Below, one piece after another: positions 1 through 64,000 of a stretch of DNA of 64,000 nt. The position numbers and the translations under genes were made by a program. Under the pieces are notes generated by a model. That model did no database searches, was not told where the DNA came from, and saw only the letters and a program-made list of their open reading frames with translations. The stretch is from the NCBI GenBank assembly GCA_913058245.1, contig CAJXQJ010000007.1, positions 62,001 through 126,000 on the forward strand. The letters run 5' to 3'. Each line of letters opens with the position of its first letter. Within the stretch, counting starts at the first letter, position 1. Source of the DNA: an uncultured Colwellia sp. (GTDB lineage: Bacteria > Pseudomonadota > Gammaproteobacteria > Enterobacterales > Alteromonadaceae).

Positions 1-214
1 TTGGCTTGATATCTGATTTATCTCGTAACATTGAGATTCCTTAAGGCAAATTATTTACAAGTGTTTGCGTTATTTTTATACGAACGTACTCGTATCTTAT
101 TACTCCTATCCTAGCTTGAGATGAATAAATGAGCAATAGTATTTAAATAATTGTTGCGATTTTAGCATTTTGTAAGTGAAAAATGGCTAGTGTTTTTAAG
201 AAAAAAGAAAATGA

Positions 215-931
215 TTACAGTGCTAATAGGTGCGAGCGTGAGCGTTCAGGGTAGTTAGTAAAAATACCGTCAACACCGAATGCCAGACATTGCTTAATGT
301 CGTCTAGATTATCAACGGTATAAACCCAAACCTCCAGTCCACGCTGCTTTGCGTCAGTTATTAGCTCTTGGTTAAGGCAGTCAATCGCAAGGTTTAAACC
401 TGAAACTTTTAATGGTAAGCAAAACTGTGCGTAATTTAACGGACAACAAGCAATAAGTGCAGCTGTTTTCACTTTAGGTAAAAGTTCTTTAATGCAGGTT
501 AAGGCATGATGATTAAAAGATGACAAGGTAAGCTGATCAGTCGCCACTATGTTATTGGTTATTGCATTATCGAGTAGTTGTTTTAATTGTATAATTTCTT
601 GACGTAATTGTTGGCCTTGCACAGCTGATTTTAATTCAATATTAATGGTGCATTGTTTAGCAATAGTAGCGAGAGCTTGTTGGAGGGTACAAAGGCCTTG
701 CTTTTTAGGTGTGTTGCTGAGTAATTCAGTAATAGACAGCTGATTAATATGTGTTCGCTGGTTATTAAAAAGCAGGTATTGATCGTGCAAAATAATAAAC
801 TCACCGCTGGCTTGATGATATTGTACGTCGAGTTCAATACCATCACATCCTTGCTCTATTGCTTGCTCAAAAGCTAGTAATGAGTTTTCAGGAAACTCAC
901 CACTAGCGCCACGGTGGGCAATTATTTTCAC
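215..931 (-). CDS. Glycerophosphodiester phosphodiesterase family protein
   Basis: Cytoplasmic enzyme expected to hydrolyse glycerophosphodiesters to glycerol-3-phosphate and an alcohol. The 238-residue protein starts directly with the GDPD fold: HRGASGEFPENS at residues 6-17 (catalytic His), an ELDV metal-binding pair near residue 33, HD near 49, NIELK near 97 and the closing DGIFTNYP. No signal peptide is seen, so it is the cytoplasmic UgpQ type rather than periplasmic GlpQ. It lies 34 bp downstream of psd on the same strand, so it is probably the last gene of an rsgA-psd-GDPD run and would recycle head groups released in phospholipid turnover. The family is clear; the exact substrate is not. 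Confidence 0.88.
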   Translation of the reverse strand: MKIIAHRGASGEFPENSLLAFEQAIEQGCDGIELDVQYHQASGEFIILHDQYLLFNNQRTHINQLSITELLSNTPKKQGLCTLQQALATIAKQCTINIELKSAVQGQQLRQEIIQLKQLLDNAITNNIVATDQLTLSSFNHHALTCIKELLPKVKTAALIACCPLNYAQFCLPLKVSGLNLAIDCLNQELITDAKQRGLEVWVYTVDNLDDIKQCLAFGVDGIFTNYPERSRSHLLAL

Positions 932-965
932 TTTCTTGTCCCGTTAAATGCACCAAGCATTACGG

Positions 966-1877
966 TTAAACTTCGTCACTCTTAGCTTCTTCACTCGCTT
1001 CTTTTGAATCAAAGGCAATTAAATCAGCATAGTGTTCACCTAAACGTGTAACGGTTTCAGGTCCTGCTTGTTCGTTAAATCTGACCATATTTGGCGCAAA
1101 TGTACTGACAACTGTTGAACCAAGTTTAAAACGTCCCATCTCAGCACCTTTTTCAAGTGTGATGGCATCAACGCCGGTTGCTGGGTACTTCCAGCGAAAT
1201 ACATCTTTTCCTGCTGGCGGCGTAACTGTACCTGCCCAAACCGTTTCAATACTAGCAACAATTGTTGCCCCCACTAATACCATTGCCATTGCCCCTTGTG
1301 CGGTGTCGAAAATGGCGACAACACGTTCATTGCGGGCAAATAAATTTGGTACATTGTTGGCAGTTAATGGATTAACTGAAAATAGATCGCCAGGAACATA
1401 AATCATTTCACGTAAAGTGCCGGTAATTGGCATATGAATACGGTGGTAGTCTTTTGGCGCTAAGTAAATACAAGAAAACTCACCACCTTGAAATGGTGCG
1501 GCGGTAGCTTCATCACCACCAAGCAAAGTTTCTAAACTATAATCGAAACCTTTTGCTTGGATAAGTTGCCCGTTATTAATCGGTCCTTGTTGGCTAATTG
1601 CGCCATCAACAGGGTAACAAATAGCTGCTGGATCACTGTCAATGTTACGAGCGCCGTCTTCTAATTCACGTGTGAAAAAATCATTGAAGGTTTTAAAATC
1701 ACTAGCATTTTTTAATTTCGCTTCCGCCATATTGATATCATAAGCTTTAATGAAGTAGCCTATTGCTTTGGTCGTAAGCCAGCCGGCCTCTGCCGCCGCA
1801 AATTTGCCAACCAAGCGTGAAATTGCATGTTTAGGCATTAAATACTGCAAGGCGATTTTAATTTTGTTGATTAACAC
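966..1877 (-). CDS. psd: Phosphatidylserine decarboxylase proenzyme
   Basis: Decarboxylates phosphatidylserine to phosphatidylethanolamine at the inner membrane. The proenzyme of 303 residues carries the self-cleavage motif LGST at residues 252-255, where Ser254 becomes the pyruvoyl group. It also has the charge-relay candidates Asp91 (CYPVDGAIS) and His145/His148 (YHRIHMP). Length and architecture match the bacterial long-form family. It is 26 bp downstream of rsgA on the same strand, the usual rsgA-psd pairing in gammaproteobacteria. The acidic, lysine-ending tail after residue 285 is not part of the catalytic core. Confidence 0.97.
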
Positions 1878-1903
1878 TGTTTTTCCTTAATATTCTATTA
1901 TTT

Positions 1904-2941
1904 TTAATCGTTAAAGCGCGTTGTTAAGGTATTGTCACCTAAACTTGCTAATATACGTTGAAAGCTTGCTAGTCGTTCTGGAAATATCTGACCAGCGTCC
2001 TTAGCTGCAACTAAGGCACAACCAGGGTCTGTTTGGTGCTTACAGTCTCTAAATTTACAGGTACCAAGATAGTCATCAAATTCTATAAAACCGTTACTGA
2101 CTTGCTCAGGTGATAAGTGCCATAAGCCAAACTCTCGAATTCCAGGAGAGTCAATTAAGTCACCACCATCTTCGAAGTGATATAATCTAGCCACCGTTGT
2201 GGTGTGTTGCCCCAAACCTGAGTTCTCAGAAACCATTTGTGTAACAACACCTAATTCAGGCATTAATGTATTGGTTAAAGTAGACTTTCCCACACCTGAT
2301 TGACCAACAAAAACACTAGTATGTTGACTAAGTTGGGCTTTTAACTCAGCGATACCTTCGTCGGTTTCATTGCTGACATAAGTTACTTGATATCCAATAG
2401 CACGATAAATGCTGAGTTGGTGTTCAATTTCATCACGATTAGTGCTGTCGAGTAAATCAACTTTGTTGAGTAAAATTACCGGAGTTATACCGGTTTCTTC
2501 TGCTGCTACTAAATAGCGATCAATAATGTCAGCGTTAAAGGCGGGTAAAACCGAAGAAACAATTAATATCTGACTAATGTTTGCGGCGATTGGTTTCACG
2601 CCGTCATAAACATCTGGCCGACTAAGCACTGAGTTTCGTTCGTGTACAGCTTCAATAACACCAGAAATACTATGTTGTGTTTCCTTGCTTTTTCGCCAAA
2701 GCACTTTGTCACCACATACAAGCGAGTCAATACTGCGGCGCATATTACAACGGTAAATTTCGCCATTATTGTCTTCGACATCTGCATGTTGACCAAAGCG
2801 GCTAATAACTGTACCGACTTCCGCATTGCCTAACTGATCATCTTGCCATTGCACTTTTTCAGTAGATTTACGTAACTTTTTACTTTGGTTCGCTTTGATC
2901 CGACGAGCTTGACCTTTAGTTAATTTTTTGGCTTTAGCCAC
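1904..2941 (-). CDS. rsgA: Ribosome small-subunit-dependent GTPase RsgA
   Basis: Late 30S ribosome assembly GTPase. The order of motifs is circularly permuted as in the family: an N-terminal OB-fold region, then G4 (NKVD), G1 (GQSGVGKSTL), G3 (DSPG), and a C-terminal zinc-binding segment with the Cys/His series CKFRDCKH...C. The first about 30 residues are very basic, as in E. coli RsgA. At 345 residues it is of normal length. It is divergent from orn with about 200 bp between them, and heads the leftward run with psd and the GDPD gene. Confidence 0.97.
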   Translation of the reverse strand: MAKAKKLTKGQARRIKANQSKKLRKSTEKVQWQDDQLGNAEVGTVISRFGQHADVEDNNGEIYRCNMRRSIDSLVCGDKVLWRKSKETQHSISGVIEAVHERNSVLSRPDVYDGVKPIAANISQILIVSSVLPAFNADIIDRYLVAAEETGITPVILLNKVDLLDSTNRDEIEHQLSIYRAIGYQVTYVSNETDEGIAELKAQLSQHTSVFVGQSGVGKSTLTNTLMPELGVVTQMVSENSGLGQHTTTVARLYHFEDGGDLIDSPGIREFGLWHLSPEQVSNGFIEFDDYLGTCKFRDCKHQTDPGCALVAAKDAGQIFPERLASFQRILASLGDNTLTTRFND

Positions 2942-3150
2942 AAGTAATTCTCATTTTATGTTAACTCAGTGTTTGTTTTTAAATCTAGGTAAGTAAACGA
3001 CAAAAAAATTTAATCACGCACTATTCTAACGTATTATATACTTAAGCACGGCTTAAATGCATGTGCAATCGCGCCTTTTGCTTTCATACCTGTGCCGGGA
3101 ATGGATAGTGAGATAAGGTAATATAGAAAACTAATGATATGGGAAAGACC

Positions 3151-3696
3151 ATGAGCGCCAATGATAGCAATTTAATTTGGTTAGATTTAGAAATGACCGG
3201 CCTTGAGCCAAGTACTGATGTTATCTTAGAGATCGCGACAATAGTCACTGATAGTCAATTAAATATTCTTGCGGAAGGTCCTGTTTTTGCTATTCAGCAA
3301 AGTGATGATGTACTAGATAATATGAGTGAGTGGTGTATTGAGCATCATGGCAAATCAGGTCTCACGCAACGATGTCGTGAAAGTAACACGACATTAGCGC
3401 AAGCAAGTGCAGCTTCGTTAGCCTTTTTTGAGCAGTATGTAACTAAAGGGAAATCTCCTATGTGCGGCAACAGCATAGGTCAAGATCGCCGCTTTATTAA
3501 TAAATATATGCCAGAATTTGAAGATTATTTTCATTATCGGAATCTAGATGTTAGTACAGTTAAGGAACTAGCACGTCGCTGGAAACCAGAGGTACTTGAT
3601 AAAGTTGTGAAAACCGGAGCACATTTGGCTCTAGATGATATTCGTGAGTCAATTGCTGAACTAAAAGTTTATCAACAGTATTTCTTTAAACTATAG
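3151..3696 (+). CDS. orn: Oligoribonuclease (DEDDh exonuclease)
   Basis: 3'-5' exonuclease that degrades the final di- and oligoribonucleotides (including pGpG) to mononucleotides. The DEDDh set is visible: D and E in [10 protein letters not shown] at the N-terminus, a middle Asp in GQDRRF, and the H/D pair in [12 protein letters not shown] near the C-terminus. I chose the ATG at 3151 over the in-frame ATG at 3139. It gives MSAND..., the family's usual start, exactly 181 residues, and a purine-rich GGGAAAG just upstream. It is divergent from rsgA and followed by a rho-independent terminator. Confidence 0.96.
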
Positions 3697-3719
3697 CTGA
3701 GTTCAACATGTTGACCAAA

Positions 3720-3742
3720 AGGCGCTTTAGCGTCTTTTTTTT
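3720..3742 (+). terminator. Rho-independent terminator after orn
   Basis: A six-pair stem AGGCGC / GCGTCT (one G-U pair) with loop TTTA is followed by eight T residues. It lies 24 bp after the orn stop and would end that transcript. Confidence 0.8.
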
Positions 3743-3815
3743 ACTTTTACCTTGCAGGTCAGACCAGTTTGTTGCACTCTAGTAATACATGCAACGAATA
3801 CTATCAAGGATATTT

Positions 3816-4307
3816 ATGGCAAACCGCTTTAGTCGTGCCGTGGCGTTAATTAAAAAGTTCCCGAAGGCAACTCATTCATATTTAATGACCAAATTATTTT
3901 GTTCACAAGTTAAGTTTGCGAATACTTCTAAAGTGACTTTGGTTGAAATTTCTCCCGAACAAGTCACCTTAACGCTAGCGAACCGGAAAAGAGTACAAAA
4001 CCATATTGGTGGGATTCATGCCGTTGCGGCAGCGTTATTAGCAGAGTCAGCTACCGGTATTGTGTTTGGTATGAACTTACCTGATAGCCGTTTACCTTTG
4101 TTGAAGTCTATGACGATACATTATCAACGCCGAATGCAGGGCTCGTTAACCGCAGTTGCAAAAATAACCGATGAGCAAGTAGCACTGTTAACACAAGAAA
4201 AAGGTAATATGGAAATTCCTGTTTCAATAACTGATGAATCAGGGCAACAGCCAATAGAGTGCATTATGACGTGGGCTTGGATAACCAAAAAAGCAAAAAC
4301 TAAATAA
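3816..4307 (+). CDS. DUF4442 / hot-dog fold thioesterase-like protein
   Basis: 163-residue protein resembling the DUF4442 branch of the hot-dog thioesterase superfamily. The helix-forming segment around HIGGIHAVAAALLAESATG matches the region where PaaI-type enzymes carry their active-site acid. A substrate such as an acyl-CoA is family inference only. The ATG at 3816 is preferred to the upstream in-frame ATG at 3789 because AAGGA ends 5 bp before it. The gene stands alone between the orn terminator and the 1209-residue sensor-like gene. Confidence 0.75.
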   Translation: MANRFSRAVALIKKFPKATHSYLMTKLFCSQVKFANTSKVTLVEISPEQVTLTLANRKRVQNHIGGIHAVAAALLAESATGIVFGMNLPDSRLPLLKSMTIHYQRRMQGSLTAVAKITDEQVALLTQEKGNMEIPVSITDESGQQPIECIMTWAWITKKAKTK

Positions 4308-4393
4308 AACACTGCCATCATTAATCGTTGCTAATTATCGCTAAATCCATAAACTACTAATAGTTTAAGTGCTGTTAGGATGCTGCCTCGTTC

Positions 4394-7300
4394 ATGGATT
4401 TAACTTTACCTCTTTATCGACAATTATTTGGTCGATTTTCTCTGCTTGTCATTTGTTTTTTACTCACTAGTGTTGCTGGCGTTTCGCTTTACTTTTATCA
4501 TTCAAAGCAATTGCTTGTAGTAAATGAAGAGTATTTACCAGCTATAGAACAGCACAACAAACAGCAAAAATTATTGATACGCCAAGAGCAGCTAATAAAT
4601 GAAATAACCGCTAGTAAAAATGCCATTGAATTTAGCCGTTATTATCAAGTACTAAATAATAACCTCGAGCAATTATCAACATTATCGAGAAAAAATAGGC
4701 AACTACTCGAACAGCTAATGCAGCGATTACAGCAACAAGCGGAAAATGTTATTCGCTTAACTGAAAGTTCACGTCGAAATATACAGCTAAAAGACAGCGT
4801 TATTATTCAGTTAACATTAGTTGCCGATAGTTTATCTGTTCTTATCGCAGACCAAGCTAGTCAACAAAATAACCTATACCAGCAAGTAAATTCTGACCGA
4901 TTAACAGATCGAGTCACAGCAATTCGAGCCAAAGCACTGAGTAAATTGGCCATTAATCTAAATCGTAATCGTGAATTGCATAGATTACTTGTTGATAGCT
5001 TGGTTATGTTTAGCAAATTAGATCTTCGCTATGACTTGATTGAATTTGATTACCTACAGCAACAATCCAATATTGGCTTGCAAAAATGGTTAGCGAACAT
5101 GGTGGATCAATTTGATAGTAAAAGCACTGATGAAAACGCATTAGTAGAACAAGTTGTTGTGCTAAATGATTTACTATTTGTTGAGCAAAACACCTTTGCC
5201 AAATGGCGTGGTCAATTACGAAGAGTACAAGATTTTCGAATAGAGCTGCAAACGCAACACGCAGATTTAGCACCGTTGGTCGCATCAGCATTAAACATCA
5301 AGTTACCAAATGCAGGCGCGATTAATCAAAGTATTAAATTACAGTTCGCTGAATTTTCTCTCGAAATTTCTGAACAACATTATATTTGGCTAGTTATCGC
5401 CGTGTTTATTAGCTTTTTAGTGTTGTTTCTAGTTATTTTATATAGCACTCGTAAGGTTTTAAAACGCTTTAACCAAAACCATAAAGCAGTGATTAATGAA
5501 TACCTGAATTCTGGCAGTTGTACTGGGGAGTTTTTTTCGGCGGAAGCAAAGCAGGTGGTTAGTGGCTTTGAGCAACTGTCACAACCTAAGCATAGTGAAG
5601 TTGATTATCTTAATCTTAAACAGCAACAACAGTTATTCACGACACAAGTTCATCAGCACAGTGGTTACGCATTTTGGCAATTGTCACAGTCAAAACCGAC
5701 TTATGACAATACTTTAAAAACTATATTAGGAATTGAGTCGTTTCCTAAACATTGGCGGCATTTATTTAGCCGAAATGACGTTAGTAAAATTATTGCAGTA
5801 GCTCGTGAAGCAAAAACGCATAACAACATTCAACGCCTGTTATTAGTCACAGAGCGAGAGAAAGCTGTTTCATTAACAATTGAATATATTAATAGCCATT
5901 GGCGAGGCAGTGTCAGCTCGGCAGAAACACTACAACAGTTACATAGTCAAAATAATCAGTTACAAGCACAATTGCAGCAACAAACCCAAAATGAAAAACT
6001 TAATATTATCCGAAATAGTGACTATGTAATTGGCATCATTCAACGGTTGATTACGCAAAAGTGGCGTGGCGATGGCCCTAGTAATGAACAAGAAAACGAC
6101 GAGCTTTTGCAACAATTATTAAACGGAAGTCAGCAACAGAAAATAAGCGCTCAATTACGCCGAGATGATTACCTTTTAACTCTATCAACCGTCAATCTTA
6201 TTGATGAAGTACATAGCGCAACAATTAACTGTGCCATGGCTGAAATTGACTGTAACAATAGCGTATACGTAAGTATTGACGAAAAAGTGAATCCGTATGT
6301 CACCATGGAAAGTGAGCTTTTCCATAACATGATACGAGAGTTTTCTGCATTTTTATTGGCTCAGCAACACAATGCGAATTTAGATATTACGCTTAAATTA
6401 GCCGACGTAAATAGTGCGCAACAAATAGTGAGCTTTAGCTTTGTTGTACAAACATTTTCAGATCAAGATGCATTCTCTCAGGCAATGGCGCTTATTACGC
6501 AAATAATCGATATGAATGCAGAGTTAACATGTACTAAATTAGTTTATTTACGTGATTTAATGTTGGTATTCAATGCCAGTGATAGTGAAAGCGTTGTGCT
6601 CGACAATAGCGGCAAGTTTACTTTTAATCTGCCATTAGCTAAAGCTGACTGTCCTAGTGATGGAGTAATGCCTAATCAGCAGATTAGCAAAGCTGATATT
6701 AGATTAGGAAAAGGCAGTGTTTTAGTTATTGCTACAGAGCCTGAAAGTCGTCAACGACTTTGCAATGTGCTTGCAGGTAGCAAGCTACATGTTGAAACCA
6801 TGCGAGACTTAACATTATTTCAACGACAATTAAGCATTAAACATTTAAAAGATAATAAGGTCGATGTTTTACTTATTTCTGAAGAAGTTTATCGATCAGA
6901 TTATGATTTAATTATTCAACATATCGAGAGCCTACCAAGTAAGTTGCAGCCTAAAATTTTGATCAGTCAACCTTTAGCGAATAAGAGTCTAGCGAGAACA
7001 GGAATGTTTTCTCATTGCATGATGCCGTGGTATGCCAACGATTTAAAATATAAGCTCAACCAACTGCTAGCAAGTAAAGAAAAAAGTAATTTATTAATAG
7101 CGAGTGAAGTTTTTGGTCAACAGCAAACTTTCGCCAACCAGCATAAATTGTTGTTAGCTGTTAAAAAACCGAGTAGTCAGCAATATTTAATACAATTACT
7201 GCATTGGCTAGGTTTTGATTTAACCGTAGTTACTCAATTATCACAGTTAGAACAGCATTGGCAAAGCGGTCAATATCAGGTTGCTATTAGCGAATTCTTG

Positions 7301-8023
7301 CCGTTTAAACTAGCTCTAGCCAATACGATTGACTATCCTCGTGGAGTTTATGCTTTTGAATGTGAGCCGAATGTAGTTGCCGACTTTTTTGTGGCGCAAA
7401 ATATCGATGAATCTTGGCACACGGGTATTATGCCACCTGTTTTGGATATTCAAGCAATAATTGCGTTGTTATCACCGTGGCTAAGTGTGCAAATAGCGCA
7501 GCAGGTTGAGCAAAATAACTTAGAGCAAAAAGTTGCTAAAGATAATCAAGAACAGGCAGCTCAAGCAACGGATGATGTTCAAAGTACGAGTAAAACTAAC
7601 GATGAAACTTCAGCTGAAAATATTGATAAGTTATTAGATTTGAATTTTGATAATACACAACAAGATATTCAAGCTCCCGCAGCTTTTGACCTAAATCGTT
7701 ATGCACAAAATCAGGGTTCTGCAGAAATAGCAGCAATTATGCTTGATGATTATTTAGCTGATATCGAGTCGTTATTGATTAAGCTTGAGCAAGCTATTAT
7801 TGCTAACAATATTGCTGACTCTCAACGACATTTAAAAAGCATTATACATCTGAGTCGAGTTATCGCGGCAGAGCCGCTTTTACAGCAATGTCAAGCGTGT
7901 CATAAATTATTATTACAAGTAGATGGTAGTTTATCATCGCAGCAAAGTAAGCAACTTAAACAGCAGATAGTGCAACTGACATCATGTCTTAGTCAGCTAG
8001 TTGAATTTGCGGAATCAATATGA
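4394..8023 (+). CDS. Membrane protein with degenerate hybrid histidine-kinase architecture
   Basis: 1209-residue protein laid out like a TorS/BarA-type hybrid sensor. It has TM1 at about residues 14-34, a long Gln/Leu-rich coiled-coil periplasmic region, TM2 at about 330-352, a cytoplasmic stretch, two receiver-like domains (about 770-890 and 915-1035) and a C-terminal Hpt-like helical bundle. None of the phosphotransfer chemistry is recognisable. I find no H-box or clear N/G boxes. The first receiver starts VLVIATEP instead of an Asp-rich pocket and has Ser where the phospho-Asp should be. The second reads ISEFLPF at that place. The Hpt motif is RHLKS (R1145-H1146), with Arg at the usual His position. 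The stop overlaps the start of the DUF1289 gene. It may be a scaffold or signal-transfer protein; the true function is unknown. Confidence 0.7.
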   Translation: MDLTLPLYRQLFGRFSLLVICFLLTSVAGVSLYFYHSKQLLVVNEEYLPAIEQHNKQQKLLIRQEQLINEITASKNAIEFSRYYQVLNNNLEQLSTLSRKNRQLLEQLMQRLQQQAENVIRLTESSRRNIQLKDSVIIQLTLVADSLSVLIADQASQQNNLYQQVNSDRLTDRVTAIRAKALSKLAINLNRNRELHRLLVDSLVMFSKLDLRYDLIEFDYLQQQSNIGLQKWLANMVDQFDSKSTDENALVEQVVVLNDLLFVEQNTFAKWRGQLRRVQDFRIELQTQHADLAPLVASALNIKLPNAGAINQSIKLQFAEFSLEISEQHYIWLVIAVFISFLVLFLVILYSTRKVLKRFNQNHKAVINEYLNSGSCTGEFFSAEAKQVVSGFEQLSQPKHSEVDYLNLKQQQQLFTTQVHQHSGYAFWQLSQSKPTYDNTLKTILGIESFPKHWRHLFSRNDVSKIIAVAREAKTHNNIQRLLLVTEREKAVSLTIEYINSHWRGSVSSAETLQQLHSQNNQLQAQLQQQTQNEKLNIIRNSDYVIGIIQRLITQKWRGDGPSNEQENDELLQQLLNGSQQQKISAQLRRDDYLLTLSTVNLIDEVHSATINCAMAEIDCNNSVYVSIDEKVNPYVTMESELFHNMIREFSAFLLAQQHNANLDITLKLADVNSAQQIVSFSFVVQTFSDQDAFSQAMALITQIIDMNAELTCTKLVYLRDLMLVFNASDSESVVLDNSGKFTFNLPLAKADCPSDGVMPNQQISKADIRLGKGSVLVIATEPESRQRLCNVLAGSKLHVETMRDLTLFQRQLSIKHLKDNKVDVLLISEEVYRSDYDLIIQHIESLPSKLQPKILISQPLANKSLARTGMFSHCMMPWYANDLKYKLNQLLASKEKSNLLIASEVFGQQQTFANQHKLLLAVKKPSSQQYLIQLLHWLGFDLTVVTQLSQLEQHWQSGQYQVAISEFLPFKLALANTIDYPRGVYAFECEPNVVADFFVAQNIDESWHTGIMPPVLDIQAIIALLSPWLSVQIAQQVEQNNLEQKVAKDNQEQAAQATDDVQSTSKTNDETSAENIDKLLDLNFDNTQQDIQAPAAFDLNRYAQNQGSAEIAAIMLDDYLADIESLLIKLEQAIIANNIADSQRHLKSIIHLSRVIAAEPLLQQCQACHKLLLQVDGSLSSQQSKQLKQQIVQLTSCLSQLVEFAESI

Positions 8024-8220
8024 GCCTAGAACCTATTATTAAAACGACACCAGAAATTGAAAGTCCTTGTGTGTGTAATTGTTGTTTAGATGAGCAAGAC
8101 ATTTGTTTAGGCTGTTTTCGTCATATTGACGAGATAGTGTCGTGGCGAAAGCTCAATAACACAGAAAAAAATACAGTCATACAACAATGCCATAAACGAG
8201 CACAACAAAGAGCAAAATAG
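8020..8220 (+). CDS. DUF1289 family Cys-rich small protein
   Basis: 66-residue protein with the DUF1289 signature: SPCVCNCCLDEQDICLGCFR followed by EIVSWRKLNNTEK. Its spaced cysteines suggest a small metal-binding (zinc or Fe-S) fold. The function of the family is unknown. The ATGA overlap with the preceding gene's stop indicates translational coupling, so it is probably made together with the sensor-like membrane protein. Confidence 0.88.
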   Translation: MSLEPIIKTTPEIESPCVCNCCLDEQDICLGCFRHIDEIVSWRKLNNTEKNTVIQQCHKRAQQRAK

Positions 8221-8251
8221 ATGTATAAATGTAAAATCGTTAAGGCAAAAA

Positions 8252-9895
8252 ATGTCTAAAGTTGAAAAAAATACCTTAACTCAGCTAGACAAGCTTAATG
8301 TCTTAATTATTGATGACAACTTATTGGTTCACAATACTTTAAAAGAAAGTTTGTATGCGTTAGGTATCAAAGAAGTTCGTTGCGCTGAAAATGCCTATTA
8401 TGGTTTAAGGCTATGCGATGAAATGCATTTTCATGTGGTGATTTGTGCCTTTAATGTTAAAAGTGATAAGGACGGCTTTCATTTATTGGAAGAGCTTAAA
8501 TTTAAAGGGCACGTTACTAAAACAACGGTACTCATTTTTCTTAGTTCAGAAACCGACGAGTCGCTGGTGAATTCGATCATTGAATTACAACCTGACGACT
8601 TTTGGACAAAACCGTTAGCTATTAAAAAAGTGCAAACTCGTTTAAAAGCCACCTTAAAAGTTAAACAAGCGCTGTTTAATATTTATCAGGCTATTGATAG
8701 AAAGGCTTATGCGAAAGCAATCTATTTTGCTGATCGGCATTTGTTAAATGAATCATTAGCGCAATTTCATCCGAATATTAACCGTATTAAGGGTGATGCG
8801 CTGCTACATCTATTAGAGTTTCAAGAAGCGGAGGCTTTTTATAAGCAATTGCTGAAACAATATCAGTATTCATGGGTTTATTTAGGTTATGCCAAAGCAT
8901 TATTAAAACAAGGGCGAATAGAGGAAATTCGCGACATGTTAAAAACCTTAACAGATAAGCCTGAAACTCGCTTTGGTGCCCACGACATGATGGCGCAATA
9001 TTACATCGAGCAAGAGGAGTATCAGCAGGCGTACGATGAAATAAAAATGGCGACAGCATTAGCACCTAGAAATATTGAACGTAATAAAAAGTCATGGGAT
9101 CTAGCTCGTTTAACACACGATCATAAAGGTCAATATCTAGCGACACGAAATATTGCTCAACAAGCAAAAAACTCAATTCATGACTCACCAGAGCTAATTC
9201 TAAATGTGGTTAGAGCAGGGATCGATTTAGCGTGTGCGACGCCAGATGACAGCGCGCAAACGGTGTTAAAGCAAATGGATCGCTACCTTGAACAGTTTGA
9301 AAATGACTATGAAGATATTCAAATGTTTAAGCAGCAGTTACTTGTAGTTAAAGCTCGTTTGCACAATGTTCGTAACGAAGCAGAAAAAGCAACTAAGTTA
9401 GTTGAAAATCATATGTCGTTAAAGCCAACGGCAGTGGTTGAAGATAATTTAGATAAAGTGAAAGTGCTGCATGAACTTGGTATGCGTGAAGATGCAATTC
9501 ATTTATTAAAAGCAATTAATAATCAAATTTCAGATGAGTCACTCAATTGCCAAGTAGTTAAGTGTTATATTGAGCAAGAAACGGAAGAGCGAGAAGAAAT
9601 ACATTTTACCGCAAAACAGTTAAACAGTATGGCGGTGGAGCACTTTCAAAGAAACCGTTTATTGCCGGCGCTAGATGCTATTACCCAAGCACTGCAATTA
9701 AGCCCTGATAATGTAAAGCTAATGATCAGCCAGTTAAAAATTCTGATCACCATTAAACAGCATAATGAAGCAAATACTGAACATGTTACTTTGGCCGAAC
9801 AATTATTTAGTCAACTCGCAGAGAAAGTTCAGCAAGGGAAAAGTGCAAGTGTGCTAGAAGAATTAACAGTGAAATGGCAGAAGCTTAACCACTAA
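8252..9895 (+). CDS. Receiver-like domain protein with TPR repeats (phospho-Asp absent)
   Basis: 547 residues. Residues 15-135 form a CheY-like receiver with the acidic pair D21-D22, Ser98/Ser99 and the conserved Lys120 (FWTKPL). The phospho-acceptor position, which is C-D-Y-N in related receiver-TPR proteins, is C65-A66-F67-N68 here, so the Asp is replaced by Ala. The rest is TPR-like helical repeats (about 145-300 and again about 440-510), suited to protein docking. It lies 31 bp after the DUF1289 gene and probably in the same operon as the degenerate sensor. The proteins may signal by interaction rather than phosphorylation (inference). Its end overlaps the convergent queG by 4 bp. Confidence 0.82.
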   Translation: MSKVEKNTLTQLDKLNVLIIDDNLLVHNTLKESLYALGIKEVRCAENAYYGLRLCDEMHFHVVICAFNVKSDKDGFHLLEELKFKGHVTKTTVLIFLSSETDESLVNSIIELQPDDFWTKPLAIKKVQTRLKATLKVKQALFNIYQAIDRKAYAKAIYFADRHLLNESLAQFHPNINRIKGDALLHLLEFQEAEAFYKQLLKQYQYSWVYLGYAKALLKQGRIEEIRDMLKTLTDKPETRFGAHDMMAQYYIEQEEYQQAYDEIKMATALAPRNIERNKKSWDLARLTHDHKGQYLATRNIAQQAKNSIHDSPELILNVVRAGIDLACATPDDSAQTVLKQMDRYLEQFENDYEDIQMFKQQLLVVKARLHNVRNEAEKATKLVENHMSLKPTAVVEDNLDKVKVLHELGMREDAIHLLKAINNQISDESLNCQVVKCYIEQETEEREEIHFTAKQLNSMAVEHFQRNRLLPALDAITQALQLSPDNVKLMISQLKILITIKQHNEANTEHVTLAEQLFSQLAEKVQQGKSASVLEELTVKWQKLNH

Positions 9896-11037
9896 GCATC
9901 ACGTGGCATGCCTTTTTCAACTGAGCGAATAAGGCGTGCGGTTAAACGTAAGTTTTTATCTTGAGACATTTTTTGTAGCTTTAATGCTTGCTGCTCTAGT
10001 GCCCAGTGAATATGTTCGGTGACCATTTCATCTGCACTATTAAGCTTTTCTGTCAGTGCTGCTACGTTTTCTGCTGAATAGTCAGCGTTACCTATTGCGA
10101 CAGCAATATTACGTTGCCAGCAGGAAAAACCAATACGGCGAATAGGTGAACCTTCGGTTTTATTTAGAAAGCTTGCTTCGTCCCAGGAAAATAATGTCAG
10201 TAGGGCAATATTGTCTAAGTTTTGTCTTGGTTTAAAATCATCTTCACTGCCAAGCTTGGCAAATTTATTCCATGGACAAATTAATTGGCAATCGTCACAA
10301 CCATAAATTCGATTACCAATTAGCGCTCGATACTCAATTGGAATGGCTTCTCTTAACTCGATGGTGAGATAAGAAATACAGCGCCTTGCATCAACAACAT
10401 AAGGCTCCACAATAGCTTGAGTTGGGCAAATTTTAATGCAAGCAATACAACTGCCACAGTCGTTTTCAGGTTTTTTATCCGCAATTAAGGGCAAATCAAC
10501 TAATAGCTCCCCCAAGAAGAACCAAGAGCCTGCCTGCTTGTTTATCAATAGTGAGTGCTTGCCAACCCATCCTAGTCCTGCTTTTTCTGCCAAAGGTCTT
10601 TCTAGAATAGGGGCAGAATCGACAAACGGACGGTAGTTAAATGTTTGACAATGTTCTTTAATTTTTTCACCTAACTGCTTTAAGCGCTTACGCATCAACT
10701 TGTGGTAATCTCGACCTAATGCATAACGGCTAATATAAGCATGGTCACGATTTTTCAAAATACGAGCGAATTTTGCATCTGTAGGTAAATAATCCATGCG
10801 AACACTAATGACATTGAGTGTGCCTTCAACAAGCTCTTTTGCGCGAGCACGCATAAGACCATGACGGGCCATATAATCCATATTGCCATGGTAATTATTT
10901 TCCAACCAGCGGCTCAGTGCTGCTTCGTGTGCTGACAAGTCGACATCAGATATTCCTACTTGTGAAAAACCAAGTTCTTGGCCCCAAAGCTTGATTTTTT
11001 CTGTTAATTCTTGATAGTTAATAGCAGGAGTTGTCAT
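9892..11037 (-). CDS. queG: Epoxyqueuosine reductase
   Basis: Catalyses the last step of queuosine synthesis in tRNA, reducing epoxyqueuosine with cobalamin and two [4Fe-4S] clusters. The clusters' ligands are visible as CGSCIACIKICP and CDDCQLICP. The active-site region EKAGLGWVGKHSLLI and a C-terminal HEAT-like tail are present. The start at 11037 gives MTTPAINYQELTEKIKLWG, matching family N-termini, with 381 residues against about 379 in E. coli. The longer in-frame ATG at 11091 would run into the divergent nnr gene. The two starts are only 35 bp apart, so their promoters must overlap. Confidence 0.96.
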   Translation of the reverse strand: MTTPAINYQELTEKIKLWGQELGFSQVGISDVDLSAHEAALSRWLENNYHGNMDYMARHGLMRARAKELVEGTLNVISVRMDYLPTDAKFARILKNRDHAYISRYALGRDYHKLMRKRLKQLGEKIKEHCQTFNYRPFVDSAPILERPLAEKAGLGWVGKHSLLINKQAGSWFFLGELLVDLPLIADKKPENDCGSCIACIKICPTQAIVEPYVVDARRCISYLTIELREAIPIEYRALIGNRIYGCDDCQLICPWNKFAKLGSEDDFKPRQNLDNIALLTLFSWDEASFLNKTEGSPIRRIGFSCWQRNIAVAIGNADYSAENVAALTEKLNSADEMVTEHIHWALEQQALKLQKMSQDKNLRLTARLIRSVEKGMPRDA

Positions 11038-11072
11038 ATTTGCAGATACTAGCGCAATAAGGTGATAAAACA

Positions 11073-12593
11073 ATGCCAGCGAGTTTACCACATCAGGCTT
11101 ATAAGGTTAATCAACTACAACAATACGAAGCTGATGCGGCGCAAGCTATTGGTCTTAATTTATATCAATTGATGGAACGTGCAGGTACGGCAGTATTTAA
11201 TAATATTCGTCAATATTATCCATCAGCGCACCGGATATTAGTTATTGCTGGCAAAGGAAATAATGGAGGTGACGGTTATATAGTTGCTCGGCTTGCACAC
11301 CAAGCAGGTATCAATGTCAAAGTGGTTGTTGATGCTAAGCGAGAACAAATCCAAGGGGATGCTCTACAAGCCTTGAAGTTTTTAGAGCAATGCTCAGTTG
11401 CTATCTACTTTGATTTGTCGACTGCGAAAAAAGTCGACTTTATAGCTGATTATCAAGGAGAGTTGATTGTTGATTGCCTATTCGGTATTGGTTTTCGTGG
11501 TGAGCTTTCACCAGCGTTAATTACCTTAATTGAGGCGATTAATAATAAGAATTGTCTTCGTGTGGCCGTTGATGTGCCGTCAGGATTAAATGCAGACTTA
11601 GGTGTTGTAACCCCAACTGCGGTCAAAGCAGATTTAACCATTACCCTTATTGCTTATAAACAAGGTTTGTTAACAGGGCAAGCGGCAAACTATGTTGGCG
11701 AGTTAGTCTTAGAAACTTTGGCAATAAATACTGCTTTTGCACAATTGCAATCAGCTGAGTGCTTTCGTCAAAATACTGATTCTCTACCTCTTTTGCGTAA
11801 GCGATTGCCAGCCAGTCATAAGGGCAGTATTGGTATGATGTTAGCTGTCGGCGGTGATAGCACTTTCACCGGCGCGATCTGTTTAACATGTGAAGTGGCT
11901 TTGCGTGCGGGGGCGGCATTAGTGAGTGTTTGTTGCCATGAATACTCGCGTAATATCTTATTGTCACGCCAGCCAGAGCTTATGGTTGTTGCAAATTGCT
12001 CACAAACATTAGCATCCACAAGTGTACTGGCAAAAGTTAAATCTGTGGTGTTAGGGCCTGGCTTAGGACGAGGAGCTTGGTCTGAACAGCTTTTTAATAC
12101 TGTGATTAATTTGTCTCAGGCTAAAGTTATTGATGCTGATGCATTGTATTTTCTTGCTCAACAGCCGATTTTTTCTAATAACTGGGTTTTAACTCCTCAC
12201 CCGGGGGAAGCCGCTGCTTTGCTTAATTGCAGCGTAGCGGAAGTTGAACTTGATCGTTTTTTTGCCGTCAGAGAAATAGCAAAGCGTTATGGCGGTATAT
12301 GCGTGTTAAAAGGTGCCGGAACACTCATTTCAGATGGCACAACTATTTGGGTTAACACCACTGGGAATGCCGGTATGACCAGTGGCGGCATGGGGGATGT
12401 TTTAAGTGGTATTATTGGTGCGTTAATTTTGCAAACCACGGATTTATTCCAAGCGGCTCGTCTTGGTGTCTATATTCATGGCCGTGCAGCTGATATTATT
12501 GCCAAAAAGCATGGGCAAATTGGTATACTTGCTAGTGATCTTTACCCTGAAGTGCAGCGCTTGATTAATAATGAGAGTAGCCTCAGAGGATGA
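11073..12593 (+). CDS. nnr: Bifunctional NAD(P)H-hydrate repair enzyme (epimerase + dehydratase)
   Basis: Repairs hydrated NAD(P)H. The N-terminal epimerase domain (YjeF_N, about residues 1-215) shows GKGNNGGDG. The C-terminal ADP-dependent dehydratase domain, ribokinase-like, shows GPGLGRG, LTPHPGEAAALL and GNAGMTSGGMGDVLSG. 506 residues is the full fused length. The gene starts the rightward run nnr-tsaE-amiB-mutL-miaA-hfq, the well-known yjeF locus. Confidence 0.96.
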   Translation: MPASLPHQAYKVNQLQQYEADAAQAIGLNLYQLMERAGTAVFNNIRQYYPSAHRILVIAGKGNNGGDGYIVARLAHQAGINVKVVVDAKREQIQGDALQALKFLEQCSVAIYFDLSTAKKVDFIADYQGELIVDCLFGIGFRGELSPALITLIEAINNKNCLRVAVDVPSGLNADLGVVTPTAVKADLTITLIAYKQGLLTGQAANYVGELVLETLAINTAFAQLQSAECFRQNTDSLPLLRKRLPASHKGSIGMMLAVGGDSTFTGAICLTCEVALRAGAALVSVCCHEYSRNILLSRQPELMVVANCSQTLASTSVLAKVKSVVLGPGLGRGAWSEQLFNTVINLSQAKVIDADALYFLAQQPIFSNNWVLTPHPGEAAALLNCSVAEVELDRFFAVREIAKRYGGICVLKGAGTLISDGTTIWVNTTGNAGMTSGGMGDVLSGIIGALILQTTDLFQAARLGVYIHGRAADIIAKKHGQIGILASDLYPEVQRLINNESSLRG

Positions 12594-12636
12594 AAATATC
12601 AGAATGGCAGTAATAAACAAAAAGTAACAATGACTA

Positions 12637-13116
12637 ATGAATAATTTTGTAACAAAGCAAAGTTTTATTTTGGTGGATGAAACAGCCACTATCGCAATGG
12701 GCAAACGTATCGCTGATATTGTAAAATCAGATTTAAATCAGGGTATAGTTGTTTATCTTAACGGTGATTTAGGGGCCGGGAAAACAACATTGACTCGTGG
12801 GTTTGTTCAAGGCATGGGGCATAATGGTAATGTTAAAAGTCCAACTTACACATTAGTAGAACCCTACGAACTGCAAGATTGGCAAGTGTATCATTTTGAT
12901 TTGTATCGACTCGCTGATCCGGAAGAATTAGAGTATATGGGAATTAGAGATTATTTTAATAGCCGTAGTTGTAGTTTCATTGAATGGCCGGAAAAAGGTC
13001 AAGGAATGATAGCTGCTGCAGATTTGGTCATTGATCTTGCTTATCATGATGAGCAGCGTTCTATTACTATAAAGTCAGCAACTGCGATTGGGCAAAAACT
13101 AGTACAAGCAATTTGA
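12637..13116 (+). CDS. tsaE: tRNA t6A biosynthesis ATPase TsaE
   Basis: ATPase partner of the TsaB-TsaD complex that makes N6-threonylcarbamoyladenosine at position 37 of ANN-decoding tRNAs. The Walker A is GDLGAGKTTLTRGF (about residues 46-59), followed by the family's SPTYTLVEPY and HFDLYRL segments and the FIEWPEKG motif. 159 residues is typical. It lies 43 bp after nnr, in the conserved order. Confidence 0.96.
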   Translation: MNNFVTKQSFILVDETATIAMGKRIADIVKSDLNQGIVVYLNGDLGAGKTTLTRGFVQGMGHNGNVKSPTYTLVEPYELQDWQVYHFDLYRLADPEELEYMGIRDYFNSRSCSFIEWPEKGQGMIAAADLVIDLAYHDEQRSITIKSATAIGQKLVQAI

Positions 13117-13220
13117 TCGGCATGTTTGGTACGGTGTGCTAAGCAGTTGCCATTGCCATAGTTTAGAAAAATAATAAGAATAAAGCCCAAAAAGGGTTAA
13201 GTTAAGGGGAATGAATTAAA

Positions 13221-14540
13221 ATGCGTTTTAATAAGCTCGCGCTATATTTAGTGACCATTTCCATGCTTTGGCTTGGAATGACCACGTACGCTAGCGCCGC
13301 TAATACAATTAAAAATGTCAGGGTTTGGCCGGCACCAGAAAATACTCGTGTCGTTTTTGATCTAAGCCAGAAGCCAGACTTTAAATATTTTTCATTAACA
13401 TCCCCCAATCGATTAGTGATTGATTTTAAAAACAGTAAGAATATTGCCGCATTGAAATCTGCATTAAAAAAAGATAAACGGGTAACTAAAATCCGCTCAA
13501 GTGGCTCCAAGAAAAAAGGCACTACACGTCTAGTCTTAGAACTCGCTGAAAGTTACCGAGTTTCAGTATTTCCACTTGCACCAGCAGGGCAATATGGTGA
13601 CCGTTTAGTTATTGATCTATACGATAAAAAAAGTAAAGTAATTGCTAAACATGACAATAGTAAAGGTAAGCGCGACATTGTCGTGGCGATCGTTGCTGGT
13701 CACGGTGGTGACGATCCAGGTTCTATTGGTGCAGCCGGCACTTATGAAAAAAAAGTTACGCTAAATATTGCCAAAAAACTGGCAAAACTAATCAATCGTA
13801 AAAAAGGCTTAAAAGCGGTCATGATACGCAGTGGTGATTACTACGTTAGCCATGACCGCAAGCCCAGGTTAGCACGTAAAAATAAAGCGGATTTATTAAT
13901 CTCTATTCATGCTGATGCTTTTACTTCCCCTAAGCCTAGCGGTGCCTCGGTACTTGTGCAATCAACTCGTCGAGCCGATTCAGAGTTCGCCCGTTGGATT
14001 CAAAATAGAGAGAAAAACTCCGAGTTATTAGGTGGTGCGGGCGAAACCATTAAAAAAACCAAAGATGATAATTTAGCAATTGCGCTGGCTGATATGAAAA
14101 AAGAGTACACTATGGCCAGCAGTTATAATTTTGCTGAGCATGTTGTCAAACAGCTGAAAAAAGTGACTAAACTGCATAAGAAAAAGCCGGAGCGTTTAAG
14201 CTTAGCGGTATTAAAATCATCAGATATTCCATCGGTATTAATTGAAACGGGTTTTATTTCCAATCCGCAAGAAGAGAAACGCTTAAACAATCCTGCTCAT
14301 CAACAAAAATTGGCGAAAGCGATTTATACAGCAGTAAATAATTATTTCTCTCGCAACCCACCTGATGGTAGTTTGTTTGCTGCTAATCGCACTCGCGAAC
14401 ATAAAGTTAGCCGTGGAGAGTCGCTTTCTGTTGTTGCACAACGTTATAAAATAAGTGTTCGTCAGTTAAAATCAGCAAATAATTTAAAATCTAATGTGGT
14501 TAGAATAGGCCAAACATTAAAGATTCCACAGGCAGATTAA
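13221..14540 (+). CDS. amiB: Periplasmic N-acetylmuramoyl-L-alanine amidase (AMIN-Amidase_3-LysM)
   Basis: Cleaves peptide stems from septal peptidoglycan during daughter-cell separation. It has a signal peptide at about 1-27 (ending near ASA), an AMIN targeting domain at about 30-125 and a zinc-dependent Amidase_3 domain. The amidase domain includes [13 protein letters not shown] (His ligand), a downstream Glu, SIHADA and [11 protein letters not shown]-terminal LysM repeat at about 393-437 ([16 protein letters not shown]) completes it. 439 residues. The amiB name rests on position next to mutL and on the LysM. The enzyme would be expected to need EnvC/NlpD-type activators. Confidence 0.93.
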
Positions 14541-14547
14541 TTCACTT

Positions 14548-16506
14548 ATGACTATTGCAATATTACCCGCACGCCTTGCCAATCAAATTGCTGCTGGTGA
14601 GGTGGTTGAGCGTCCAGCGTCAGTTGTGAAGGAATTAATCGAAAATAGTTTAGATGCCGGCGCGACAAATATTCGAATTGATATCGAAAAAGGTGGCGCT
14701 AAACGTATTCGCATTGTTGATAACGGTAAGGGCATTGCTAAAGATGAGTTAGGCTTAGCACTGAGCCGCCATGCTACCAGTAAAATCAAAGATCTTAATG
14801 ATCTTGAAGCGATTAGTAGCCTAGGGTTTCGTGGTGAAGCGTTAGCTAGTATCAGCTCTGTAGCACGTTTAACACTTACCTCTAAGCCCCAACACCAAGA
14901 AGCAGCATGGCAAGCTAATGCCGAAGGTCGAGATATGGCGGTTACGGTAAATCCAGCTGCACATCCTGACGGCACTACTATTGATGTTTGTGATTTATTT
15001 TTTAATACTCCTGCTAGGCGAAAATTTCTGCGCACAGAAAAAACCGAGTTTGGGCATATTGAGGAAGTCATCAAGCGTATTGCGTTAGCACGATTTGATG
15101 TCAGTTTTGTGCTAACTCACAATCAAAAGATTATTAAACAATTTCGATTGGCAAATTCAGCTGCACAGCGTAGTAAACGCGTAGCCCAAATTTGTGGACA
15201 GAAATTTATTGATAATGCTCTTGAAGTTGATTGTCAGCATGATGCTTTTCATCTATTTGGTTGGATAGCACAGCCGAGCTTTTATCGCAGTCAAAATGAC
15301 CTTTGCTATAGTTATGTTAATGGTCGTATGATGCGCGATAAACTTATTAATCATGCTATTCGTCAGGCTTATGCAGATTTATTACCAAATGATAGCTACC
15401 CAGCGTTTGTCTTGTTTCTTGAGCTAGACTTTCAAGAAGTTGATGTTAATGTGCACCCGGCAAAGCATGAGGTAAGATTTCATCAGGGCCGTTATGTTCA
15501 TGATTTTATTTACTCCGTTTGCCAGCAGGCGTTAATGGCGGCGCATGAGCCAGAATTAATGGTTGATAACAGCACTGGTGAAGTATTTGCCAGTGATGAA
15601 AATAATGCAAATACCCAAAGTAATATTGACACTTCTTTTGTAACACCTTTAAAACCCACTTCGGTATGCACAAGTGTTTCAGAGCCCTCATCTTTGTATC
15701 ATGAGCAAGGTGGAACTGTGCATGCAATAGCTCGTACGGAAAATACGAGTCGTGATTTTGAAAAACAAGCGCCTACATCATATGGAGCAAACCCCGCTTC
15801 GTCATATAGTAGTAAAGTTAATCCAAATGCCAGTAAAGCCTATAGCGACCTAATGACGCCATTGGTGGGTAATGAAGTAGTTGAACAGGCTCAACACCAG
15901 CCAAAAGTAAGCTCAACAAATAGTGAATTAATAACTAACGACACTGAAGCTAAAATTTTATTTTGGCAAGCACCACATTATGTAGTATTTGTGCAGCAGC
16001 AACAGTTAAGACTGCTATCAGTAGAAAAATTAGAATTATTCACAAAATTACAGGTTGTGAAACAGCGTTGGCATGAGAAGTTTGTTTCTCAGCCATTGTT
16101 ATTGCCCATAAAAATTGTAGTTAGTGAAAAAGTTGCCGAATTTGTTTCGTTAAACCAAACGCAATTTCAATTTATAGGTATGGAAATACAGCTGTTAAAT
16201 AAAACAACAATTCAAATTCGCCAATTTCCGGCATTATTAAGAAATCAAAATGTTGCAAGTAGTTTTGATAGCTTAATTAATCACTTACAAGTTGATAGCG
16301 ACCATGAAGTGCATTCTGAAATTGATTGGCAAATGGCATTGTCGCACTTGATGTTGACCGAAAGCTCGACTCAAGAACAAGCATTACAAGTATGGCGTAA
16401 TGCCGAAAGTCAGTTTAAATGTCAATTTGAACAGCAACTACGCTTGAATTCTGTTGCTATCGACCTTACATCGTCTATAAGCCAATTAGTAAATAAACAT
16501 AATTAA
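14548..16506 (+). CDS. mutL: DNA mismatch repair protein MutL
   Basis: Links MutS mismatch recognition to strand incision and excision. The N-terminal GHKL ATPase is clear: [21 protein letters not shown], the DAGA segment, [16 protein letters not shown] and NTPARRKFL. The C-terminal dimerisation domain occupies about 450-652 after a low-complexity linker. I do not see the DQHAAHER-like endonuclease motif of methyl-independent MutLs, so it resembles the E. coli type. It begins 7 bp after amiB. Confidence 0.97.
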
Positions 16507-17463
16507 ATGACCGACGTTGTAAATCTTAAGAATGTTGAATTTTCAGAGCCTCCTGTTATTTGTTTAATGGGTCCAACAGCATCTGGAAAAACAGCATTAG
16601 CTATGGCGCTATACGATACGTTGCCATGCGATATTATCAGCGTAGATTCGGCGTTAGTATTTAAAGGTATGGATATTGGCACAGCCAAGCCAACGGCTGA
16701 AGAATTAGAAAAGTACCCGCATCAATTAATTGATATTCGTGATCCTGCAGAAAGTTATTCTGCGGCTGACTTTTGTCATGACGCCTTAAAAGCGATAGCA
16801 AAGAGTCGTGCTAATGGTCGAATTCCGCTGTTAGTAGGCGGTACCATGATGTATTTCAAAAGCTTGATTGATGGAATTTCACCATTGCCTGAAGCTGATG
16901 CTGAAATTAGAAAAAATATTGAAGCAGAAGCCCAACAAAACGGTTGGGCAGCAATGCATGAGCAGTTAGCCGGTTTTGACCCTATTTCAGCAGCACGTAT
17001 TCATCAGAATGACCCGCAGCGGATAGCGCGTGCGATAGAGGTGTATCGAAAAACAGGTCAAACTTTGACACAATTGACCGAAATAAAAGGTGATAAAGTC
17101 AGCGGAAATGTTTTACAGTTTGCTATAGCACCAAAAGAACGTAGTGATTTGCATGCGAGAATAGAGTTACGCTTTGAGCAAATGATAGCGCAAAACTTCA
17201 AACAAGAAGTTATGGCTTTAAAAGCAAGAGATGATTTACATCATGATTTACCCGCAATTCGTTGTGTAGGATATCGTCAGATGTGGCAACATTTACAAGG
17301 TGAATGTGACCATGACGAAATGGTTTTCAAAGGCATTTGTGCCACACGGCAATTGGCAAAGCGGCAATTGACCTGGTTACGTAGTTGGCAAGATTTGCAC
17401 TGGTTGCATATGGAAGATGAAAATAATTTACAAGTTATTTTATCTGCAGTAAGCAAACTTTAA
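16507..17463 (+). CDS. miaA: tRNA dimethylallyltransferase
   Basis: Transfers a dimethylallyl group to A37 of UNN-decoding tRNAs. It has P-loop GPTASGKT near residue 22, the [16 protein letters not shown] catalytic segment, and the conserved [13 protein letters not shown] with [12 protein letters not shown] towards the C-terminus. 318 residues. Its ATG directly abuts the mutL stop codon, so translation is probably coupled. A TATAAT hexamer just after the gene (17472-17477) may belong to a promoter for hfq. Confidence 0.97.
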
Positions 17464-17582
17464 ACATTGATGTATAATTAATTTAGTTGTGCATTAACCA
17501 GCTAGTTTTATTGAATAAATTCAGCAAAACATTTGAAAAGAAAATTTAACTTTTTACTAAAAATAACAAAAGGGGCCAAATA

Positions 17583-17846
17583 ATGGCAAAGGGGCAATCT
17601 TTACAAGACCCATTTTTGAATGCGTTACGTCGTGATCGTATTCCTGTAGCAATTTACTTAGTTAATGGCATTAAACTACAAGGGCAAGTAGAGTCATTTG
17701 ATCAGTTTGTAATTTTACTTAAAAATACCGTGAGTCAAATGGTATATAAACATGCTATTTCTACGGTAGTGCCTGCACGTGCAGTGTCTACTATGCCTAC
17801 TCCTCAAGCCAACCAGTCTGGCTTTAATCAGGATCAAGAGAATTAA
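17583..17846 (+). CDS. hfq: RNA chaperone Hfq
   Basis: Hexameric Sm-like protein that anneals small RNAs to mRNAs. The 87-residue sequence has the Sm1 region [22 protein letters not shown], the proximal-face VYKHAIST and a short flexible C-terminal tail rich in Gln/Asn. The tail is shorter than in E. coli, as is common in Alteromonadales. A strong AGGGG ribosome-binding site precedes the ATG. It has a 119-bp leader of its own after miaA and lies 33 bp before hflX. Confidence 0.98.
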
Positions 17847-17879
17847 TGAATCTAGCTCGTATTGTGTGGAGTCGCTCAT

Positions 17880-19166
17880 TTGTTTGATAGGTATCAAGCA
17901 GGTGAGCAGGCGATACTTGTTCATTTAGATTTCCCAGATGATAACACCCGTGAAGATCTACAAGAATTTGAAATGCTTGTTAGTTCAGCGGGAGTGACTG
18001 CGTTAAATACGGTTACCGGTAAACGTAATACACCACATCCAAAATATTTTGTTGGTACAGGTAAAGCACAAGAAGTTGCTGACGCTGTACGTACGTACAA
18101 CGCTAATGTGGTGTTGTTCAATCACAGTTTATCGCCGTCACAAGAAAAAAACGTGGAAGCATTATGTGAGTGTCGAGTGGTTGATCGTACAACCTTGATA
18201 CTTGATATTTTTGCTCAACGTGCGCGTACTCATGAAGGTAAATTACAAGTTGAACTTGCGCAACTGCGCCATATTAGTACACGGTTAATTCGTGGTTGGA
18301 CGCATTTAGAACGTCAAAAAGGTGGTATAGGTTTACGAGGGCCTGGTGAAACACAGCTCGAAACCGATAGACGTTTACTACATGAGCGCATGGTAAATAT
18401 TCGCCGACGTTTAGAAAAAGTGGAAAAACAAAGGCAGCAGGGGCGAAGAGCGAGAAACCGTGCCGAAATTCCTACTGTGTCTTTAGTGGGGTATACCAAC
18501 GCCGGCAAGTCAACATTATTCAATCATATAACACGTGCAGATGTTTATGCTGCTGACCAGTTATTTGCTACTTTAGATCCAACATTGCGTAAAATTGATG
18601 TTGAGGATGTTGGCCGCGTTATTCTAGCTGACACCGTAGGTTTTATTCGTCATTTACCACATGACTTAGTTGCCGCATTTAAAGCAACGTTAACGGAAAC
18701 CCGCGAAGCAGAGTTGTTATTGCACGTTATCGATATTTCTGATGAACGTCGCAGTGAAAATATTGAACAAGTTGAAGAAGTTTTACAAGAAATTGAAGCG
18801 GGTGATGTACCTCAATTATTAATTTGTAACAAAATAGATTGTTTAGATGATGTTGAGCCTAGAATCGACCGTGATGAGCATGGCTTGCCAATTCGCGTGT
18901 GGTTATCGGCACAACAGGGCATCGGCATTGAGTTATTATTTGAAGCTTTAGCGGAACGCTTAGGCAAGCAAGTAGTCAAACACCTACTGTGTCTGCCGCC
19001 AAGTGCCGGAAAACTTCGAGGTCAACTTTATCAATTAAATTGTATTGCCCAAGAGCATTATGACGAACAAGGCAATTGCTTGGTAGATGTAAAATTACCA
19101 CTGAGAGAGTGGAATCGATTAGTAAAACAAGACGAAGCTGAAATAGAGCACTTTATTCAAACTTAA
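17880..19166 (+). CDS. hflX: Ribosome-associated GTPase HflX
   Basis: GTPase that splits stalled 70S ribosomes. The HflX N-terminal domain is followed by the glycine-rich GGIGLRGPGETQLETDRR segment, a coiled linker, then G1 (GYTNAGKSTLFN), G3 (DTVGFI) and G4 (NKID). I place the start at TTG 17880, giving (M)FDRYQAGEQAILVHL as in E. coli. GGAG at 17868-17871 lies 8 bp upstream. An upstream TTG at 17862 would give six extra residues with no ribosome-binding site. 429 codons including stop. Confidence 0.95.
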   Translation: MFDRYQAGEQAILVHLDFPDDNTREDLQEFEMLVSSAGVTALNTVTGKRNTPHPKYFVGTGKAQEVADAVRTYNANVVLFNHSLSPSQEKNVEALCECRVVDRTTLILDIFAQRARTHEGKLQVELAQLRHISTRLIRGWTHLERQKGGIGLRGPGETQLETDRRLLHERMVNIRRRLEKVEKQRQQGRRARNRAEIPTVSLVGYTNAGKSTLFNHITRADVYAADQLFATLDPTLRKIDVEDVGRVILADTVGFIRHLPHDLVAAFKATLTETREAELLLHVIDISDERRSENIEQVEEVLQEIEAGDVPQLLICNKIDCLDDVEPRIDRDEHGLPIRVWLSAQQGIGIELLFEALAERLGKQVVKHLLCLPPSAGKLRGQLYQLNCIAQEHYDEQGNCLVDVKLPLREWNRLVKQDEAEIEHFIQT

Positions 19167-19247
19167 CAGACTGATATATTAGCCCAAACCTAATGTTTTA
19201 TGCGTATATAGCAGTTTAGGCATTAATTTTTTATAGCGGAGAGTACC

Positions 19248-20393
19248 ATGGCTTGGAATGAACCGGGGAATAACGATAAAGATCCCTGGAAAAATAAAGG
19301 TGGCAAAAATCAAGGTCCACCAGATTTAGACGATTTGTTAAAAGATATCGGCAACAAGTTTGGCGGTGTTTTTGGTGGTAATAAATCAGGTGGCGGTTCT
19401 GGAAAAAGCCTTTCTAGTGTCGGTATTATGGTGCTATTAATTGCGGCTATTTTGGTTTACGCCTTCACTGGCTTCTACACCATTAAAGAAGCTGAGAAAG
19501 GTATTGTATTACGCTTTGGTCAGTACGCAGGCACAGTAGAACCTGGTTTACGTTGGAAGTGGACATTTGTTGAACGCATTATTCCAGTTGATATGCAAAC
19601 CACTCGTGATTTGCCTTCTGCTGGTTTTATGCTGACACAAGATGAAAACGTTGTTCGTGTAGAAATGCAGATCCAGTATCGTGTTGTCGATGCACGTAAC
19701 TATGTATTTAGTGTTACTGATGCTGATGACAGTTTAAGTCAATCACTTGATAGTGCGTTACGTTACGTTATTGGTCATTCGTCAATGGATGATATTTTAA
19801 CAAGTGGACGTGAAGAAGTTCGTCAAGCGGTACGTGTACAGTTAGAAAAAATAATTGAACCATACAACTTAGGTTTGATTATTGTTGATGTTAACTTTAA
19901 AGATGCTCGTCCTCCTGAAGAAGTAAAAGACGCTTTTGATGATGCTATTGCTGCACAAGAAGATGAAGTAAGGTTTTTACGTGAAGCTGAAGCATATGCT
20001 AGAGGAATTGAGCCGCGTGCTCGTGGTCGTGTTAAGCGTTTAGAGCAAGAAGCATTAGCGTATAAATCGCAAACAGTGTTAGATGCGGAAGGTGAAGTGG
20101 CACGCTTTAATAAACTTTTACCGGAATACCAAGCGGCTCCGGAAGTAACGCGCCAACGTATGTATTTAACAGCAATGGAAAAAGTTTACAGTAATACCAG
20201 TAAAGTGATGGTAGATGTTGATGGCGGTAATAACATGATGTATTTGCCACTGGATAAAATTATGCAGCAACAATCAACTGGGCAGCGCGTAATTCAACAA
20301 TCGCTACCAAGTGTAAACCAATTGCCAGCGTCAACGAACAGTGCGCCAGCATTGTCGGGTCGAAGCGATCGATTCAATAGTGGGAGAAATTAA
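19248..20393 (+). CDS. hflK: FtsH modulator HflK (SPFH/prohibitin family)
   Basis: Inner-membrane partner of HflC in the large complex surrounding FtsH protease. It has a Gly/Asn/Lys-rich cytoplasmic N-terminus (1-60), one membrane segment at about 61-81 (VGIMVLLIAAILVYAFTGFY), then the periplasmic SPFH domain and a long helical region. The extended Gln/Ser tail is typical of HflK. Start supported by GGAG 7 bp upstream. It is followed 3 bp later by hflC. Confidence 0.97.
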   Translation: MAWNEPGNNDKDPWKNKGGKNQGPPDLDDLLKDIGNKFGGVFGGNKSGGGSGKSLSSVGIMVLLIAAILVYAFTGFYTIKEAEKGIVLRFGQYAGTVEPGLRWKWTFVERIIPVDMQTTRDLPSAGFMLTQDENVVRVEMQIQYRVVDARNYVFSVTDADDSLSQSLDSALRYVIGHSSMDDILTSGREEVRQAVRVQLEKIIEPYNLGLIIVDVNFKDARPPEEVKDAFDDAIAAQEDEVRFLREAEAYARGIEPRARGRVKRLEQEALAYKSQTVLDAEGEVARFNKLLPEYQAAPEVTRQRMYLTAMEKVYSNTSKVMVDVDGGNNMMYLPLDKIMQQQSTGQRVIQQSLPSVNQLPASTNSAPALSGRSDRFNSGRN

Positions 20394-20396
20394 GCC

Positions 20397-21281
20397 ATGA
20401 AAAATTTCCTATTGGCCATAGTTGCCCTACTATTTGTCTTAACAGTTTCATCAGTTTTTATTGTTTTTGAAGGCCAACGCGGTATCGTGTTCCAGTTCTC
20501 AAAAATTAAACGTGATGGTGATAGTGGTGATATGAAAGTGTACGAGCCTGGCCTACATTTTAAATTTCCATTTATTAACACGGTACGTAAACTTGATGCC
20601 CGAATCCAAACCTTAGATGAAGCGCCTGATCGTTTTGTAACATCTGAGAAGAAAGATTTAATGGTTGACTCATTTGTTAAATGGCGAATCGTTAACTTCT
20701 CAACATATTACTTACGTACCTCAGGTTCTATCGATAATGCCCGCGCATTATTAAAACAAAAAGTAAATAATGGCTTACGTACTGAATTTGGTACCCGCAC
20801 CATTAAAGAGATTGTTTCTGGTGACCGTGATGCAATTATGGCGAAAGCGCTTGAAAGCGCTGCAAGTAGCCGTGAAGATCTTGGTATTGAAGTAATTGAT
20901 GTACGTATTAAAGCGATTAATTTACCTACGGAAGTAAGTAATTCAATTTATGATCGTATGCGTGCTGAGCGTACTGCTGTTGCTAAAGAGCATCGCTCTC
21001 AAGGTCAAGAACAAGCAGAAATTATTCGTGCAACTATTGATGCAAAAGTAACAGTAATGTTAGCAGAAGCACAAAAGAGTGCGCGAGAAATACGTGGTGA
21101 AGGTGATGCATTAGCTGCGAAAGTTTATGCTGATTCATACGGACAAGATGCCGAGTTTTTTAACTTTTTCCGTAGTTTAGAAGCTTATGAGAAAAGCTTT
21201 AGCTCTAAGAATGATATCTTAGTGGTTAAGCCTGATAGCGACTTCTTCAGCTACTTAAAAGACGGTAAAAAAGACAAGTAA
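20397..21281 (+). CDS. hflC: FtsH modulator HflC (SPFH/prohibitin family)
   Basis: Forms the HflKC cage with HflK and modulates FtsH proteolysis. It has an N-terminal membrane anchor (about 5-22), the SPFH domain with EGQRGIVFQFSKI near the anchor, and the coiled-coil AKEHRSQGQEQAEIIRATID region. 294 residues. A strong terminator follows, separating the hfl operon from yjeT. Confidence 0.97.
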   Translation: MKNFLLAIVALLFVLTVSSVFIVFEGQRGIVFQFSKIKRDGDSGDMKVYEPGLHFKFPFINTVRKLDARIQTLDEAPDRFVTSEKKDLMVDSFVKWRIVNFSTYYLRTSGSIDNARALLKQKVNNGLRTEFGTRTIKEIVSGDRDAIMAKALESAASSREDLGIEVIDVRIKAINLPTEVSNSIYDRMRAERTAVAKEHRSQGQEQAEIIRATIDAKVTVMLAEAQKSAREIRGEGDALAAKVYADSYGQDAEFFNFFRSLEAYEKSFSSKNDILVVKPDSDFFSYLKDGKKDK

Positions 21282-21301
21282 ACTTTTTTGAGTTTATTTT
21301 G

Positions 21302-21330
21302 AAAGCCATGACACTTGTCATGGCTTTTTT
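21302..21330 (+). terminator. Rho-independent terminator after hflC
   Basis: Nine-pair stem GCCATGACA / TGTCATGGC (21305-21313 and 21316-21324) followed by six T residues, 20 bp after the hflC stop. Confidence 0.9.
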
Positions 21331-21600
21331 ATGTACAGGATGCACGGTATAACGCGGTCACATGGATGTGAAAGAGTGTATATGTATAGAATATACGGTT
21401 AGTTTTTGTGTTCCAGACAAAAACTAAGTACCTGCATTCATGCAGGCAATAACGTGGGTACAGGTCGTTCCTTGCCATCCATGGCATCACGACATTAATA
21501 TATCCATATTTGTCGATGTGAAAGAGTGTGTATGTATCGGTCTCTCTCATACATTCTGTATTTCGAGGCACGAAAGCATATAACTACAAAATAAATTGAC
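21331..21600. repeat. Non-coding intergenic repeat segment between hflC and yjeT
   Basis: No gene is seen. The 23-bp word beginning GATGTGAAAGAGTGT occurs at 21365-21387 and again at 21515-21537 with one mismatch (A/G), 150 bp apart. Between the copies are short palindromes: CCTGCATTCATGCAGG at 21431-21446 and a CCATCCATGG element near 21476. The look is that of a dispersed intergenic repeat or miniature element rather than a promoter. A small leftward reading frame across it has no ribosome-binding site and is ignored. Confidence 0.5.
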
Positions 21601-21647
21601 GTAATTTGATGGTATAACAAACAGGTATCATCCGATAAGGAGCGTTT

Positions 21648-21833
21648 ATGACCACTACATTGTTGATGGCCATTGCCATTGCACTCATTATTGAAGGTTT
21701 GATTCCTGCGCTGTTTCCTAATAAGTGGCGTGCTTATGTATTGAAGTTAGCCAACGAACCAGTTGCTGCAATACGACAAATTGGCATTTTTTTAGTCTTG
21801 ATAGGTTTTGTCATGTTGTGGCTGATAAATTAA
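21648..21833 (+). CDS. yjeT: DUF2065 small membrane protein (YjeT-like)
   Basis: 61-residue inner-membrane protein with two predicted helices: about 3-22 (TTLLMAIAIALIIEGLIPAL) and about 42-60 (IGIFLVLIGFVMLWLI). These enclose a short loop with Lys/Arg, as in DUF2065. Function unknown. In many gammaproteobacteria this gene sits between hflC and purA, exactly as here. GATAAGGAGCG provides a good ribosome-binding site 6 bp before the ATG. Confidence 0.88.
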   Translation: MTTTLLMAIAIALIIEGLIPALFPNKWRAYVLKLANEPVAAIRQIGIFLVLIGFVMLWLIN

Positions 21834-21898
21834 TTTTTCGCTAAGCTACCTTGATAACTAACTTTTTTATAATCGAGTTAAAAATCGACAATTATTGC

Positions 21899-21927
21899 TT
21901 GGACTCAATATTTATATTTGATAGAAT
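21899..21927 (+). promoter_or_regulatory. Sigma-70 promoter for purA
   Basis: TTGGAC (21899-21904) and TAGAAT (21922-21927) are separated by 17 bp and lie about 32 bp before the purA start. The fit and spacing suggest a housekeeping promoter. No PurR-box-like palindrome was recognised around it. Confidence 0.6.
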
Positions 21928-21937
21928 CCCCGCCTAA

Positions 21938-23257
<1,320 letters not shown>

Positions 23258-23280
23258 CTAAAAAATAATTGAACATTAAA

Positions 23281-23304
23281 AACCACCTAAAAGGTGGTTT
23301 TTTT
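23281..23304 (+). terminator. Rho-independent terminator after purA
   Basis: Stem AACCACCT / AGGTGGTT with a three-base loop, followed by a run of T, 24 bp after the purA stop. Confidence 0.9.
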
Positions 23305-23816
23305 GTATCAGTAATTGCTTAAATATCCAATTTTGCTTTCCATCACTTATTTTTAATTTCAACTGAAATACTTTGCTAGCAATGATAATAGACCCAGCTC
23401 AGAGGTAGACCAGTTTTTATCTAAATTTATCAAATTGTCCTTAATTTCTGTTATCTGGCATGAAATGATACAAAATACCGTCATCTTCCATATAAAACGC
23501 TTGTTTTAAACCTAAGTTTTATATTTAACTCTTTTACCGCTTAATAAAGTGTTCTAATCGTTATTTATCCATGAATAGTTACTTTTATATGCTGAATATT
23601 CAGCTAATTAATGTGAATTACGAAGTTGCTCAAGCTATATTATTTATAGCTTGTAGCGAATTAATATATATAAAAGAGCTTGAAATTAGCAAGTGCAATG
23701 CAATACTATAGAAAGTGTAAATATTGAATATAGATTTCATGAATCATTGTTTTAAAAAATATAACTCGCAAAACTGAACTAAATACGCGCATTAGCTTCA
23801 CATATTAGGAATTGAC
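23305..23816. other. Long non-coding interval upstream of the malic enzyme gene
   Basis: About 510 bp without a convincing gene. Two symmetrical elements stand out. One is the perfect 14-bp palindrome GCTGAATATTCAGC at 23591-23604. The other is a hairpin of CAAGCTATA / TATAGCTTG (23631-23639 and 23645-23653, 5-base loop). The rest is AT-rich. Both elements lie roughly 160-230 bp before the malic enzyme start, where operator or leader functions are possible. No known regulator motif was recognised. Confidence 0.4.
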
Positions 23817-25058
23817 ATGACAGACCTTCGCCAACAAGCACTTGATTATCACGCATATCCAACTCCAGGAAAAATTAGCGTTGAATTAACAACTCCTGCT
23901 GAAACCAGCCAAGATCTCTCGTTGGCATATAGTCCTGGTGTTGCGGAGCCTGTTCGTGCCATTGCTGAAAACCCTGACGATGTTTATAAATATACTGGCA
24001 AAGGTAATACTGTAGCGGTTATTACAAATGGCACTGCTATATTAGGATTAGGAAACTTAGGGCCAATGGCATCTAAGCCAGTAATGGAAGGTAAAGCTCT
24101 ACTATTTAAACGTTTTGCAGGTATTAACTCATTTGATATTGAGGTAAAGCACAAAACAGTCGAAGATTTTGTTAATACGGTTGCCAACATTGCAGACAGT
24201 TTCGGTGGAATTAATCTTGAAGATATCAAGGCACCTGAATGTTTCGCTATCGAAAAAGCCCTTATCGAACGTTGTAAAGTGCCAGTATTTCATGATGATC
24301 AACACGGCACGGCGATCGTTACCGCCGCGGGTATGATCAACGCCTTAGAGATTCAAGGTAAAGAGCTACGTCATGCTAACATCGTTTGTATGGGCGCTGG
24401 CGCTGCAGCCATAGCTTGTATGGAGCTTCTTATTAAGTGTGGTGCACAACGCGAAAAGGTTTACATGCTAGATACCAAAGGTGTTATCCATACCCGTCGC
24501 GATGATTTAAATGAATATAAAAAGCTATTTGCTAATAATACTGATAAACGCACATTAGAAGAAGCTATTGATGGTGCAGATGTGTTTGTTGGTGTATCTG
24601 GCCCTGACGTACTATCACCTGAGCATGTTAAATTAATGGCGAACAATCCTGTTATTTTTGCTTGTTCGAATCCAGACCCAGAAATTAAGCCAGAGTTAGC
24701 GATGGCAACCCGTGATGATTTGATTATGGCAACTGGCCGATCAGATTACCCAAACCAAGTTAATAATGTTCTTTGTTTCCCATTCATCTTCCGTGGTGCA
24801 CTTGATGTGCGAGCAAGAACCATTAATGATGAAATGAAAATTGCTGCAGTACACGCAATTCGCGCCTTAGCAAAAGAAGAAGTGCCAGCTGAAGTGCTTG
24901 CTGCCAGCGGTAGTAAAAGTTTAACGTTTGGTAAGGATTATATTATTCCAAAACCTATGGATTCTCGATTACGCTCAGCAGTTGCAAAAGCTGTTGCGCG
25001 AGCTGCTGTTGACTCAGGTGTCGCAGGATTGGATATGCCGGAAAATTATAACGGTTAA
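23817..25058 (+). CDS. NAD(P)-dependent malic enzyme, short form
   Basis: Oxidative decarboxylation of malate to pyruvate. The malic N-terminal domain shows SPGVAEPVRAI, TNGTAILGLGNLGP and KVPVFHDDQHGTAIV (metal and catalytic residues). The NAD-binding domain shows the glycine-rich GAGAAAIACMELL. At 413 residues it lacks the C-terminal phosphotransacetylase-like domain of E. coli MaeB (759 residues), so it is the compact bacterial form. NAD versus NADP preference cannot be read here. It is monocistronic, with a terminator 30 bp after the stop. Confidence 0.95.
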   Translation: MTDLRQQALDYHAYPTPGKISVELTTPAETSQDLSLAYSPGVAEPVRAIAENPDDVYKYTGKGNTVAVITNGTAILGLGNLGPMASKPVMEGKALLFKRFAGINSFDIEVKHKTVEDFVNTVANIADSFGGINLEDIKAPECFAIEKALIERCKVPVFHDDQHGTAIVTAAGMINALEIQGKELRHANIVCMGAGAAAIACMELLIKCGAQREKVYMLDTKGVIHTRRDDLNEYKKLFANNTDKRTLEEAIDGADVFVGVSGPDVLSPEHVKLMANNPVIFACSNPDPEIKPELAMATRDDLIMATGRSDYPNQVNNVLCFPFIFRGALDVRARTINDEMKIAAVHAIRALAKEEVPAEVLAASGSKSLTFGKDYIIPKPMDSRLRSAVAKAVARAAVDSGVAGLDMPENYNG

Positions 25059-25086
25059 TCGTTATAAACTAGGTTGTTAAATATCA

Positions 25087-25116
25087 AAAAGGGAAGCGAA
25101 TAGCTTCCCTTTTTTG
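25087..25116 (+). terminator. Rho-independent terminator after the malic enzyme gene
   Basis: Stem GGGAAGC / GCTTCCC (25091-25097 and 25103-25109) with loop GAATA and a six-T tail. Confidence 0.9.
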
Positions 25117-25151
25117 CACCCTTTATTAATTGAGAGTTTTAGTGAATAATA

Positions 25152-25169
25152 CCCACGCTATATCGTGGG
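25152..25169. promoter_or_regulatory. Inverted-repeat operator candidate upstream of the sigma-54 activator gene
   Basis: CCCACG-CTATAT-CGTGGG is a perfect inverted repeat. Its centre, CACGCTATATCGTG (25154-25167), matches two sites downstream of the same gene (26719-26732 and 26737-26750). It lies about 95 bp before the activator's start and would suit autoregulation (inference). Confidence 0.5.
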
Positions 25170-25262
25170 GATGTTGTTTGCTATATGTAACTATTAGTGA
25201 CTCCCACTTTGATGAGCAAGCCGTTGTATATAAGTTGATAATTTTAGTTAATTTGGAATGAC

Positions 25263-26687
25263 ATGAATAAAGAAATTAAAGCCTATCTTGCTGACTCGGA
25301 GTTACTACTGAATGCGGTAGGTGAGGGCATTTATGGATTAGATGCTCAAGGTCTTGCTATTTTCATTAATCCGGCGGCAGAGGCAATGACTGGCTGGTCT
25401 TCGGAGGAGTTATTAGGAAAAAATATTCATCAATTTCATCATCATAGTTACAGTGATGGAGAACCATACCCTGCTTGCGATTGTAAAATATTTAATACCG
25501 CACTAGATGGCATTTCACGACAAGTTAGTGGTGAAGTTTTTTGGCGTAAAGATGGTAGTAGTTTTCCAGTTGAATATACCACGCAAGCTGTATACAAAAA
25601 TAACAAAATTATCGGGGCTGTTGCAGTTTTCCGTGATGTCAGCCAACAACAAAAAATTGAATTAGCACTGCGTAGTGCCTTAGAGAACGTGCAGTCACTT
25701 ACTGAGCAATTGCAGGCTGAAAACACTTACCTGCAAAACGAGCTAGCCCAAGAATGGTCATCCGCAGGCTTAGTGGGCAAGAGCTCAGTTGTAACTAAAA
25801 TGCTTTCGCAAGTAGAGCTTGTCGCGCAAACTGATAGCACGGTTTTAATTTTAGGAGAGAACGGTACGGGTAAAGAGCTCGTAGCACGTAACATTCATGC
25901 TTTAAGTCAACGTAATGGCTTAACTATGGTAAAAGTAAACTGTGCTGCATTTACGCCAAGTTTGCTTGAATCTGAATTGTTTGGCCATGAAAAAGGTGCA
26001 TTTACTGGTGCAACAGAGCGTCGAAAAGGTCGATTTGAATTAGCCAATGGCGGTACATTATTTCTTGATGAAATTGGTGAGCTCACCATGGAAGCGCAAG
26101 GAAAGTTGCTACGCGTACTGCAAGAGCAAGAGTTCGAACGTGTTGGCGGCAGTGAAACAGTCTCGGTTAATATTCGTATTATTGCGGCAACAAATAAAGA
26201 CCTATCGGCGATGGTCGCCAGTGGCGAATTTAGAATAGATTTATTCTATCGACTTAACGTATTTCCAGTAACTGTACCGCCATTGCGAGACCGACGAGAA
26301 GACATTCCTCTGCTATCGCAAGCCATTATTGCCAAGTTAAATAAAAAACTTGGTAAAAGTATTACAGCCATTAGTAACAAAAGCTTAACCAAGTTAATGC
26401 AGTACCAATGGCCGGGCAATATTCGTGAATTGCAAAATGTACTTGAGCGCGAAATGATTCTGACTAAATCAAAAATTTTGAGCTTCAACTTTAAAAGTTC
26501 AGCAAAGCCGCTAGAGTCCACTGAATATGAAACTTTAGCACAAGCCGAATACAAACATATTAGCAGCGTACTTAAAGCCTGTAAGTGGCGTATTGGTGGC
26601 AATTTAGGGGCTGCAAAGCAATTAGATTTACCTGAAAGTACCCTACGTTCTCGAATGAAGAAGCTCGGAATTATTAGGCCAAGCTAG
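25263..26687 (+). CDS. PAS-domain sigma-54-dependent transcriptional activator
   Basis: 474 residues with no phospho-receiver. An N-terminal PAS sensor (about 10-125) contains a Cys pair in YPACDCKIF and ends VFRDVSQQQ. A short coiled linker follows. The AAA+ domain has Walker A G198-E205 (GENGTGKE), the sigma-54 contact loop G245-A250 (GAFTGA), DEIGEL and the arginine-finger region. The C-terminal Fis-type helix-turn-helix (about 425-470) reads NLGAAKQLDLPESTLRSRM. Signal unknown; the Cys-containing PAS could sense redox, metal or a small ligand. Similar palindromes on both sides of the gene, plus a GG-N10-GC element before ccoG, make ccoG its likely target. Confidence 0.9.
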   Translation: MNKEIKAYLADSELLLNAVGEGIYGLDAQGLAIFINPAAEAMTGWSSEELLGKNIHQFHHHSYSDGEPYPACDCKIFNTALDGISRQVSGEVFWRKDGSSFPVEYTTQAVYKNNKIIGAVAVFRDVSQQQKIELALRSALENVQSLTEQLQAENTYLQNELAQEWSSAGLVGKSSVVTKMLSQVELVAQTDSTVLILGENGTGKELVARNIHALSQRNGLTMVKVNCAAFTPSLLESELFGHEKGAFTGATERRKGRFELANGGTLFLDEIGELTMEAQGKLLRVLQEQEFERVGGSETVSVNIRIIAATNKDLSAMVASGEFRIDLFYRLNVFPVTVPPLRDRREDIPLLSQAIIAKLNKKLGKSITAISNKSLTKLMQYQWPGNIRELQNVLEREMILTKSKILSFNFKSSAKPLESTEYETLAQAEYKHISSVLKACKWRIGGNLGAAKQLDLPESTLRSRMKKLGIIRPS

Positions 26688-26718
26688 TTTTTCTTTCTCA
26701 TATGAATAAGCATTAATC

Positions 26719-26750
26719 CGCGATATATCGTGATAACGTGATATATCGTG
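26719..26750. promoter_or_regulatory. Tandem operator candidates upstream of ccoG
   Basis: CGCGATATATCGTG (26719-26732) and CGTGATATATCGTG (26737-26750) lie 18 bp apart centre to centre. Both resemble the site ahead of the sigma-54 activator (consensus about CACGATATATCGTG). They sit roughly 80-110 bp upstream of a sigma-54 promoter, the normal distance for enhancer sites of such activators. Confidence 0.55.
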
Positions 26751-26826
26751 CTTATGATTGTTGTTTATATTTCTTGTTGTTTGATATTTTCAATATAAAA
26801 CAAATGCTTACTGTTTTTATTATACT

Positions 26827-26842
26827 TGGAACATATATTGCT
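26827..26842 (+). promoter_or_regulatory. Sigma-54 (-24/-12) promoter for ccoG
   Basis: TGGAACATATATTGCT keeps the invariant GG (26828-26829), ten bases, then GC (26840-26841), and the TTGC part of the -12 element. Transcription would begin about 28 bp before the ccoG ATG. Confidence 0.6.
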
Positions 26843-26880
26843 CTTAGCGGGTATCCTGTTGTTCGTATTAGTAGTAAACC

Positions 26881-28260
26881 ATGAAGTTTGATTATAAAGC
26901 AGAAGACTTGATTATTAAGCCCTATAAGTCTGAATCCCCCGTTTATGTCCGTAAACAAAAAGGGCGTTACCAAAAAATTAGAAAGCTAACTGGCTTTGTA
27001 TTTGTCATGATATTTGTTTTGTTACCTTGGATTAATTATCAAGGTAATCAAGCAGTATTGCTTGATATTGGTAAGCAACAATTTCATATTTTTTCGCAAA
27101 CCTTTTTCCCACAAGATTTCACTATATTAGCTGGTTTATTGATAGTGAGTTGTTACTTACTCTTTTTTGTTACTACCTGGTTAGGGCGAATTTGGTGTGG
27201 TTACGTATGCCCGCAAACTGTATGGACATTTAGTTTTATTTGGGTTGAAGAGTGGTTAGAAGGTAGCAGAAATCAGCGTATCAAACGTGATAAACAGCCA
27301 AAAACACTAGATACCATTGCACGTAAGTCTGCCAAACACCTAGTTTGGGGACTAATGGCATTTTTAACTGCAACTACATTCATGAGTTACTTTTTACCAA
27401 CGCGTGAACTATATATTGATTTAGTTCAGCTTAATTGGACTGGTTTAACAACTTTTTGGGTAATGTTTTTTGCTATTTGTACCTATAGCAATGCTGGTTG
27501 GTTGCGCGAAAAAATGTGTATTTACATGTGCCCGTATTCACGCTTTCAATCTGCGATGTTTGATAAAAATACATTGTTGGTGGCTTACGATAAATTGCGT
27601 GGTGAAAATCGTGGCCGTCGAAAACGCAAGGAAGATCCTAAAGAGTTAGGCTTAGGTGATTGTGTTGACTGTAATCTTTGTGTTGAAGTTTGTCCTGTTG
27701 GCATAGATATTCGTAATGGTTTGCAATATGAATGTATTAATTGTGGCGCGTGTGCTGATGCTTGTGATCAGACTATGACGCAGTTTAATTACGCTAAAGG
27801 GCTGATTAGTTATACCAGTGAAAATGCATTACTCGGTAAAAAAGCAAAACTATTACGCTCTAAAATTGTGGGTTATGGCGTGTTATCTATATTAGCAATG
27901 GTTTTTATGGCGTATACCATTCAGGTGCGAGTACCGATTGAGTTCTCGGTATTGCGTGATCGTGGTACGTTATTTCAAGTTGATTTTCACGATAATGTAA
28001 CCAACAGCTATTTACTAAAAATTACTAATAAATCTCAGCTAAATCGTCACTTTAACGTTAGTGTTCTTAACAATAATGTCAGCTTAAGTGCTGAGAGCAA
28101 CATACTTATTAAAGCTGGAGAAATTGCCAGTGTGCCAGTGCATTTGACTATGACACCAGAAGAAATCAAAGAGCGTGTCAGCGAAGTTTCTCTACAAGTA
28201 AGTGTCAGTGATATGCCGGAGGTTAAAGCGATTACAGAGACGAAGTTTTTTTCAAATTAA
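26881..28260 (+). CDS. ccoG: Cytochrome c oxidase accessory protein CcoG (FixG/RdxA-like)
   Basis: Membrane Fe-S protein associated with maturation (copper delivery) of cbb3-type cytochrome oxidase. The 459-residue protein has about five membrane helices, the Cys motifs WCGYVCPQTVW and MCIYMCPYSRF, and two ferredoxin-type clusters in CVDCNLCVEVCPVG and CINCGACADACDQ. It ends in a periplasmic Ig-like FixG C-terminal domain (about 355-459). It stands alone here, without ccoNOQP or ccoIS beside it. The preceding sigma-54 promoter and operators suggest control by the neighbouring PAS activator. Confidence 0.95.
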   Translation: MKFDYKAEDLIIKPYKSESPVYVRKQKGRYQKIRKLTGFVFVMIFVLLPWINYQGNQAVLLDIGKQQFHIFSQTFFPQDFTILAGLLIVSCYLLFFVTTWLGRIWCGYVCPQTVWTFSFIWVEEWLEGSRNQRIKRDKQPKTLDTIARKSAKHLVWGLMAFLTATTFMSYFLPTRELYIDLVQLNWTGLTTFWVMFFAICTYSNAGWLREKMCIYMCPYSRFQSAMFDKNTLLVAYDKLRGENRGRRKRKEDPKELGLGDCVDCNLCVEVCPVGIDIRNGLQYECINCGACADACDQTMTQFNYAKGLISYTSENALLGKKAKLLRSKIVGYGVLSILAMVFMAYTIQVRVPIEFSVLRDRGTLFQVDFHDNVTNSYLLKITNKSQLNRHFNVSVLNNNVSLSAESNILIKAGEIASVPVHLTMTPEEIKERVSEVSLQVSVSDMPEVKAITETKFFSN

Positions 28261-28289
28261 TTTGGTGTGTAGGTTAGGTTATTTAACCA

Positions 28290-28315
28290 AGGCGTCGATG
28301 GGACGCCTTTTTTTT
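28290..28315 (+). terminator. Rho-independent terminator after ccoG
   Basis: Stem AGGCGTC / GACGCCT with loop GATGG, followed by eight T residues. Confidence 0.9.
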
Positions 28316-28408
28316 GCTTAAAAATTACATAAAGCCTGACTTATTGTTTAGATAAAAATACAGTAAAATAATGATATTATCTAGCCATGACGTAACAGTA
28401 AAATTAGC

Positions 28409-28822
28409 ATGACAAACTCTATTAAACAGAATATTTCAAATATTGCTTTAGTTGTTGAAAATTATGATGACGCTATTAAATTTTATACCGAGAAACTAAA
28501 CTTCCAACTTATTGAAGATACCGACTTAGGTGCTGGTAAACGTTGGGTACAAATTGCCCCACCGAATTCAAATGGTACAAATTTGTTATTGGCGCAAGCA
28601 AGTAACGATGAACAAAATAACGCTATTGGTAACCAAGCCGGTGGAAGGGTATTCCTTTTTCTACAAACCAATGACTTTTGGCGTGACTATGAGCATATGA
28701 AAAGCCAAGGTGTAGAATTCACTGAGGAACCGCGTGTGGAAGAATATGGCACTGTGGTGGTTTTTAAAGACTTATATGGTACTAAATGGGATTTATTACA
28801 GCTTAATAATCCAAGCTGCTAA
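28409..28822 (+). CDS. VOC (glyoxalase/bleomycin resistance) family protein
   Basis: 137-residue single vicinal-oxygen-chelate domain. It has the beta-alpha-beta start (NIALVVENYDDAIKFYTEKLNF), a central FLFLQTNDFWRDYEHMKSQG and the terminal metal-ligand region FKDLYGTKWDLLQ. Proteins of this type bind a metal and a small ligand, but the substrate cannot be inferred. Monocistronic, convergent with metJ, sharing a bidirectional terminator. Confidence 0.88.
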   Translation: MTNSIKQNISNIALVVENYDDAIKFYTEKLNFQLIEDTDLGAGKRWVQIAPPNSNGTNLLLAQASNDEQNNAIGNQAGGRVFLFLQTNDFWRDYEHMKSQGVEFTEEPRVEEYGTVVVFKDLYGTKWDLLQLNNPSC

Positions 28823-28840
28823 ATAGGAAGTTAATTAACA

Positions 28841-28866
28841 AAAAAGGCGCTTAAAGCGCCTTTTTT
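28841..28866. terminator. Bidirectional terminator between the VOC gene and metJ
   Basis: GGCGCTT / AAGCGCC around a single-base loop centre, with an A-run on the left and a T-run on the right. It can end both the rightward VOC transcript and the leftward metJ transcript. Confidence 0.9.
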
Positions 28867-28888
28867 AATATTGAGCTATGAGCTCTAT

Positions 28889-29221
28889 CTAATCTTCTAC
28901 TTCTGTTTCGTATTCACTAAAGTCAGTCACACCTTGTGCTTCTAACGCTTTACGAACACTCGCGGGTAGTTTTTGTGTATTGTCTTTAGCTAGATCACCA
29001 TCATCTGGTAAGGGTTGGCCAGTAAAAGCATGTAAAAATGCTTCACATAATAGTTCGCTATTCGTTGCATGACGCAAGTTATTAACCTGACGACGTGTTC
29101 TTTCATCAGTTAACACTTTTAATACACGTAAAGGGATAGACACGGTGATCTTTTTAACTTGCTCACTTTTTTTCCCGTGCTCGGCGTAAGGGTTAATATA
29201 CTCGCCATTCCACTCTGCCAT
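28889..29221 (-). CDS. metJ: Methionine repressor MetJ
   Basis: Ribbon-helix-helix repressor that uses S-adenosylmethionine as corepressor. The DNA-binding strand [36 protein letters not shown] and the family ends [21 protein letters not shown] are unmistakable. 110 residues, slightly longer than E. coli's 105 because of an acidic tail. It is divergent from metB across 231 bp that contain its operator array, so it controls metB-metL and probably itself. Confidence 0.98.
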
Positions 29222-29374
29222 GAATATTCCTCTATGCTTAAATAATTATGAAAAACCTATAATTAACTTATCTGGTATACCAGTAAGTTATAAGTTTATT
29301 CTTGACCGCTAATTTTACTGGTTGTGAGGCGTGAGTCAATAACGAATGTGTAGAGGGTTAGATGTCTAAAGTTC

Positions 29375-29403
29375 TTGACCATCTCTTATAAACCGTTTAG
29401 ATT
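29375..29403 (+). promoter_or_regulatory. Sigma-70 promoter for metB-metL
   Basis: TTGACC (29375-29380) and TAGATT (29398-29403) are 17 bp apart. The predicted start of transcription falls inside the MetJ-box array just downstream, as expected for a repressible promoter. Confidence 0.65.
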
Positions 29404-29406
29404 TAT

Positions 29407-29438
29407 AGACGTCCAAACATCTACATAGAAAAGCGTCT
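29407..29438. promoter_or_regulatory. MetJ operator (four tandem met boxes)
   Basis: Four contiguous 8-bp units, AGACGTCC, AAACATCT, ACATAGAA and AAGCGTCT, resemble the consensus AGACGTCT in tandem as MetJ binding requires. A further single box AGATGTCT lies at 29360-29367, just upstream of the -35 hexamer. Confidence 0.8.
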
Positions 29439-29452
29439 ATACAGGAGCACAC

Positions 29453-30610
29453 ATGAGTGATAAAAAAATTGCCACTACAGCGGTTCGCGCAGGTATCAAT
29501 AGCGACCAACATCATGGTGCTGTCATTCCTGCAATTCACCTTTCCAGTACGTATGCATTAAAGGGTTTCAATGAGAAGCGTCAGTTTGATTATTCTCGTA
29601 CGGGCAACCCAACTCGTGCTACTTTTGCTCAAGCTATTGCAGATTTAGAGCAAGGTGCGTTAGGTATTGTCACTAGCACAGGTATGTCAGCGGTGCATTT
29701 GATTTGTCAGCTGTTAAATTCTGAAGATACTGTAGTGATCCCGCACGACTGTTATGGTGGTAGTTTTCGATTATTTACACATTTAGCTAAACGTGGACAA
29801 TTTAAGTTGGTTGTAGTTGACCAAAATGATCAGCAGGCGCTAGCAGAGGCCTTAGCAAGCAAACCAAAATTAGTTTTAATTGAAACGCCAAGCAACCCAT
29901 TACTGCGCTTAGTTGATATTGAAGATATTACTAAGCAGGCTCATCAAGCAGGTGCGTTAGTGGCTGTTGATAATACTTTTTTATCGCCGGCTTTGCAGCA
30001 ACCTTTATTATTAGGCGCTGATATTGTATTTCATTCCACTACTAAATATATCAATGGCCATAGTGATGTAGTTGGCGGTGTTTTGGTTACCAAAGAGCAA
30101 GCATTAGGTGAAGAGTTAGCATGGTGGGCAAATTGTATCGGCATTACTGGCTCGGCATTTGACAGTTTTCTTGCACTACGTGGTCTAAAAACATTGCCGA
30201 TACGGATGAAGCAACATCAAATTAATGCCAATGCGGTTGCTGAGTTTTTACAACAACATCCAGCGGTCGAAAAAGTGTACTTCCCTGGACTAGCGGATCA
30301 TCCACATCATGAATTAGCAAAGAAACAGCAACATGACTTTGGCGCCATGATGAGTTTTGAACTTAAAGGCGGTGTTGAAGCAGTAAAGGTACTGTTTGAT
30401 AAACTAGAATTTTTTACCTTAGCGCAATCATTGGGTGGCGTTGAAAGTTTGATCAGTCATCCTTCAACTATGACACACGCCGGCATGGAAATTGAAGCTC
30501 AGCTTGCTGCCGGTATTACGCAGTCATTAGTACGATTGTCAGTAGGCATAGAAGATATCGATGATATTTTAGCTGACTTAGCAAAAGCACTTGCTGCTAG
30601 CCAAGTTTAA
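29453..30610 (+). CDS. metB: Cystathionine gamma-synthase
   Basis: PLP enzyme that joins O-succinylhomoserine and cysteine in methionine synthesis. The family segments YSRTGNPTR, STGMSAVHL, DNTFLSPALQQPLLLGADIV and the PLP-lysine motif HSTTKYINGHSD are present. So is SLGGVESLISHPSTMTHAGM. 385 residues. Regulation by MetJ is visible in the upstream boxes. It precedes metL by 60 bp. Confidence 0.96.
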   Translation: MSDKKIATTAVRAGINSDQHHGAVIPAIHLSSTYALKGFNEKRQFDYSRTGNPTRATFAQAIADLEQGALGIVTSTGMSAVHLICQLLNSEDTVVIPHDCYGGSFRLFTHLAKRGQFKLVVVDQNDQQALAEALASKPKLVLIETPSNPLLRLVDIEDITKQAHQAGALVAVDNTFLSPALQQPLLLGADIVFHSTTKYINGHSDVVGGVLVTKEQALGEELAWWANCIGITGSAFDSFLALRGLKTLPIRMKQHQINANAVAEFLQQHPAVEKVYFPGLADHPHHELAKKQQHDFGAMMSFELKGGVEAVKVLFDKLEFFTLAQSLGGVESLISHPSTMTHAGMEIEAQLAAGITQSLVRLSVGIEDIDDILADLAKALAASQV

Positions 30611-30670
30611 TCAACGTAGTAGCTAAAGAATTAGCAATCAGATAAATATTTATAAGTGTTTGGAAATAAA

Positions 30671-33178
30671 ATGACAGACGTAAATTCAGCGGTAGAGCTT
30701 TCTTCCACAAAAAACCAGCTGGCTAAGGCCGCTTGTAATGTTCATAAGTTTGGCGGCAGCAGTTTAGCAACGTCAGCTTGTATCGAGCGCGTAGTTGATA
30801 TTATTCGTCAACACTGCCAGCTCAATGATGTCATTGTTGTTTCTGCAAATGGCAGTACCACAGATTCATTGTTTGCAATTTACCAATTGGCACAAGAGCA
30901 CTATGAACATAAGCAAGCAGAACCTGTCGGTAATCATACGGGCTTAGCGGTAGATGTGCTGCCTGAATCGCTGGCCGAGGCTATTTTTGAGTTAAGTGCT
31001 TCGCAAGCTAAGCTAATTGATGAACTACTCAATGCCAGCAGTACTGCGAGGTTAAAGGCACTATTGGCTGATGATATTGCCAATATTTCAACGCACTTGT
31101 TGAATAATCCGGGCCGTTATCAAAATGATTTATTAGCCTTGGGTGAGGTTTGGTCAGCAAGATTATTATCAGCGGTACTAAATGAACAAGTTTGTCCAAG
31201 CTATATGCTAGATGCGAGAGACTTTTTGTTATTAAGTAATGAAAAAACTTGTGCTATTGACTACTCAGTAAGTCAGAATAAGCTTTTACCACTACAGCAA
31301 CAAAACCAGCTCGTAATTGTAACTGGCTATATTGCACGCAATCAGCAGCAACAAGCTTGTACGTTAGGGCGTAATGGTAGTGACTACTCGGCAACTATTA
31401 TGGCTGCTTTATCGGGTGCTCGTAATGTCACTCTTTGGACCGATGTTGATGGTATTTATAGTGCCGATCCAAGAGTCGTGCCTCTGGCAAGAAAATTACA
31501 TCGCTTGCCCAACGCCGTAGCAAATGAACTGGGCCGATTAGGCAATCCGGTGCTACATGCAAAAACTCTACAACCATTAACAAGTCATAATACCCATTTA
31601 CATGTTGCTAGTAGCTTTGCACCCGAAATAAGTGGCAGCGAAATTGGTAAATTTGGCCAAATAGCCAAACAAGAACTTTCAGTGACCTATTTAAATGACC
31701 TTATTCTTGCTACTTCTGTAAGTTTTCTTGGTGAATCAGGTGCGCGTGCAGTCAAAGAGTTCGCACCTGTATGTTACAACTTAGATGAAGGTTATTTGGT
31801 GGTGACGCAAGAGCAACAAAAGTCATTAAGCCAGTGGCTAGCAAGTCATGATACTGAAGTCTCTTTCAAACCCGTAGCTATTGTGGCAACGGTTGGTTAT
31901 CAAGTTGCACAACAAGGCGGTATGCGGGCAAGGTTTAAAAGGGCATTAAAGCACCAACAAACACTACATTTTGTTCATGCTGAAAATCAGCATAGCTACA
32001 TTGCGGTGCTACCAGAAGCCTGTACTGGAGAGTTGCTTAATAACATTCATGGGGATATGACTAAAGATGCGAGAAATATTGCTTTAGTTATTGCGGGATT
32101 GGGTAATATCGGGCAACGTTTTTTAGAAATATTACCAAATCAATTGGCACGCTTACCAGTATTGGAAAACCTTCATTTGGTTGGTTTAGTTGGCTCTACA
32201 AAGGCCTTAATTAATACCGATGGCATTGAGGTTAATAACGCATTGGTTCATTACCAGCAACAAGCTAAAGCCTATGAGAATGAGCAATTAATGGATTGGC
32301 TAACCAATCACCCCTATGATGAATTGGTTGTTGTTGATATCACCCCAAGTGAATTATTTAGCAAATTATATCAGCAATTTTTCGCTCAAGGTATTCATGT
32401 TATTGGCGCAAATAAATGGGCCGCCTCTTCGCCGACAGAAAATTATCAGCAATTGTTGAACAGTGCAAAAGAGCATAATAGTTACTGGTTAGGTAATACT
32501 ACTGTTGGAGCGGGCTTACCGATTAATTCCACTATTGAAGAGTTAATCAACAGTGGTGATAGTATTATTGAAATTTCTGGTATTTTCTCTGGTACGTTAT
32601 CTTGGCTGTTTCAATATTATGATGGTATAACGCCATTTTCTGAATTGCTTAAAAATGCTTTGGCGCAGGGAATTACCGAGCCGGATCCGCGAGAAGATTT
32701 GTCGGGCAGAGATGTCCAACGTAAATTATTAATATTGGCACGAGCCGCTGGCTTTGAGCTTTCTTTAGAAGATATTGATTGCCAGAGTTTAGTACCAGAT
32801 TCGTTAAGGGATGTTTCGTTACATGAGTTTCTTGAGCGAACCGAAGAACTAAATGATTTATTTTTACTACGTTTAAGTCAAGCTAAGGAAAAGTCATGTG
32901 GTATTCGCTATGTGGCTAAATTCTCGAAAAAAAATGGTCGCTTAAGCGCAAAAGTAAGTTTAGAAGAGCTAAGCTATCAGCATGCATTTACCCAGTTAAC
33001 GCCATGTGACAATGTCTTTCAAATTAAAAGTGAGTGGTATCAGGAAAACCCGCTGATTATTCGGGGTCCTGGTGCGGGTCGAGATGTCACCGCAGGTGGT
33101 ATTCATGCTGATTTAGTTACTGTTTGCCAGCAACTTAGCCATCGCCAGCAGCAAGTAAAAATTAAAGGGTTAAACTAG
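30671..33178 (+). CDS. metL: Bifunctional aspartokinase / homoserine dehydrogenase II
   Basis: Carries out two steps from aspartate to homoserine. The N-terminal aspartokinase has KFGGSSLATS, the LGRNGSDYSAT catalytic loop and WTDVDGIYSADPR. A central linker region follows. The homoserine dehydrogenase starts at the Rossmann motif IAGLGNIGQRF and includes ANKWAASS and GTLSWLF. The ATG at 30671 has TGGAA 6 bp upstream. The in-frame GTG at 30656 lacks a ribosome-binding site. About 835 residues. Co-transcription with metB under MetJ control is likely, which supports the MetL rather than ThrA name. Confidence 0.95.
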   Translation: MTDVNSAVELSSTKNQLAKAACNVHKFGGSSLATSACIERVVDIIRQHCQLNDVIVVSANGSTTDSLFAIYQLAQEHYEHKQAEPVGNHTGLAVDVLPESLAEAIFELSASQAKLIDELLNASSTARLKALLADDIANISTHLLNNPGRYQNDLLALGEVWSARLLSAVLNEQVCPSYMLDARDFLLLSNEKTCAIDYSVSQNKLLPLQQQNQLVIVTGYIARNQQQQACTLGRNGSDYSATIMAALSGARNVTLWTDVDGIYSADPRVVPLARKLHRLPNAVANELGRLGNPVLHAKTLQPLTSHNTHLHVASSFAPEISGSEIGKFGQIAKQELSVTYLNDLILATSVSFLGESGARAVKEFAPVCYNLDEGYLVVTQEQQKSLSQWLASHDTEVSFKPVAIVATVGYQVAQQGGMRARFKRALKHQQTLHFVHAENQHSYIAVLPEACTGELLNNIHGDMTKDARNIALVIAGLGNIGQRFLEILPNQLARLPVLENLHLVGLVGSTKALINTDGIEVNNALVHYQQQAKAYENEQLMDWLTNHPYDELVVVDITPSELFSKLYQQFFAQGIHVIGANKWAASSPTENYQQLLNSAKEHNSYWLGNTTVGAGLPINSTIEELINSGDSIIEISGIFSGTLSWLFQYYDGITPFSELLKNALAQGITEPDPREDLSGRDVQRKLLILARAAGFELSLEDIDCQSLVPDSLRDVSLHEFLERTEELNDLFLLRLSQAKEKSCGIRYVAKFSKKNGRLSAKVSLEELSYQHAFTQLTPCDNVFQIKSEWYQENPLIIRGPGAGRDVTAGGIHADLVTVCQQLSHRQQQVKIKGLN

Positions 33179-33240
33179 CCTAGTATTCGTTAGTTTCAAA
33201 TTGGTAACAGCCATAAAATGGTGCTTAGCAAAGTAAAAAT

Positions 33241-33270
33241 GCGCGTGTAATTTCTAAAAGTTACACGCGC
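33241..33270. terminator. Hairpin terminator between metL and the convergent porin gene
   Basis: Perfect ten-pair stem GCGCGTGTAA / TTACACGCGC with a ten-base loop. A T-run follows it on the minus strand, so it clearly serves the leftward porin gene. On the plus strand the tail is weaker (ATTTATG). Confidence 0.8.
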
Positions 33271-33288
33271 ATTTATGATGATTACTTC

Positions 33289-33954
33289 TTACAAGTCTAG
33301 ATCTACGCTGTAACTAACAACAAAATTAACGTCGCCGTCAGCGCCATCAATATCGGTATCAGAAATAGCGAAAGTAAAGCCATTTTTACTTAAGCTAATA
33401 CCGTAATCAACGTAATCGCCACCTGCGTCAAAGTCATAACTACCAACATGAAGGCCGAGCTCTAAACCTTCAGAAACTTCGAAGGCAGCGTCAGCAGATA
33501 TATAGGTGTCATCTCCAAAGTCACCATCGGCATCTGAATCAACTAGGGTATTATAGGTAATTGAAAAAGCGTCGTATGAAAGTGAAAAGTTTACTTCACT
33601 AAAGTCGGCATCAGCATCACTATCGTACGCGTAATAAATATAGCCAATACTGTAACCTAAGCCATTATCCAATTCATTTGAATAGGCGGCATAAACGTCG
33701 AGTTCATAGGTCATATTTTCGGCCCAATCAGCGTTTGATGCCCAAGTACCTACTGAGAACCCTGAAGCATTTTCATAATCTATACCGCCAGAAACTGCCG
33801 CGGAATTGGTGGTTTGTGTTACCCCACGCCATAGATAATTACTTGACGCTGAAGCATTTGCTGATAAACCTTCAATAGTGTGTGCTGATGCAGCGATAAG
33901 CATTGATGATGTGAATATGGCTGAAATAGATAAAGCTGTAATTGTTTTTTTCAT
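33289..33954 (-). CDS. TorF-family putative outer-membrane porin
   Basis: 221-residue secreted beta-barrel-like protein. It has a signal peptide at about 1-24 (KKTITALSISAIFTSSMLIAASA), then alternating aromatic/aliphatic strands. The opening NASASSNYLWRGVTQT and the SGGIDYENASGFSVGTWASN segment are typical of the TorF family. The loops are strongly Asp-rich (DSDADADF, DADGDFGDD), perhaps for calcium or salt adaptation. The start at 33954 has GGAACC upstream and opens the signal peptide; a longer frame from 33990 would spoil it. Convergent with metL. Confidence 0.86.
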   Translation of the reverse strand: MKKTITALSISAIFTSSMLIAASAHTIEGLSANASASSNYLWRGVTQTTNSAAVSGGIDYENASGFSVGTWASNADWAENMTYELDVYAAYSNELDNGLGYSIGYIYYAYDSDADADFSEVNFSLSYDAFSITYNTLVDSDADGDFGDDTYISADAAFEVSEGLELGLHVGSYDFDAGGDYVDYGISLSKNGFTFAISDTDIDGADGDVNFVVSYSVDLDL

Positions 33955-34293
33955 GTTGGTTCCACTAAGTTTTATAATTACCGTGAACATTGCAAAGACA
34001 ATGCCTGTGTAGAATAAATTTTATAAAAATATTTGTTATCAAATGGTTAAGTGGGAATCCTGAACGGCTTTTCTTTGTCCTTAATACCTTGCATGAACTG
34101 TCTTGGTGCAAGGAATATTCACTTATGTGCAAAAAAAGGGCATAAGCTTAAATATAATCATATGCAAAATTTTAGAAATTGCTGAATTTTATTACTTTTA
34201 CTATTCTTTTTATCTCGATTTTTATCCTTGTTCTTGGTCGCAAAATTACGACAATTAAGTTAAAGTAGCGCAGAATTTATCGAGGGGATCACT
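33955..34293. other. Non-coding interval between the porin gene and rpe
   Basis: 339 bp holding the divergent promoters of the two genes. One inverted repeat, CCTTGCA / TGCAAGG (34087-34093 and 34107-34113), could be a regulator site or a small hairpin. Nothing else was recognised. Confidence 0.4.
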
Positions 34294-34965
34294 ATGTCTG
34301 ATTTTTTAATTGCTCCATCAATTTTATCTGCTGATTTTGCGCGCTTAGGCGACGATGTAGCAAATGTACTTAAATCTGGCGCGGATGTTGTTCATTTTGA
34401 TGTAATGGATAATCATTTTGTACCTAACCTTACCTTTGGCTCTATGGTATGTAAGTCATTAAGAGATTATGGAATTACAGCACCAATTGATGTGCACTTG
34501 ATGGTGAAACCGGTTGATAGTTTGATCCCTGATTTTGCCAAAGCGGGTGCCGATATTATTACCTTTCATCCAGAAGCTAGTGATCATGTAGATAGAACTT
34601 TGCAGTTGATTAAAGATAACGGCTGTAAAGCTGGGCTAGTATTAAACCCAGCGACACCACTACATATTTTAGATTTTGTTATGGATAAATTAGACGTTAT
34701 TTTATTAATGTCAGTTAATCCAGGTTTTGGCGGTCAATCATTTATTCCAACGACATTGGATAAGCTGCGCTTAGTACGTGAAAAGATTGATGCTAGTGGT
34801 TACGATATTCGTTTAGAGGTTGATGGCGGCGTGAAAGCCGACAACATTGCCGAAATTGCTGAAGCGGGCGCCGATATGTTTGTTGCTGGCTCGGCCATTT
34901 TTTCAAAACCTGATTACAAAGTCGCTATTGATGAAATGCGTGCTGAATTAGCAAAAGTAAAATAA
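34294..34965 (+). CDS. rpe: Ribulose-phosphate 3-epimerase
   Basis: Pentose phosphate enzyme interconverting ribulose-5-phosphate and xylulose-5-phosphate. The TIM barrel motifs [45 protein letters not shown] and LEVDGGVK hold the metal and catalytic residues. 223 residues. A GAGGGG ribosome-binding site precedes the ATG. It is followed 43 bp later by trpS. The gph gene that often separates them in enterobacteria is absent. Confidence 0.97.
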
Positions 34966-35008
34966 TTAGTTAGAAAACACTGAAATAAGCATAATTGAAG
35001 GATAACAA

Positions 35009-36013
35009 ATGAGTAAACCTATTGTATTAAGTGGCTGCCAGCCGTCAGGCGAGTTAACTATTGGTAATTATCTTGGCGCGTTAAAGCAATGGGTGAGCAT
35101 GCAAGATAGCCATGAGTGTTATTACATGTTGGTTGACCAGCATGCGATTACCGTGCGCCCAGATCCAGAAGCCTTACGTAAAGCAACTCTTGATGGATTA
35201 GCTTTATACTTAGCATGTGGTGTTGATCCTGAAAAAAGCACTATTTTTATTCAGTCACACGTGCCCGAACATGCACAGTTAAGTTGGGTGCTTAATTGTT
35301 ATACTCAAATGGGTGAACTAAACCGAATGACGCAATACAAGGATAAGTCGTCAAAATCGGAAGCTAATATGAACTCTGGACTATTTACCTATCCGGTATT
35401 AATGGCGGCTGACATATTATTATATGGTGCTAACCAAGTTCCTGTAGGTGATGACCAAAAGCAACACTTGGAATTAGCTCGCGACATAGCAACGCGCTTT
35501 AATAATCTGCACGGTGAAACTTTTAAAGTACCAGAGCCTTATATTCCAGAATTTGGTGCTCGAGTAATGAGTTTATTAGAGCCAACGAAGAAAATGTCAA
35601 AGTCCGATACTAACCCTGGCAACTTTATTGGTTTATTAGAAGATACTAAGAAAATTACTAAGAAAATTAAACGTGCTGTGACTGATTCAGATGAGCAGGC
35701 GAATATTTATTTTGATATTGCTGAAAAGCCGGGTGTTTCTAACTTATTATCACTTTTATCATGTACTACAGGTAAGACAGTTGCTGAGCTTGTACCTGAA
35801 TATGAAGATAAAATGTATGGACACTTAAAAGGTGACGTCGCAGAAGCTGTTGTTGCTTTGTTAGCGCCAATTCAAGAGCGTTATCATGAAATTCGTAATA
35901 ACCAAGCATACTTGGATGAAGTCATGCGTAAAGGTGCAGAAAAAGCATCTGCTAGAGCAAGCAAGTTACTTGCTGAGGTTTACCAAGCGATAGGTTTTAT
36001 CGCGAAACCTTAA
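35009..36013 (+). CDS. trpS: Tryptophanyl-tRNA synthetase
   Basis: Class I aminoacyl-tRNA synthetase charging tRNA-Trp. The HIGH-equivalent TIGN in [17 protein letters not shown] and the KMSKS loop in [10 protein letters not shown] are present. [16 protein letters not shown] is the expected tryptophan/ATP site. 334 residues is standard. Probably co-transcribed with rpe, ending at a strong terminator. Confidence 0.98.
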
Positions 36014-36035
36014 GCTTATTTAAAGTTAGATAAAC

Positions 36036-36066
36036 AAAAAAGCCTGAGTTTACTCAGGCTTTTTTT
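36036..36066. terminator. Bidirectional terminator between trpS and the FHA gene
   Basis: AGCCTGAGT / ACTCAGGCT (36041-36049 and 36052-36060) is flanked by an A-run and a T-run. It can stop trpS from the left and the leftward FHA/protease operon from the right. Confidence 0.9.
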
Positions 36067-36082
36067 ATGATAAGTAATATTA

Positions 36083-37054
36083 TTACTTATCTTTTTTGTC
36101 TTTCTCAGCCATTTCTGTGGCTTTCTCAAACAATATTGTGCTATCACTAACAAACGACTTAACGTCATTACTTGGCGTAAACAAAAATGTTGGTGACATT
36201 ATTGTGGTGTTAAATTGTGGACGTGGATTAAAGTTCGGTTTTTTGCTCATTTGCACTATAAAACTGCCGCCAAATAATAATATTACCAAGCCAGCCGCAA
36301 CCACATTTCTACGCCTAGTTGTCATATGAAAACCAACATAGCAGTTCAGCCAAAACAGGCCGTATGCTAAAACCAGCGGAATAATAGTGATTAACCAAAT
36401 CATCGAGAAGTTACTTGAGGTATTAAACTGAATAATATTTTCGAAAATATCGCTTAACCACATGAGATTGAAAAATATAAAACTAATGCCAATTTGTGTC
36501 CAAAAACGAGCATCATGCTTAGTTAAATGTGAAACAAGGGCAATACAGCCTGGCCATAATGCAAAGCCAAGAGTTAAGCCAATTGTTGGCACCAACATCT
36601 GTGTTAGTGATACTTCTTTAGCGTTATTTAAATCAATAATCCAGCAGGCGATACAGGCGAATAACGTCACGCTTAGTGCAAGTACTGCCGGATGTTTCGC
36701 TAAATTAATTAGACTTTCAAATGGACTTATTGCAATGCTTGGCGTGACAGGGTGGCTTGGAAAAACAAAGCGAACTTGGCTTTTACCAATAGTGACAATA
36801 TCACCAGACTGTATTTTGTGGTGAATAATATTTTCTTTGCTGTGTTCAAGAAAACTACCATTTACTGAGCCTTGATCGTTTACAAACCAATACTCACCAT
36901 CAAAATGGAGTTGTAGGTGATCAGCACATACATGTGGATCGCTTATGATCAGGTCGTTGTCGTACCCTCGCCCAATAGTAATATTATTTGATGAAAATTT
37001 ATGACGACCTAATAATTTATGACCATATGTGATTTCTTCAATGATTAGTTCCAT
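36083..37054 (-). CDS. FHA-domain multi-pass membrane protein
   Basis: 323 residues. An N-terminal forkhead-associated domain (about 5-97) shows ITIGRGYDNDLII, DPHVCADHLQLHF and the NGSF loop, the phosphothreonine-reading surface. It is followed by about five hydrophobic helices between residues 125 and 270 and a hydrophilic Lys-rich tail. It should read phosphorylated partners at the inner face of the membrane. The start overlaps the end of the upstream protease gene by 10 bp, so the two are translated together. No kinase gene is visible nearby. Confidence 0.82.
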   Translation of the reverse strand: MELIIEEITYGHKLLGRHKFSSNNITIGRGYDNDLIISDPHVCADHLQLHFDGEYWFVNDQGSVNGSFLEHSKENIIHHKIQSGDIVTIGKSQVRFVFPSHPVTPSIAISPFESLINLAKHPAVLALSVTLFACIACWIIDLNNAKEVSLTQMLVPTIGLTLGFALWPGCIALVSHLTKHDARFWTQIGISFIFFNLMWLSDIFENIIQFNTSSNFSMIWLITIIPLVLAYGLFWLNCYVGFHMTTRRRNVVAAGLVILLFGGSFIVQMSKKPNFNPRPQFNTTIMSPTFLFTPSNDVKSFVSDSTILFEKATEMAEKDKKDK

Positions 37055-38298
37055 TTGACCGACTCCATAAACTTAGTCAAAAAGGCAAGTGACGTTTCTT
37101 CTGCGACACCTGAAATAGTGAAGTGACTAAGCAAAGCATATTGCTCGTGGTCAATAGAAATACCTATATATAAGACATCAAATAACTCTGGAAATGCTTT
37201 ATATGCGCGGGTGCAAAACACCGCTTTACTATTAATGTTGCTCTGCTCTGGCATAACTATATCGTGATGACATTGATATTCAGTCACATCATCTTTGCCA
37301 GCTTTATTGCCCGGTGCAACTTGGTTTAATTGGCGTTCAAATATATGATAAAACTTAGTGCTACCTATTTTGTTTGACTCCATGTAGCGATATTCCATTT
37401 CCAATGAGCCCGTAAAGAAGTCAGACGAGATATAGGTGTTTTCATCGAGATCGCAGTTTGCTACAGCGGCCATAATTTGGGCATCGGCTTTGTCAGAATT
37501 TGACTCCCCCCAACAACGTATAAAAGGCACATCTATAGTTGGAATTAAGCCGCGACCTAATTTTTTTAGCTGCCAATCACTGGCTAATACTGTATTGATA
37601 AGCTTTTCTTGATTGCGCATTAATTGCGCTGTCATTTGCAGTTCTATACTTTTGGGTGCACCTTGTTTGTATTCTTGAAATAGTGCTTGTAGCTTATCGT
37701 GTGGTACTAAAAAGCCAATTTGGTTACCTGAAGTTGCGACATTAATACCAACAACTTGGGTTTCTTTGTTGACCACCGGGCCACCACTCATGCCAGAGTT
37801 TACTGAGCCAGTGAAGTGAATTCGATCATTGAAAGATTCATTCTTTAAGCCGTTGTAGGTACCTGGCACTACTATCATGCCTAAGTCATGTGGGTTACCT
37901 AATGAATAGAGTTCTTCCCCTTTAGTAGGAGCCACTTTAGCGATATCAAAAAATGGCATTTCCTCATTAACTTCACGTTGCACTATTGCTAGGTCATTAA
38001 TAACATCAACACTCTTTAAGGTGAGTGCTGCTTTATTACCTTTGTTGTCTAGATACTCAATGTTGTATTTATGCGGGTGACGGGCAAAGCCTGAGATAAC
38101 ATGATAATTGGTGGCAATTAGACCGTCGCTGCTGATTTGAAAACCTGAGCCGATTGATGATTTTTCACCACTGGCTTTGTCTATTAAGCGAATTTGATAA
38201 AGTGAGGGTGCCAATTTTTTAAAAATTTCTTCGGCCTGCTCAACTGCATAACTTATCGAACTAACACTGATAAGTAGCAGAGCAAAAATTACTTTCAT
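37045..38298 (-). CDS. Secreted trypsin-like (S1C) serine protease
   Basis: 417 residues with a signal peptide of about 18 residues (ending SYA). A DegP-type trypsin fold follows, with the triad H66 (TNYHVISG), D102 (INDLAIVQ) and S171 (SGMSGGPVV), all intact. There is no PDZ domain. The C-terminal half (about 200-417) contains several Cys residues and is not recognised. It is expected in the periplasm, paired with the FHA membrane protein it overlaps. Divergent from feoAB. The substrate is unknown. Confidence 0.85.
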   Translation of the reverse strand: MKVIFALLLISVSSISYAVEQAEEIFKKLAPSLYQIRLIDKASGEKSSIGSGFQISSDGLIATNYHVISGFARHPHKYNIEYLDNKGNKAALTLKSVDVINDLAIVQREVNEEMPFFDIAKVAPTKGEELYSLGNPHDLGMIVVPGTYNGLKNESFNDRIHFTGSVNSGMSGGPVVNKETQVVGINVATSGNQIGFLVPHDKLQALFQEYKQGAPKSIELQMTAQLMRNQEKLINTVLASDWQLKKLGRGLIPTIDVPFIRCWGESNSDKADAQIMAAVANCDLDENTYISSDFFTGSLEMEYRYMESNKIGSTKFYHIFERQLNQVAPGNKAGKDDVTEYQCHHDIVMPEQSNINSKAVFCTRAYKAFPELFDVLYIGISIDHEQYALLSHFTISGVAEETSLAFLTKFMESVKWN

Positions 38299-38532
38299 TG
38301 AATATCCTTTTTAATTATTACTTAGCTATTGTGCCATTGAATTCAATTTTGTCATCATTTATCCGACCATATGCTGTTTTTATTCGATGCTTTACTGAGC
38401 ATATTGAACAATATTACAAATAACTAAGCTGACTGTTAACTATGAGTACATGCATAGTTAATTGTTCAAACTAATTTGTTGGAAAAAAATTGCTTATTAC
38501 TGTGTTAGATCAATAGCTGTAAATTTATTATG

Positions 38533-38580
38533 TTGTCGCAGCGTGCGAGTTTTAGTATTATCAAATGATAATTATTCTCG
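38533..38580 (+). promoter_or_regulatory. feoAB promoter with Fur-like box
   Basis: TTGTCG (38533-38538) and TATTAT (38556-38561) with 17-bp spacing are followed directly by the AT-rich ATCAAATGATAATTATTC at 38561-38578. That stretch resembles the Fur consensus GATAATGATAATCATTATC. Iron-dependent repression of feoAB fits the gene content. Confidence 0.6.
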
Positions 38581-38595
38581 TTTGTTAGTGGCGTT

Positions 38596-38826
38596 ATGAC
38601 CTTATCCGAATTATCTGTTAATCAGCAAGCTCGTATTTGTATTTTACCTGAAAACTTTGATTTAAGTGCGCAGCTTATCGAACAAGGCTTTGCGTTAAAA
38701 ACAGAAATATCTTTAGCACATAAAGCACCTTTTAATGGCCCGCTTGCTTTCAATTTACATGGCACAAAAATGTCGATACCACGTGCTATTGCCAAACAAA
38801 TAAAAATTGAGTTGTTAAATAAATGA
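38596..38826 (+). CDS. feoA: Ferrous iron transport protein FeoA
   Basis: 76-residue SH3-like protein that assists FeoB in Fe(II) uptake. It shows the FeoA pattern of an N-terminal MTLSELSVNQQARI and a C-terminal hydrophobic strand with the GTKMSIPRAIAKQIKI segment. The family's glycine-rich turn is reduced. Its stop overlaps the feoB start (ATGA), so the two are coupled. A Fur-like box lies 15-35 bp upstream. Confidence 0.85.
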   Translation: MTLSELSVNQQARICILPENFDLSAQLIEQGFALKTEISLAHKAPFNGPLAFNLHGTKMSIPRAIAKQIKIELLNK

Positions 38827-41003
38827 TAAAACAAAATGTTGTCTTGGTTGGATTTGCAAATTCAGGCAAAAGTACCTTATTTAATGCTTTAACTGGTGCT
38901 AAACAAAAAACAGGTAATTGGACAGGTGTAACAGTTGCCTCAAAACAGCAACAATGCACCCTTAATAATATTAGTACAATGTTAACCGATCTACCTGGCA
39001 TTAGCTCATTGGCTAAGCGAAGCCAGCAAGGGAAAGATCTATCAATAACGCAAGATTTTCTTAAGCAGCAATCAATTGATTATTTAATTAACGTTATTGA
39101 TGCAACGCAGCTTAAACGTCAGCTTTATTTAACGACACAATTATTGGAACTAGGCATACCTATGGTGGTAGTGCTTAATAAAAGTGATCGTAAGGAAGCC
39201 GAGAAAATTGATGAAAAGCAACTTGCAATAGCGCTTGGTTGCTCTGTGGTAAGTGAAAATAGTATCGGAAAAGCTGCCGGACAAGCTCTTAGTGAAGCAC
39301 TTAAAAATGCACCGAGAAGTAGAGAAGAAAAGCATCTATTGAATTTACCTGATACTTTGAGTGATTTTCAGGGGATGCCAGTATCTATAGAAACTCAAGC
39401 TTGTGCTAATGGCTCGTCGTGCCAATCGACCGACAAAAATGCTATGGCAGTTATGCAAGCAAGGTATAGTTTTATACAACATGTAATGGATGAGGTAACA
39501 GTATCACCAACAGAGCATCAAAACTTTAGTCATAAGCTAGACCGTTGGATGTTACACCCAATTTTAGGCATTCCAATTTTTCTTGGCATGATGTACCTAT
39601 TATTTATGTTCGCCATTAATGTTGGTAGTGCATTTATCGACTTTTTCGATATCCTAGCTGGTGCAATATTTGTTGATTATCCGCTCCATTTTTTAACTAG
39701 CTTTAATTTATCTGCGTGGTTAACCACCATCATTAGTGGTATTGGACTGGGGATTCAAACGGTTGCCACTTTTATTCCTGTAATTGCCTGTTTATTTATT
39801 GGTTTGTCTTTACTTGAAAGTAGTGGTTATTTGGCTAGAGCAGCGTTTGTGGTTGACACCGCCATGCAGAAAATAGGCTTGCCTGGTAAGGCCTTTGTGC
39901 CACTAATTGTTGGCTTTGGCTGTACCGTACCTGCGGTAATGTCAGCGCGAATTTTAGATAATGAGCGAGAGCGAATAACGACGGTTATGATGTCGCCATT
40001 TATGTCTTGTGGTGCACGTTTACCTGTATATGCGTTATTTGCGGCAGCATTCTTTCCTGATTCAGGACAAAATATTGTATTTTTACTTTATCTTATTGGT
40101 ATTGCGGCAGCACTTTTTACCGGTTTAATGCTCAAGAAAACCATTTTAATGGGCGGTAATTCAATTAACATTATGGAATTACCTTTGTATGAATGGCCAA
40201 CATTGTCATTTTTATTAAAGCGTGTTTGGCAAAGAACTCGTTCATTTGTTTTAGGTGCAGGGAAAACCATTGTGGTGGTGGTATGTATTCTTAACTTCTT
40301 TAATTCATTAGGAACAGATGGTGAATTTGGTCATCACGATAGTGAAGACTCATTACTGAGTAAAAGCGCACAAGTTGTTACTCCTTTATTAGCGCCTATG
40401 GGAGTAAAAGAAGATAACTGGCAGGCAAGCGTTGGTATTATTACCGGCTTATTTGCTAAAGAGGCGTTAGTTGCAACCTTTAATAGCTTATACTCACCGG
40501 CATCAGAAGAAGCAAGTGAGCCCGACTCATTAGCTGATTTATGGCAACAAGCGCTAACAAGTATATCTGACAACCTTCAGGGCATAGAGGCTGACGACCC
40601 ACTAGGAACCGATATCGGTGATGTATCAAGCATCGAAATTGCCGCGCAAGAGCAGGGTGTTGAAGAAACCACAATTACCATAATGCAGGCAGCATTTGTT
40701 GGTAAAATAGGAGCTTTTAGTTACTTACTCTTTATTTTACTTTATACGCCTTGCGCAGCGGCAATGGGAGCAATAAAAAATGAGGTTGGCACACGTTGGG
40801 CTGTTTTCGCTGCGCTGTGGAGCTTTAGCTTAGCGTATTTAGCGGCTACAGCTAGCTACCAAGTTGCAGTTTTTACCACTGAACCTTTATCAGCTTCTAT
40901 TACTTTAGCGATAATTTTGTTAGTTTTTTTAAGCATATACATTGGTTTGAAGCGCTTTGGCAAAAATATTTTAACGATTCCAACATTGGTCAGTTATCGT
41001 TAG
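38823..41003 (+). CDS. feoB: Ferrous iron transporter FeoB
   Basis: Inner-membrane Fe(II) transporter with an N-terminal G-protein domain: G1 GFANSGKSTLFNALTG, G3 DLPGI, G4 NKSD. This is followed by an insertion and a membrane domain with about ten helices, including the Gate motif GFGCTVPAVMSARIL and the second Gate around YTPCAAAMGAIKNEVG. 726 residues, shorter than E. coli's 773. No feoC follows. The Cys residues of both Gates are present. Confidence 0.96.
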   Translation: MIKQNVVLVGFANSGKSTLFNALTGAKQKTGNWTGVTVASKQQQCTLNNISTMLTDLPGISSLAKRSQQGKDLSITQDFLKQQSIDYLINVIDATQLKRQLYLTTQLLELGIPMVVVLNKSDRKEAEKIDEKQLAIALGCSVVSENSIGKAAGQALSEALKNAPRSREEKHLLNLPDTLSDFQGMPVSIETQACANGSSCQSTDKNAMAVMQARYSFIQHVMDEVTVSPTEHQNFSHKLDRWMLHPILGIPIFLGMMYLLFMFAINVGSAFIDFFDILAGAIFVDYPLHFLTSFNLSAWLTTIISGIGLGIQTVATFIPVIACLFIGLSLLESSGYLARAAFVVDTAMQKIGLPGKAFVPLIVGFGCTVPAVMSARILDNERERITTVMMSPFMSCGARLPVYALFAAAFFPDSGQNIVFLLYLIGIAAALFTGLMLKKTILMGGNSINIMELPLYEWPTLSFLLKRVWQRTRSFVLGAGKTIVVVVCILNFFNSLGTDGEFGHHDSEDSLLSKSAQVVTPLLAPMGVKEDNWQASVGIITGLFAKEALVATFNSLYSPASEEASEPDSLADLWQQALTSISDNLQGIEADDPLGTDIGDVSSIEIAAQEQGVEETTITIMQAAFVGKIGAFSYLLFILLYTPCAAAMGAIKNEVGTRWAVFAALWSFSLAYLAATASYQVAVFTTEPLSASITLAIILLVFLSIYIGLKRFGKNILTIPTLVSYR

Positions 41004-41226
41004 TAAGATGGATTAAGTTAGTTGATGTAAAGATTGGTTGATAAATAAACAATGTTTGTCGGCTAACTTTACATTTAGCTAAAAATCAATAGGAACAAAC
41101 ACTAAAAGTCATAATTAACAATGGTTTATTTTGTTGGTGTGCTTTTTGCTTTTTTTTGCTTTTGAGTATCTTTTTAAGCTGCTAGTTAGCTTTATTAATT
41201 TATTTTAGCGTATAACGAGAGAATCC

Positions 41227-41901
41227 ATGTTAACCAGGTTTACCAAGTTTATTAGTGTTTTATTACTGATATCATCAATGTCATCATCTGCCAATATTAT
41301 TAACGTTATCGACTTTGATGGCACCAATGAAGGTGTCGCTGAACAGTTTGTCTTTACAGAGAATGACGTTACATTAACTATCAGTGCTTGGACAACCAAT
41401 GTTAATAGCACTCAAGACGTATTAACAGATTGGCAGCTATTATCAGGGCCATATGGCGTATATAAAGGCAGTTCGGGTTTAGGTGTTAAGTCTAGTGATC
41501 AAGATGGCCATCATCTTGATGGTGGGCAATCTAGTGACTTGAATGATCTTGATGAAGGCTTATTATTTTCGTTTTCAGAAGAAATTAATATATTGGGTTT
41601 TTATGCTGATTACCTTAACGACAATGACGATTTAAACTTCTCGCTTGTTACCTATTTAACGCAAACTAGTATTGAAACAACGGATATATTTTTTGATCAA
41701 CAAGCTTCATTGATTTTTGATGATGAAGGTGTGTTTTTTGCTCCTGATAATTTAATCGGCTCAGCATTTATGATCTGGGCTGATGGCAATGATGATGCAG
41801 TTCGTATAGTTGATACTGCTTTTACTAAAGTGCCGGAGCCAAATAGTTTGTTACTTTTTTCACTTTTCCTTATAGGCTTTGCGTTTAAGCGAAGAAGCTA
41901 A
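41227..41901 (+). CDS. Secreted protein with PEP-CTERM sorting signal
   Basis: 224 residues. It has an N-terminal signal peptide (about 1-22, ending SSA), an acidic body rich in Asp/Asn, and a C-terminal PEP-CTERM tail. The tail is the motif VPEPNS, a hydrophobic helix LLLFSLFLIGFAF and the basic end KRRS. Such proteins are handled by an exosortase at the inner membrane and end up as exopolysaccharide-associated exoproteins (family knowledge). The body matches no domain I recognise. No exosortase is in the window. GAGAG precedes the ATG and a terminator follows. Confidence 0.88.
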   Translation: MLTRFTKFISVLLLISSMSSSANIINVIDFDGTNEGVAEQFVFTENDVTLTISAWTTNVNSTQDVLTDWQLLSGPYGVYKGSSGLGVKSSDQDGHHLDGGQSSDLNDLDEGLLFSFSEEINILGFYADYLNDNDDLNFSLVTYLTQTSIETTDIFFDQQASLIFDDEGVFFAPDNLIGSAFMIWADGNDDAVRIVDTAFTKVPEPNSLLLFSLFLIGFAFKRRS

Positions 41902-41924
41902 AATACCTTTCCCCATTTCAAATA

Positions 41925-41948
41925 AAACCTAGTTTGCTAGGTTTTTTT
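41925..41948 (+). terminator. Rho-independent terminator after the PEP-CTERM gene
   Basis: AACCTAG / CTAGGTT with loop TTTG and a seven-T tail. It is the last clear core-genome signal before the accessory region. Confidence 0.9.
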
Positions 41949-42003
41949 ATGTGCATTTTTTGAGTAAAGTAATATTTAATTAATCGCGAGTTTAGGGCAA
42001 TAA

Positions 42004-42291
42004 ATGGATCATAAACAAGCTGAAAGCTATTTACTCAGTAAAGTTGAAACCTCAATGTACTACCCTTTTGGCGATGAGGTAAAAGTATTTCGTGTGAAAA
42101 GTAAGATGTTTGCCACCTTGTCATTGGGCAAGGGTAGCGAGAAGGATACTGACGGTAAAATGGCTGGGCATTATTGTATCAATCTTAAGTGTGACCCTGA
42201 CGAAGCTATTATGCTTCGTGATATTTTTTCATCTGTTATACCCGGTTATCATATGAATAAGAGAATATGCTATATTAACCCTATAAATTAA
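42004..42291 (+). pseudogene. yjbR: Truncated YjbR/MmcQ-family gene (5' part, disrupted by element)
   Basis: 95 residues. The first about 88 follow the YjbR fold (YPFGDEVKVFRVKSKMFATL, NLKCDPDEA, LRDIFSSVIPGYHMNK). The sequence then switches abruptly to RICYINPIN and stops, where intact members continue with KKHW and another about 35 residues. A complete relative exists at 62156-62518. The break coincides with the start of mobile DNA. The shared stretch GGTTATCA (42243-42250) is where the two copies part. The serine recombinase gene begins 16 bp after the stop. The gene is therefore most likely the left attachment junction (attL) of an integrated element. Confidence 0.75.
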
Positions 42292-42307
42292 TAATGATTA
42301 AATTGAA

Positions 42308-44464
42308 ATGAACCAAGAAAAACCAACTAGACCTGACAAGTTACAAAATAGAAAGTACGCAATTAGCTACATTCGTTTTTCAACTAAAAAACAAGAGCTT
42401 GGTGATTCATTTGATCGGCAATTAGATGCGACTAATAAGTATTGTGAAGATTATGAATTAGTACTGAGTGAAGATAATTATAATGATTTAGGTACTTCTG
42501 CATATAAGTCGTTCAATTTACTTCCTGAAGCTGGTCTGGGTTTCTTTCTTCACAAACTGGAGCGTGGTGAAATAAACAAACCAAAGGAAACCTGTTTAAT
42601 TATTGAATCTTTAGATCGATTATCTAGAGCTGAGCTAAGTGAGAGTATGCCAATTTTTCTTAATATAATTAAAAAAGGCATAGCTATTGTGACGTTATCA
42701 GATTCACAGATTTATATAAGTGATACGAAACATGCAGATCAGACGAGTCAGTTATTAATTAGTCTAATGATGCTTTCTAAAGCACATGCTGAAAGTTTAG
42801 ATAAATCATATCGTATTGGAAAAGCATGGCAAAAGAAAAAAGAAAAGGCGAGAAAAGAAGCTAAGGCAAAAATGGAAGCCTTAGCTAGGAATGACACTAA
42901 AGTATGCGTAGTTAATGCTTTAACAACTATGTGTCCATCTTGGCTTATTGTTAATGATGATAATGAATATGAAAAAAAATCTGATTATGTAGAAATAATA
43001 CAGAGAATTTTTGATTTAACTACAGGTGATTACACTAAAGACGATGAACCTAAAATTTATAAGCAACGACAAGATGATTATTTGTTACAGAAAGAAAAGG
43101 GTATAAGTAAAACTAAAGATAGTAATAAAATTGAAGTCGATCACCTTTCTCTTAGCTCAATTGAGATAGTCAAACTTTTTAACGCAGAGCTTGTTCCTAT
43201 ACTCAAAAGTGGAGGACGAAAAAAGACAGAATATTGGAACAGTTCTAATATAAATAAAATCTTAGGTAACAAAGTTCTTACAGGGGTTTATCAGCCGAAA
43301 AAGTTAGTTCAAGTTGAAAAAGAAAGAACGAACCCTCTGGATGGGAAAAAAATATTGGTTAAAACTCAAGCTTATGAAAAGGATGGTAAGCCGATAAAAG
43401 GTTTTTATCCAGAAATCATTTCTACTAACCAATTTTTAAAAGCCAATTTATATAAAAGAGCTAAGTTGAAAGGAAAAAGAGGTAGAAAAGGCAATAAATT
43501 TGGAAACTTATTAACAAACATTGCTAAATGCAGAGCATGCGGTTCTAACATGATTCATAATTTCAAAGGTATAAGTAAAAAAGGAAAAAAATGGGTTTAT
43601 TTACAATGCTCACTCGCTAAGAGTGGTGGTAATTGCAAGTATGCAAGTGTTAATTATGAAGCTGTAGAATATAATTTATTAAGATTCATGTGTAGCTCTG
43701 AATTTTCTCCTGTTATTGGTGATAAAAAATCAGAACAAAATGAAATAGATAAATTAAGTAAAAATATTAAAGAGATTGATGGTCGACTTGAAGAAATAAA
43801 AGACCTATACAATGTTCATATGAAATATGCTGTAAAAGGGATGGAGGACTTTTCCAAAGAAACTATGGATGAGCTGAGTGTTGAAAAAGGATCTCTCGAA
43901 AAATTAAAGCTTGGTTATAGTGATAGTTTAGAGTTTCTTGTAAGGAATCAACTATCAGAAACATTTGATAGCAAACATTTTAAAAAACTAATAGAAAGCA
44001 TATCAGTTGATAATTTAAACCTATCAGATGAACAAATATATTTTAATAGACTTCGTGTAAATGGAATTATTGAAAATTTGACTAAATCAGTACGAATTGA
44101 AACAGAAAAAAAGAAATTATTAATTCTTTATAAAGATGGTTCAGGGCAGGTGATCAGTATAGATAAAGCCTTTGAAAATAATTCAGATGCTGAACTTTGC
44201 ATCAACATCCCACGATTTATTTTTCCTGAAGGGATTCCTTCACATCCTAAACAATTACTCACTGAAGTAACTAACAATGCCTGTATGGAAGTTTTGAATC
44301 AATGCTTCAAATTAAAAAATGAAGGGAAGTATAGTTCGCTTTCTAGAAGGAAGATTCTAGATGAAAAAATTAATCACATAAAAAAATATCTTTTCGATAC
44401 GGCTAAATCATACGGCTACGACTTTAGATTTGAAAAGAAAGAATATACTTTTTACATAGAATAG
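42308..44464 (+). CDS. Large serine recombinase (site-specific integrase)
   Basis: 718 residues. The resolvase/invertase catalytic domain has Y21-I-R23-F-S25 with the nucleophile Ser25, DRQLDATNKYC, and ESLDRLSRAEL near residue 105. It continues into the Recombinase domain (about 190-400), a zinc ribbon with CRACG near 408 and a second Cys pair in CSLAKSGGNC. A coiled-coil follows (about 470-540), with an extended C-terminus. This is the architecture of large serine integrases, which join attP and attB without host factors. Its position beside the broken yjbR indicates it inserted this element. The gene is AT-rich compared with the core. Confidence 0.92.
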   Translation: MNQEKPTRPDKLQNRKYAISYIRFSTKKQELGDSFDRQLDATNKYCEDYELVLSEDNYNDLGTSAYKSFNLLPEAGLGFFLHKLERGEINKPKETCLIIESLDRLSRAELSESMPIFLNIIKKGIAIVTLSDSQIYISDTKHADQTSQLLISLMMLSKAHAESLDKSYRIGKAWQKKKEKARKEAKAKMEALARNDTKVCVVNALTTMCPSWLIVNDDNEYEKKSDYVEIIQRIFDLTTGDYTKDDEPKIYKQRQDDYLLQKEKGISKTKDSNKIEVDHLSLSSIEIVKLFNAELVPILKSGGRKKTEYWNSSNINKILGNKVLTGVYQPKKLVQVEKERTNPLDGKKILVKTQAYEKDGKPIKGFYPEIISTNQFLKANLYKRAKLKGKRGRKGNKFGNLLTNIAKCRACGSNMIHNFKGISKKGKKWVYLQCSLAKSGGNCKYASVNYEAVEYNLLRFMCSSEFSPVIGDKKSEQNEIDKLSKNIKEIDGRLEEIKDLYNVHMKYAVKGMEDFSKETMDELSVEKGSLEKLKLGYSDSLEFLVRNQLSETFDSKHFKKLIESISVDNLNLSDEQIYFNRLRVNGIIENLTKSVRIETEKKKLLILYKDGSGQVISIDKAFENNSDAELCINIPRFIFPEGIPSHPKQLLTEVTNNACMEVLNQCFKLKNEGKYSSLSRRKILDEKINHIKKYLFDTAKSYGYDFRFEKKEYTFYIE

Positions 44465-44826
44465 GCATGGAAAATACTACTAAATAATATAGCTAACTCC
44501 ATTAAACGGAGCAAATGTACTCCGTTTATATTAATTCATTAAAGTGAGACTCAAAATCTCAATATTTTTTAACATTAACAAAAATAGTAATATTTTGTTC
44601 TTGTTGGCAAATACAAATATTTTATATATTTTCTCGCTCGATTAATTAAGAAGCTTTGATTTTATCCTGTATATTTTCATTTTCAGTCTCCTGAAAACCC
44701 GCCCTATCGAAGATAGGCTTTAGTGGGTTAAAAGCTTTATCTTAAATCTCAGATCTAAAATAATTTTCTTTATTGCAAAAAAATAAATTTATGTTTTATT
44801 GTAAGTAAGCAATAAAAAAGAAGAGC
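44465..44826. other. Non-coding interval before the relaxase gene; oriT candidate
   Basis: 362 bp without a gene. After a terminator-like hairpin (44504-44527) it holds two symmetrical elements. One is nested around 44696-44729: outer AACCC / GGGTT and inner CCTATC-GAA-GATAGG. The other is TTTATTGC ... GCAATAAA spanning about 44769-44816, directly before the relaxase start. Inverted repeats just upstream of a MobV-type relaxase gene are where its nick site (oriT) usually lies. The assignment is inference. Confidence 0.4.
44503..44530 (+). terminator. Hairpin terminator after the serine recombinase gene
   Basis: AAACGGAG / CTCCGTTT (44504-44511 and 44520-44527) with an eight-base loop. The T-run is short, so moderate confidence. 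Confidence 0.6.
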
Positions 44827-45927
44827 ATGAAAAAAAACTTTGTAGCAGTCAGATCTGCTTACTATAAACATCAGAAAATTACTAAGCAGGTTAAATATAA
44901 TAATAAGATTGCTGAAAAAAAGAGTAATGGTACTACTAACACCGTTGTTAAAACAGAAATTAGGGATAGAAGCTATAAATCTGCTTTAGCAGAATTTGAA
45001 CATGTTCTTAGAACGGATAAAACAAACTCAGTTAATGTATTTTCTCAATACTCAAATCAAAATGTAACTGTAAGTCCTAAACATTCAGAATCCCCCCTTG
45101 ATGCTTATTATAAGTGTCTAGATAGATATAAAAAAGTAACAGGTAAAAAATGTCGCTCTGATATGAACACTCTCTTTGAGCATGTTGTAGTGCTCTCAGA
45201 ATCACATTGCCTGAATTTAGAAAAAAAGCTTGGGAATAAGCGAGCTAAACAAGCCATTGTTAAATGTTTAAAAGATTATGCCAACACTTATGCAGAAAAA
45301 TATGGTTTTACCAATTTAGGTTTTTCACTTCACTACGCTGATGAAGGACATTTTGATGAGAATAATAAATTTATACGAAATGTTCATGCTCATGTCATGT
45401 TTTTTAATTATGACTTTAAAAACAAAAAATCAAATTTAAGAAACCTATTCAAAAAAGGTATAGATCCTGCAACTGGAAAAACCCATGAGTTAAATGAAAA
45501 TTTTTGTGACATGCAAAATATTGCCGCAAAAGCCTTTAAAAGTCTCAAATTTAGGCGTGGCGTATCCAAACTGATCACGATGGATAAATACCTCCCTAAA
45601 AATAAATACCTGCTCAAACAGCTAAAAATGAAGCGTGAACAATATAAAAATCTAGTTGAAGATGTTGATGATAAAAAAGATCAATTCTTGAATTACTTTA
45701 AAAAATGGTTAACAGCGATATTTAATAAAAGTAAAGCTGATATTTACGCCAACTTAACTGCTGAAATGGTAATGGATATCAATGATACAGAAATTAAACA
45801 ATCAATATCTCAAGCGATATCAAATACAGAAAATGAATTTGAAAGAGCTAATGGTGAAAGGTTAACTGATGAAAATTCGATCACTGGCATTATGAAAAAT
45901 AATAATAAAAAAGGAGTAAGAAGATGA
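44827..45927 (+). CDS. MobV/Pre-like relaxase (plasmid mobilisation)
   Basis: 366 residues, Lys-rich. The key evidence is the HUH-type core: LHYADEGHFDE followed by N185-V-H187-A-H189-VMFF. This corresponds to the HxDE...HxH metal-binding pattern of Pre/MobV relaxases that nick oriT. The rest is predicted helical, with a basic C-terminus. The protein is more divergent than classical pMV158 MobM, so the family call is by motif and context (adjacent Rep, iterons). The stop overlaps the next gene by 4 bp. Alternative: another HUH endonuclease. Confidence 0.65.
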   Translation: MKKNFVAVRSAYYKHQKITKQVKYNNKIAEKKSNGTTNTVVKTEIRDRSYKSALAEFEHVLRTDKTNSVNVFSQYSNQNVTVSPKHSESPLDAYYKCLDRYKKVTGKKCRSDMNTLFEHVVVLSESHCLNLEKKLGNKRAKQAIVKCLKDYANTYAEKYGFTNLGFSLHYADEGHFDENNKFIRNVHAHVMFFNYDFKNKKSNLRNLFKKGIDPATGKTHELNENFCDMQNIAAKAFKSLKFRRGVSKLITMDKYLPKNKYLLKQLKMKREQYKNLVEDVDDKKDQFLNYFKKWLTAIFNKSKADIYANLTAEMVMDINDTEIKQSISQAISNTENEFERANGERLTDENSITGIMKNNNKKGVRR

Positions 45928-46535
45928 ACGACATCACGTTAGCAACATTAATTGAAGAGAAATTTAGAGGTGAAGCCCTCTCAGGTAATGATAAACGAAA
46001 ATACATAGAAAATGATTGGCTTATTGATGAAATACTTAAATTATTAAAAAAACATCCTGCACTAAAAGAGCTGATCAGTATTGATGAAATGAGTATAAGT
46101 CAAATATCAAATATCTTTGAAATATACTTTCAAAAAATAAATAGCAGAAGAAAACTCAACAAACGAGTAATAATTAATTTTGTAAAGCAACATTCTGAAT
46201 TTAGAAAAATGGAATCACTGATTTTACTATTAGTACTGGGGATATCGTTTTTCAATATGTTTATGCGTATGTCAAATAATCAGAAGAAAACAGGTGATGT
46301 GTTAGATATAGAAGCTAACTTTGAAGGTGTAACTTGTAATATTAATTACAACGAACCTATGCCTAAACAATCCATGGATTGTAATGCTAGTGAATTATAT
46401 GAGCTAATAGAAAATATTAAAGTACCGAATGACGTTATTGAATCTAGTATTGATGATTTTGAGCATAATGAAGAAATTAAAAAATTATTCAAAAAAGATA
46501 CAACAATAAAACCAGCAGATAAGAAACTAAAATAA
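45924..46535 (+). CDS. Small single-pass membrane protein coupled to the relaxase
   Basis: 203 residues, not recognised. The N-terminal half (1-95) is charged and helical. One hydrophobic segment lies at about 96-113 (LILLLVLGISFFNMFMR). The C-terminal part is acidic. The ATGA overlap with the relaxase gene suggests a partner in mobilisation or membrane docking (inference). Confidence 0.6.
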   Translation: MNDITLATLIEEKFRGEALSGNDKRKYIENDWLIDEILKLLKKHPALKELISIDEMSISQISNIFEIYFQKINSRRKLNKRVIINFVKQHSEFRKMESLILLLVLGISFFNMFMRMSNNQKKTGDVLDIEANFEGVTCNINYNEPMPKQSMDCNASELYELIENIKVPNDVIESSIDDFEHNEEIKKLFKKDTTIKPADKKLK

Positions 46536-46668
46536 TTACACTAAACATTTATTATAAATAGTTAATACAACCAATATTTATTGATGCAAAGCATTATTAC
46601 AGAAAAGCATGTTTAATGTTTAATTGGTTTATTATTGTTAATAATATAGATAAAGTTACTGATAGAGG

Positions 46669-46709
46669 ACACCTAACCCCTTACTTAATAATACCTACAG
46701 GCTAGGTGT
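46669..46709. repeat. Inverted repeat flanking the iteron array
   Basis: ACACCTA (46669-46675) and TAGGTGT (46703-46709) face each other across 27 bp, directly before the first iteron. It may be a Rep or repressor site, or the dimer-binding operator often found beside iteron origins. Confidence 0.4.
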
Positions 46710-46810
46710 GTGTAGTTAAAAACTCATTGAGTGTAGTTGAAAACATTATTTTGTGTATCATAAAACATAACTACGTGTAGTTGAAAACCTTAATTCGTGT
46801 GGTGTGAAAC
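46710..46810 (+). repeat. Iteron array (plasmid-type replication origin)
   Basis: Five direct repeats with consensus GTGTAGTTGAAAAC begin at 46710, 46731, 46753, 46775 and 46797. They are spaced 21-22 bp apart, i.e. two helical turns. Copies 2 and 4 are identical; 1, 3 and 5 carry one to four changes. The array ends about 97 bp before a Rep-like gene. This is the layout of iteron-controlled theta origins, where Rep binds the repeats to start and limit replication. The following AT-rich stretch (46828-46845) could be the melting region. Confidence 0.8.
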
Positions 46811-46906
46811 ATCATCAAGATTGGCTTCAGTTTTTATATTTTTCCAGATAGCTATTGACCTTTAAGTTATTAGATGTATTTTTAGTAAATATTAAAGGGA
46901 ATATTC

Positions 46907-47818
46907 ATGGTAACAACAGAAAGTAAAAAACTATACGTTAATAAATTAACTGACTCAATTCAATTAACAAGCCTGCTATTTGCTCCTATTTTTTCAGCTA
47001 GACCTCCAAAATATGATGAAGAAAAGGAAGTCGAGATCAACCTTAGACGTACTAAAAATGAAACTATTTATTACAAGGGGCGTTTACTGGATACTATAAA
47101 AGATTTTCCTCTTTTTTCTTTATTGGTGAGTAAACTTCAAAAAACAAATCAAAATCTTCCTGACAATGCTCCTAAAGTAATGGAATTTGAAATGACCGAA
47201 ATTGAGATCTTTAAAACGTTGGGAGTTCAAATCAGAAAATCCAATATAGATCTTTTTGAAAAAAGACTTGATAAGTTTAAGGCTAGTGATATTTGCATAA
47301 AAATATTTAGTGATGATCAAGTGTGTATTAGAAAAATAAAAACAAGCTTAGTTTTAAAGTACGATTGGAAAAAAGAAAGTAAAATCATCCATTTTACAAT
47401 GGATTACGATTTTCTGCCTAAAGGTGAAAACTCAACGGACATTGACAGAGAATTCATTGATCTAAGAGCGTATGGATTAATTAGTACGGGATATGCTAAA
47501 TCTCTATTCTTATATCTTGAAACTAAAAAATTTGGCAATCAAGAGTATGTTATGCATGTCAAAGAAAGTTTAATTAATCGTATGTCAATGAATCTAAAAA
47601 CGAATAGAGAAAGAAATCGAGCATTAAAAGCATCACTAAAAGAATTAGAAAGAGTTGGTTATATAAAAAAACATTACCCTGACAAATCAAAACAGACTCA
47701 TGAACCACTTATTATGATAGCGAGAAACCCAAATTTTATGGCTGAGGTTAGAGCTGACTTTAAAAAAATCGAGGAAAAGGAAGCAAAGGAAAAAGAACTT
47801 GAACATTTCTTCAAATAA
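46907..47818 (+). CDS. Plasmid-type replication initiator protein (winged-helix Rep)
   Basis: 303-residue basic protein resembling Rep_3/RepA initiators built of two winged-helix domains. The first is roughly residues 15-140. The second, with LISTGYAKSLFLYLETKKFG and the helix-turn-helix-like RERNRALKASLKELERVGYIKKH, occupies about 180-270. The five iterons immediately upstream strongly support initiator function, with autoregulation as usual in this class. AAAGGGAA lies just before the ATG. The sequence is too divergent for an incompatibility-group assignment. Confidence 0.72.
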   Translation: MVTTESKKLYVNKLTDSIQLTSLLFAPIFSARPPKYDEEKEVEINLRRTKNETIYYKGRLLDTIKDFPLFSLLVSKLQKTNQNLPDNAPKVMEFEMTEIEIFKTLGVQIRKSNIDLFEKRLDKFKASDICIKIFSDDQVCIRKIKTSLVLKYDWKKESKIIHFTMDYDFLPKGENSTDIDREFIDLRAYGLISTGYAKSLFLYLETKKFGNQEYVMHVKESLINRMSMNLKTNRERNRALKASLKELERVGYIKKHYPDKSKQTHEPLIMIARNPNFMAEVRADFKKIEEKEAKEKELEHFFK

Positions 47819-47938
47819 AATGAATTATCACTATTGACAATAAATTTTCATATGTAATTTTTATAGTAAGGTTATGATTTCATAAATTTATTTTAATTAC
47901 TGATACACCATGGCTGAAATTAATCAGTTGTGGTGTTT

Positions 47939-49675
47939 ATGAAGAAAGAAAATGTAACAAGTATTTTAATTGAAGATATTAAAGCTAAATATATAGTAAA
48001 CAATGCCAGTGTAAAATCAGTAAAACAATTAAATTTTTATCTATCAAGGGCTAAAACTACTCAAGATAAGAAAACGATTAAAGATTTTAATTCATTTTTA
48101 TCAAATAATTCATTACTCGATTTTTATCAACAAATTATCAAGTCTAAAAATTCCTCCACTTTCACTACTAAACAATTAACCGACATAAAAAATAAAATAT
48201 CAACAATCTCTTCACCACAGCAACCTCAAAGTAAAAATGACGTTATTTTAGATCAAGTGATTAGTATTTATAGAAAATATATAGAAAGGTTTGAAAATGG
48301 TGAAAAAGTTATCTTCAAAAAGTCATGGTTCAATGATTTAGTACTTGGCATACCAAAGAATGCTAATACTGGTAAAGAATATCAAAACGGAAATTCGTAC
48401 TTACTTGGTATGCTTCAAGAAGATAAAGGCTTAGATTTACCATTCTTTTTGAACAATGGAGATATCAAAGAACTTGGAATTATTGAAAATGATAAGCCAA
48501 AGTTTCCAATAGCTATTTGTGCCAAATTAATTGAATTATATCTAAACGATAACTTGCCAAATTTAGACAAAAAAAAGTGGATCTCAGCAAAAAAATATAA
48601 TTTACTTACAGAAGCTCAACAAGATAAATATCAAGCTAAGAAAATAGTTAAGCATTTCCCTCTCTACCATCATTCCCAGTTTGAAGACTCTTTAAAAAGT
48701 AATACAGTATACCAAAAATGGATCAGTGGATTTTCAGAAACAACATTATTAGAAAAATTGAAATTATGTAATTCTGATGATGAAAGAAGAGCACTTTTTG
48801 ATCCGAAAATAAATGCAGCAAGAAATTATATTGAAGCAGCAAGAAGTCAGATGGATGTAGATTTAATACATCATAATTCTAGTTGTCATTATTCCCCAGC
48901 TCATGACGAAATATCATTAGTCAGTGAAGATAATTTTGTTGGTGATGCCCCTGAACTTTCATATTTAGGTGTATTGGCACATGAGTTATCTCATGCAACA
49001 GGGCATGAATTTAGATTAAAAAGAAAGTTAACAGGTAAATTTGGCTCTCAAAACTATGGCTTTGAAGAGCTTGTAGCGGAATCTTCAAGTCTTCAACTTT
49101 TAAAACAGTTTAACTTACCTTCGGTATTAGATGAGCAAAGTGCTAGTTACATTTATGGTTGGCTTCAGACCCAAAAAAATAAAAATGGTAAAGACTTTTT
49201 AAAAATAGCATGCCAGCAAGGTAGTCAGGCTAAAAGCTTTATAAATGATGCATATAATGATTTTGTAGTGGAAGCTAAGCTAAGTTTTGATATAAAAACT
49301 GTAGTACGAACAGCGAACAATTTGATTGAAATGTCTAACGAATCTCTTTATCAATGTCATCTGTTAATACAGCAAGTAAATCAGTTACATCAAACCCATT
49401 TATTATCAACTCCGCAAGAAGAGTTAGCTTCACAAAAGTGTGTAAATAAATTCGATGAATATCTTAAATTGAAAATTGGCTATGGTATTCAAGATATTCA
49501 GTTAGTGAAAAATAAAATTGAGCAATCCGTCTTTCCTGAGTTTTTAAATGAGCAATACTTTGATCATAATAAAACCCACTCAAGCCCACTAAAAATCAAC
49601 CATTTAGATGTGAATGAGCAAAATAGTCCTGTAGATCTACTATCAAGTAAATCTAAGAGCAGGAAGTATGTTTAA
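47939..49675 (+). CDS. ArdC-like antirestriction protein with zincin metallopeptidase domain
   Basis: 578 residues. A central ssDNA-binding-like ArdC N domain is suggested by the STGxxY/ISAKKYN style segments around 140-260. A zincin domain follows, with HExxH as H348-E-L-S-H352 in LAHELSHATGHEFRLKRKL, then FGSQNYGFEELVAESSS and the SASYIYGWL block. Both follow ArdC-family order. ArdC proteins shield incoming plasmid DNA from host restriction (family knowledge). The first about 120 residues are an unrecognised extension. I use the ATG at 47939 over the tandem GTGs before it. It lies in the mobility block, upstream of a restriction system on the same element. Confidence 0.78.
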   Translation: MKKENVTSILIEDIKAKYIVNNASVKSVKQLNFYLSRAKTTQDKKTIKDFNSFLSNNSLLDFYQQIIKSKNSSTFTTKQLTDIKNKISTISSPQQPQSKNDVILDQVISIYRKYIERFENGEKVIFKKSWFNDLVLGIPKNANTGKEYQNGNSYLLGMLQEDKGLDLPFFLNNGDIKELGIIENDKPKFPIAICAKLIELYLNDNLPNLDKKKWISAKKYNLLTEAQQDKYQAKKIVKHFPLYHHSQFEDSLKSNTVYQKWISGFSETTLLEKLKLCNSDDERRALFDPKINAARNYIEAARSQMDVDLIHHNSSCHYSPAHDEISLVSEDNFVGDAPELSYLGVLAHELSHATGHEFRLKRKLTGKFGSQNYGFEELVAESSSLQLLKQFNLPSVLDEQSASYIYGWLQTQKNKNGKDFLKIACQQGSQAKSFINDAYNDFVVEAKLSFDIKTVVRTANNLIEMSNESLYQCHLLIQQVNQLHQTHLLSTPQEELASQKCVNKFDEYLKLKIGYGIQDIQLVKNKIEQSVFPEFLNEQYFDHNKTHSSPLKINHLDVNEQNSPVDLLSSKSKSRKYV

Positions 49676-49854
49676 CCATTTGAACCATAGAAGTTAATAC
49701 AATTTCAAAGGTTGTCCAAGTTGACAAATTTACGAATAAGTTATACTAAGTTGATGAAAACGTTAAAGAAATTAAAATAAAGATCTTTACAGAGGGATTT
49801 TTTTTTGTTACTATTAGGCCAACTTGAGATAGACACTTGTCTGCAATTGATATG

Positions 49855-49979
49855 TAAAGCGTAAGCTTTGTATTGATTATTACAAAGAATGGAAATTGAA
49901 ATGTTAAATAAAATCTCAGTGAGATTTACCCTTAATGGGAGGTGTTGCAAAAAATAATTTTTGTGCCGTATAGCCTCCC
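49855..49979 (+). promoter_or_regulatory. Leader copy A: duplicated 125-bp leader with mini-ORF and hairpin
   Basis: Near-identical to 51107-51231 (16 differences in 125 bp by hand count, no gaps). It contains a 22-codon reading frame at 49889-49957 with an internal ATG preceded by GGAAATTGA. Its end runs into a hairpin, AATGGGAGG (49935-49943) / CCTCCCATT (49974-49982). The enclosed part has a smaller GCAAAAA / TTTTTG pairing. It lies 26 bp before the next gene. The 330 bp between the ArdC-like gene and 50006 contain nothing else recognised. This could be a translational or attenuation leader. Confidence 0.6.
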
Positions 49980-50005
49980 ATTGCTCAAAAAAAGTGGAGA
50001 CTACT

Positions 50006-50602
50006 ATGAATTTACAAACTATTAATACCCCCCCTTTATTATCAGATATTGAAGTTGAAATAATACAAATGTCTGAAATGCTTCGCCAAGGCTGGTTTGC
50101 CGTTGGCACAAAACTGCTACTTGTTGAAAAACACGAATTGTATAAACAAAGCAAGCAAAAAAGTTTTACATCATGGCTTAATACATTAAGTCAAACGCTT
50201 GATTTAAAACCATCAACGCTTTGGAAGTATCTAAAAATCGTCAGAATGATTGATGATATTAATCTTCCGACTGAGAACGTGAATTTAAAAAATGTCACTG
50301 GCTTAGAGCAAATAGCACGAATTTATGATGTTAACCAAAATGCTAATGAAGCTATAGCTTTAACAAAGCTACTAGAAGAAAAAATTATTAATGTTGCCCT
50401 CATTACGAAATTAGCCAAAGTTAGTTCTACCACATCTGTTCTTGAAGAACGTCCAGAGAAAGATATTTCTGAACCCTTAGAGAATAAAAAAGGCTTTTGG
50501 ACAAACTCAAGTAAAAGTTTTCTAGCTGTAGTTACACCTAAGACAACAATAAGCTTGTCATTTATTTTGTTAGTCGTTTTTTACATCAAAGATATGTATT
50601 AA
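50006..50602 (+). CDS. Unrecognised protein with DUF3102-like helical region and C-terminal membrane anchor
   Basis: 198 residues. The start at 50006 has GTGGAG 6 bp upstream; the in-frame start at 49961 would lie inside the leader hairpin. Residues about 15-80 (LRQGWFAVGTKLLLVEKHELY, then SFTSWLNTLSQTLDLKPSTLWKYLKIVRMI) look like the DUF3102-type plasmid/phage domain with a putative helix-turn-helix. The last about 20 residues are hydrophobic (SLSFILLVVFYIKDMY), suggesting a tail anchor. The role is unknown; the leader before it is shared with the gene at 51256. Confidence 0.5.
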   Translation: MNLQTINTPPLLSDIEVEIIQMSEMLRQGWFAVGTKLLLVEKHELYKQSKQKSFTSWLNTLSQTLDLKPSTLWKYLKIVRMIDDINLPTENVNLKNVTGLEQIARIYDVNQNANEAIALTKLLEEKIINVALITKLAKVSSTTSVLEERPEKDISEPLENKKGFWTNSSKSFLAVVTPKTTISLSFILLVVFYIKDMY

Positions 50603-50661
50603 AAAATAATAATCTAACTGTTAAAAAATCAATAATTAAAACAAGAATGAAGGTGAATAAA

Positions 50662-50967
50662 ATGAATATTAAAGGTTATAACTCTACAAAAATTAACGGT
50701 AGTACATTTGTATATAAAGGTGAAGGTATTATTCTTCTGGGTAAAATTGAGGATATTTTAACTAATGCGATGATATTTCCTAAGAAAAAGCATTTAGTTA
50801 TTTTAGACCTGTTGAAAACAACTGAAAGACACGTATTACATGAAGGGTATGCGCTTTATTATGATCATTTAAACAGTCCTAACCCTAGCATTACGGATCG
50901 GGAGAGAACTGCTACTGAAAAAGCTATGCATCTTATATTATTAGCTTTAGATGGCTCTTATGTGTAG
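50662..50967 (+). CDS. Hypothetical protein, 101 residues
   Basis: Not recognised. The ATG at 50662 is chosen because AAGGTG lies 7 bp before it. Mixed alpha/beta composition with a hydrophobic N-terminal part (GEGIILLGKIEDIL) and a helical C-terminus (ATEKAMHLILLALDGS). It sits 59 bp after the previous gene on the same strand, within the block of small element-borne genes. Confidence 0.5.
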   Translation: MNIKGYNSTKINGSTFVYKGEGIILLGKIEDILTNAMIFPKKKHLVILDLLKTTERHVLHEGYALYYDHLNSPNPSITDRERTATEKAMHLILLALDGSYV

Positions 50968-51106
50968 AAAAAATCAAATATCAAAAAAAAGACTGGAGGT
51001 GAAATTGATAAAAATTAGATTGTATTGAAACAAATTACAATCGTCATATAGATCGGATGTGATGGGCTTGAAATTTATAAAATAGCCTTGAAAAATTATT
51101 TAAATT

Positions 51107-51231
51107 TAAAGCATAAGCTTTGTATTGATTATTCCAACTAATGGAAATTGAAATGTTAAACAAAATCTTAGTGAAATTAATCACGAGTAGGAGGTGTTAC
51201 AAAAAATAATTTTTGTGCCGTATAGCCTCCT
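51107..51231 (+). promoter_or_regulatory. Leader copy B: duplicated 125-bp leader with mini-ORF and hairpin
   Basis: Second copy of the 49855-49979 element, 24 bp before the gene at 51256. The reading frame (22 codons from the ATG at 51141) is kept without indels, though with several amino-acid changes. The hairpin core AGGAGG / CCTCCT keeps pairing: the outer pair is A-T here and G-C in copy A, a compensatory change. The upstream inverted repeat CTTTGTA / TACAAAG seen in copy A is lost. Confidence 0.6.
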
Positions 51232-51255
51232 TTTATCTAAAATCTGGAGCGTAAA

Positions 51256-51651
51256 ATGAATATAAACGAAGTAAAATTACTAAAAAAAATGATTGAATGG
51301 CACATCAATGAAAGTAAAAGTCATTTAAATAAAATTAAAACTTTTAAAGTTAATAAAAAATACAATGAATTTTTTCAATTCATTCACACCGAACTAAACC
51401 CACTTCATGCCACACCTTGGCTGGTAATAAGACAAAAACTTTACATAAATAAATCTGTAAGAAAAGTAAAAGAAATATTTATGTCAGGTCGAGTTACTTT
51501 TCCTGAGCATTACATTCTAGGCTCTAAAGTTATGGAATTAAAACAACAGGTTTCTGATTTAGCTAGAGATTTAGAAGAGCAGATATTAACCGAACAAATG
51601 AGCCAGTCGTTTAACGTTAAACCTGATGTTATATATAGAGAGCGTGACTGA
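51256..51651 (+). CDS. Hypothetical helical protein, 131 residues
   Basis: Not recognised. Predicted mostly helical, basic N-terminal half (KKMIEWHINESKSHLNKIKTF) and an amphipathic helix near the C-terminus (VMELKQQVSDLARDLEEQIL). CTGGAG 7 bp upstream supports the start. It is preceded by leader copy B and followed by a terminator, so it is probably a monocistronic unit controlled like the gene at 50006. Confidence 0.5.
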   Translation: MNINEVKLLKKMIEWHINESKSHLNKIKTFKVNKKYNEFFQFIHTELNPLHATPWLVIRQKLYINKSVRKVKEIFMSGRVTFPEHYILGSKVMELKQQVSDLARDLEEQILTEQMSQSFNVKPDVIYRERD

Positions 51652-51669
51652 AGCCGTTTTTTAGTCAGA

Positions 51670-51697
51670 TAAAACGGAGTTAATCACTCCGTTTTTT
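51670..51697 (+). terminator. Rho-independent terminator after the 131-residue gene
   Basis: AAAACGGAGT / ACTCCGTTTT (51671-51680 and 51686-51695) with a five-base loop and T tail. Its core resembles the hairpin at 44504-44527 after the recombinase gene. Confidence 0.9.
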
Positions 51698-51806
51698 ACC
51701 TATATTCTTTTATTTTTAATAAAAGCTATTTATTAAAAACCAATAGTTGTTTTTGTAACGATATTTGATATCGTATCAATATTAATTATTAAATAATGGG
51801 TTTATT

Positions 51807-52094
51807 GTGATTTCAGGAATGAATGGCGGTAATTGTATCTTAAGCTCTATGGCTAAAATTAGAGTTGAAAGCAAAGTGATTGATAAAGCTCAAGTTGTTG
51901 GAAGTAAGGGCGAGTATCAGGTTGTTTTTTATGGTTCTGCTGCTGAATGGGATGGTAAGCCCATTGTACTGAGTAGCTCAAGGCAGCCATACGAAGCACG
52001 AATTTTCAAAAGTTTAGATGGTGCTATAGCTGAATTAACTAGAATCGGCTTAACTGAAGCATCGGTAAAAATTGTCGAAAGAAATGAAAACTAA
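51807..52094 (+). CDS. Hypothetical small protein upstream of the type III R-M genes
   Basis: 95 residues from GTG 51807; 81 if the ATG at 51849 (MAKIRVES...) is used. Neither has a good ribosome-binding site. Not recognised. The body alternates strands and helices, with WDGKPIVLSSSRQPYEARIF and a helical FKSLDGAIAELTRIG. It lies 74 bp before mod, so it might be a small regulator of the restriction genes (inference from position only). Confidence 0.45.
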   Translation: MISGMNGGNCILSSMAKIRVESKVIDKAQVVGSKGEYQVVFYGSAAEWDGKPIVLSSSRQPYEARIFKSLDGAIAELTRIGLTEASVKIVERNEN

Positions 52095-52168
52095 TCAGTA
52101 ATTAAGTCAATTTCTCCATTTACCTGTAACTGATTATTAATATAAAAATAAATTTAGGTCTTAACATC

Positions 52169-54079
52169 ATGACAATACAAGAAGAAACTCTACACTCAAA
52201 TACCGAAACCGTAAACAGTAAACAAATTGCCACCCTAAAAAAATATTTTCCACAATGTTTTGATAAAGAGGGTAACTTCATCCAAGAGAAAATGCTTGAA
52301 GTGGTAAATGCAAATGAAACCGAGCTTTCAAAAGAATCTTATACATTAAACTGGCTTGGTAAATCATATGCTCGACTACTTGCTAACCTTCCTCCCAAAA
52401 CACTGATAAATGCTGATAATGAGCATAACCAACTAGAGCAAAACAAAGATAGCCAAAATCTGCTTATCAAGGGAGATAACCTTGAAGTATTAAAGCATAT
52501 GGTTAATGCCTATAGTGAAAAGATAAAGATGATCTATATCGATCCACCTTACAATACTGGTTCTGATGGTTTTGTATATAATGATGACCGTAAATTTACT
52601 AAAGAACAACTTAGTGAGCTTGCTGGGATTGAGCTGGATGAAGCTGAACGTATCTTAGAGTTTACTGATAAGGGGTCTAGCAGTCACAGTGCTTGGTTAA
52701 CCTTTATTTACCCACGCCTTTATATAGCAAGAGAATTACTAGCAGATAATGGAGTGATTTATATTTCAATTGATGATAACGAATTAAATCAATTGAAATT
52801 ACTTTGTGACGAAATATTTGGGGAACAGAATTTTGCTGGGAATATTGTTAGATCAACGGGTCAAACTACAGGACAAGATAGTGGTGGTTTAGGTACTTCG
52901 TTTGATTACATTCTTGTATATACCAAAGTACTTGATGTTGACTTAAGTGGCTTACCTTTAACAGAACACGATTTAAAAAGGTTTCAAAATAAAGACTCTA
53001 AAGGAAATTATGCATTTGACCAAATGCGAAAAACAGGAAGTAATGATAAAAGAACAGACCGCCCTAATATGTATTATGCAGTAATAGATCCAGATGGCGA
53101 TGAAGTGTTTCCTATTGCATCTGCTGGCTATGAAAGTTGCTGGCGTTTCGGAAAACCAACGTATGAACAATTAGTCAAAGATGACATGGTTCTTTGGAAA
53201 AAAACGAAACGAGATGGTGGTGAAATATGGTGGCCTTATATTAAATACTATCTAGAAGGAAGAACCAAAAGACCATCTCCTCTATGGACAGATCTTGAAG
53301 GTAATAAAAAAGCTTCTCGTGATTTAAGAACGTTATTTAATGGTAAAAAATTATTTAGTTTCCCTAAACCGATTCAGGTTCTTAAAAACCTAATTCATAT
53401 AGCCCCAGAATCCTCAAAAAGCGATATTATATTAGATTTTTTTGCTGGTTCAGGATCTACTGCCCATGCTGTTTTAGAGGCTAACTCAGAAGATAATGGC
53501 AATAGACAATTTATATCTATTCAAATTCCTGAAGAGATTGAGCCAGCTTCAGAGGCCTACAAAGAAGGTTATAAAACTATTTTTGATATAACCAAAGCCC
53601 GAATCATCAAAGCAGCACAAAAAATTAAAGAAGAAAAACCCGAATATAAAGGTAATTTTGGTTTTAAAATTTATAACTCTGTAGACGATTTTCGTGTAAC
53701 TACAGATGACGAATTATCTTTATCACAACCTACGATGTTCGATGATGCGATGCTCACTGATGCTCAATATAATACCCTTCTAACTAGCTGGTCATTACAT
53801 GATGGTAGCTTATTAACAACATCTATCAAGATAATTGACCTTGTTGACTATCAAGCCCATTACTGTGATGGTCGCTTATACTTAATAGCACCAAATTTTT
53901 CTACTGATGCACTTAAAGAACTCCTAATAAAGCTTGACGAAGATAAAACATTTGCCCCGCATAAAATCGTGTTTTATGGCAATAATTTTGAAAGTGCAAA
54001 ACAAATGGAACTTAACGAAGCTCTTAAAAGTTACGCGAATAAAAAATCTTTAGAGCTTGAAGTTGTGGTGAGATATTAA
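52169..54079 (+). CDS. mod: Type III restriction-modification methyltransferase (Mod)
   Basis: 636 residues. Beta-class N6-adenine methyltransferase: catalytic motif IV D125-P-P-Y-N-T-G comes before the S-adenosylmethionine motif I, D423-F-F-A-G-S-G. The DNA-recognition region lies between them (about 200-400). VYISIDDNELNQLKLLCDEIFG after the catalytic motif is a Mod hallmark. It gives the recognition sequence and self-protection. One base separates its stop from the res start. No repeat tract of the kind used for phase variation is seen in the gene. Confidence 0.93.
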   Translation: MTIQEETLHSNTETVNSKQIATLKKYFPQCFDKEGNFIQEKMLEVVNANETELSKESYTLNWLGKSYARLLANLPPKTLINADNEHNQLEQNKDSQNLLIKGDNLEVLKHMVNAYSEKIKMIYIDPPYNTGSDGFVYNDDRKFTKEQLSELAGIELDEAERILEFTDKGSSSHSAWLTFIYPRLYIARELLADNGVIYISIDDNELNQLKLLCDEIFGEQNFAGNIVRSTGQTTGQDSGGLGTSFDYILVYTKVLDVDLSGLPLTEHDLKRFQNKDSKGNYAFDQMRKTGSNDKRTDRPNMYYAVIDPDGDEVFPIASAGYESCWRFGKPTYEQLVKDDMVLWKKTKRDGGEIWWPYIKYYLEGRTKRPSPLWTDLEGNKKASRDLRTLFNGKKLFSFPKPIQVLKNLIHIAPESSKSDIILDFFAGSGSTAHAVLEANSEDNGNRQFISIQIPEEIEPASEAYKEGYKTIFDITKARIIKAAQKIKEEKPEYKGNFGFKIYNSVDDFRVTTDDELSLSQPTMFDDAMLTDAQYNTLLTSWSLHDGSLLTTSIKIIDLVDYQAHYCDGRLYLIAPNFSTDALKELLIKLDEDKTFAPHKIVFYGNNFESAKQMELNEALKSYANKKSLELEVVVRY

Positions 54080-54080
54080 A

Positions 54081-56981
54081 ATGGCAGGTTTTACTTTTGA
54101 AAAAAAACTACCTCATCAAGAGGCGGGTATCAATGCTGTAATGAGCTTGTTTATGGGAGCAGATCCCGTATCAGCTAACGATATGACAACTAGGTTACTG
54201 GCTAATCCAGAATTGCAAATTTCAAATTATCATTATTCAGCAAACATTAAAGCTGTTCAAGATTTTAATGGTATTGAGCATACCAAAGCTCATTACGACT
54301 GTAGTAACATCATTGATATATCAATGGAAACAGGTACAGGTAAAACCTACACCTATGCCAAAACGATGTACGACTTAAATAAAGCCTTTGGCTTAAACAA
54401 ATTTATCGTGATTGTACCTACTCTATCAATCAAAGCAGGTACAGTAAACTTTCTTAAAAGTGATGCATTAAAGGAACATTTTCGTGATGATTATGAACGA
54501 GAAATAAAAACGTATGTGGTTGAAAGTAAAAAAGGTTCTAAGAAGAATACTAAAGCTTACATGCCGCAATCAATCCAAGATTTTGTTAATGCTAACAGTG
54601 TAAGCAAAAAATATATTCACGTTCTTATCATCAACTCAGGTATGATCAATTCGCCTTCACTGCAAGAAGATAAATATGATACTGGTTTATTTAATAATCA
54701 GTTTGACTGTCCTGTAGATGCACTTAAAGCTGTTAAACCTATTATTATCGTTGATGAGCCTCATAAATTCCCTACAGCTAAAAAAACATGGGAAAACATT
54801 GAACGAATACAAGCTCAGTATATTATTCGTTATGGTGCTACTTTTAATGATGATTATAAAAATCTTGTCTATCGGTTAACTGCTGTTGATGCATTTAATG
54901 ATGATTTGGTAAAAGGTATCAATGCATACATTGAAGATGTTGTAGGTGATGATACTGCTAACCTAAAATTAAAAAACGTTGATGGTAAGGAAGCTATTTT
55001 TGAACTTAATGAAAGTGGGAACAAAACATTATATTCTCTAGCTAAGGGAGACTCTTTGGCAAAATCACATTCAGCTATTGAAGATCTTTTTATTGATGGT
55101 ATGAATAAATCAACTGTGCTTTTAAGTAACGGTATTCAGCTTAAAAAAGATGAGTCTATTAATCCATATTCATACGCTCAAACACTTGAAGATAATATGA
55201 TGCGTAAAGCTATCAAGGAACACTTTAAGCTTGAACGTGATTTCTTGACACAAAAACCTCGCATTAAACCATTATCACTTTTCTTTATTGATGATATTAA
55301 AGGCTACCGTGATGGTAATGACCTTTCAGGTAGTCTAAAAACTAAGTTTGAAGAATGGGTTGTAGCAGAAGCCAAACAATACCTAAAGGTAGAAACAGAC
55401 CCTTTCTATAAAGATTATTTAGAGAAAACGATTAAAGATGTTTCGGTGGTTCATGGTGGTTACTTTTCAAAAGATAATAGTGATAAAGACGATAAGATAG
55501 AAAAAGAAATCATTGAAATTTTACACGATAAAGAACTACTACTTTCATTAGATAATCCAAGACGTTTCATCTTTTCAAAGTGGACTTTACGTGAGGGGTG
55601 GGATAATCCTAATGTGTTCCAAATTTGTAAATTACGCTCTAGTGGTAGCACTACATCTAAACTTCAAGAAGTTGGACGTGGTTTACGCCTCCCCGTTAAT
55701 GAATATATGGCTCGTGTTAAAGACCGTACATTTAGTCTAAATTACTATGTCGATTTTACAGAGAAAAATTTCGTTGATGATTTAATTAAAGACGTTAACG
55801 AATCTTCATTTAAAGAGACTATCCCCGCTAAGCTTACACAGGAGATATTAGATAAAATAAAATCTAACTACCCTGATCAAGATGAGCTAGACATAATGAT
55901 AGATTTGCGGACTAATGGTGTTATTGATGGCAACAAGAATTTCATCAATGAAGGATATTCTCGCCTTAAAGATACTTACCCTAAAGCTTTTCCTGCTGGC
56001 GTTAGGCCAGGAAAAATTAAAAAAGCTGATGGGGCTAAAAAACGTACTTCTATGCGTGTAGGAAAGTATCAAGAGCTTAAAGAGCTATGGGAACTTATCA
56101 ATCATAAAGCTGTTCTTGAATACAAAATCAAAGATGAAGAGAAATTTTTTGATCTGTTTAAAGAATACTTAGATGGTGAAGCAGGTAGTTTTAAGAAAAC
56201 AGGTGTAAGAACAAGAGTAGAGCAACTTTATATTCATAATGAAATAGCGATGTCTCGCAATATTTATAAAGAAGATGATGATTTTGCCAAATTTAGCACA
56301 ATGAGTTATCGAGAATTTTTAGAGCGTTTATCACAACTTGCGTTTATTAAAATCTCAACTTTACACAGAGCATTTATTGAAATAAAAGATGTTGTTGATA
56401 TTACGGATTACTTGAACATACAAACTATCCGTAAGATTAAATCAGGTTTTAGTTCATTCCTACTAAACAACGCCTTCACTCAGTTCCAACTTGGGTATAA
56501 CGTTATTTCTAATACCATACACCCAAGTAAGTTTACCAATACTAAAGGTGAAGCTTTACCTGATGTTTTATCAAGTGATCTAGGTGTTCATAGCGATGAA
56601 ACTGTACCGCCACACGATTCATACCTTTTTGAAGATGTTTTCTATGATTCTGAATTAGAAAAAGATAACATCATTGAAGAAATTGAATCAGTTACGGTTT
56701 TTACGAAGATCCCAAAAAACTCCATTAAAATCCCTGTAGCTGGCGGTTTCACTTACTCACCAGACTTTGCTTATGTGGTTAAAACAAAGGATAACCAGAT
56801 ATTAAACTTTGTTGTTGAAACTAAAAATGTTGATCGCAAGGATAGCTTACGTGAAGAAGAAAAACGTAAGATCAAACACGCAGAAGTCTTGTTTAATAAA
56901 ATTAGTGAAAAAGTGAAAGTGAACTTTAAAACCCAATTTGCCGATGATCTCGTTTATGATTTAATCAAGCAACATATATAG
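54081..56981 (+). CDS. res: Type III restriction enzyme subunit (Res)
   Basis: 966 residues. It has a superfamily 2 helicase core with Walker A T84-G-T-G-K-T89, DEPH box D225-H228, and the motif V/VI region REGWDNPNVFQICKLRSS and LQEVGRGLRLP. The C-terminal nuclease domain has PD-(D/E)xK residues D895 (SPDFAY), E913 and K915 (VETKN). All catalytic elements look intact. It works only in complex with Mod, translocating or sliding on unmethylated DNA and cutting near paired sites (family knowledge). The next gene starts 59 bp later. Confidence 0.94.
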   Translation: MAGFTFEKKLPHQEAGINAVMSLFMGADPVSANDMTTRLLANPELQISNYHYSANIKAVQDFNGIEHTKAHYDCSNIIDISMETGTGKTYTYAKTMYDLNKAFGLNKFIVIVPTLSIKAGTVNFLKSDALKEHFRDDYEREIKTYVVESKKGSKKNTKAYMPQSIQDFVNANSVSKKYIHVLIINSGMINSPSLQEDKYDTGLFNNQFDCPVDALKAVKPIIIVDEPHKFPTAKKTWENIERIQAQYIIRYGATFNDDYKNLVYRLTAVDAFNDDLVKGINAYIEDVVGDDTANLKLKNVDGKEAIFELNESGNKTLYSLAKGDSLAKSHSAIEDLFIDGMNKSTVLLSNGIQLKKDESINPYSYAQTLEDNMMRKAIKEHFKLERDFLTQKPRIKPLSLFFIDDIKGYRDGNDLSGSLKTKFEEWVVAEAKQYLKVETDPFYKDYLEKTIKDVSVVHGGYFSKDNSDKDDKIEKEIIEILHDKELLLSLDNPRRFIFSKWTLREGWDNPNVFQICKLRSSGSTTSKLQEVGRGLRLPVNEYMARVKDRTFSLNYYVDFTEKNFVDDLIKDVNESSFKETIPAKLTQEILDKIKSNYPDQDELDIMIDLRTNGVIDGNKNFINEGYSRLKDTYPKAFPAGVRPGKIKKADGAKKRTSMRVGKYQELKELWELINHKAVLEYKIKDEEKFFDLFKEYLDGEAGSFKKTGVRTRVEQLYIHNEIAMSRNIYKEDDDFAKFSTMSYREFLERLSQLAFIKISTLHRAFIEIKDVVDITDYLNIQTIRKIKSGFSSFLLNNAFTQFQLGYNVISNTIHPSKFTNTKGEALPDVLSSDLGVHSDETVPPHDSYLFEDVFYDSELEKDNIIEEIESVTVFTKIPKNSIKIPVAGGFTYSPDFAYVVKTKDNQILNFVVETKNVDRKDSLREEEKRKIKHAEVLFNKISEKVKVNFKTQFADDLVYDLIKQHI

Positions 56982-57040
56982 TAATAATTACTGCCTCTCA
57001 TCTGGGGTATTCAAATCTTTATGGATAAGGAATAAGACAA

Positions 57041-59041
57041 GTGCAAATTGATGTTAAGGGTAAAGTTAATAATCTCATATTATCACCGAGTGATCGTCTT
57101 GTTCCTGTTTTTGAGGCAATAGTAAACTCTATTCAAGCCACAAGTAAAAAAGCAAAAGCAGAGTTGACAGTAAAAGCTATTAGGCAAAATACTCAAAACG
57201 TTTTAAACGTGGAAGATAATAGCTATCAACAGATAGAATCTTTTGAAATAATTGATTCGGGTGAAGGCTTTAATAATGCAAATTACCAGTCATTCAAAAC
57301 CGCTGAATCAACCTTTAAATCGAGCTTGGGTTGTAAGGGGGTTGGTCGTTTTACATGGTTAAAAGCCTTTGAAACGGTTCTTGTCGAAAGTGTTTACAAC
57401 GAAGGTAACTCAAAGAAAAAATTAACTTTTGGTTTTTCCGTTGACGATGTAGATTTCAATAGTGAAGATATAATTGACGCTAAATCTTCTGATAAATTAA
57501 TAACGAAGGTTAGCTTAAAAACTGTTCAAGAACCTTATCGTAGTCGTTTACCTAAAACGTTGGATGCTATTGCATCTGAAATTATTGAACATTGTCTAAT
57601 TTACTTTCTTGAAGGGCAGATTAAAAGTTTTAAACTACAAGATGATTGTGGTGAAGAAGTTGATTTGTTGATTCTTTTCAATACCACTTACTCTCATGAT
57701 ATTGAGAAAAAAGAATTTAGTATTGGATCTAACTTGTTCAAAGCTCATTTCTTCAAGAACGTAAAAGTCAGTAAACAAAAAAACCATAAAGTGTTTTTGT
57801 GTGCTGATTCGCGCTCTGTAAAAGGTTGCACTTTAAAAGAGTATCAAGAAAATATTCCACCAATGTTTGAAGATACTGATGGGACTAAGTTTAATTATTC
57901 GATCTATGTTACATCCCCATACCTCGATACATATGTAAACCAAGAACGAACAGCTTTTAGGATTGCAGATAAAACAGATTTATGTGATGAAGATGAAAAT
58001 TCCCCAGCAATAAATACTATTATTATAGAGTTGATGGTTTTTGGTAATGAGGTATTTGAACCATTCTTAGAACCGATGTTTATAAAACATCGTGAAATGA
58101 TTGAAAGATATGTAAATCATAATGGTTATGAATATCGACATATAATAAAAAATCGTCCTTGTTGGCTTAAAAAAATACCTTTCGACTTATCGGATGAAAA
58201 ACTTGATATTGAGCTGCACAAATTAACCCGTAATTATGAAATGGAGTTAAAAAATGAAGCTCATCGTATAAAAGATGAACTCAAGCATAGTAAGGTTAAA
58301 GATTACTCTGCTTACAAAGAAGCTTTGCAAAGATATGCTGGTGATCTTAACGAAATAGGTAAGTCAAACCTTGCAAAGTATATAGTCCATCGCAAAGCTG
58401 TAATTGACGCTTTAGAATTTAGTTTGGAATTTCAAGAGAATGATAAATACGCTCTTGAAGATACTGTTCACGACATTATTATGCCTATTCGCTCTACCAG
58501 TGATGATGTGCAAGAAAACAATTTATGGCTGATTGATGAGCGTATGGCTTACCATAAGCACTTAGTATCAGATAAGTCATTCAAATCGGTTACTGATATT
58601 GACTCTAAAGAACGTCCAGATTTATTAGTTTTCAATAATCCTGTGGTATATGGAGATAATAGGCGTGAAACGTCTACAGCTATTATTATAGAGTTTAAAC
58701 GCCCTATGCGAGATAACTATAAGGGTAACGACAATCCAATAGATCAAGTTACTGGTTATATTTTGAAGTTGCGTAAGCGTGATCTGATTAAAGATGATAG
58801 AGGTAGAGAGATCTATCTTGATAAGAGAATCCCTGTCTACTGCTATGTGATTTGTGATTTAACATCTTCAATTCGAGAAATTTTGGAAATTAGAAACTAT
58901 AAGCCACTTTTAGATAATCAAGGCTATATATTCTATAACGATAACCTTAATGCTGTTATTGAGGTTATTTCATTTGATAAACTTTTAAGTGATGCAAAAA
59001 AGCGGAACAAAATTTTATTTAAAAAACTAAATCTAGAATAG
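57041..59041 (+). CDS. GHKL (Hsp90-like) ATPase with C-terminal nuclease-like domain
   Basis: 666 residues, GTG start with ATAAGGAAT upstream. The N-terminal ATPase shows E25 and N29 (VFEAIVNSIQA), the D72-S-G-E-G76 box and G97-CKGVGRF. These are the ATP-binding elements of the Hsp90/MutL/MORC group. A helical middle (about 370-480) leads to a C-terminal segment with R-P-D527 and E551-F-K553 (AIIIEFKRP), plus a Gln/Tyr helix. This pattern resembles a PD-(D/E)xK nuclease. It is probably an ATP-gated clamp with nuclease activity. It is not a known type III R-M component, yet it is co-oriented and closely spaced with res. Confidence 0.7.
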   Translation: MQIDVKGKVNNLILSPSDRLVPVFEAIVNSIQATSKKAKAELTVKAIRQNTQNVLNVEDNSYQQIESFEIIDSGEGFNNANYQSFKTAESTFKSSLGCKGVGRFTWLKAFETVLVESVYNEGNSKKKLTFGFSVDDVDFNSEDIIDAKSSDKLITKVSLKTVQEPYRSRLPKTLDAIASEIIEHCLIYFLEGQIKSFKLQDDCGEEVDLLILFNTTYSHDIEKKEFSIGSNLFKAHFFKNVKVSKQKNHKVFLCADSRSVKGCTLKEYQENIPPMFEDTDGTKFNYSIYVTSPYLDTYVNQERTAFRIADKTDLCDEDENSPAINTIIIELMVFGNEVFEPFLEPMFIKHREMIERYVNHNGYEYRHIIKNRPCWLKKIPFDLSDEKLDIELHKLTRNYEMELKNEAHRIKDELKHSKVKDYSAYKEALQRYAGDLNEIGKSNLAKYIVHRKAVIDALEFSLEFQENDKYALEDTVHDIIMPIRSTSDDVQENNLWLIDERMAYHKHLVSDKSFKSVTDIDSKERPDLLVFNNPVVYGDNRRETSTAIIIEFKRPMRDNYKGNDNPIDQVTGYILKLRKRDLIKDDRGREIYLDKRIPVYCYVICDLTSSIREILEIRNYKPLLDNQGYIFYNDNLNAVIEVISFDKLLSDAKKRNKILFKKLNLE

Positions 59042-59131
59042 TTTTAATAATAAATACTACAGATAGGAACAAGGAGAGTTAATACCCCCTTTTTTTTATT
59101 AACTTTGACTGATAATTTTAAGCACTATTCT

Positions 59132-60139
59132 ATGCAAAATACAGCACTAAAATCAAAGAAAGTTTCTAAATCAGATATAGCAACTCCCTTAGAATTAGTG
59201 AAATTTATATCTGAAATTGTTAGCTCTGTTATCCCAAAAGATAAAATTAGAACTATTTTAGATCCATGTTCTGGCTTAGAAAACCGTCTAACTCATTATT
59301 TTCCTGATACTAATGTGATCAGTTATGAAAAGAAGTTAGGTAAAGATTTTTTTGATGCTAAAAAAGAAGATTGTACTGACGTTGATCTTGTTCTGGTTAA
59401 CCCACCATTTAATAATGAAGTTAAGCATAAAAAAACGTTTTTACCTGAAGAATTTTTAAGAAAAATAATAGAAGTTGTTCCTGCTAATACCCCTATTGTA
59501 ATGATCGTTCCTTCTGGCTTTAGACAAAATGTTAGAAAACGATCCAAAAGACTATTATTTTTGTCGACACTTGAAATAAGTAGTATCGTTTCGCTAGGTT
59601 TAGATGTTTTTGAAGATGATGGAATATTATTTCACACAGAAATATTATTTATTGGAACGGGGTATTTTTCAAAGTTAAAACCCCATTACACTTATCATCA
59701 AAACACAGTAATAAAAAAACCACCTGAAAACTTACAAGATTTTCAATGCAAACTTTTAAAGTTTATAGGGATTGATTCAGGTTTATTATCAGTGATGAGA
59801 AATATTGTTTTTTCATTATCATTACAAGAAAGGGCAGGACAATTATTAGCAGCATTAATTTATAAGTTAGATTCAAATAACAAATTTATAATTAATTCAG
59901 ATTCAAGATCTGAACTAGCAATGTTAATTGATACATCACCACAAGTTATCACTAATCAAATTAAAGCTCTTGTTGATAGCCACTTAATAACAAAAGTTGC
60001 CAGAGGCACATATTATTATAATTTATTATCACCAGAAAATATTCGAAAAATAATTACACAAGATTTTGATTCAATATCTGTGGAACTGAAATTTTATAAA
60101 AATGATGTTAATCCTAAATCTTTAATTATTATTGATTAA
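59132..60139 (+). CDS. DNA-methyltransferase-like protein with C-terminal winged helix
   Basis: 335 residues from ATG 59132; an in-frame TTG at 59105 would add nine. Neither has a close ribosome-binding site: AAGGAG at 59071-59076 is too far away. The N-terminal Rossmann-like part has LDPCSGLENRL (motif I) and the catalytic VNPPFN with N90-P-P-F, as in N6-adenine/N4-cytosine methylases. The usual target-recognition domain is missing. Residues about 230-320 form a winged helix (SELAMLIDTSPQVITNQIKALVDSHLI) like RepL/MarR-type DNA binders. It could be a modification, decoy or regulatory enzyme of the neighbouring restriction system. Confidence 0.62.
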   Translation: MQNTALKSKKVSKSDIATPLELVKFISEIVSSVIPKDKIRTILDPCSGLENRLTHYFPDTNVISYEKKLGKDFFDAKKEDCTDVDLVLVNPPFNNEVKHKKTFLPEEFLRKIIEVVPANTPIVMIVPSGFRQNVRKRSKRLLFLSTLEISSIVSLGLDVFEDDGILFHTEILFIGTGYFSKLKPHYTYHQNTVIKKPPENLQDFQCKLLKFIGIDSGLLSVMRNIVFSLSLQERAGQLLAALIYKLDSNNKFIINSDSRSELAMLIDTSPQVITNQIKALVDSHLITKVARGTYYYNLLSPENIRKIITQDFDSISVELKFYKNDVNPKSLIIID

Positions 60140-60183
60140 AGGCTTTGGGCATAAAAAAAGATATTGAGATTAAGGGATTAATA

Positions 60184-61590
60184 ATGTCAAAAGTGAAAAC
60201 AGATATAGAATTAGCTAAATTATTTAGTGAAGAAATATATGAAAACTACAAGACAGCATTGGAGTTTTTACGAGAAAACCCAGATTATTCATTGTTAAAA
60301 TTCAGAAAAATTATTGAAAGTTTATGCGCTTTGATAGCGGATAAGTTCGTAGTTGAATTTAGTAGTGATAGCTTATTTGAGCTGATTAATACCCTTGAAA
60401 GGTCAGAAGTCATAAATAGAAATACAAAAAATCTTTTTCATGATTTACGTATTCTCTGTAATAACGGTGTACATGGTAATAATGTTAGTTCAACGAATGA
60501 CGATATCACTTTCATTGAAGAAGTTAAAAGTCTTTGTATAAAAAAAGCTGAGTCTGCAAGAAAGTTAATTGTTAAGCTATATGAAGATATCTATCTATTA
60601 CTAGGTTATGGGAAATCAATTTCGCAAGTTGAGTTGGTAGACTACAGCTTATATGAATTCAAACAATTAATCTTTGATGCAACCGTCAGTCTCACTTACC
60701 AAGCTAAGCTTAAAGCAGGAATTGCATATGAAACGATTGCTCAACAAGCAACAATCGGAATGCCCTTAGTTGTAGAAAATTCCTTTCAGTTGCATCATCA
60801 CGGCTTATTAAAATTAGCCGCTAGTCATTATTACACAGCTTTGAGGTTAAGTTTTGAAGAGTCACTCTATCGTTCAGACACTTCAAAAGCATATCTATAT
60901 TGTGATGTTGAATCATTATTTCGTTATGCGGTGATCGCTACTAGTGGTGTATTAGGCGAAGACAAATTTGATGAAGGTTTTAAGCTTGTTAAAATAGCAG
61001 CAGATAGGGGGTATAACGAAGCTATTGCTTTTTATGGTGCTTACTTATTCGATGAAGAACGTTTTGAAGAATCTAAAGACTATTTAACCAGAGCTATTAA
61101 AGTAGACTCCGCAATGGCTAACCGTTATTTATTTTATTTTTATACTGAAATCAAATTAGATAAAAATTTAGCAAAGAAACATCTTCAAAAAGCGATTGAA
61201 CTGGGATGTTGTGATTCTATTGGTGAGCTTGGTATTCTGTATCATAAAGGCTTTATTGTAGATAAAGATATTGATAAAGCAGAAGTTTTATTACTTGAGG
61301 CTATTGGAAAAGGAAGTTACGTAGCGAAACGGTATCATATTGTAGAGTTTAATGACCTTGTTGGTCAGATGCAGAAAGGAGCACAAGATTTTCTTGCTGA
61401 GTTTGATAAGGCTTTTGAACAAGTTCAAAACGAAATTGCTGAAGCAAAGCCTAAACCAATAAAAGCTGAAAAAATTAATAGAAATTCGTCTTGTCCTTGT
61501 GGTTCAAAAAAGAAGTACAAAAAATGCTGTGGTGGTAATATCGTTGAACTCAAGAAAGAAAATATAAAGCTAAATATATTTAGTCAATAA
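60184..61590 (+). CDS. DUF4145-like / SEL1-repeat / SEC-C zinc-motif protein
   Basis: About 468 residues. ATG 60184 has AAGGGA upstream; an earlier TTG at 60145 does not. The N-terminal about 120 residues resemble DUF4145 (SLLKFRKIIESLCALIADKF, then FHDLRILCNNGVHG), a domain often attached to restriction proteins. The middle contains SEL1/TPR-like repeats (about 270-410). The end is a SEC-C zinc motif, NRNSSCPCGSKKKYKKCCGG. Scaffold or nucleic-acid adaptor roles are plausible. It lies in the same tight run, 44 bp after the methylase-like gene. Confidence 0.7.
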   Translation: MSKVKTDIELAKLFSEEIYENYKTALEFLRENPDYSLLKFRKIIESLCALIADKFVVEFSSDSLFELINTLERSEVINRNTKNLFHDLRILCNNGVHGNNVSSTNDDITFIEEVKSLCIKKAESARKLIVKLYEDIYLLLGYGKSISQVELVDYSLYEFKQLIFDATVSLTYQAKLKAGIAYETIAQQATIGMPLVVENSFQLHHHGLLKLAASHYYTALRLSFEESLYRSDTSKAYLYCDVESLFRYAVIATSGVLGEDKFDEGFKLVKIAADRGYNEAIAFYGAYLFDEERFEESKDYLTRAIKVDSAMANRYLFYFYTEIKLDKNLAKKHLQKAIELGCCDSIGELGILYHKGFIVDKDIDKAEVLLLEAIGKGSYVAKRYHIVEFNDLVGQMQKGAQDFLAEFDKAFEQVQNEIAEAKPKPIKAEKINRNSSCPCGSKKKYKKCCGGNIVELKKENIKLNIFSQ

Positions 61591-61607
61591 ATTACAAGGA
61601 ATAAGTA

Positions 61608-62126
61608 ATGGTTAACAGATGTTCAATGACAGGTAGAGTGATAGAAGGCTCTGCTGATGCGGTATGGGATGATGGTGAATGGATTTCCTGGGAATGGATA
61701 AATGGTCAATTGCATGAACAGGAGTTAAAAGAACGTTACCCTGAAGCTGATATTGATCTGATACACATATTTGAAACTCTTGTTGATGACGCTTTTAACT
61801 ACAAACAAATTACGGGTAGATACTTACCTATTTTTGGTGAGTTAGGTGAGCTTTTTGCTGAAATTACTTTTGGTATAAAACGGCACAAGCCTAGAACCCA
61901 AGGATCTGATGGTAGATTGGGTAACGACTTTATTGAAATAAAGACAATTACACCAGAGAAAAGCAAAGAGAAAGTTAGCGTGAAAAGACAGGGTAATTTT
62001 AATAAGCTGTTGGTTGTTAAGATTAATGATGATTTCGAGTTTGAAGCTAGGATGTTGGATCGCAAAGATATGTCAAAAGGGGAAGGTAAATTAGCGACTG
62101 TTTCATGGTCATCAATGAAAAAATAG
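61608..62126 (+). CDS. Small PD-(D/E)xK-like nuclease domain protein
   Basis: 172 residues, not matched to a named family. The region GELGELFAEITFG (helix) is followed by GSD101...D107-F-I-E110-I-K112 and a basic VSVKRQGNFNKLLVVKI strand. This is the helix-acid-ExK-strand order of restriction-endonuclease folds. The N-terminus is Trp-rich (WDDGEWISWEWING). AAGGAATAAGTA gives a good start, 17 bp after the SEC-C gene. Likely the last gene of the cluster, and possibly its DNA-cutting effector. Confidence 0.55.
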   Translation: MVNRCSMTGRVIEGSADAVWDDGEWISWEWINGQLHEQELKERYPEADIDLIHIFETLVDDAFNYKQITGRYLPIFGELGELFAEITFGIKRHKPRTQGSDGRLGNDFIEIKTITPEKSKEKVSVKRQGNFNKLLVVKINDDFEFEARMLDRKDMSKGEGKLATVSWSSMKK

Positions 62127-62155
62127 TAGAGTACACAAAATGGAATATTAATCAT

Positions 62156-62518
62156 ATGAATTCATACAATGAAATAAAAGAGTTTATTTTATCAAAGCCA
62201 GAGGCCACTCTTGATTTTCCGTTTGGTGAAGATGTATCTGTTTTTAAAGTTAAGAATAAGATGTTCGCATTAATTGGTGAAAGAAATGACCTGATGATGT
62301 TAAACCTAAAGTGCGATCCTGATGAAGGAGCAGCTTTAAGGGATATCTATTCCTCCATCACAGAAGGTTATCACATGGATAAAAAACATTGGATTAGCGT
62401 CTATTTTGATAACAGCGTCCCTGAAAATGAAGTGAGAAGACTAATTGATAATTCTTATTTATTAGTAGTTAAAAAACTCCCTAAAAAAGCTCAAACATCA
62501 ATTTTAATAAAAATTTAG
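62156..62518 (+). CDS. yjbR: YjbR/MmcQ-family protein, complete copy
   Basis: 120 residues, the normal family length. It shows FPFGEDVSVFKVKNKMFAL, NLKCDPDEGAALRDIYSS, GYHMDKKHWISVYFDNSVPE and LIDNSYLLVVKKLP. It is a DNA-binding-type fold of unclear role in the family. It is related to, but clearly different from, the truncated copy at 42004. ATG 62156 begins the domain; the in-frame ATG at 62105 lies inside the nuclease gene. It follows the defence-like cluster by 29 bp. It could be the gene restored at the right end of the integrated element, or simply cargo. Confidence 0.8.
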   Translation: MNSYNEIKEFILSKPEATLDFPFGEDVSVFKVKNKMFALIGERNDLMMLNLKCDPDEGAALRDIYSSITEGYHMDKKHWISVYFDNSVPENEVRRLIDNSYLLVVKKLPKKAQTSILIKI

Positions 62519-62558
62519 CCTAATTATAGTTTTATGATATTTCTCTGATTATCTATGG

Positions 62559-62590
62559 CCATATTGACAGTGATGAAAGTATCAATATGG
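62559..62590. promoter_or_regulatory. Inverted repeat between yjbR and the next gene
   Basis: CCATATTGA (62559-62567) and TCAATATGG (62582-62590) form a perfect nine-base inverted repeat with a 14-base spacer. It lies 41 bp after yjbR and 153 bp before the next start. There is no T-run, so an operator is more likely than a terminator. Confidence 0.4.
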
Positions 62591-62742
62591 TAATTAGTAA
62601 CTTATTGAAGTAAATGTATTAACAAGCTATGGTTGTTTCCATCAATATTTTGGAGGCCAGTTGTCTTTTTTAGATGAAATCGGGCATTCTTCTTATAAAA
62701 GCTGTTAGGCATTCAGTCGTATATTTTAACAATGGAGTATTT

Positions 62743-63222
62743 ATGAAAGACTTACAAAAAATGATTCAAGACGCTGTAAAGAACTCAGGAGCTGATGAAT
62801 CTATCAGCACTGAGCTGGCAAGTAAGCTTGAAAGGGAATTGAATGAATTTGTAACTTTAAATAGCTTAAAAGCTAAACTTTCAGTTTTATTTGAATATGA
62901 AAAGAATTATTTAGAGTTAGTTAAAGAGTTCAAAGAAGAAATTAAATTTGCGAGTGGCATTCAAGAAGACTTAAGAAAAGAGCGTGCAAAGTTTTTCTCT
63001 GAAACACTAAAAGAGGTATCTTCAACTTTGACAGAATCTCAAGTTGAAAATAAAGTTGCTTCACAGTGGTTAAAGGAGCTTGTAGATAGCTATACAAAAA
63101 GCCTAGATTTAAGTGGCGGCCTTATAGAAGAGCACACTCTCGACATGATTGGTACTATTCGAGATAAAGCTAAAGACCAAAAGAATAATGTAGAAATTGC
63201 AAGCCAAAAGACGGATGCTTAA
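62743..63222 (+). CDS. Hypothetical coiled-coil protein, 159 residues
   Basis: Not recognised. Highly charged and helical, with a long coiled-coil run around residues 40-100 (LKAKLSVLFEYEKNYLELVKE...). GGAG 5 bp before ATG 62743 fixes the start; an upstream in-frame ATG at 62674 has no such site. First of three overlapping or closely spaced genes that look like one operon. Confidence 0.55.
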   Translation: MKDLQKMIQDAVKNSGADESISTELASKLERELNEFVTLNSLKAKLSVLFEYEKNYLELVKEFKEEIKFASGIQEDLRKERAKFFSETLKEVSSTLTESQVENKVASQWLKELVDSYTKSLDLSGGLIEEHTLDMIGTIRDKAKDQKNNVEIASQKTDA

Positions 63223-63688
63223 TAAGCAAGATTTACTGGGGGTTCTAGACTTGATGCGAAAAGCAAGGGGTGACTTAGTTTTACGTACAGCTCACGAATC
63301 TCCAGACTTATTTAGAAATTTTTTTGAATTTGAAAATGATTTTGATATGTTAAATTTGGCTTTTGAAAGAGAATTTAACTTATGGATAGATAAACATTTT
63401 GAAATGTTTGACAGTCATTTTAATCCTTCTGATTCACACAGCTCAATAACCCGTTTTAAAAGAGTTATGGTGGAGCTTGTAGAAAATAGAGTTATTAGGA
63501 CATCAACAACAAATGATTTAGCTAGTAAAGATTTTTGCATATCACTGCTATCAGAAAAAATTTCAATTCTTAATAATTTAATTGAAATATCTAAAAAAAA
63601 TGAAAAGCAGTATCAACGGCTTTTATATTCCTATCAAAAAGATAAAACTCTTTTCGATAGGGAGTTTAAGAAACTAATGGAGGAATAA
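63215..63688 (+). CDS. Hypothetical helical protein, 157 residues
   Basis: Not recognised. All-helical composition (FFEFENDFDMLNLAFEREFNLWIDKHFEMF; later coiled-coil IEISKKNEKQYQRLLYSYQK). The ATG at 63215 overlaps the previous gene's end by 8 bp, indicating translational coupling. The next gene begins 1 bp after its stop. Function unknown. Confidence 0.55.
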   Translation: MLNKQDLLGVLDLMRKARGDLVLRTAHESPDLFRNFFEFENDFDMLNLAFEREFNLWIDKHFEMFDSHFNPSDSHSSITRFKRVMVELVENRVIRTSTTNDLASKDFCISLLSEKISILNNLIEISKKNEKQYQRLLYSYQKDKTLFDREFKKLMEE

Positions 63689-63689
63689 T

Positions 63690-64000
63690 ATGAGTTGGCT
63701 AACTAAATTTGGCGGTGCTTTAGTTGATTGTATAAGTAAACCAATAGATGCTCTTTGTGAATGGGCAACAGAACCCTTAGAGGGGCGCAGACATGAAAGG
63801 AGTGAGAGTTCTAAATCTTCATCACATAGTCGTGATGTTGAGTTACAAGAATCCAGAATAAAAGCTGAGTCAGAAGCAAAAATCAATGAAAAAGAGGCTG
63901 AGGTTGATTTAGAAATAAAGCGAGTTAAGGGTATTGAGGTTGCTATTGCTGAAATTGCTGAATGGAAGAAAGATAAAGAATTTGAGCGAATGAAAAAAAC
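63690..64000 (+). CDS. Hypothetical protein, N-terminal part (runs off the window)
   Basis: 103 residues visible, no stop before the edge. It starts MSWLTKFGGALVDCISKPIDAL, an amphipathic or membrane-touching helix. A Ser/Arg-rich linker (RRHERSESSKSSSHSR) and a long, highly charged coiled coil (Glu/Lys heptads) follow. GGAGGAATAAT lies just upstream. It completes the three-gene operon as far as seen. No family recognised. Confidence 0.55.
   Translation, partial: MSWLTKFGGALVDCISKPIDALCEWATEPLEGRRHERSESSKSSSHSRDVELQESRIKAESEAKINEKEAEVDLEIKRVKGIEVAIAEIAEWKKDKEFERMKK

Follow-up and report, generated by a model that had tools for sequence, protein, structure and literature searches.

We found that a 22.6-kb integrative element with a serine recombinase lies in the host gene yjbR of an uncultured Colwellia sp., and that its cargo probably consists of anti-phage genes that are stacked and separately mobile, with a single recurrent pairing, that of a type III restriction-modification (R-M) pair with a gene for a Shedu-type GHKL nuclease. 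This reading is based on gene content, domains, conserved active-site residues, the borders of the element and neighbourhoods elsewhere. The window, which is the whole stretch of 64,000 nucleotides that was analysed, had been singled out for six genes on one strand that were taken as a candidate new defence system (the original prediction). These six genes lie where they were placed, with gaps of 1 bp (mod-res), 59 bp (res-GHKL), about 90 bp, 44 bp and 17 bp (gene 5-gene 6), and their domain calls hold, several of them below the Pfam cut-off. Two genes were absent from the original list, the yjbR gene at 62105-62518 and the small gene o95 at 51807-52094. The six-gene cluster is cargo of the element. 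The features are as follows.

42004..42261, + strand: 5' piece of the split host yjbR, at the left border of the element
42262..64000, + strand: integrative element (on to 64840, past the window; 22,579 bp in total)
42308..44464, + strand: the element's large serine recombinase, with matches to Resolvase (9.9e-15), a zinc ribbon (2.5e-7) and Recombinase (2.9e-5)
51758..51774, no strand: palindrome ACGATAT-TTG-ATATCGT, a possible operator ahead of o95-mod-res
51807..52094, + strand: o95, a small conserved gene at the head of the type III operon
52169..54079, + strand: mod, type III DNA methyltransferase (PADLOC MTase_III 4.7e-221; Pfam N6_N4_Mtase and EcoP15I C-domain)
54081..56981, + strand: res, type III helicase-endonuclease (PADLOC REase_III E=0, 1413 bits)
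56982..57026, + strand: spacer between res and the GHKL gene with a weak hairpin (z -1.6)
57041..59041, + strand: gene 3, GHKL ATPase with Shedu-type PD-(D/E)xK nuclease, paraMORC3/VcSduA kind, 666 aa
59132..60139, + strand: gene 4, methylase-fold N-terminus with winged-helix-like C-terminus, an orphan
60184..61590, + strand: gene 5, DUF4145 (HEPN) with Sel1 repeats and SEC-C
61608..62126, + strand: gene 6, small PD-(D/E)xK-like protein, DUF6998-like
62105..62518, + strand: the element's own intact yjbR (Pfam YjbR 3.7e-32)

A YjbR search of the genome itself gave an N-terminal piece at 42007-42285 of the window, a C-terminal piece at 64835-64966 and the intact gene at 62105-62518. The host gene is split at TAAG (42261 / 64841), which is present at both junctions, and its 3' part runs from 64841 on. 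The joined host YjbR has 130 aa and shares 87% identity with the intact gene of a genome of the same genus (G015) and 72-78% with those of 15 others; the same two genes precede yjbR in G015 as at the left border. Because the two pieces join into one host gene, the element is delimited as 22,579 bp in host yjbR, and the predicted mobile element now has its borders. The serine recombinase sits at its left end, and GC is 0.28-0.34 in the element versus 0.37-0.42 to its left, with the drop at 42 kb. In the search for direct repeats at the element ends, the best were 12, 11 and 9 bp long, none at matching places, and only TAAG is shared. The element's own yjbR, which is 45% identical to the joined host copy and overlaps gene 6 by 22 bp, is apparently a spare for the host gene that the element breaks. 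None of the papers listed in a literature search on serine-recombinase integrative elements contained yjbR, and a single-sequence IMG/VR scan with the recombinase gave no relative, which is weak evidence as such scans find close relatives only.

Three other observations were made on the element and its insertion site. In G015, about 1.7 kb downstream of the intact gene, lies a further short C-terminal fragment of yjbR that contains a stop (G015:C19:47338-47454), perhaps a trace left by an earlier insertion at the same site. At 47930-49675 of the window, on the same element as the R-M genes, lies a gene of anti-restriction type with an ArdC-like N-terminus and a zincin-like peptidase domain. 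Three small genes with no Pfam match above the cut-off occupy 62674-64460, between the element yjbR and the right border.

Mod carries the Pfam domains N6_N4_Mtase (3.8e-33) and EcoP15I C-domain (2.1e-30), and Res carries ResIII (3.7e-18) and RE_endonuc (5e-23); Res also matches NCBIfam PRK15483 with 1093 bits at a cut-off of 564. An N6/N4 methylase with an EcoP15I-type C-domain thus adjoins an SF2 helicase with an endonuclease domain. These matches, together with those of PADLOC, bear out the predicted complete type III pair, and by its sequence mod-res is an EcoP1I-like, ordinary pair. In type III systems, Mod methylates an asymmetric site on a single strand, and Res cleaves DNA without this mark, for which two oppositely oriented sites are needed. 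Res relatives are frequent on plasmids, with 286 matching records, 132 of them at 60-80% identity, and 69-73% identity in the 60 listed of the 286.

The small gene o95 was found on 53 plasmid records, and 26 of the 30 listed o95 records (of 53) recur among the 60 listed res records (of 286). It gave a weak ParC-like match in NCBIfam (0.025). Its Xenorhabdus counterpart (L100) is 71% identical and has the same position. The palindrome ends 32 bp before the start of o95 and was seen in none of 100 shuffles even at one mismatch, the pattern having been picked after it was seen. It is exact in Xenorhabdus L100, and with mismatches it was recognised by eye upstream of o95 in five of the six res plasmids viewed (L186, L187, L188, L189 and L191); the sixth, the P1-like L190, is without o95 at that place. 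From the sequence, o95 could encode a control protein, with the palindrome as its operator.

Shedu nucleases act on phage DNA. The gene 3 protein matches Pfam HATPase_c_3 just below the Pfam cut-off (1.2e-4) and nothing in PADLOC. Its N-terminus has the conserved motifs of GHKL ATPases and resembles Hsp90/MORC3 in structure comparison, and its C-terminal PD-(D/E)xK domain has the Shedu fold, with the E. coli and Bacillus Shedu proteins as best fold matches. Sequence searches gave weak or no match. The SduA_C/DUF4263 profile matched one of 39 sequences weakly (E 0.013), the window protein not being that one; hhalign of the GHKL family against two Shedu proteins gave no match, with a profile that is thin since its sequences are 78% alike; a PDB profile search gave no Shedu match; and Foldseek with the C-terminal domain gave no match at 0.001 and no Shedu among the 50 matches listed. 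The Shedu assignment therefore comes from fold comparison, on which basis the protein is of the paraMORC3/VcSduA kind, Shedu type I-D. The original prediction did not recognise the set among named anti-phage systems; this protein, however, does belong to a named kind. In the available part of the report on VcSduA (PMC12137116), that protein of the paraMORC3 kind defends alone as a single gene, without R-M genes.

Gene 4 starts at ATG 59132, 90 bp after the GHKL gene, or alternatively at TTG 59105, 63 bp after it. Its Pfam matches are all below the cut-off (N6_Mtase 5.2e-4, HTH 0.0051), its PADLOC matches are weak (AbiEi 3.6e-5, MTase 5e-5), and there is a weak RepL-like HTH match (0.011). The NPPF motif is retained; a DPxxGxG-like stretch is missing its second glycine, which the four aligned relatives have. 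No full-length relative was found in plasmids, phages, IMG/VR, 368 other genomes of the class or 388 other genomes of the order. The methylase part alone matched five phage records (best Lau218, 33%) and, as partial matches, two of the 388 order genomes; one partial match (8e-4) came from the 368 class genomes, and the winged-helix half had no relative in the collections searched. Since none of these collections gave a full-length relative, gene 4 was ruled out as a conserved partner.

HEPN domains are mostly RNases. Gene 5 starts at ATG 60184, 44 bp after gene 4, with TTG 60145 also open, and matches DUF4145 (8.2e-7; 29.4 bits versus 23.1) and SEC-C (2.3e-6) above the Pfam cut-off and Sel1 (3.5e-5) below it, the Sel1 part also having profile matches in PDB. 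PADLOC gave partial matches to PDC-M16A (1.5e-8) at the DUF4145 end and to E2 (1e-7) at the SEC-C end. The DUF4145 profile match together with the conserved polar residues H86, R89, N93 and H97, invariant in nine sequences, places it among the DUF4145 (HEPN) proteins. Relatives at E 1e-8 were found in 25 of 388 other order genomes (26 of 389 with its own), in a scan with the SEC-C end cut off, as the full protein was swamped by short SEC-C-only matches; an IMG/VR scan matched only this C-terminal end and was left unused. The nearest relative (G557, locus L088), 50-52% identical, is the last gene of a different operon with matches to HEC-06/SspE-type and LmuB-type models. Another lies behind viperin (L050) and a third is without a same-strand partner (L051). 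Because it is found beside several unrelated genes, the gene 5 family is without a fixed partner.

A side observation concerns viperin. In L050 the DUF4145/Sel1 gene lies directly 3' of an annotated viperin gene (viperin-like radical SAM) with the ends overlapping, and in L093, L095, L096 and L097 the protein upstream of the DUF4145/Sel1 gene is viperin-like by eye; it is possible that the DUF4145/Sel1 protein is a viperin partner.

Gene 6 matches Pfam DUF6998 below the cut-off (1.8e-4) and nothing in PADLOC. E81, D101, D107, E110 and K112 are invariant in eight sequences, and these conserved E...D...ExK residues point to a PD-(D/E)xK active site. The gene is present on 57 plasmid records, of which four were viewed, and its neighbours there are a cassette-like array (L015), a conjugative plasmid (L014), transposases on both sides (L016) and DUF262 (L017). 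The order genomes hold two relatives at good length and two weak partial matches. Residues 89-168 (window 61872-62111) also match the PDB sequence of ribosomal protein L2 (E 3.3e-4), probably by chance.

Neighbourhoods elsewhere separate what travels together from what does not. A genome scan with the GHKL protein gave 379 relatives, and the neighbourhoods of the best 80 were taken with flanks of at most 10 kb (less where the contig was small) and gene matches at E 1e-5. In Xenorhabdus vietnamensis (L100), o95 (71%), mod (51%), res (69%) and GHKL (74%) are present in the same order, with a res-GHKL gap of 45 bp, and are followed by transposase genes. In three Coriobacteriia (L141, L152 and L156), the order mod-res-GHKL recurs with gaps of 58-61 bp, the Mod and Res proteins there being distantly related, and an IMG/VR res locus with GHKL (L254) is 91% identical to L141. 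Among the best 80 of 379 loci, 45 have a same-strand gene of at least 100 aa ending at most 300 bp upstream of GHKL. The directly upstream gene is res in four, hsdS in three and SduA in one, and the remainder of these neighbours is mixed; 76 of the 80 loci have no res match within the flanks. GHKL is absent from 59 of 60 IMG/VR res loci within the stretch around res (54 of the 60 with detectable mod) and from the surroundings of res in all six res plasmids viewed (of 286 records). These counts of the pairing versus loci without it make GHKL an optional but recurrent add-on, and the unit of type III and Shedu is real though uncommon.

Other GHKL relatives have other neighbours. On the six plasmid records viewed (of 57), these are type I R-M genes (L005, L006), SIR2 (L007), an IS (L008), an HD-domain gene with hypothetical genes (L009) and an integrase (L010). 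Among 59 relatives of the host genome, a full-length GHKL gene is present in Pseudoalteromonas caenipelagi (G033), which belongs to the same GTDB family as the host, and there is one further match (6e-4). A single-sequence IMG/VR scan gave no GHKL relative, weak evidence again given its reach. In L006 and L163, a type I R-M operon is followed by a Shedu gene and then a GHKL-Shedu gene, which places two Shedu-type nucleases behind hsdS.

None of genes 4, 5 and 6 was found beside GHKL in the best 80 of 379 loci. No two of them are adjacent in any of the 388 other order genomes; relatives of two of them lie on separate contigs in G557 and 12.6 kb apart, with other genes between, in G045. With the exception of gene 4, every part has relatives in other gene surroundings. 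The recurrence that was to be expected of a system thus extends to mod-res-GHKL, in two distant groups, and no second copy of the six-gene set turned up in the collections searched. The shared orientation of the six genes is true, but it is no evidence for a system: every one of the 19 ORFs counted as element genes reads along the + strand, and common orientation and short gaps therefore weigh little.

We infer the activities, the clamp step, the backup role and the functions of genes 4-6 as follows. In o95-mod-res, Mod would mark host DNA, and Res would track from unmarked sites and cut. The GHKL domain may act as an ATP-driven dimer clamp that closes on DNA or on a DNA-bound complex and frees the C-terminal PD-(D/E)xK nuclease. 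The Shedu protein would then back up R-M against phages that escape it, the two forming layers with different targets. Genes 4-6 may have been acquired one by one: gene 5 as what is probably an HEPN RNase carried by a Sel1 scaffold, with growth arrest as its likely effect; gene 6 as a putative small PD-(D/E)xK nuclease; and gene 4 as a methylase-fold/winged-helix protein, perhaps a DNA-binding regulator. Some findings sit less easily with stacked cargo. The kept order, the conservation of GHKL (74%) like that of res (69%) in Xenorhabdus and the recurrence in Coriobacteriia hint at more than chance; genes 4-6 are closely spaced with no + strand terminator between them in a simple scan; and the mobility of gene 4 elsewhere is unsupported, as it has no full-length relative.

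It is rather unlikely that mod, res and the GHKL-Shedu gene form one coupled type III system with genes 4-6 as passengers. Here Res would summon the Shedu protein, either when translocation is stalled or blocked or when anti-restriction proteins are bound to Res/Mod, and it would destroy the DNA left uncut by Res. The same order and short gaps in Xenorhabdus, the three Coriobacteriia and L254 are consistent with such coupling, as is the similar divergence of GHKL and res between the window and Xenorhabdus (pN 0.18 and 0.19). According to the available part of PMC2292703, R-M loci that combine GHKL ATPases with type III-like helicases were already on record in 2008. In a quick tree of GHKL proteins, the type III-linked ones fall in two places, where long branches meet, and the group table counts labelled rows only. 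The drawn tree therefore needs two changes, which stands against coupling; a single clade of the five type III-linked proteins is not rejected (p-AU 0.503; the drawn tree is 0.83 log units better). Also against coupling are the 76 loci without a res match and the action of VcSduA without R-M genes in the part of PMC12137116 at hand.

The spacer behind res bears on the same question. With z values computed against mononucleotide shuffles, a hairpin follows res in five of six plasmids without GHKL (z -3.7 to -6.6; none in L188), the sequences of L186 and L191 being identical there, and Xenorhabdus L100 has a strong terminator-like hairpin between res and GHKL (z -4.4). These hairpins suggest that GHKL is a later add-on, placed behind the res terminator in the line of the window and Xenorhabdus; the two Coriobacteriia tested had no hairpin between res and GHKL. 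A terminator 3' of the GHKL gene was also considered and is unsupported (z -0.6), and promoter- and terminator-like sites in 50.5-64 kb were not above shuffles.

It is unlikely that genes 4-6 serve the maintenance or regulation of the element and not defence, next to a normal type III R-M and Shedu pair. The phage and order-genome relatives of the methylase part of gene 4, its RepL-like match and the position of genes 4-6 next to the spare yjbR would fit such a role; the invariant HEPN residues of gene 5, its relative behind viperin and the full nuclease motif kept in gene 6 argue for defence, and the available part of PMC3710099 lists DUF4145-Sel1 proteins together with R-M loci. Quite doubtful is a conserved four-gene extended type III system, o95-mod-res-GHKL/Shedu, in which Res would recruit or trigger a MutL/MORC-like clamp nuclease, with the core in Gammaproteobacteria and Coriobacteriia and with o95 and the palindrome as a gammaproteobacterial switch. 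If this were true, type III R-M would gain a second, ATP-gated effector, and the mod-res-GHKL core would be old enough to span both groups. A new integrated defence system made up of all six genes is very improbable, since the tight spacing on one strand, the lack of a + strand terminator in the simple scan and the nucleic-acid- or defence-related look of all six are outweighed by the neighbourhoods of the GHKL loci and the order genomes, on which it was ruled out, by the one-strand layout of the whole element and by the orphan gene 4.

The stacked-cargo reading corrects a tempting one: genes that lie side by side in one orientation on a mobile element are a system only if they also move as a set. 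The genes that do so are those of a type III R-M pair and a Shedu-type GHKL nuclease, and this links two defence families. The parts are known, and the combination of a true type III Mod-Res pair, a paraMORC3/Shedu I-D gene and a leading o95 is one that we did not find described. The literature search, made by title and abstract with subscription papers outside its scope, gave no description of a type III mod-res with a Shedu I-D/paraMORC3 gene and no paper on a third gene appended to mod-res.

Compared with EcoP1I/EcoP15I, the window has Mod and Res of the same families, in the same order and likewise 1 bp apart, but a GHKL-Shedu gene follows res, which the six plasmid copies viewed are without. 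The DUF4145 HEPN-Sel1 proteins in the available part of PMC3710099 share the DUF4145-Sel1 fusion and R-M neighbourhoods with gene 5, whereas gene 5 has a SEC-C end and its family is beside several unrelated genes here. Shedu I-D/paraMORC3 proteins such as VcSduA have the same GHKL ATPase N-terminus, MORC/Hsp90-like middle and C-terminal PD-(D/E)xK domain of Shedu fold; E25 and K553 of the window protein are close in number to the tested E27 and K557 of VcSduA as given in the part of PMC12137116 at hand. The window protein differs in lying directly behind a type III res and in that Pfam SduA_C is undetected. The MORC/paraMORC R-M operons of PMC2292703 are alike in having GHKL ATPases beside R-M genes, including type III-like helicase loci. 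In its available part, that paper describes MORC genes with type III-like helicases and proposes a joint action of GHKL ATPases and R-M enzymes, which means that linking GHKL to R-M is not a new idea; its type III-like helicase operons have MORCs, whereas the window has a paraMORC3-type protein with a full Mod-Res pair. With this one small cluster, the 2008 proposal becomes directly testable, and if the two are coupled, the cluster would show how a restriction enzyme licenses a MORC/MutL-like clamp.
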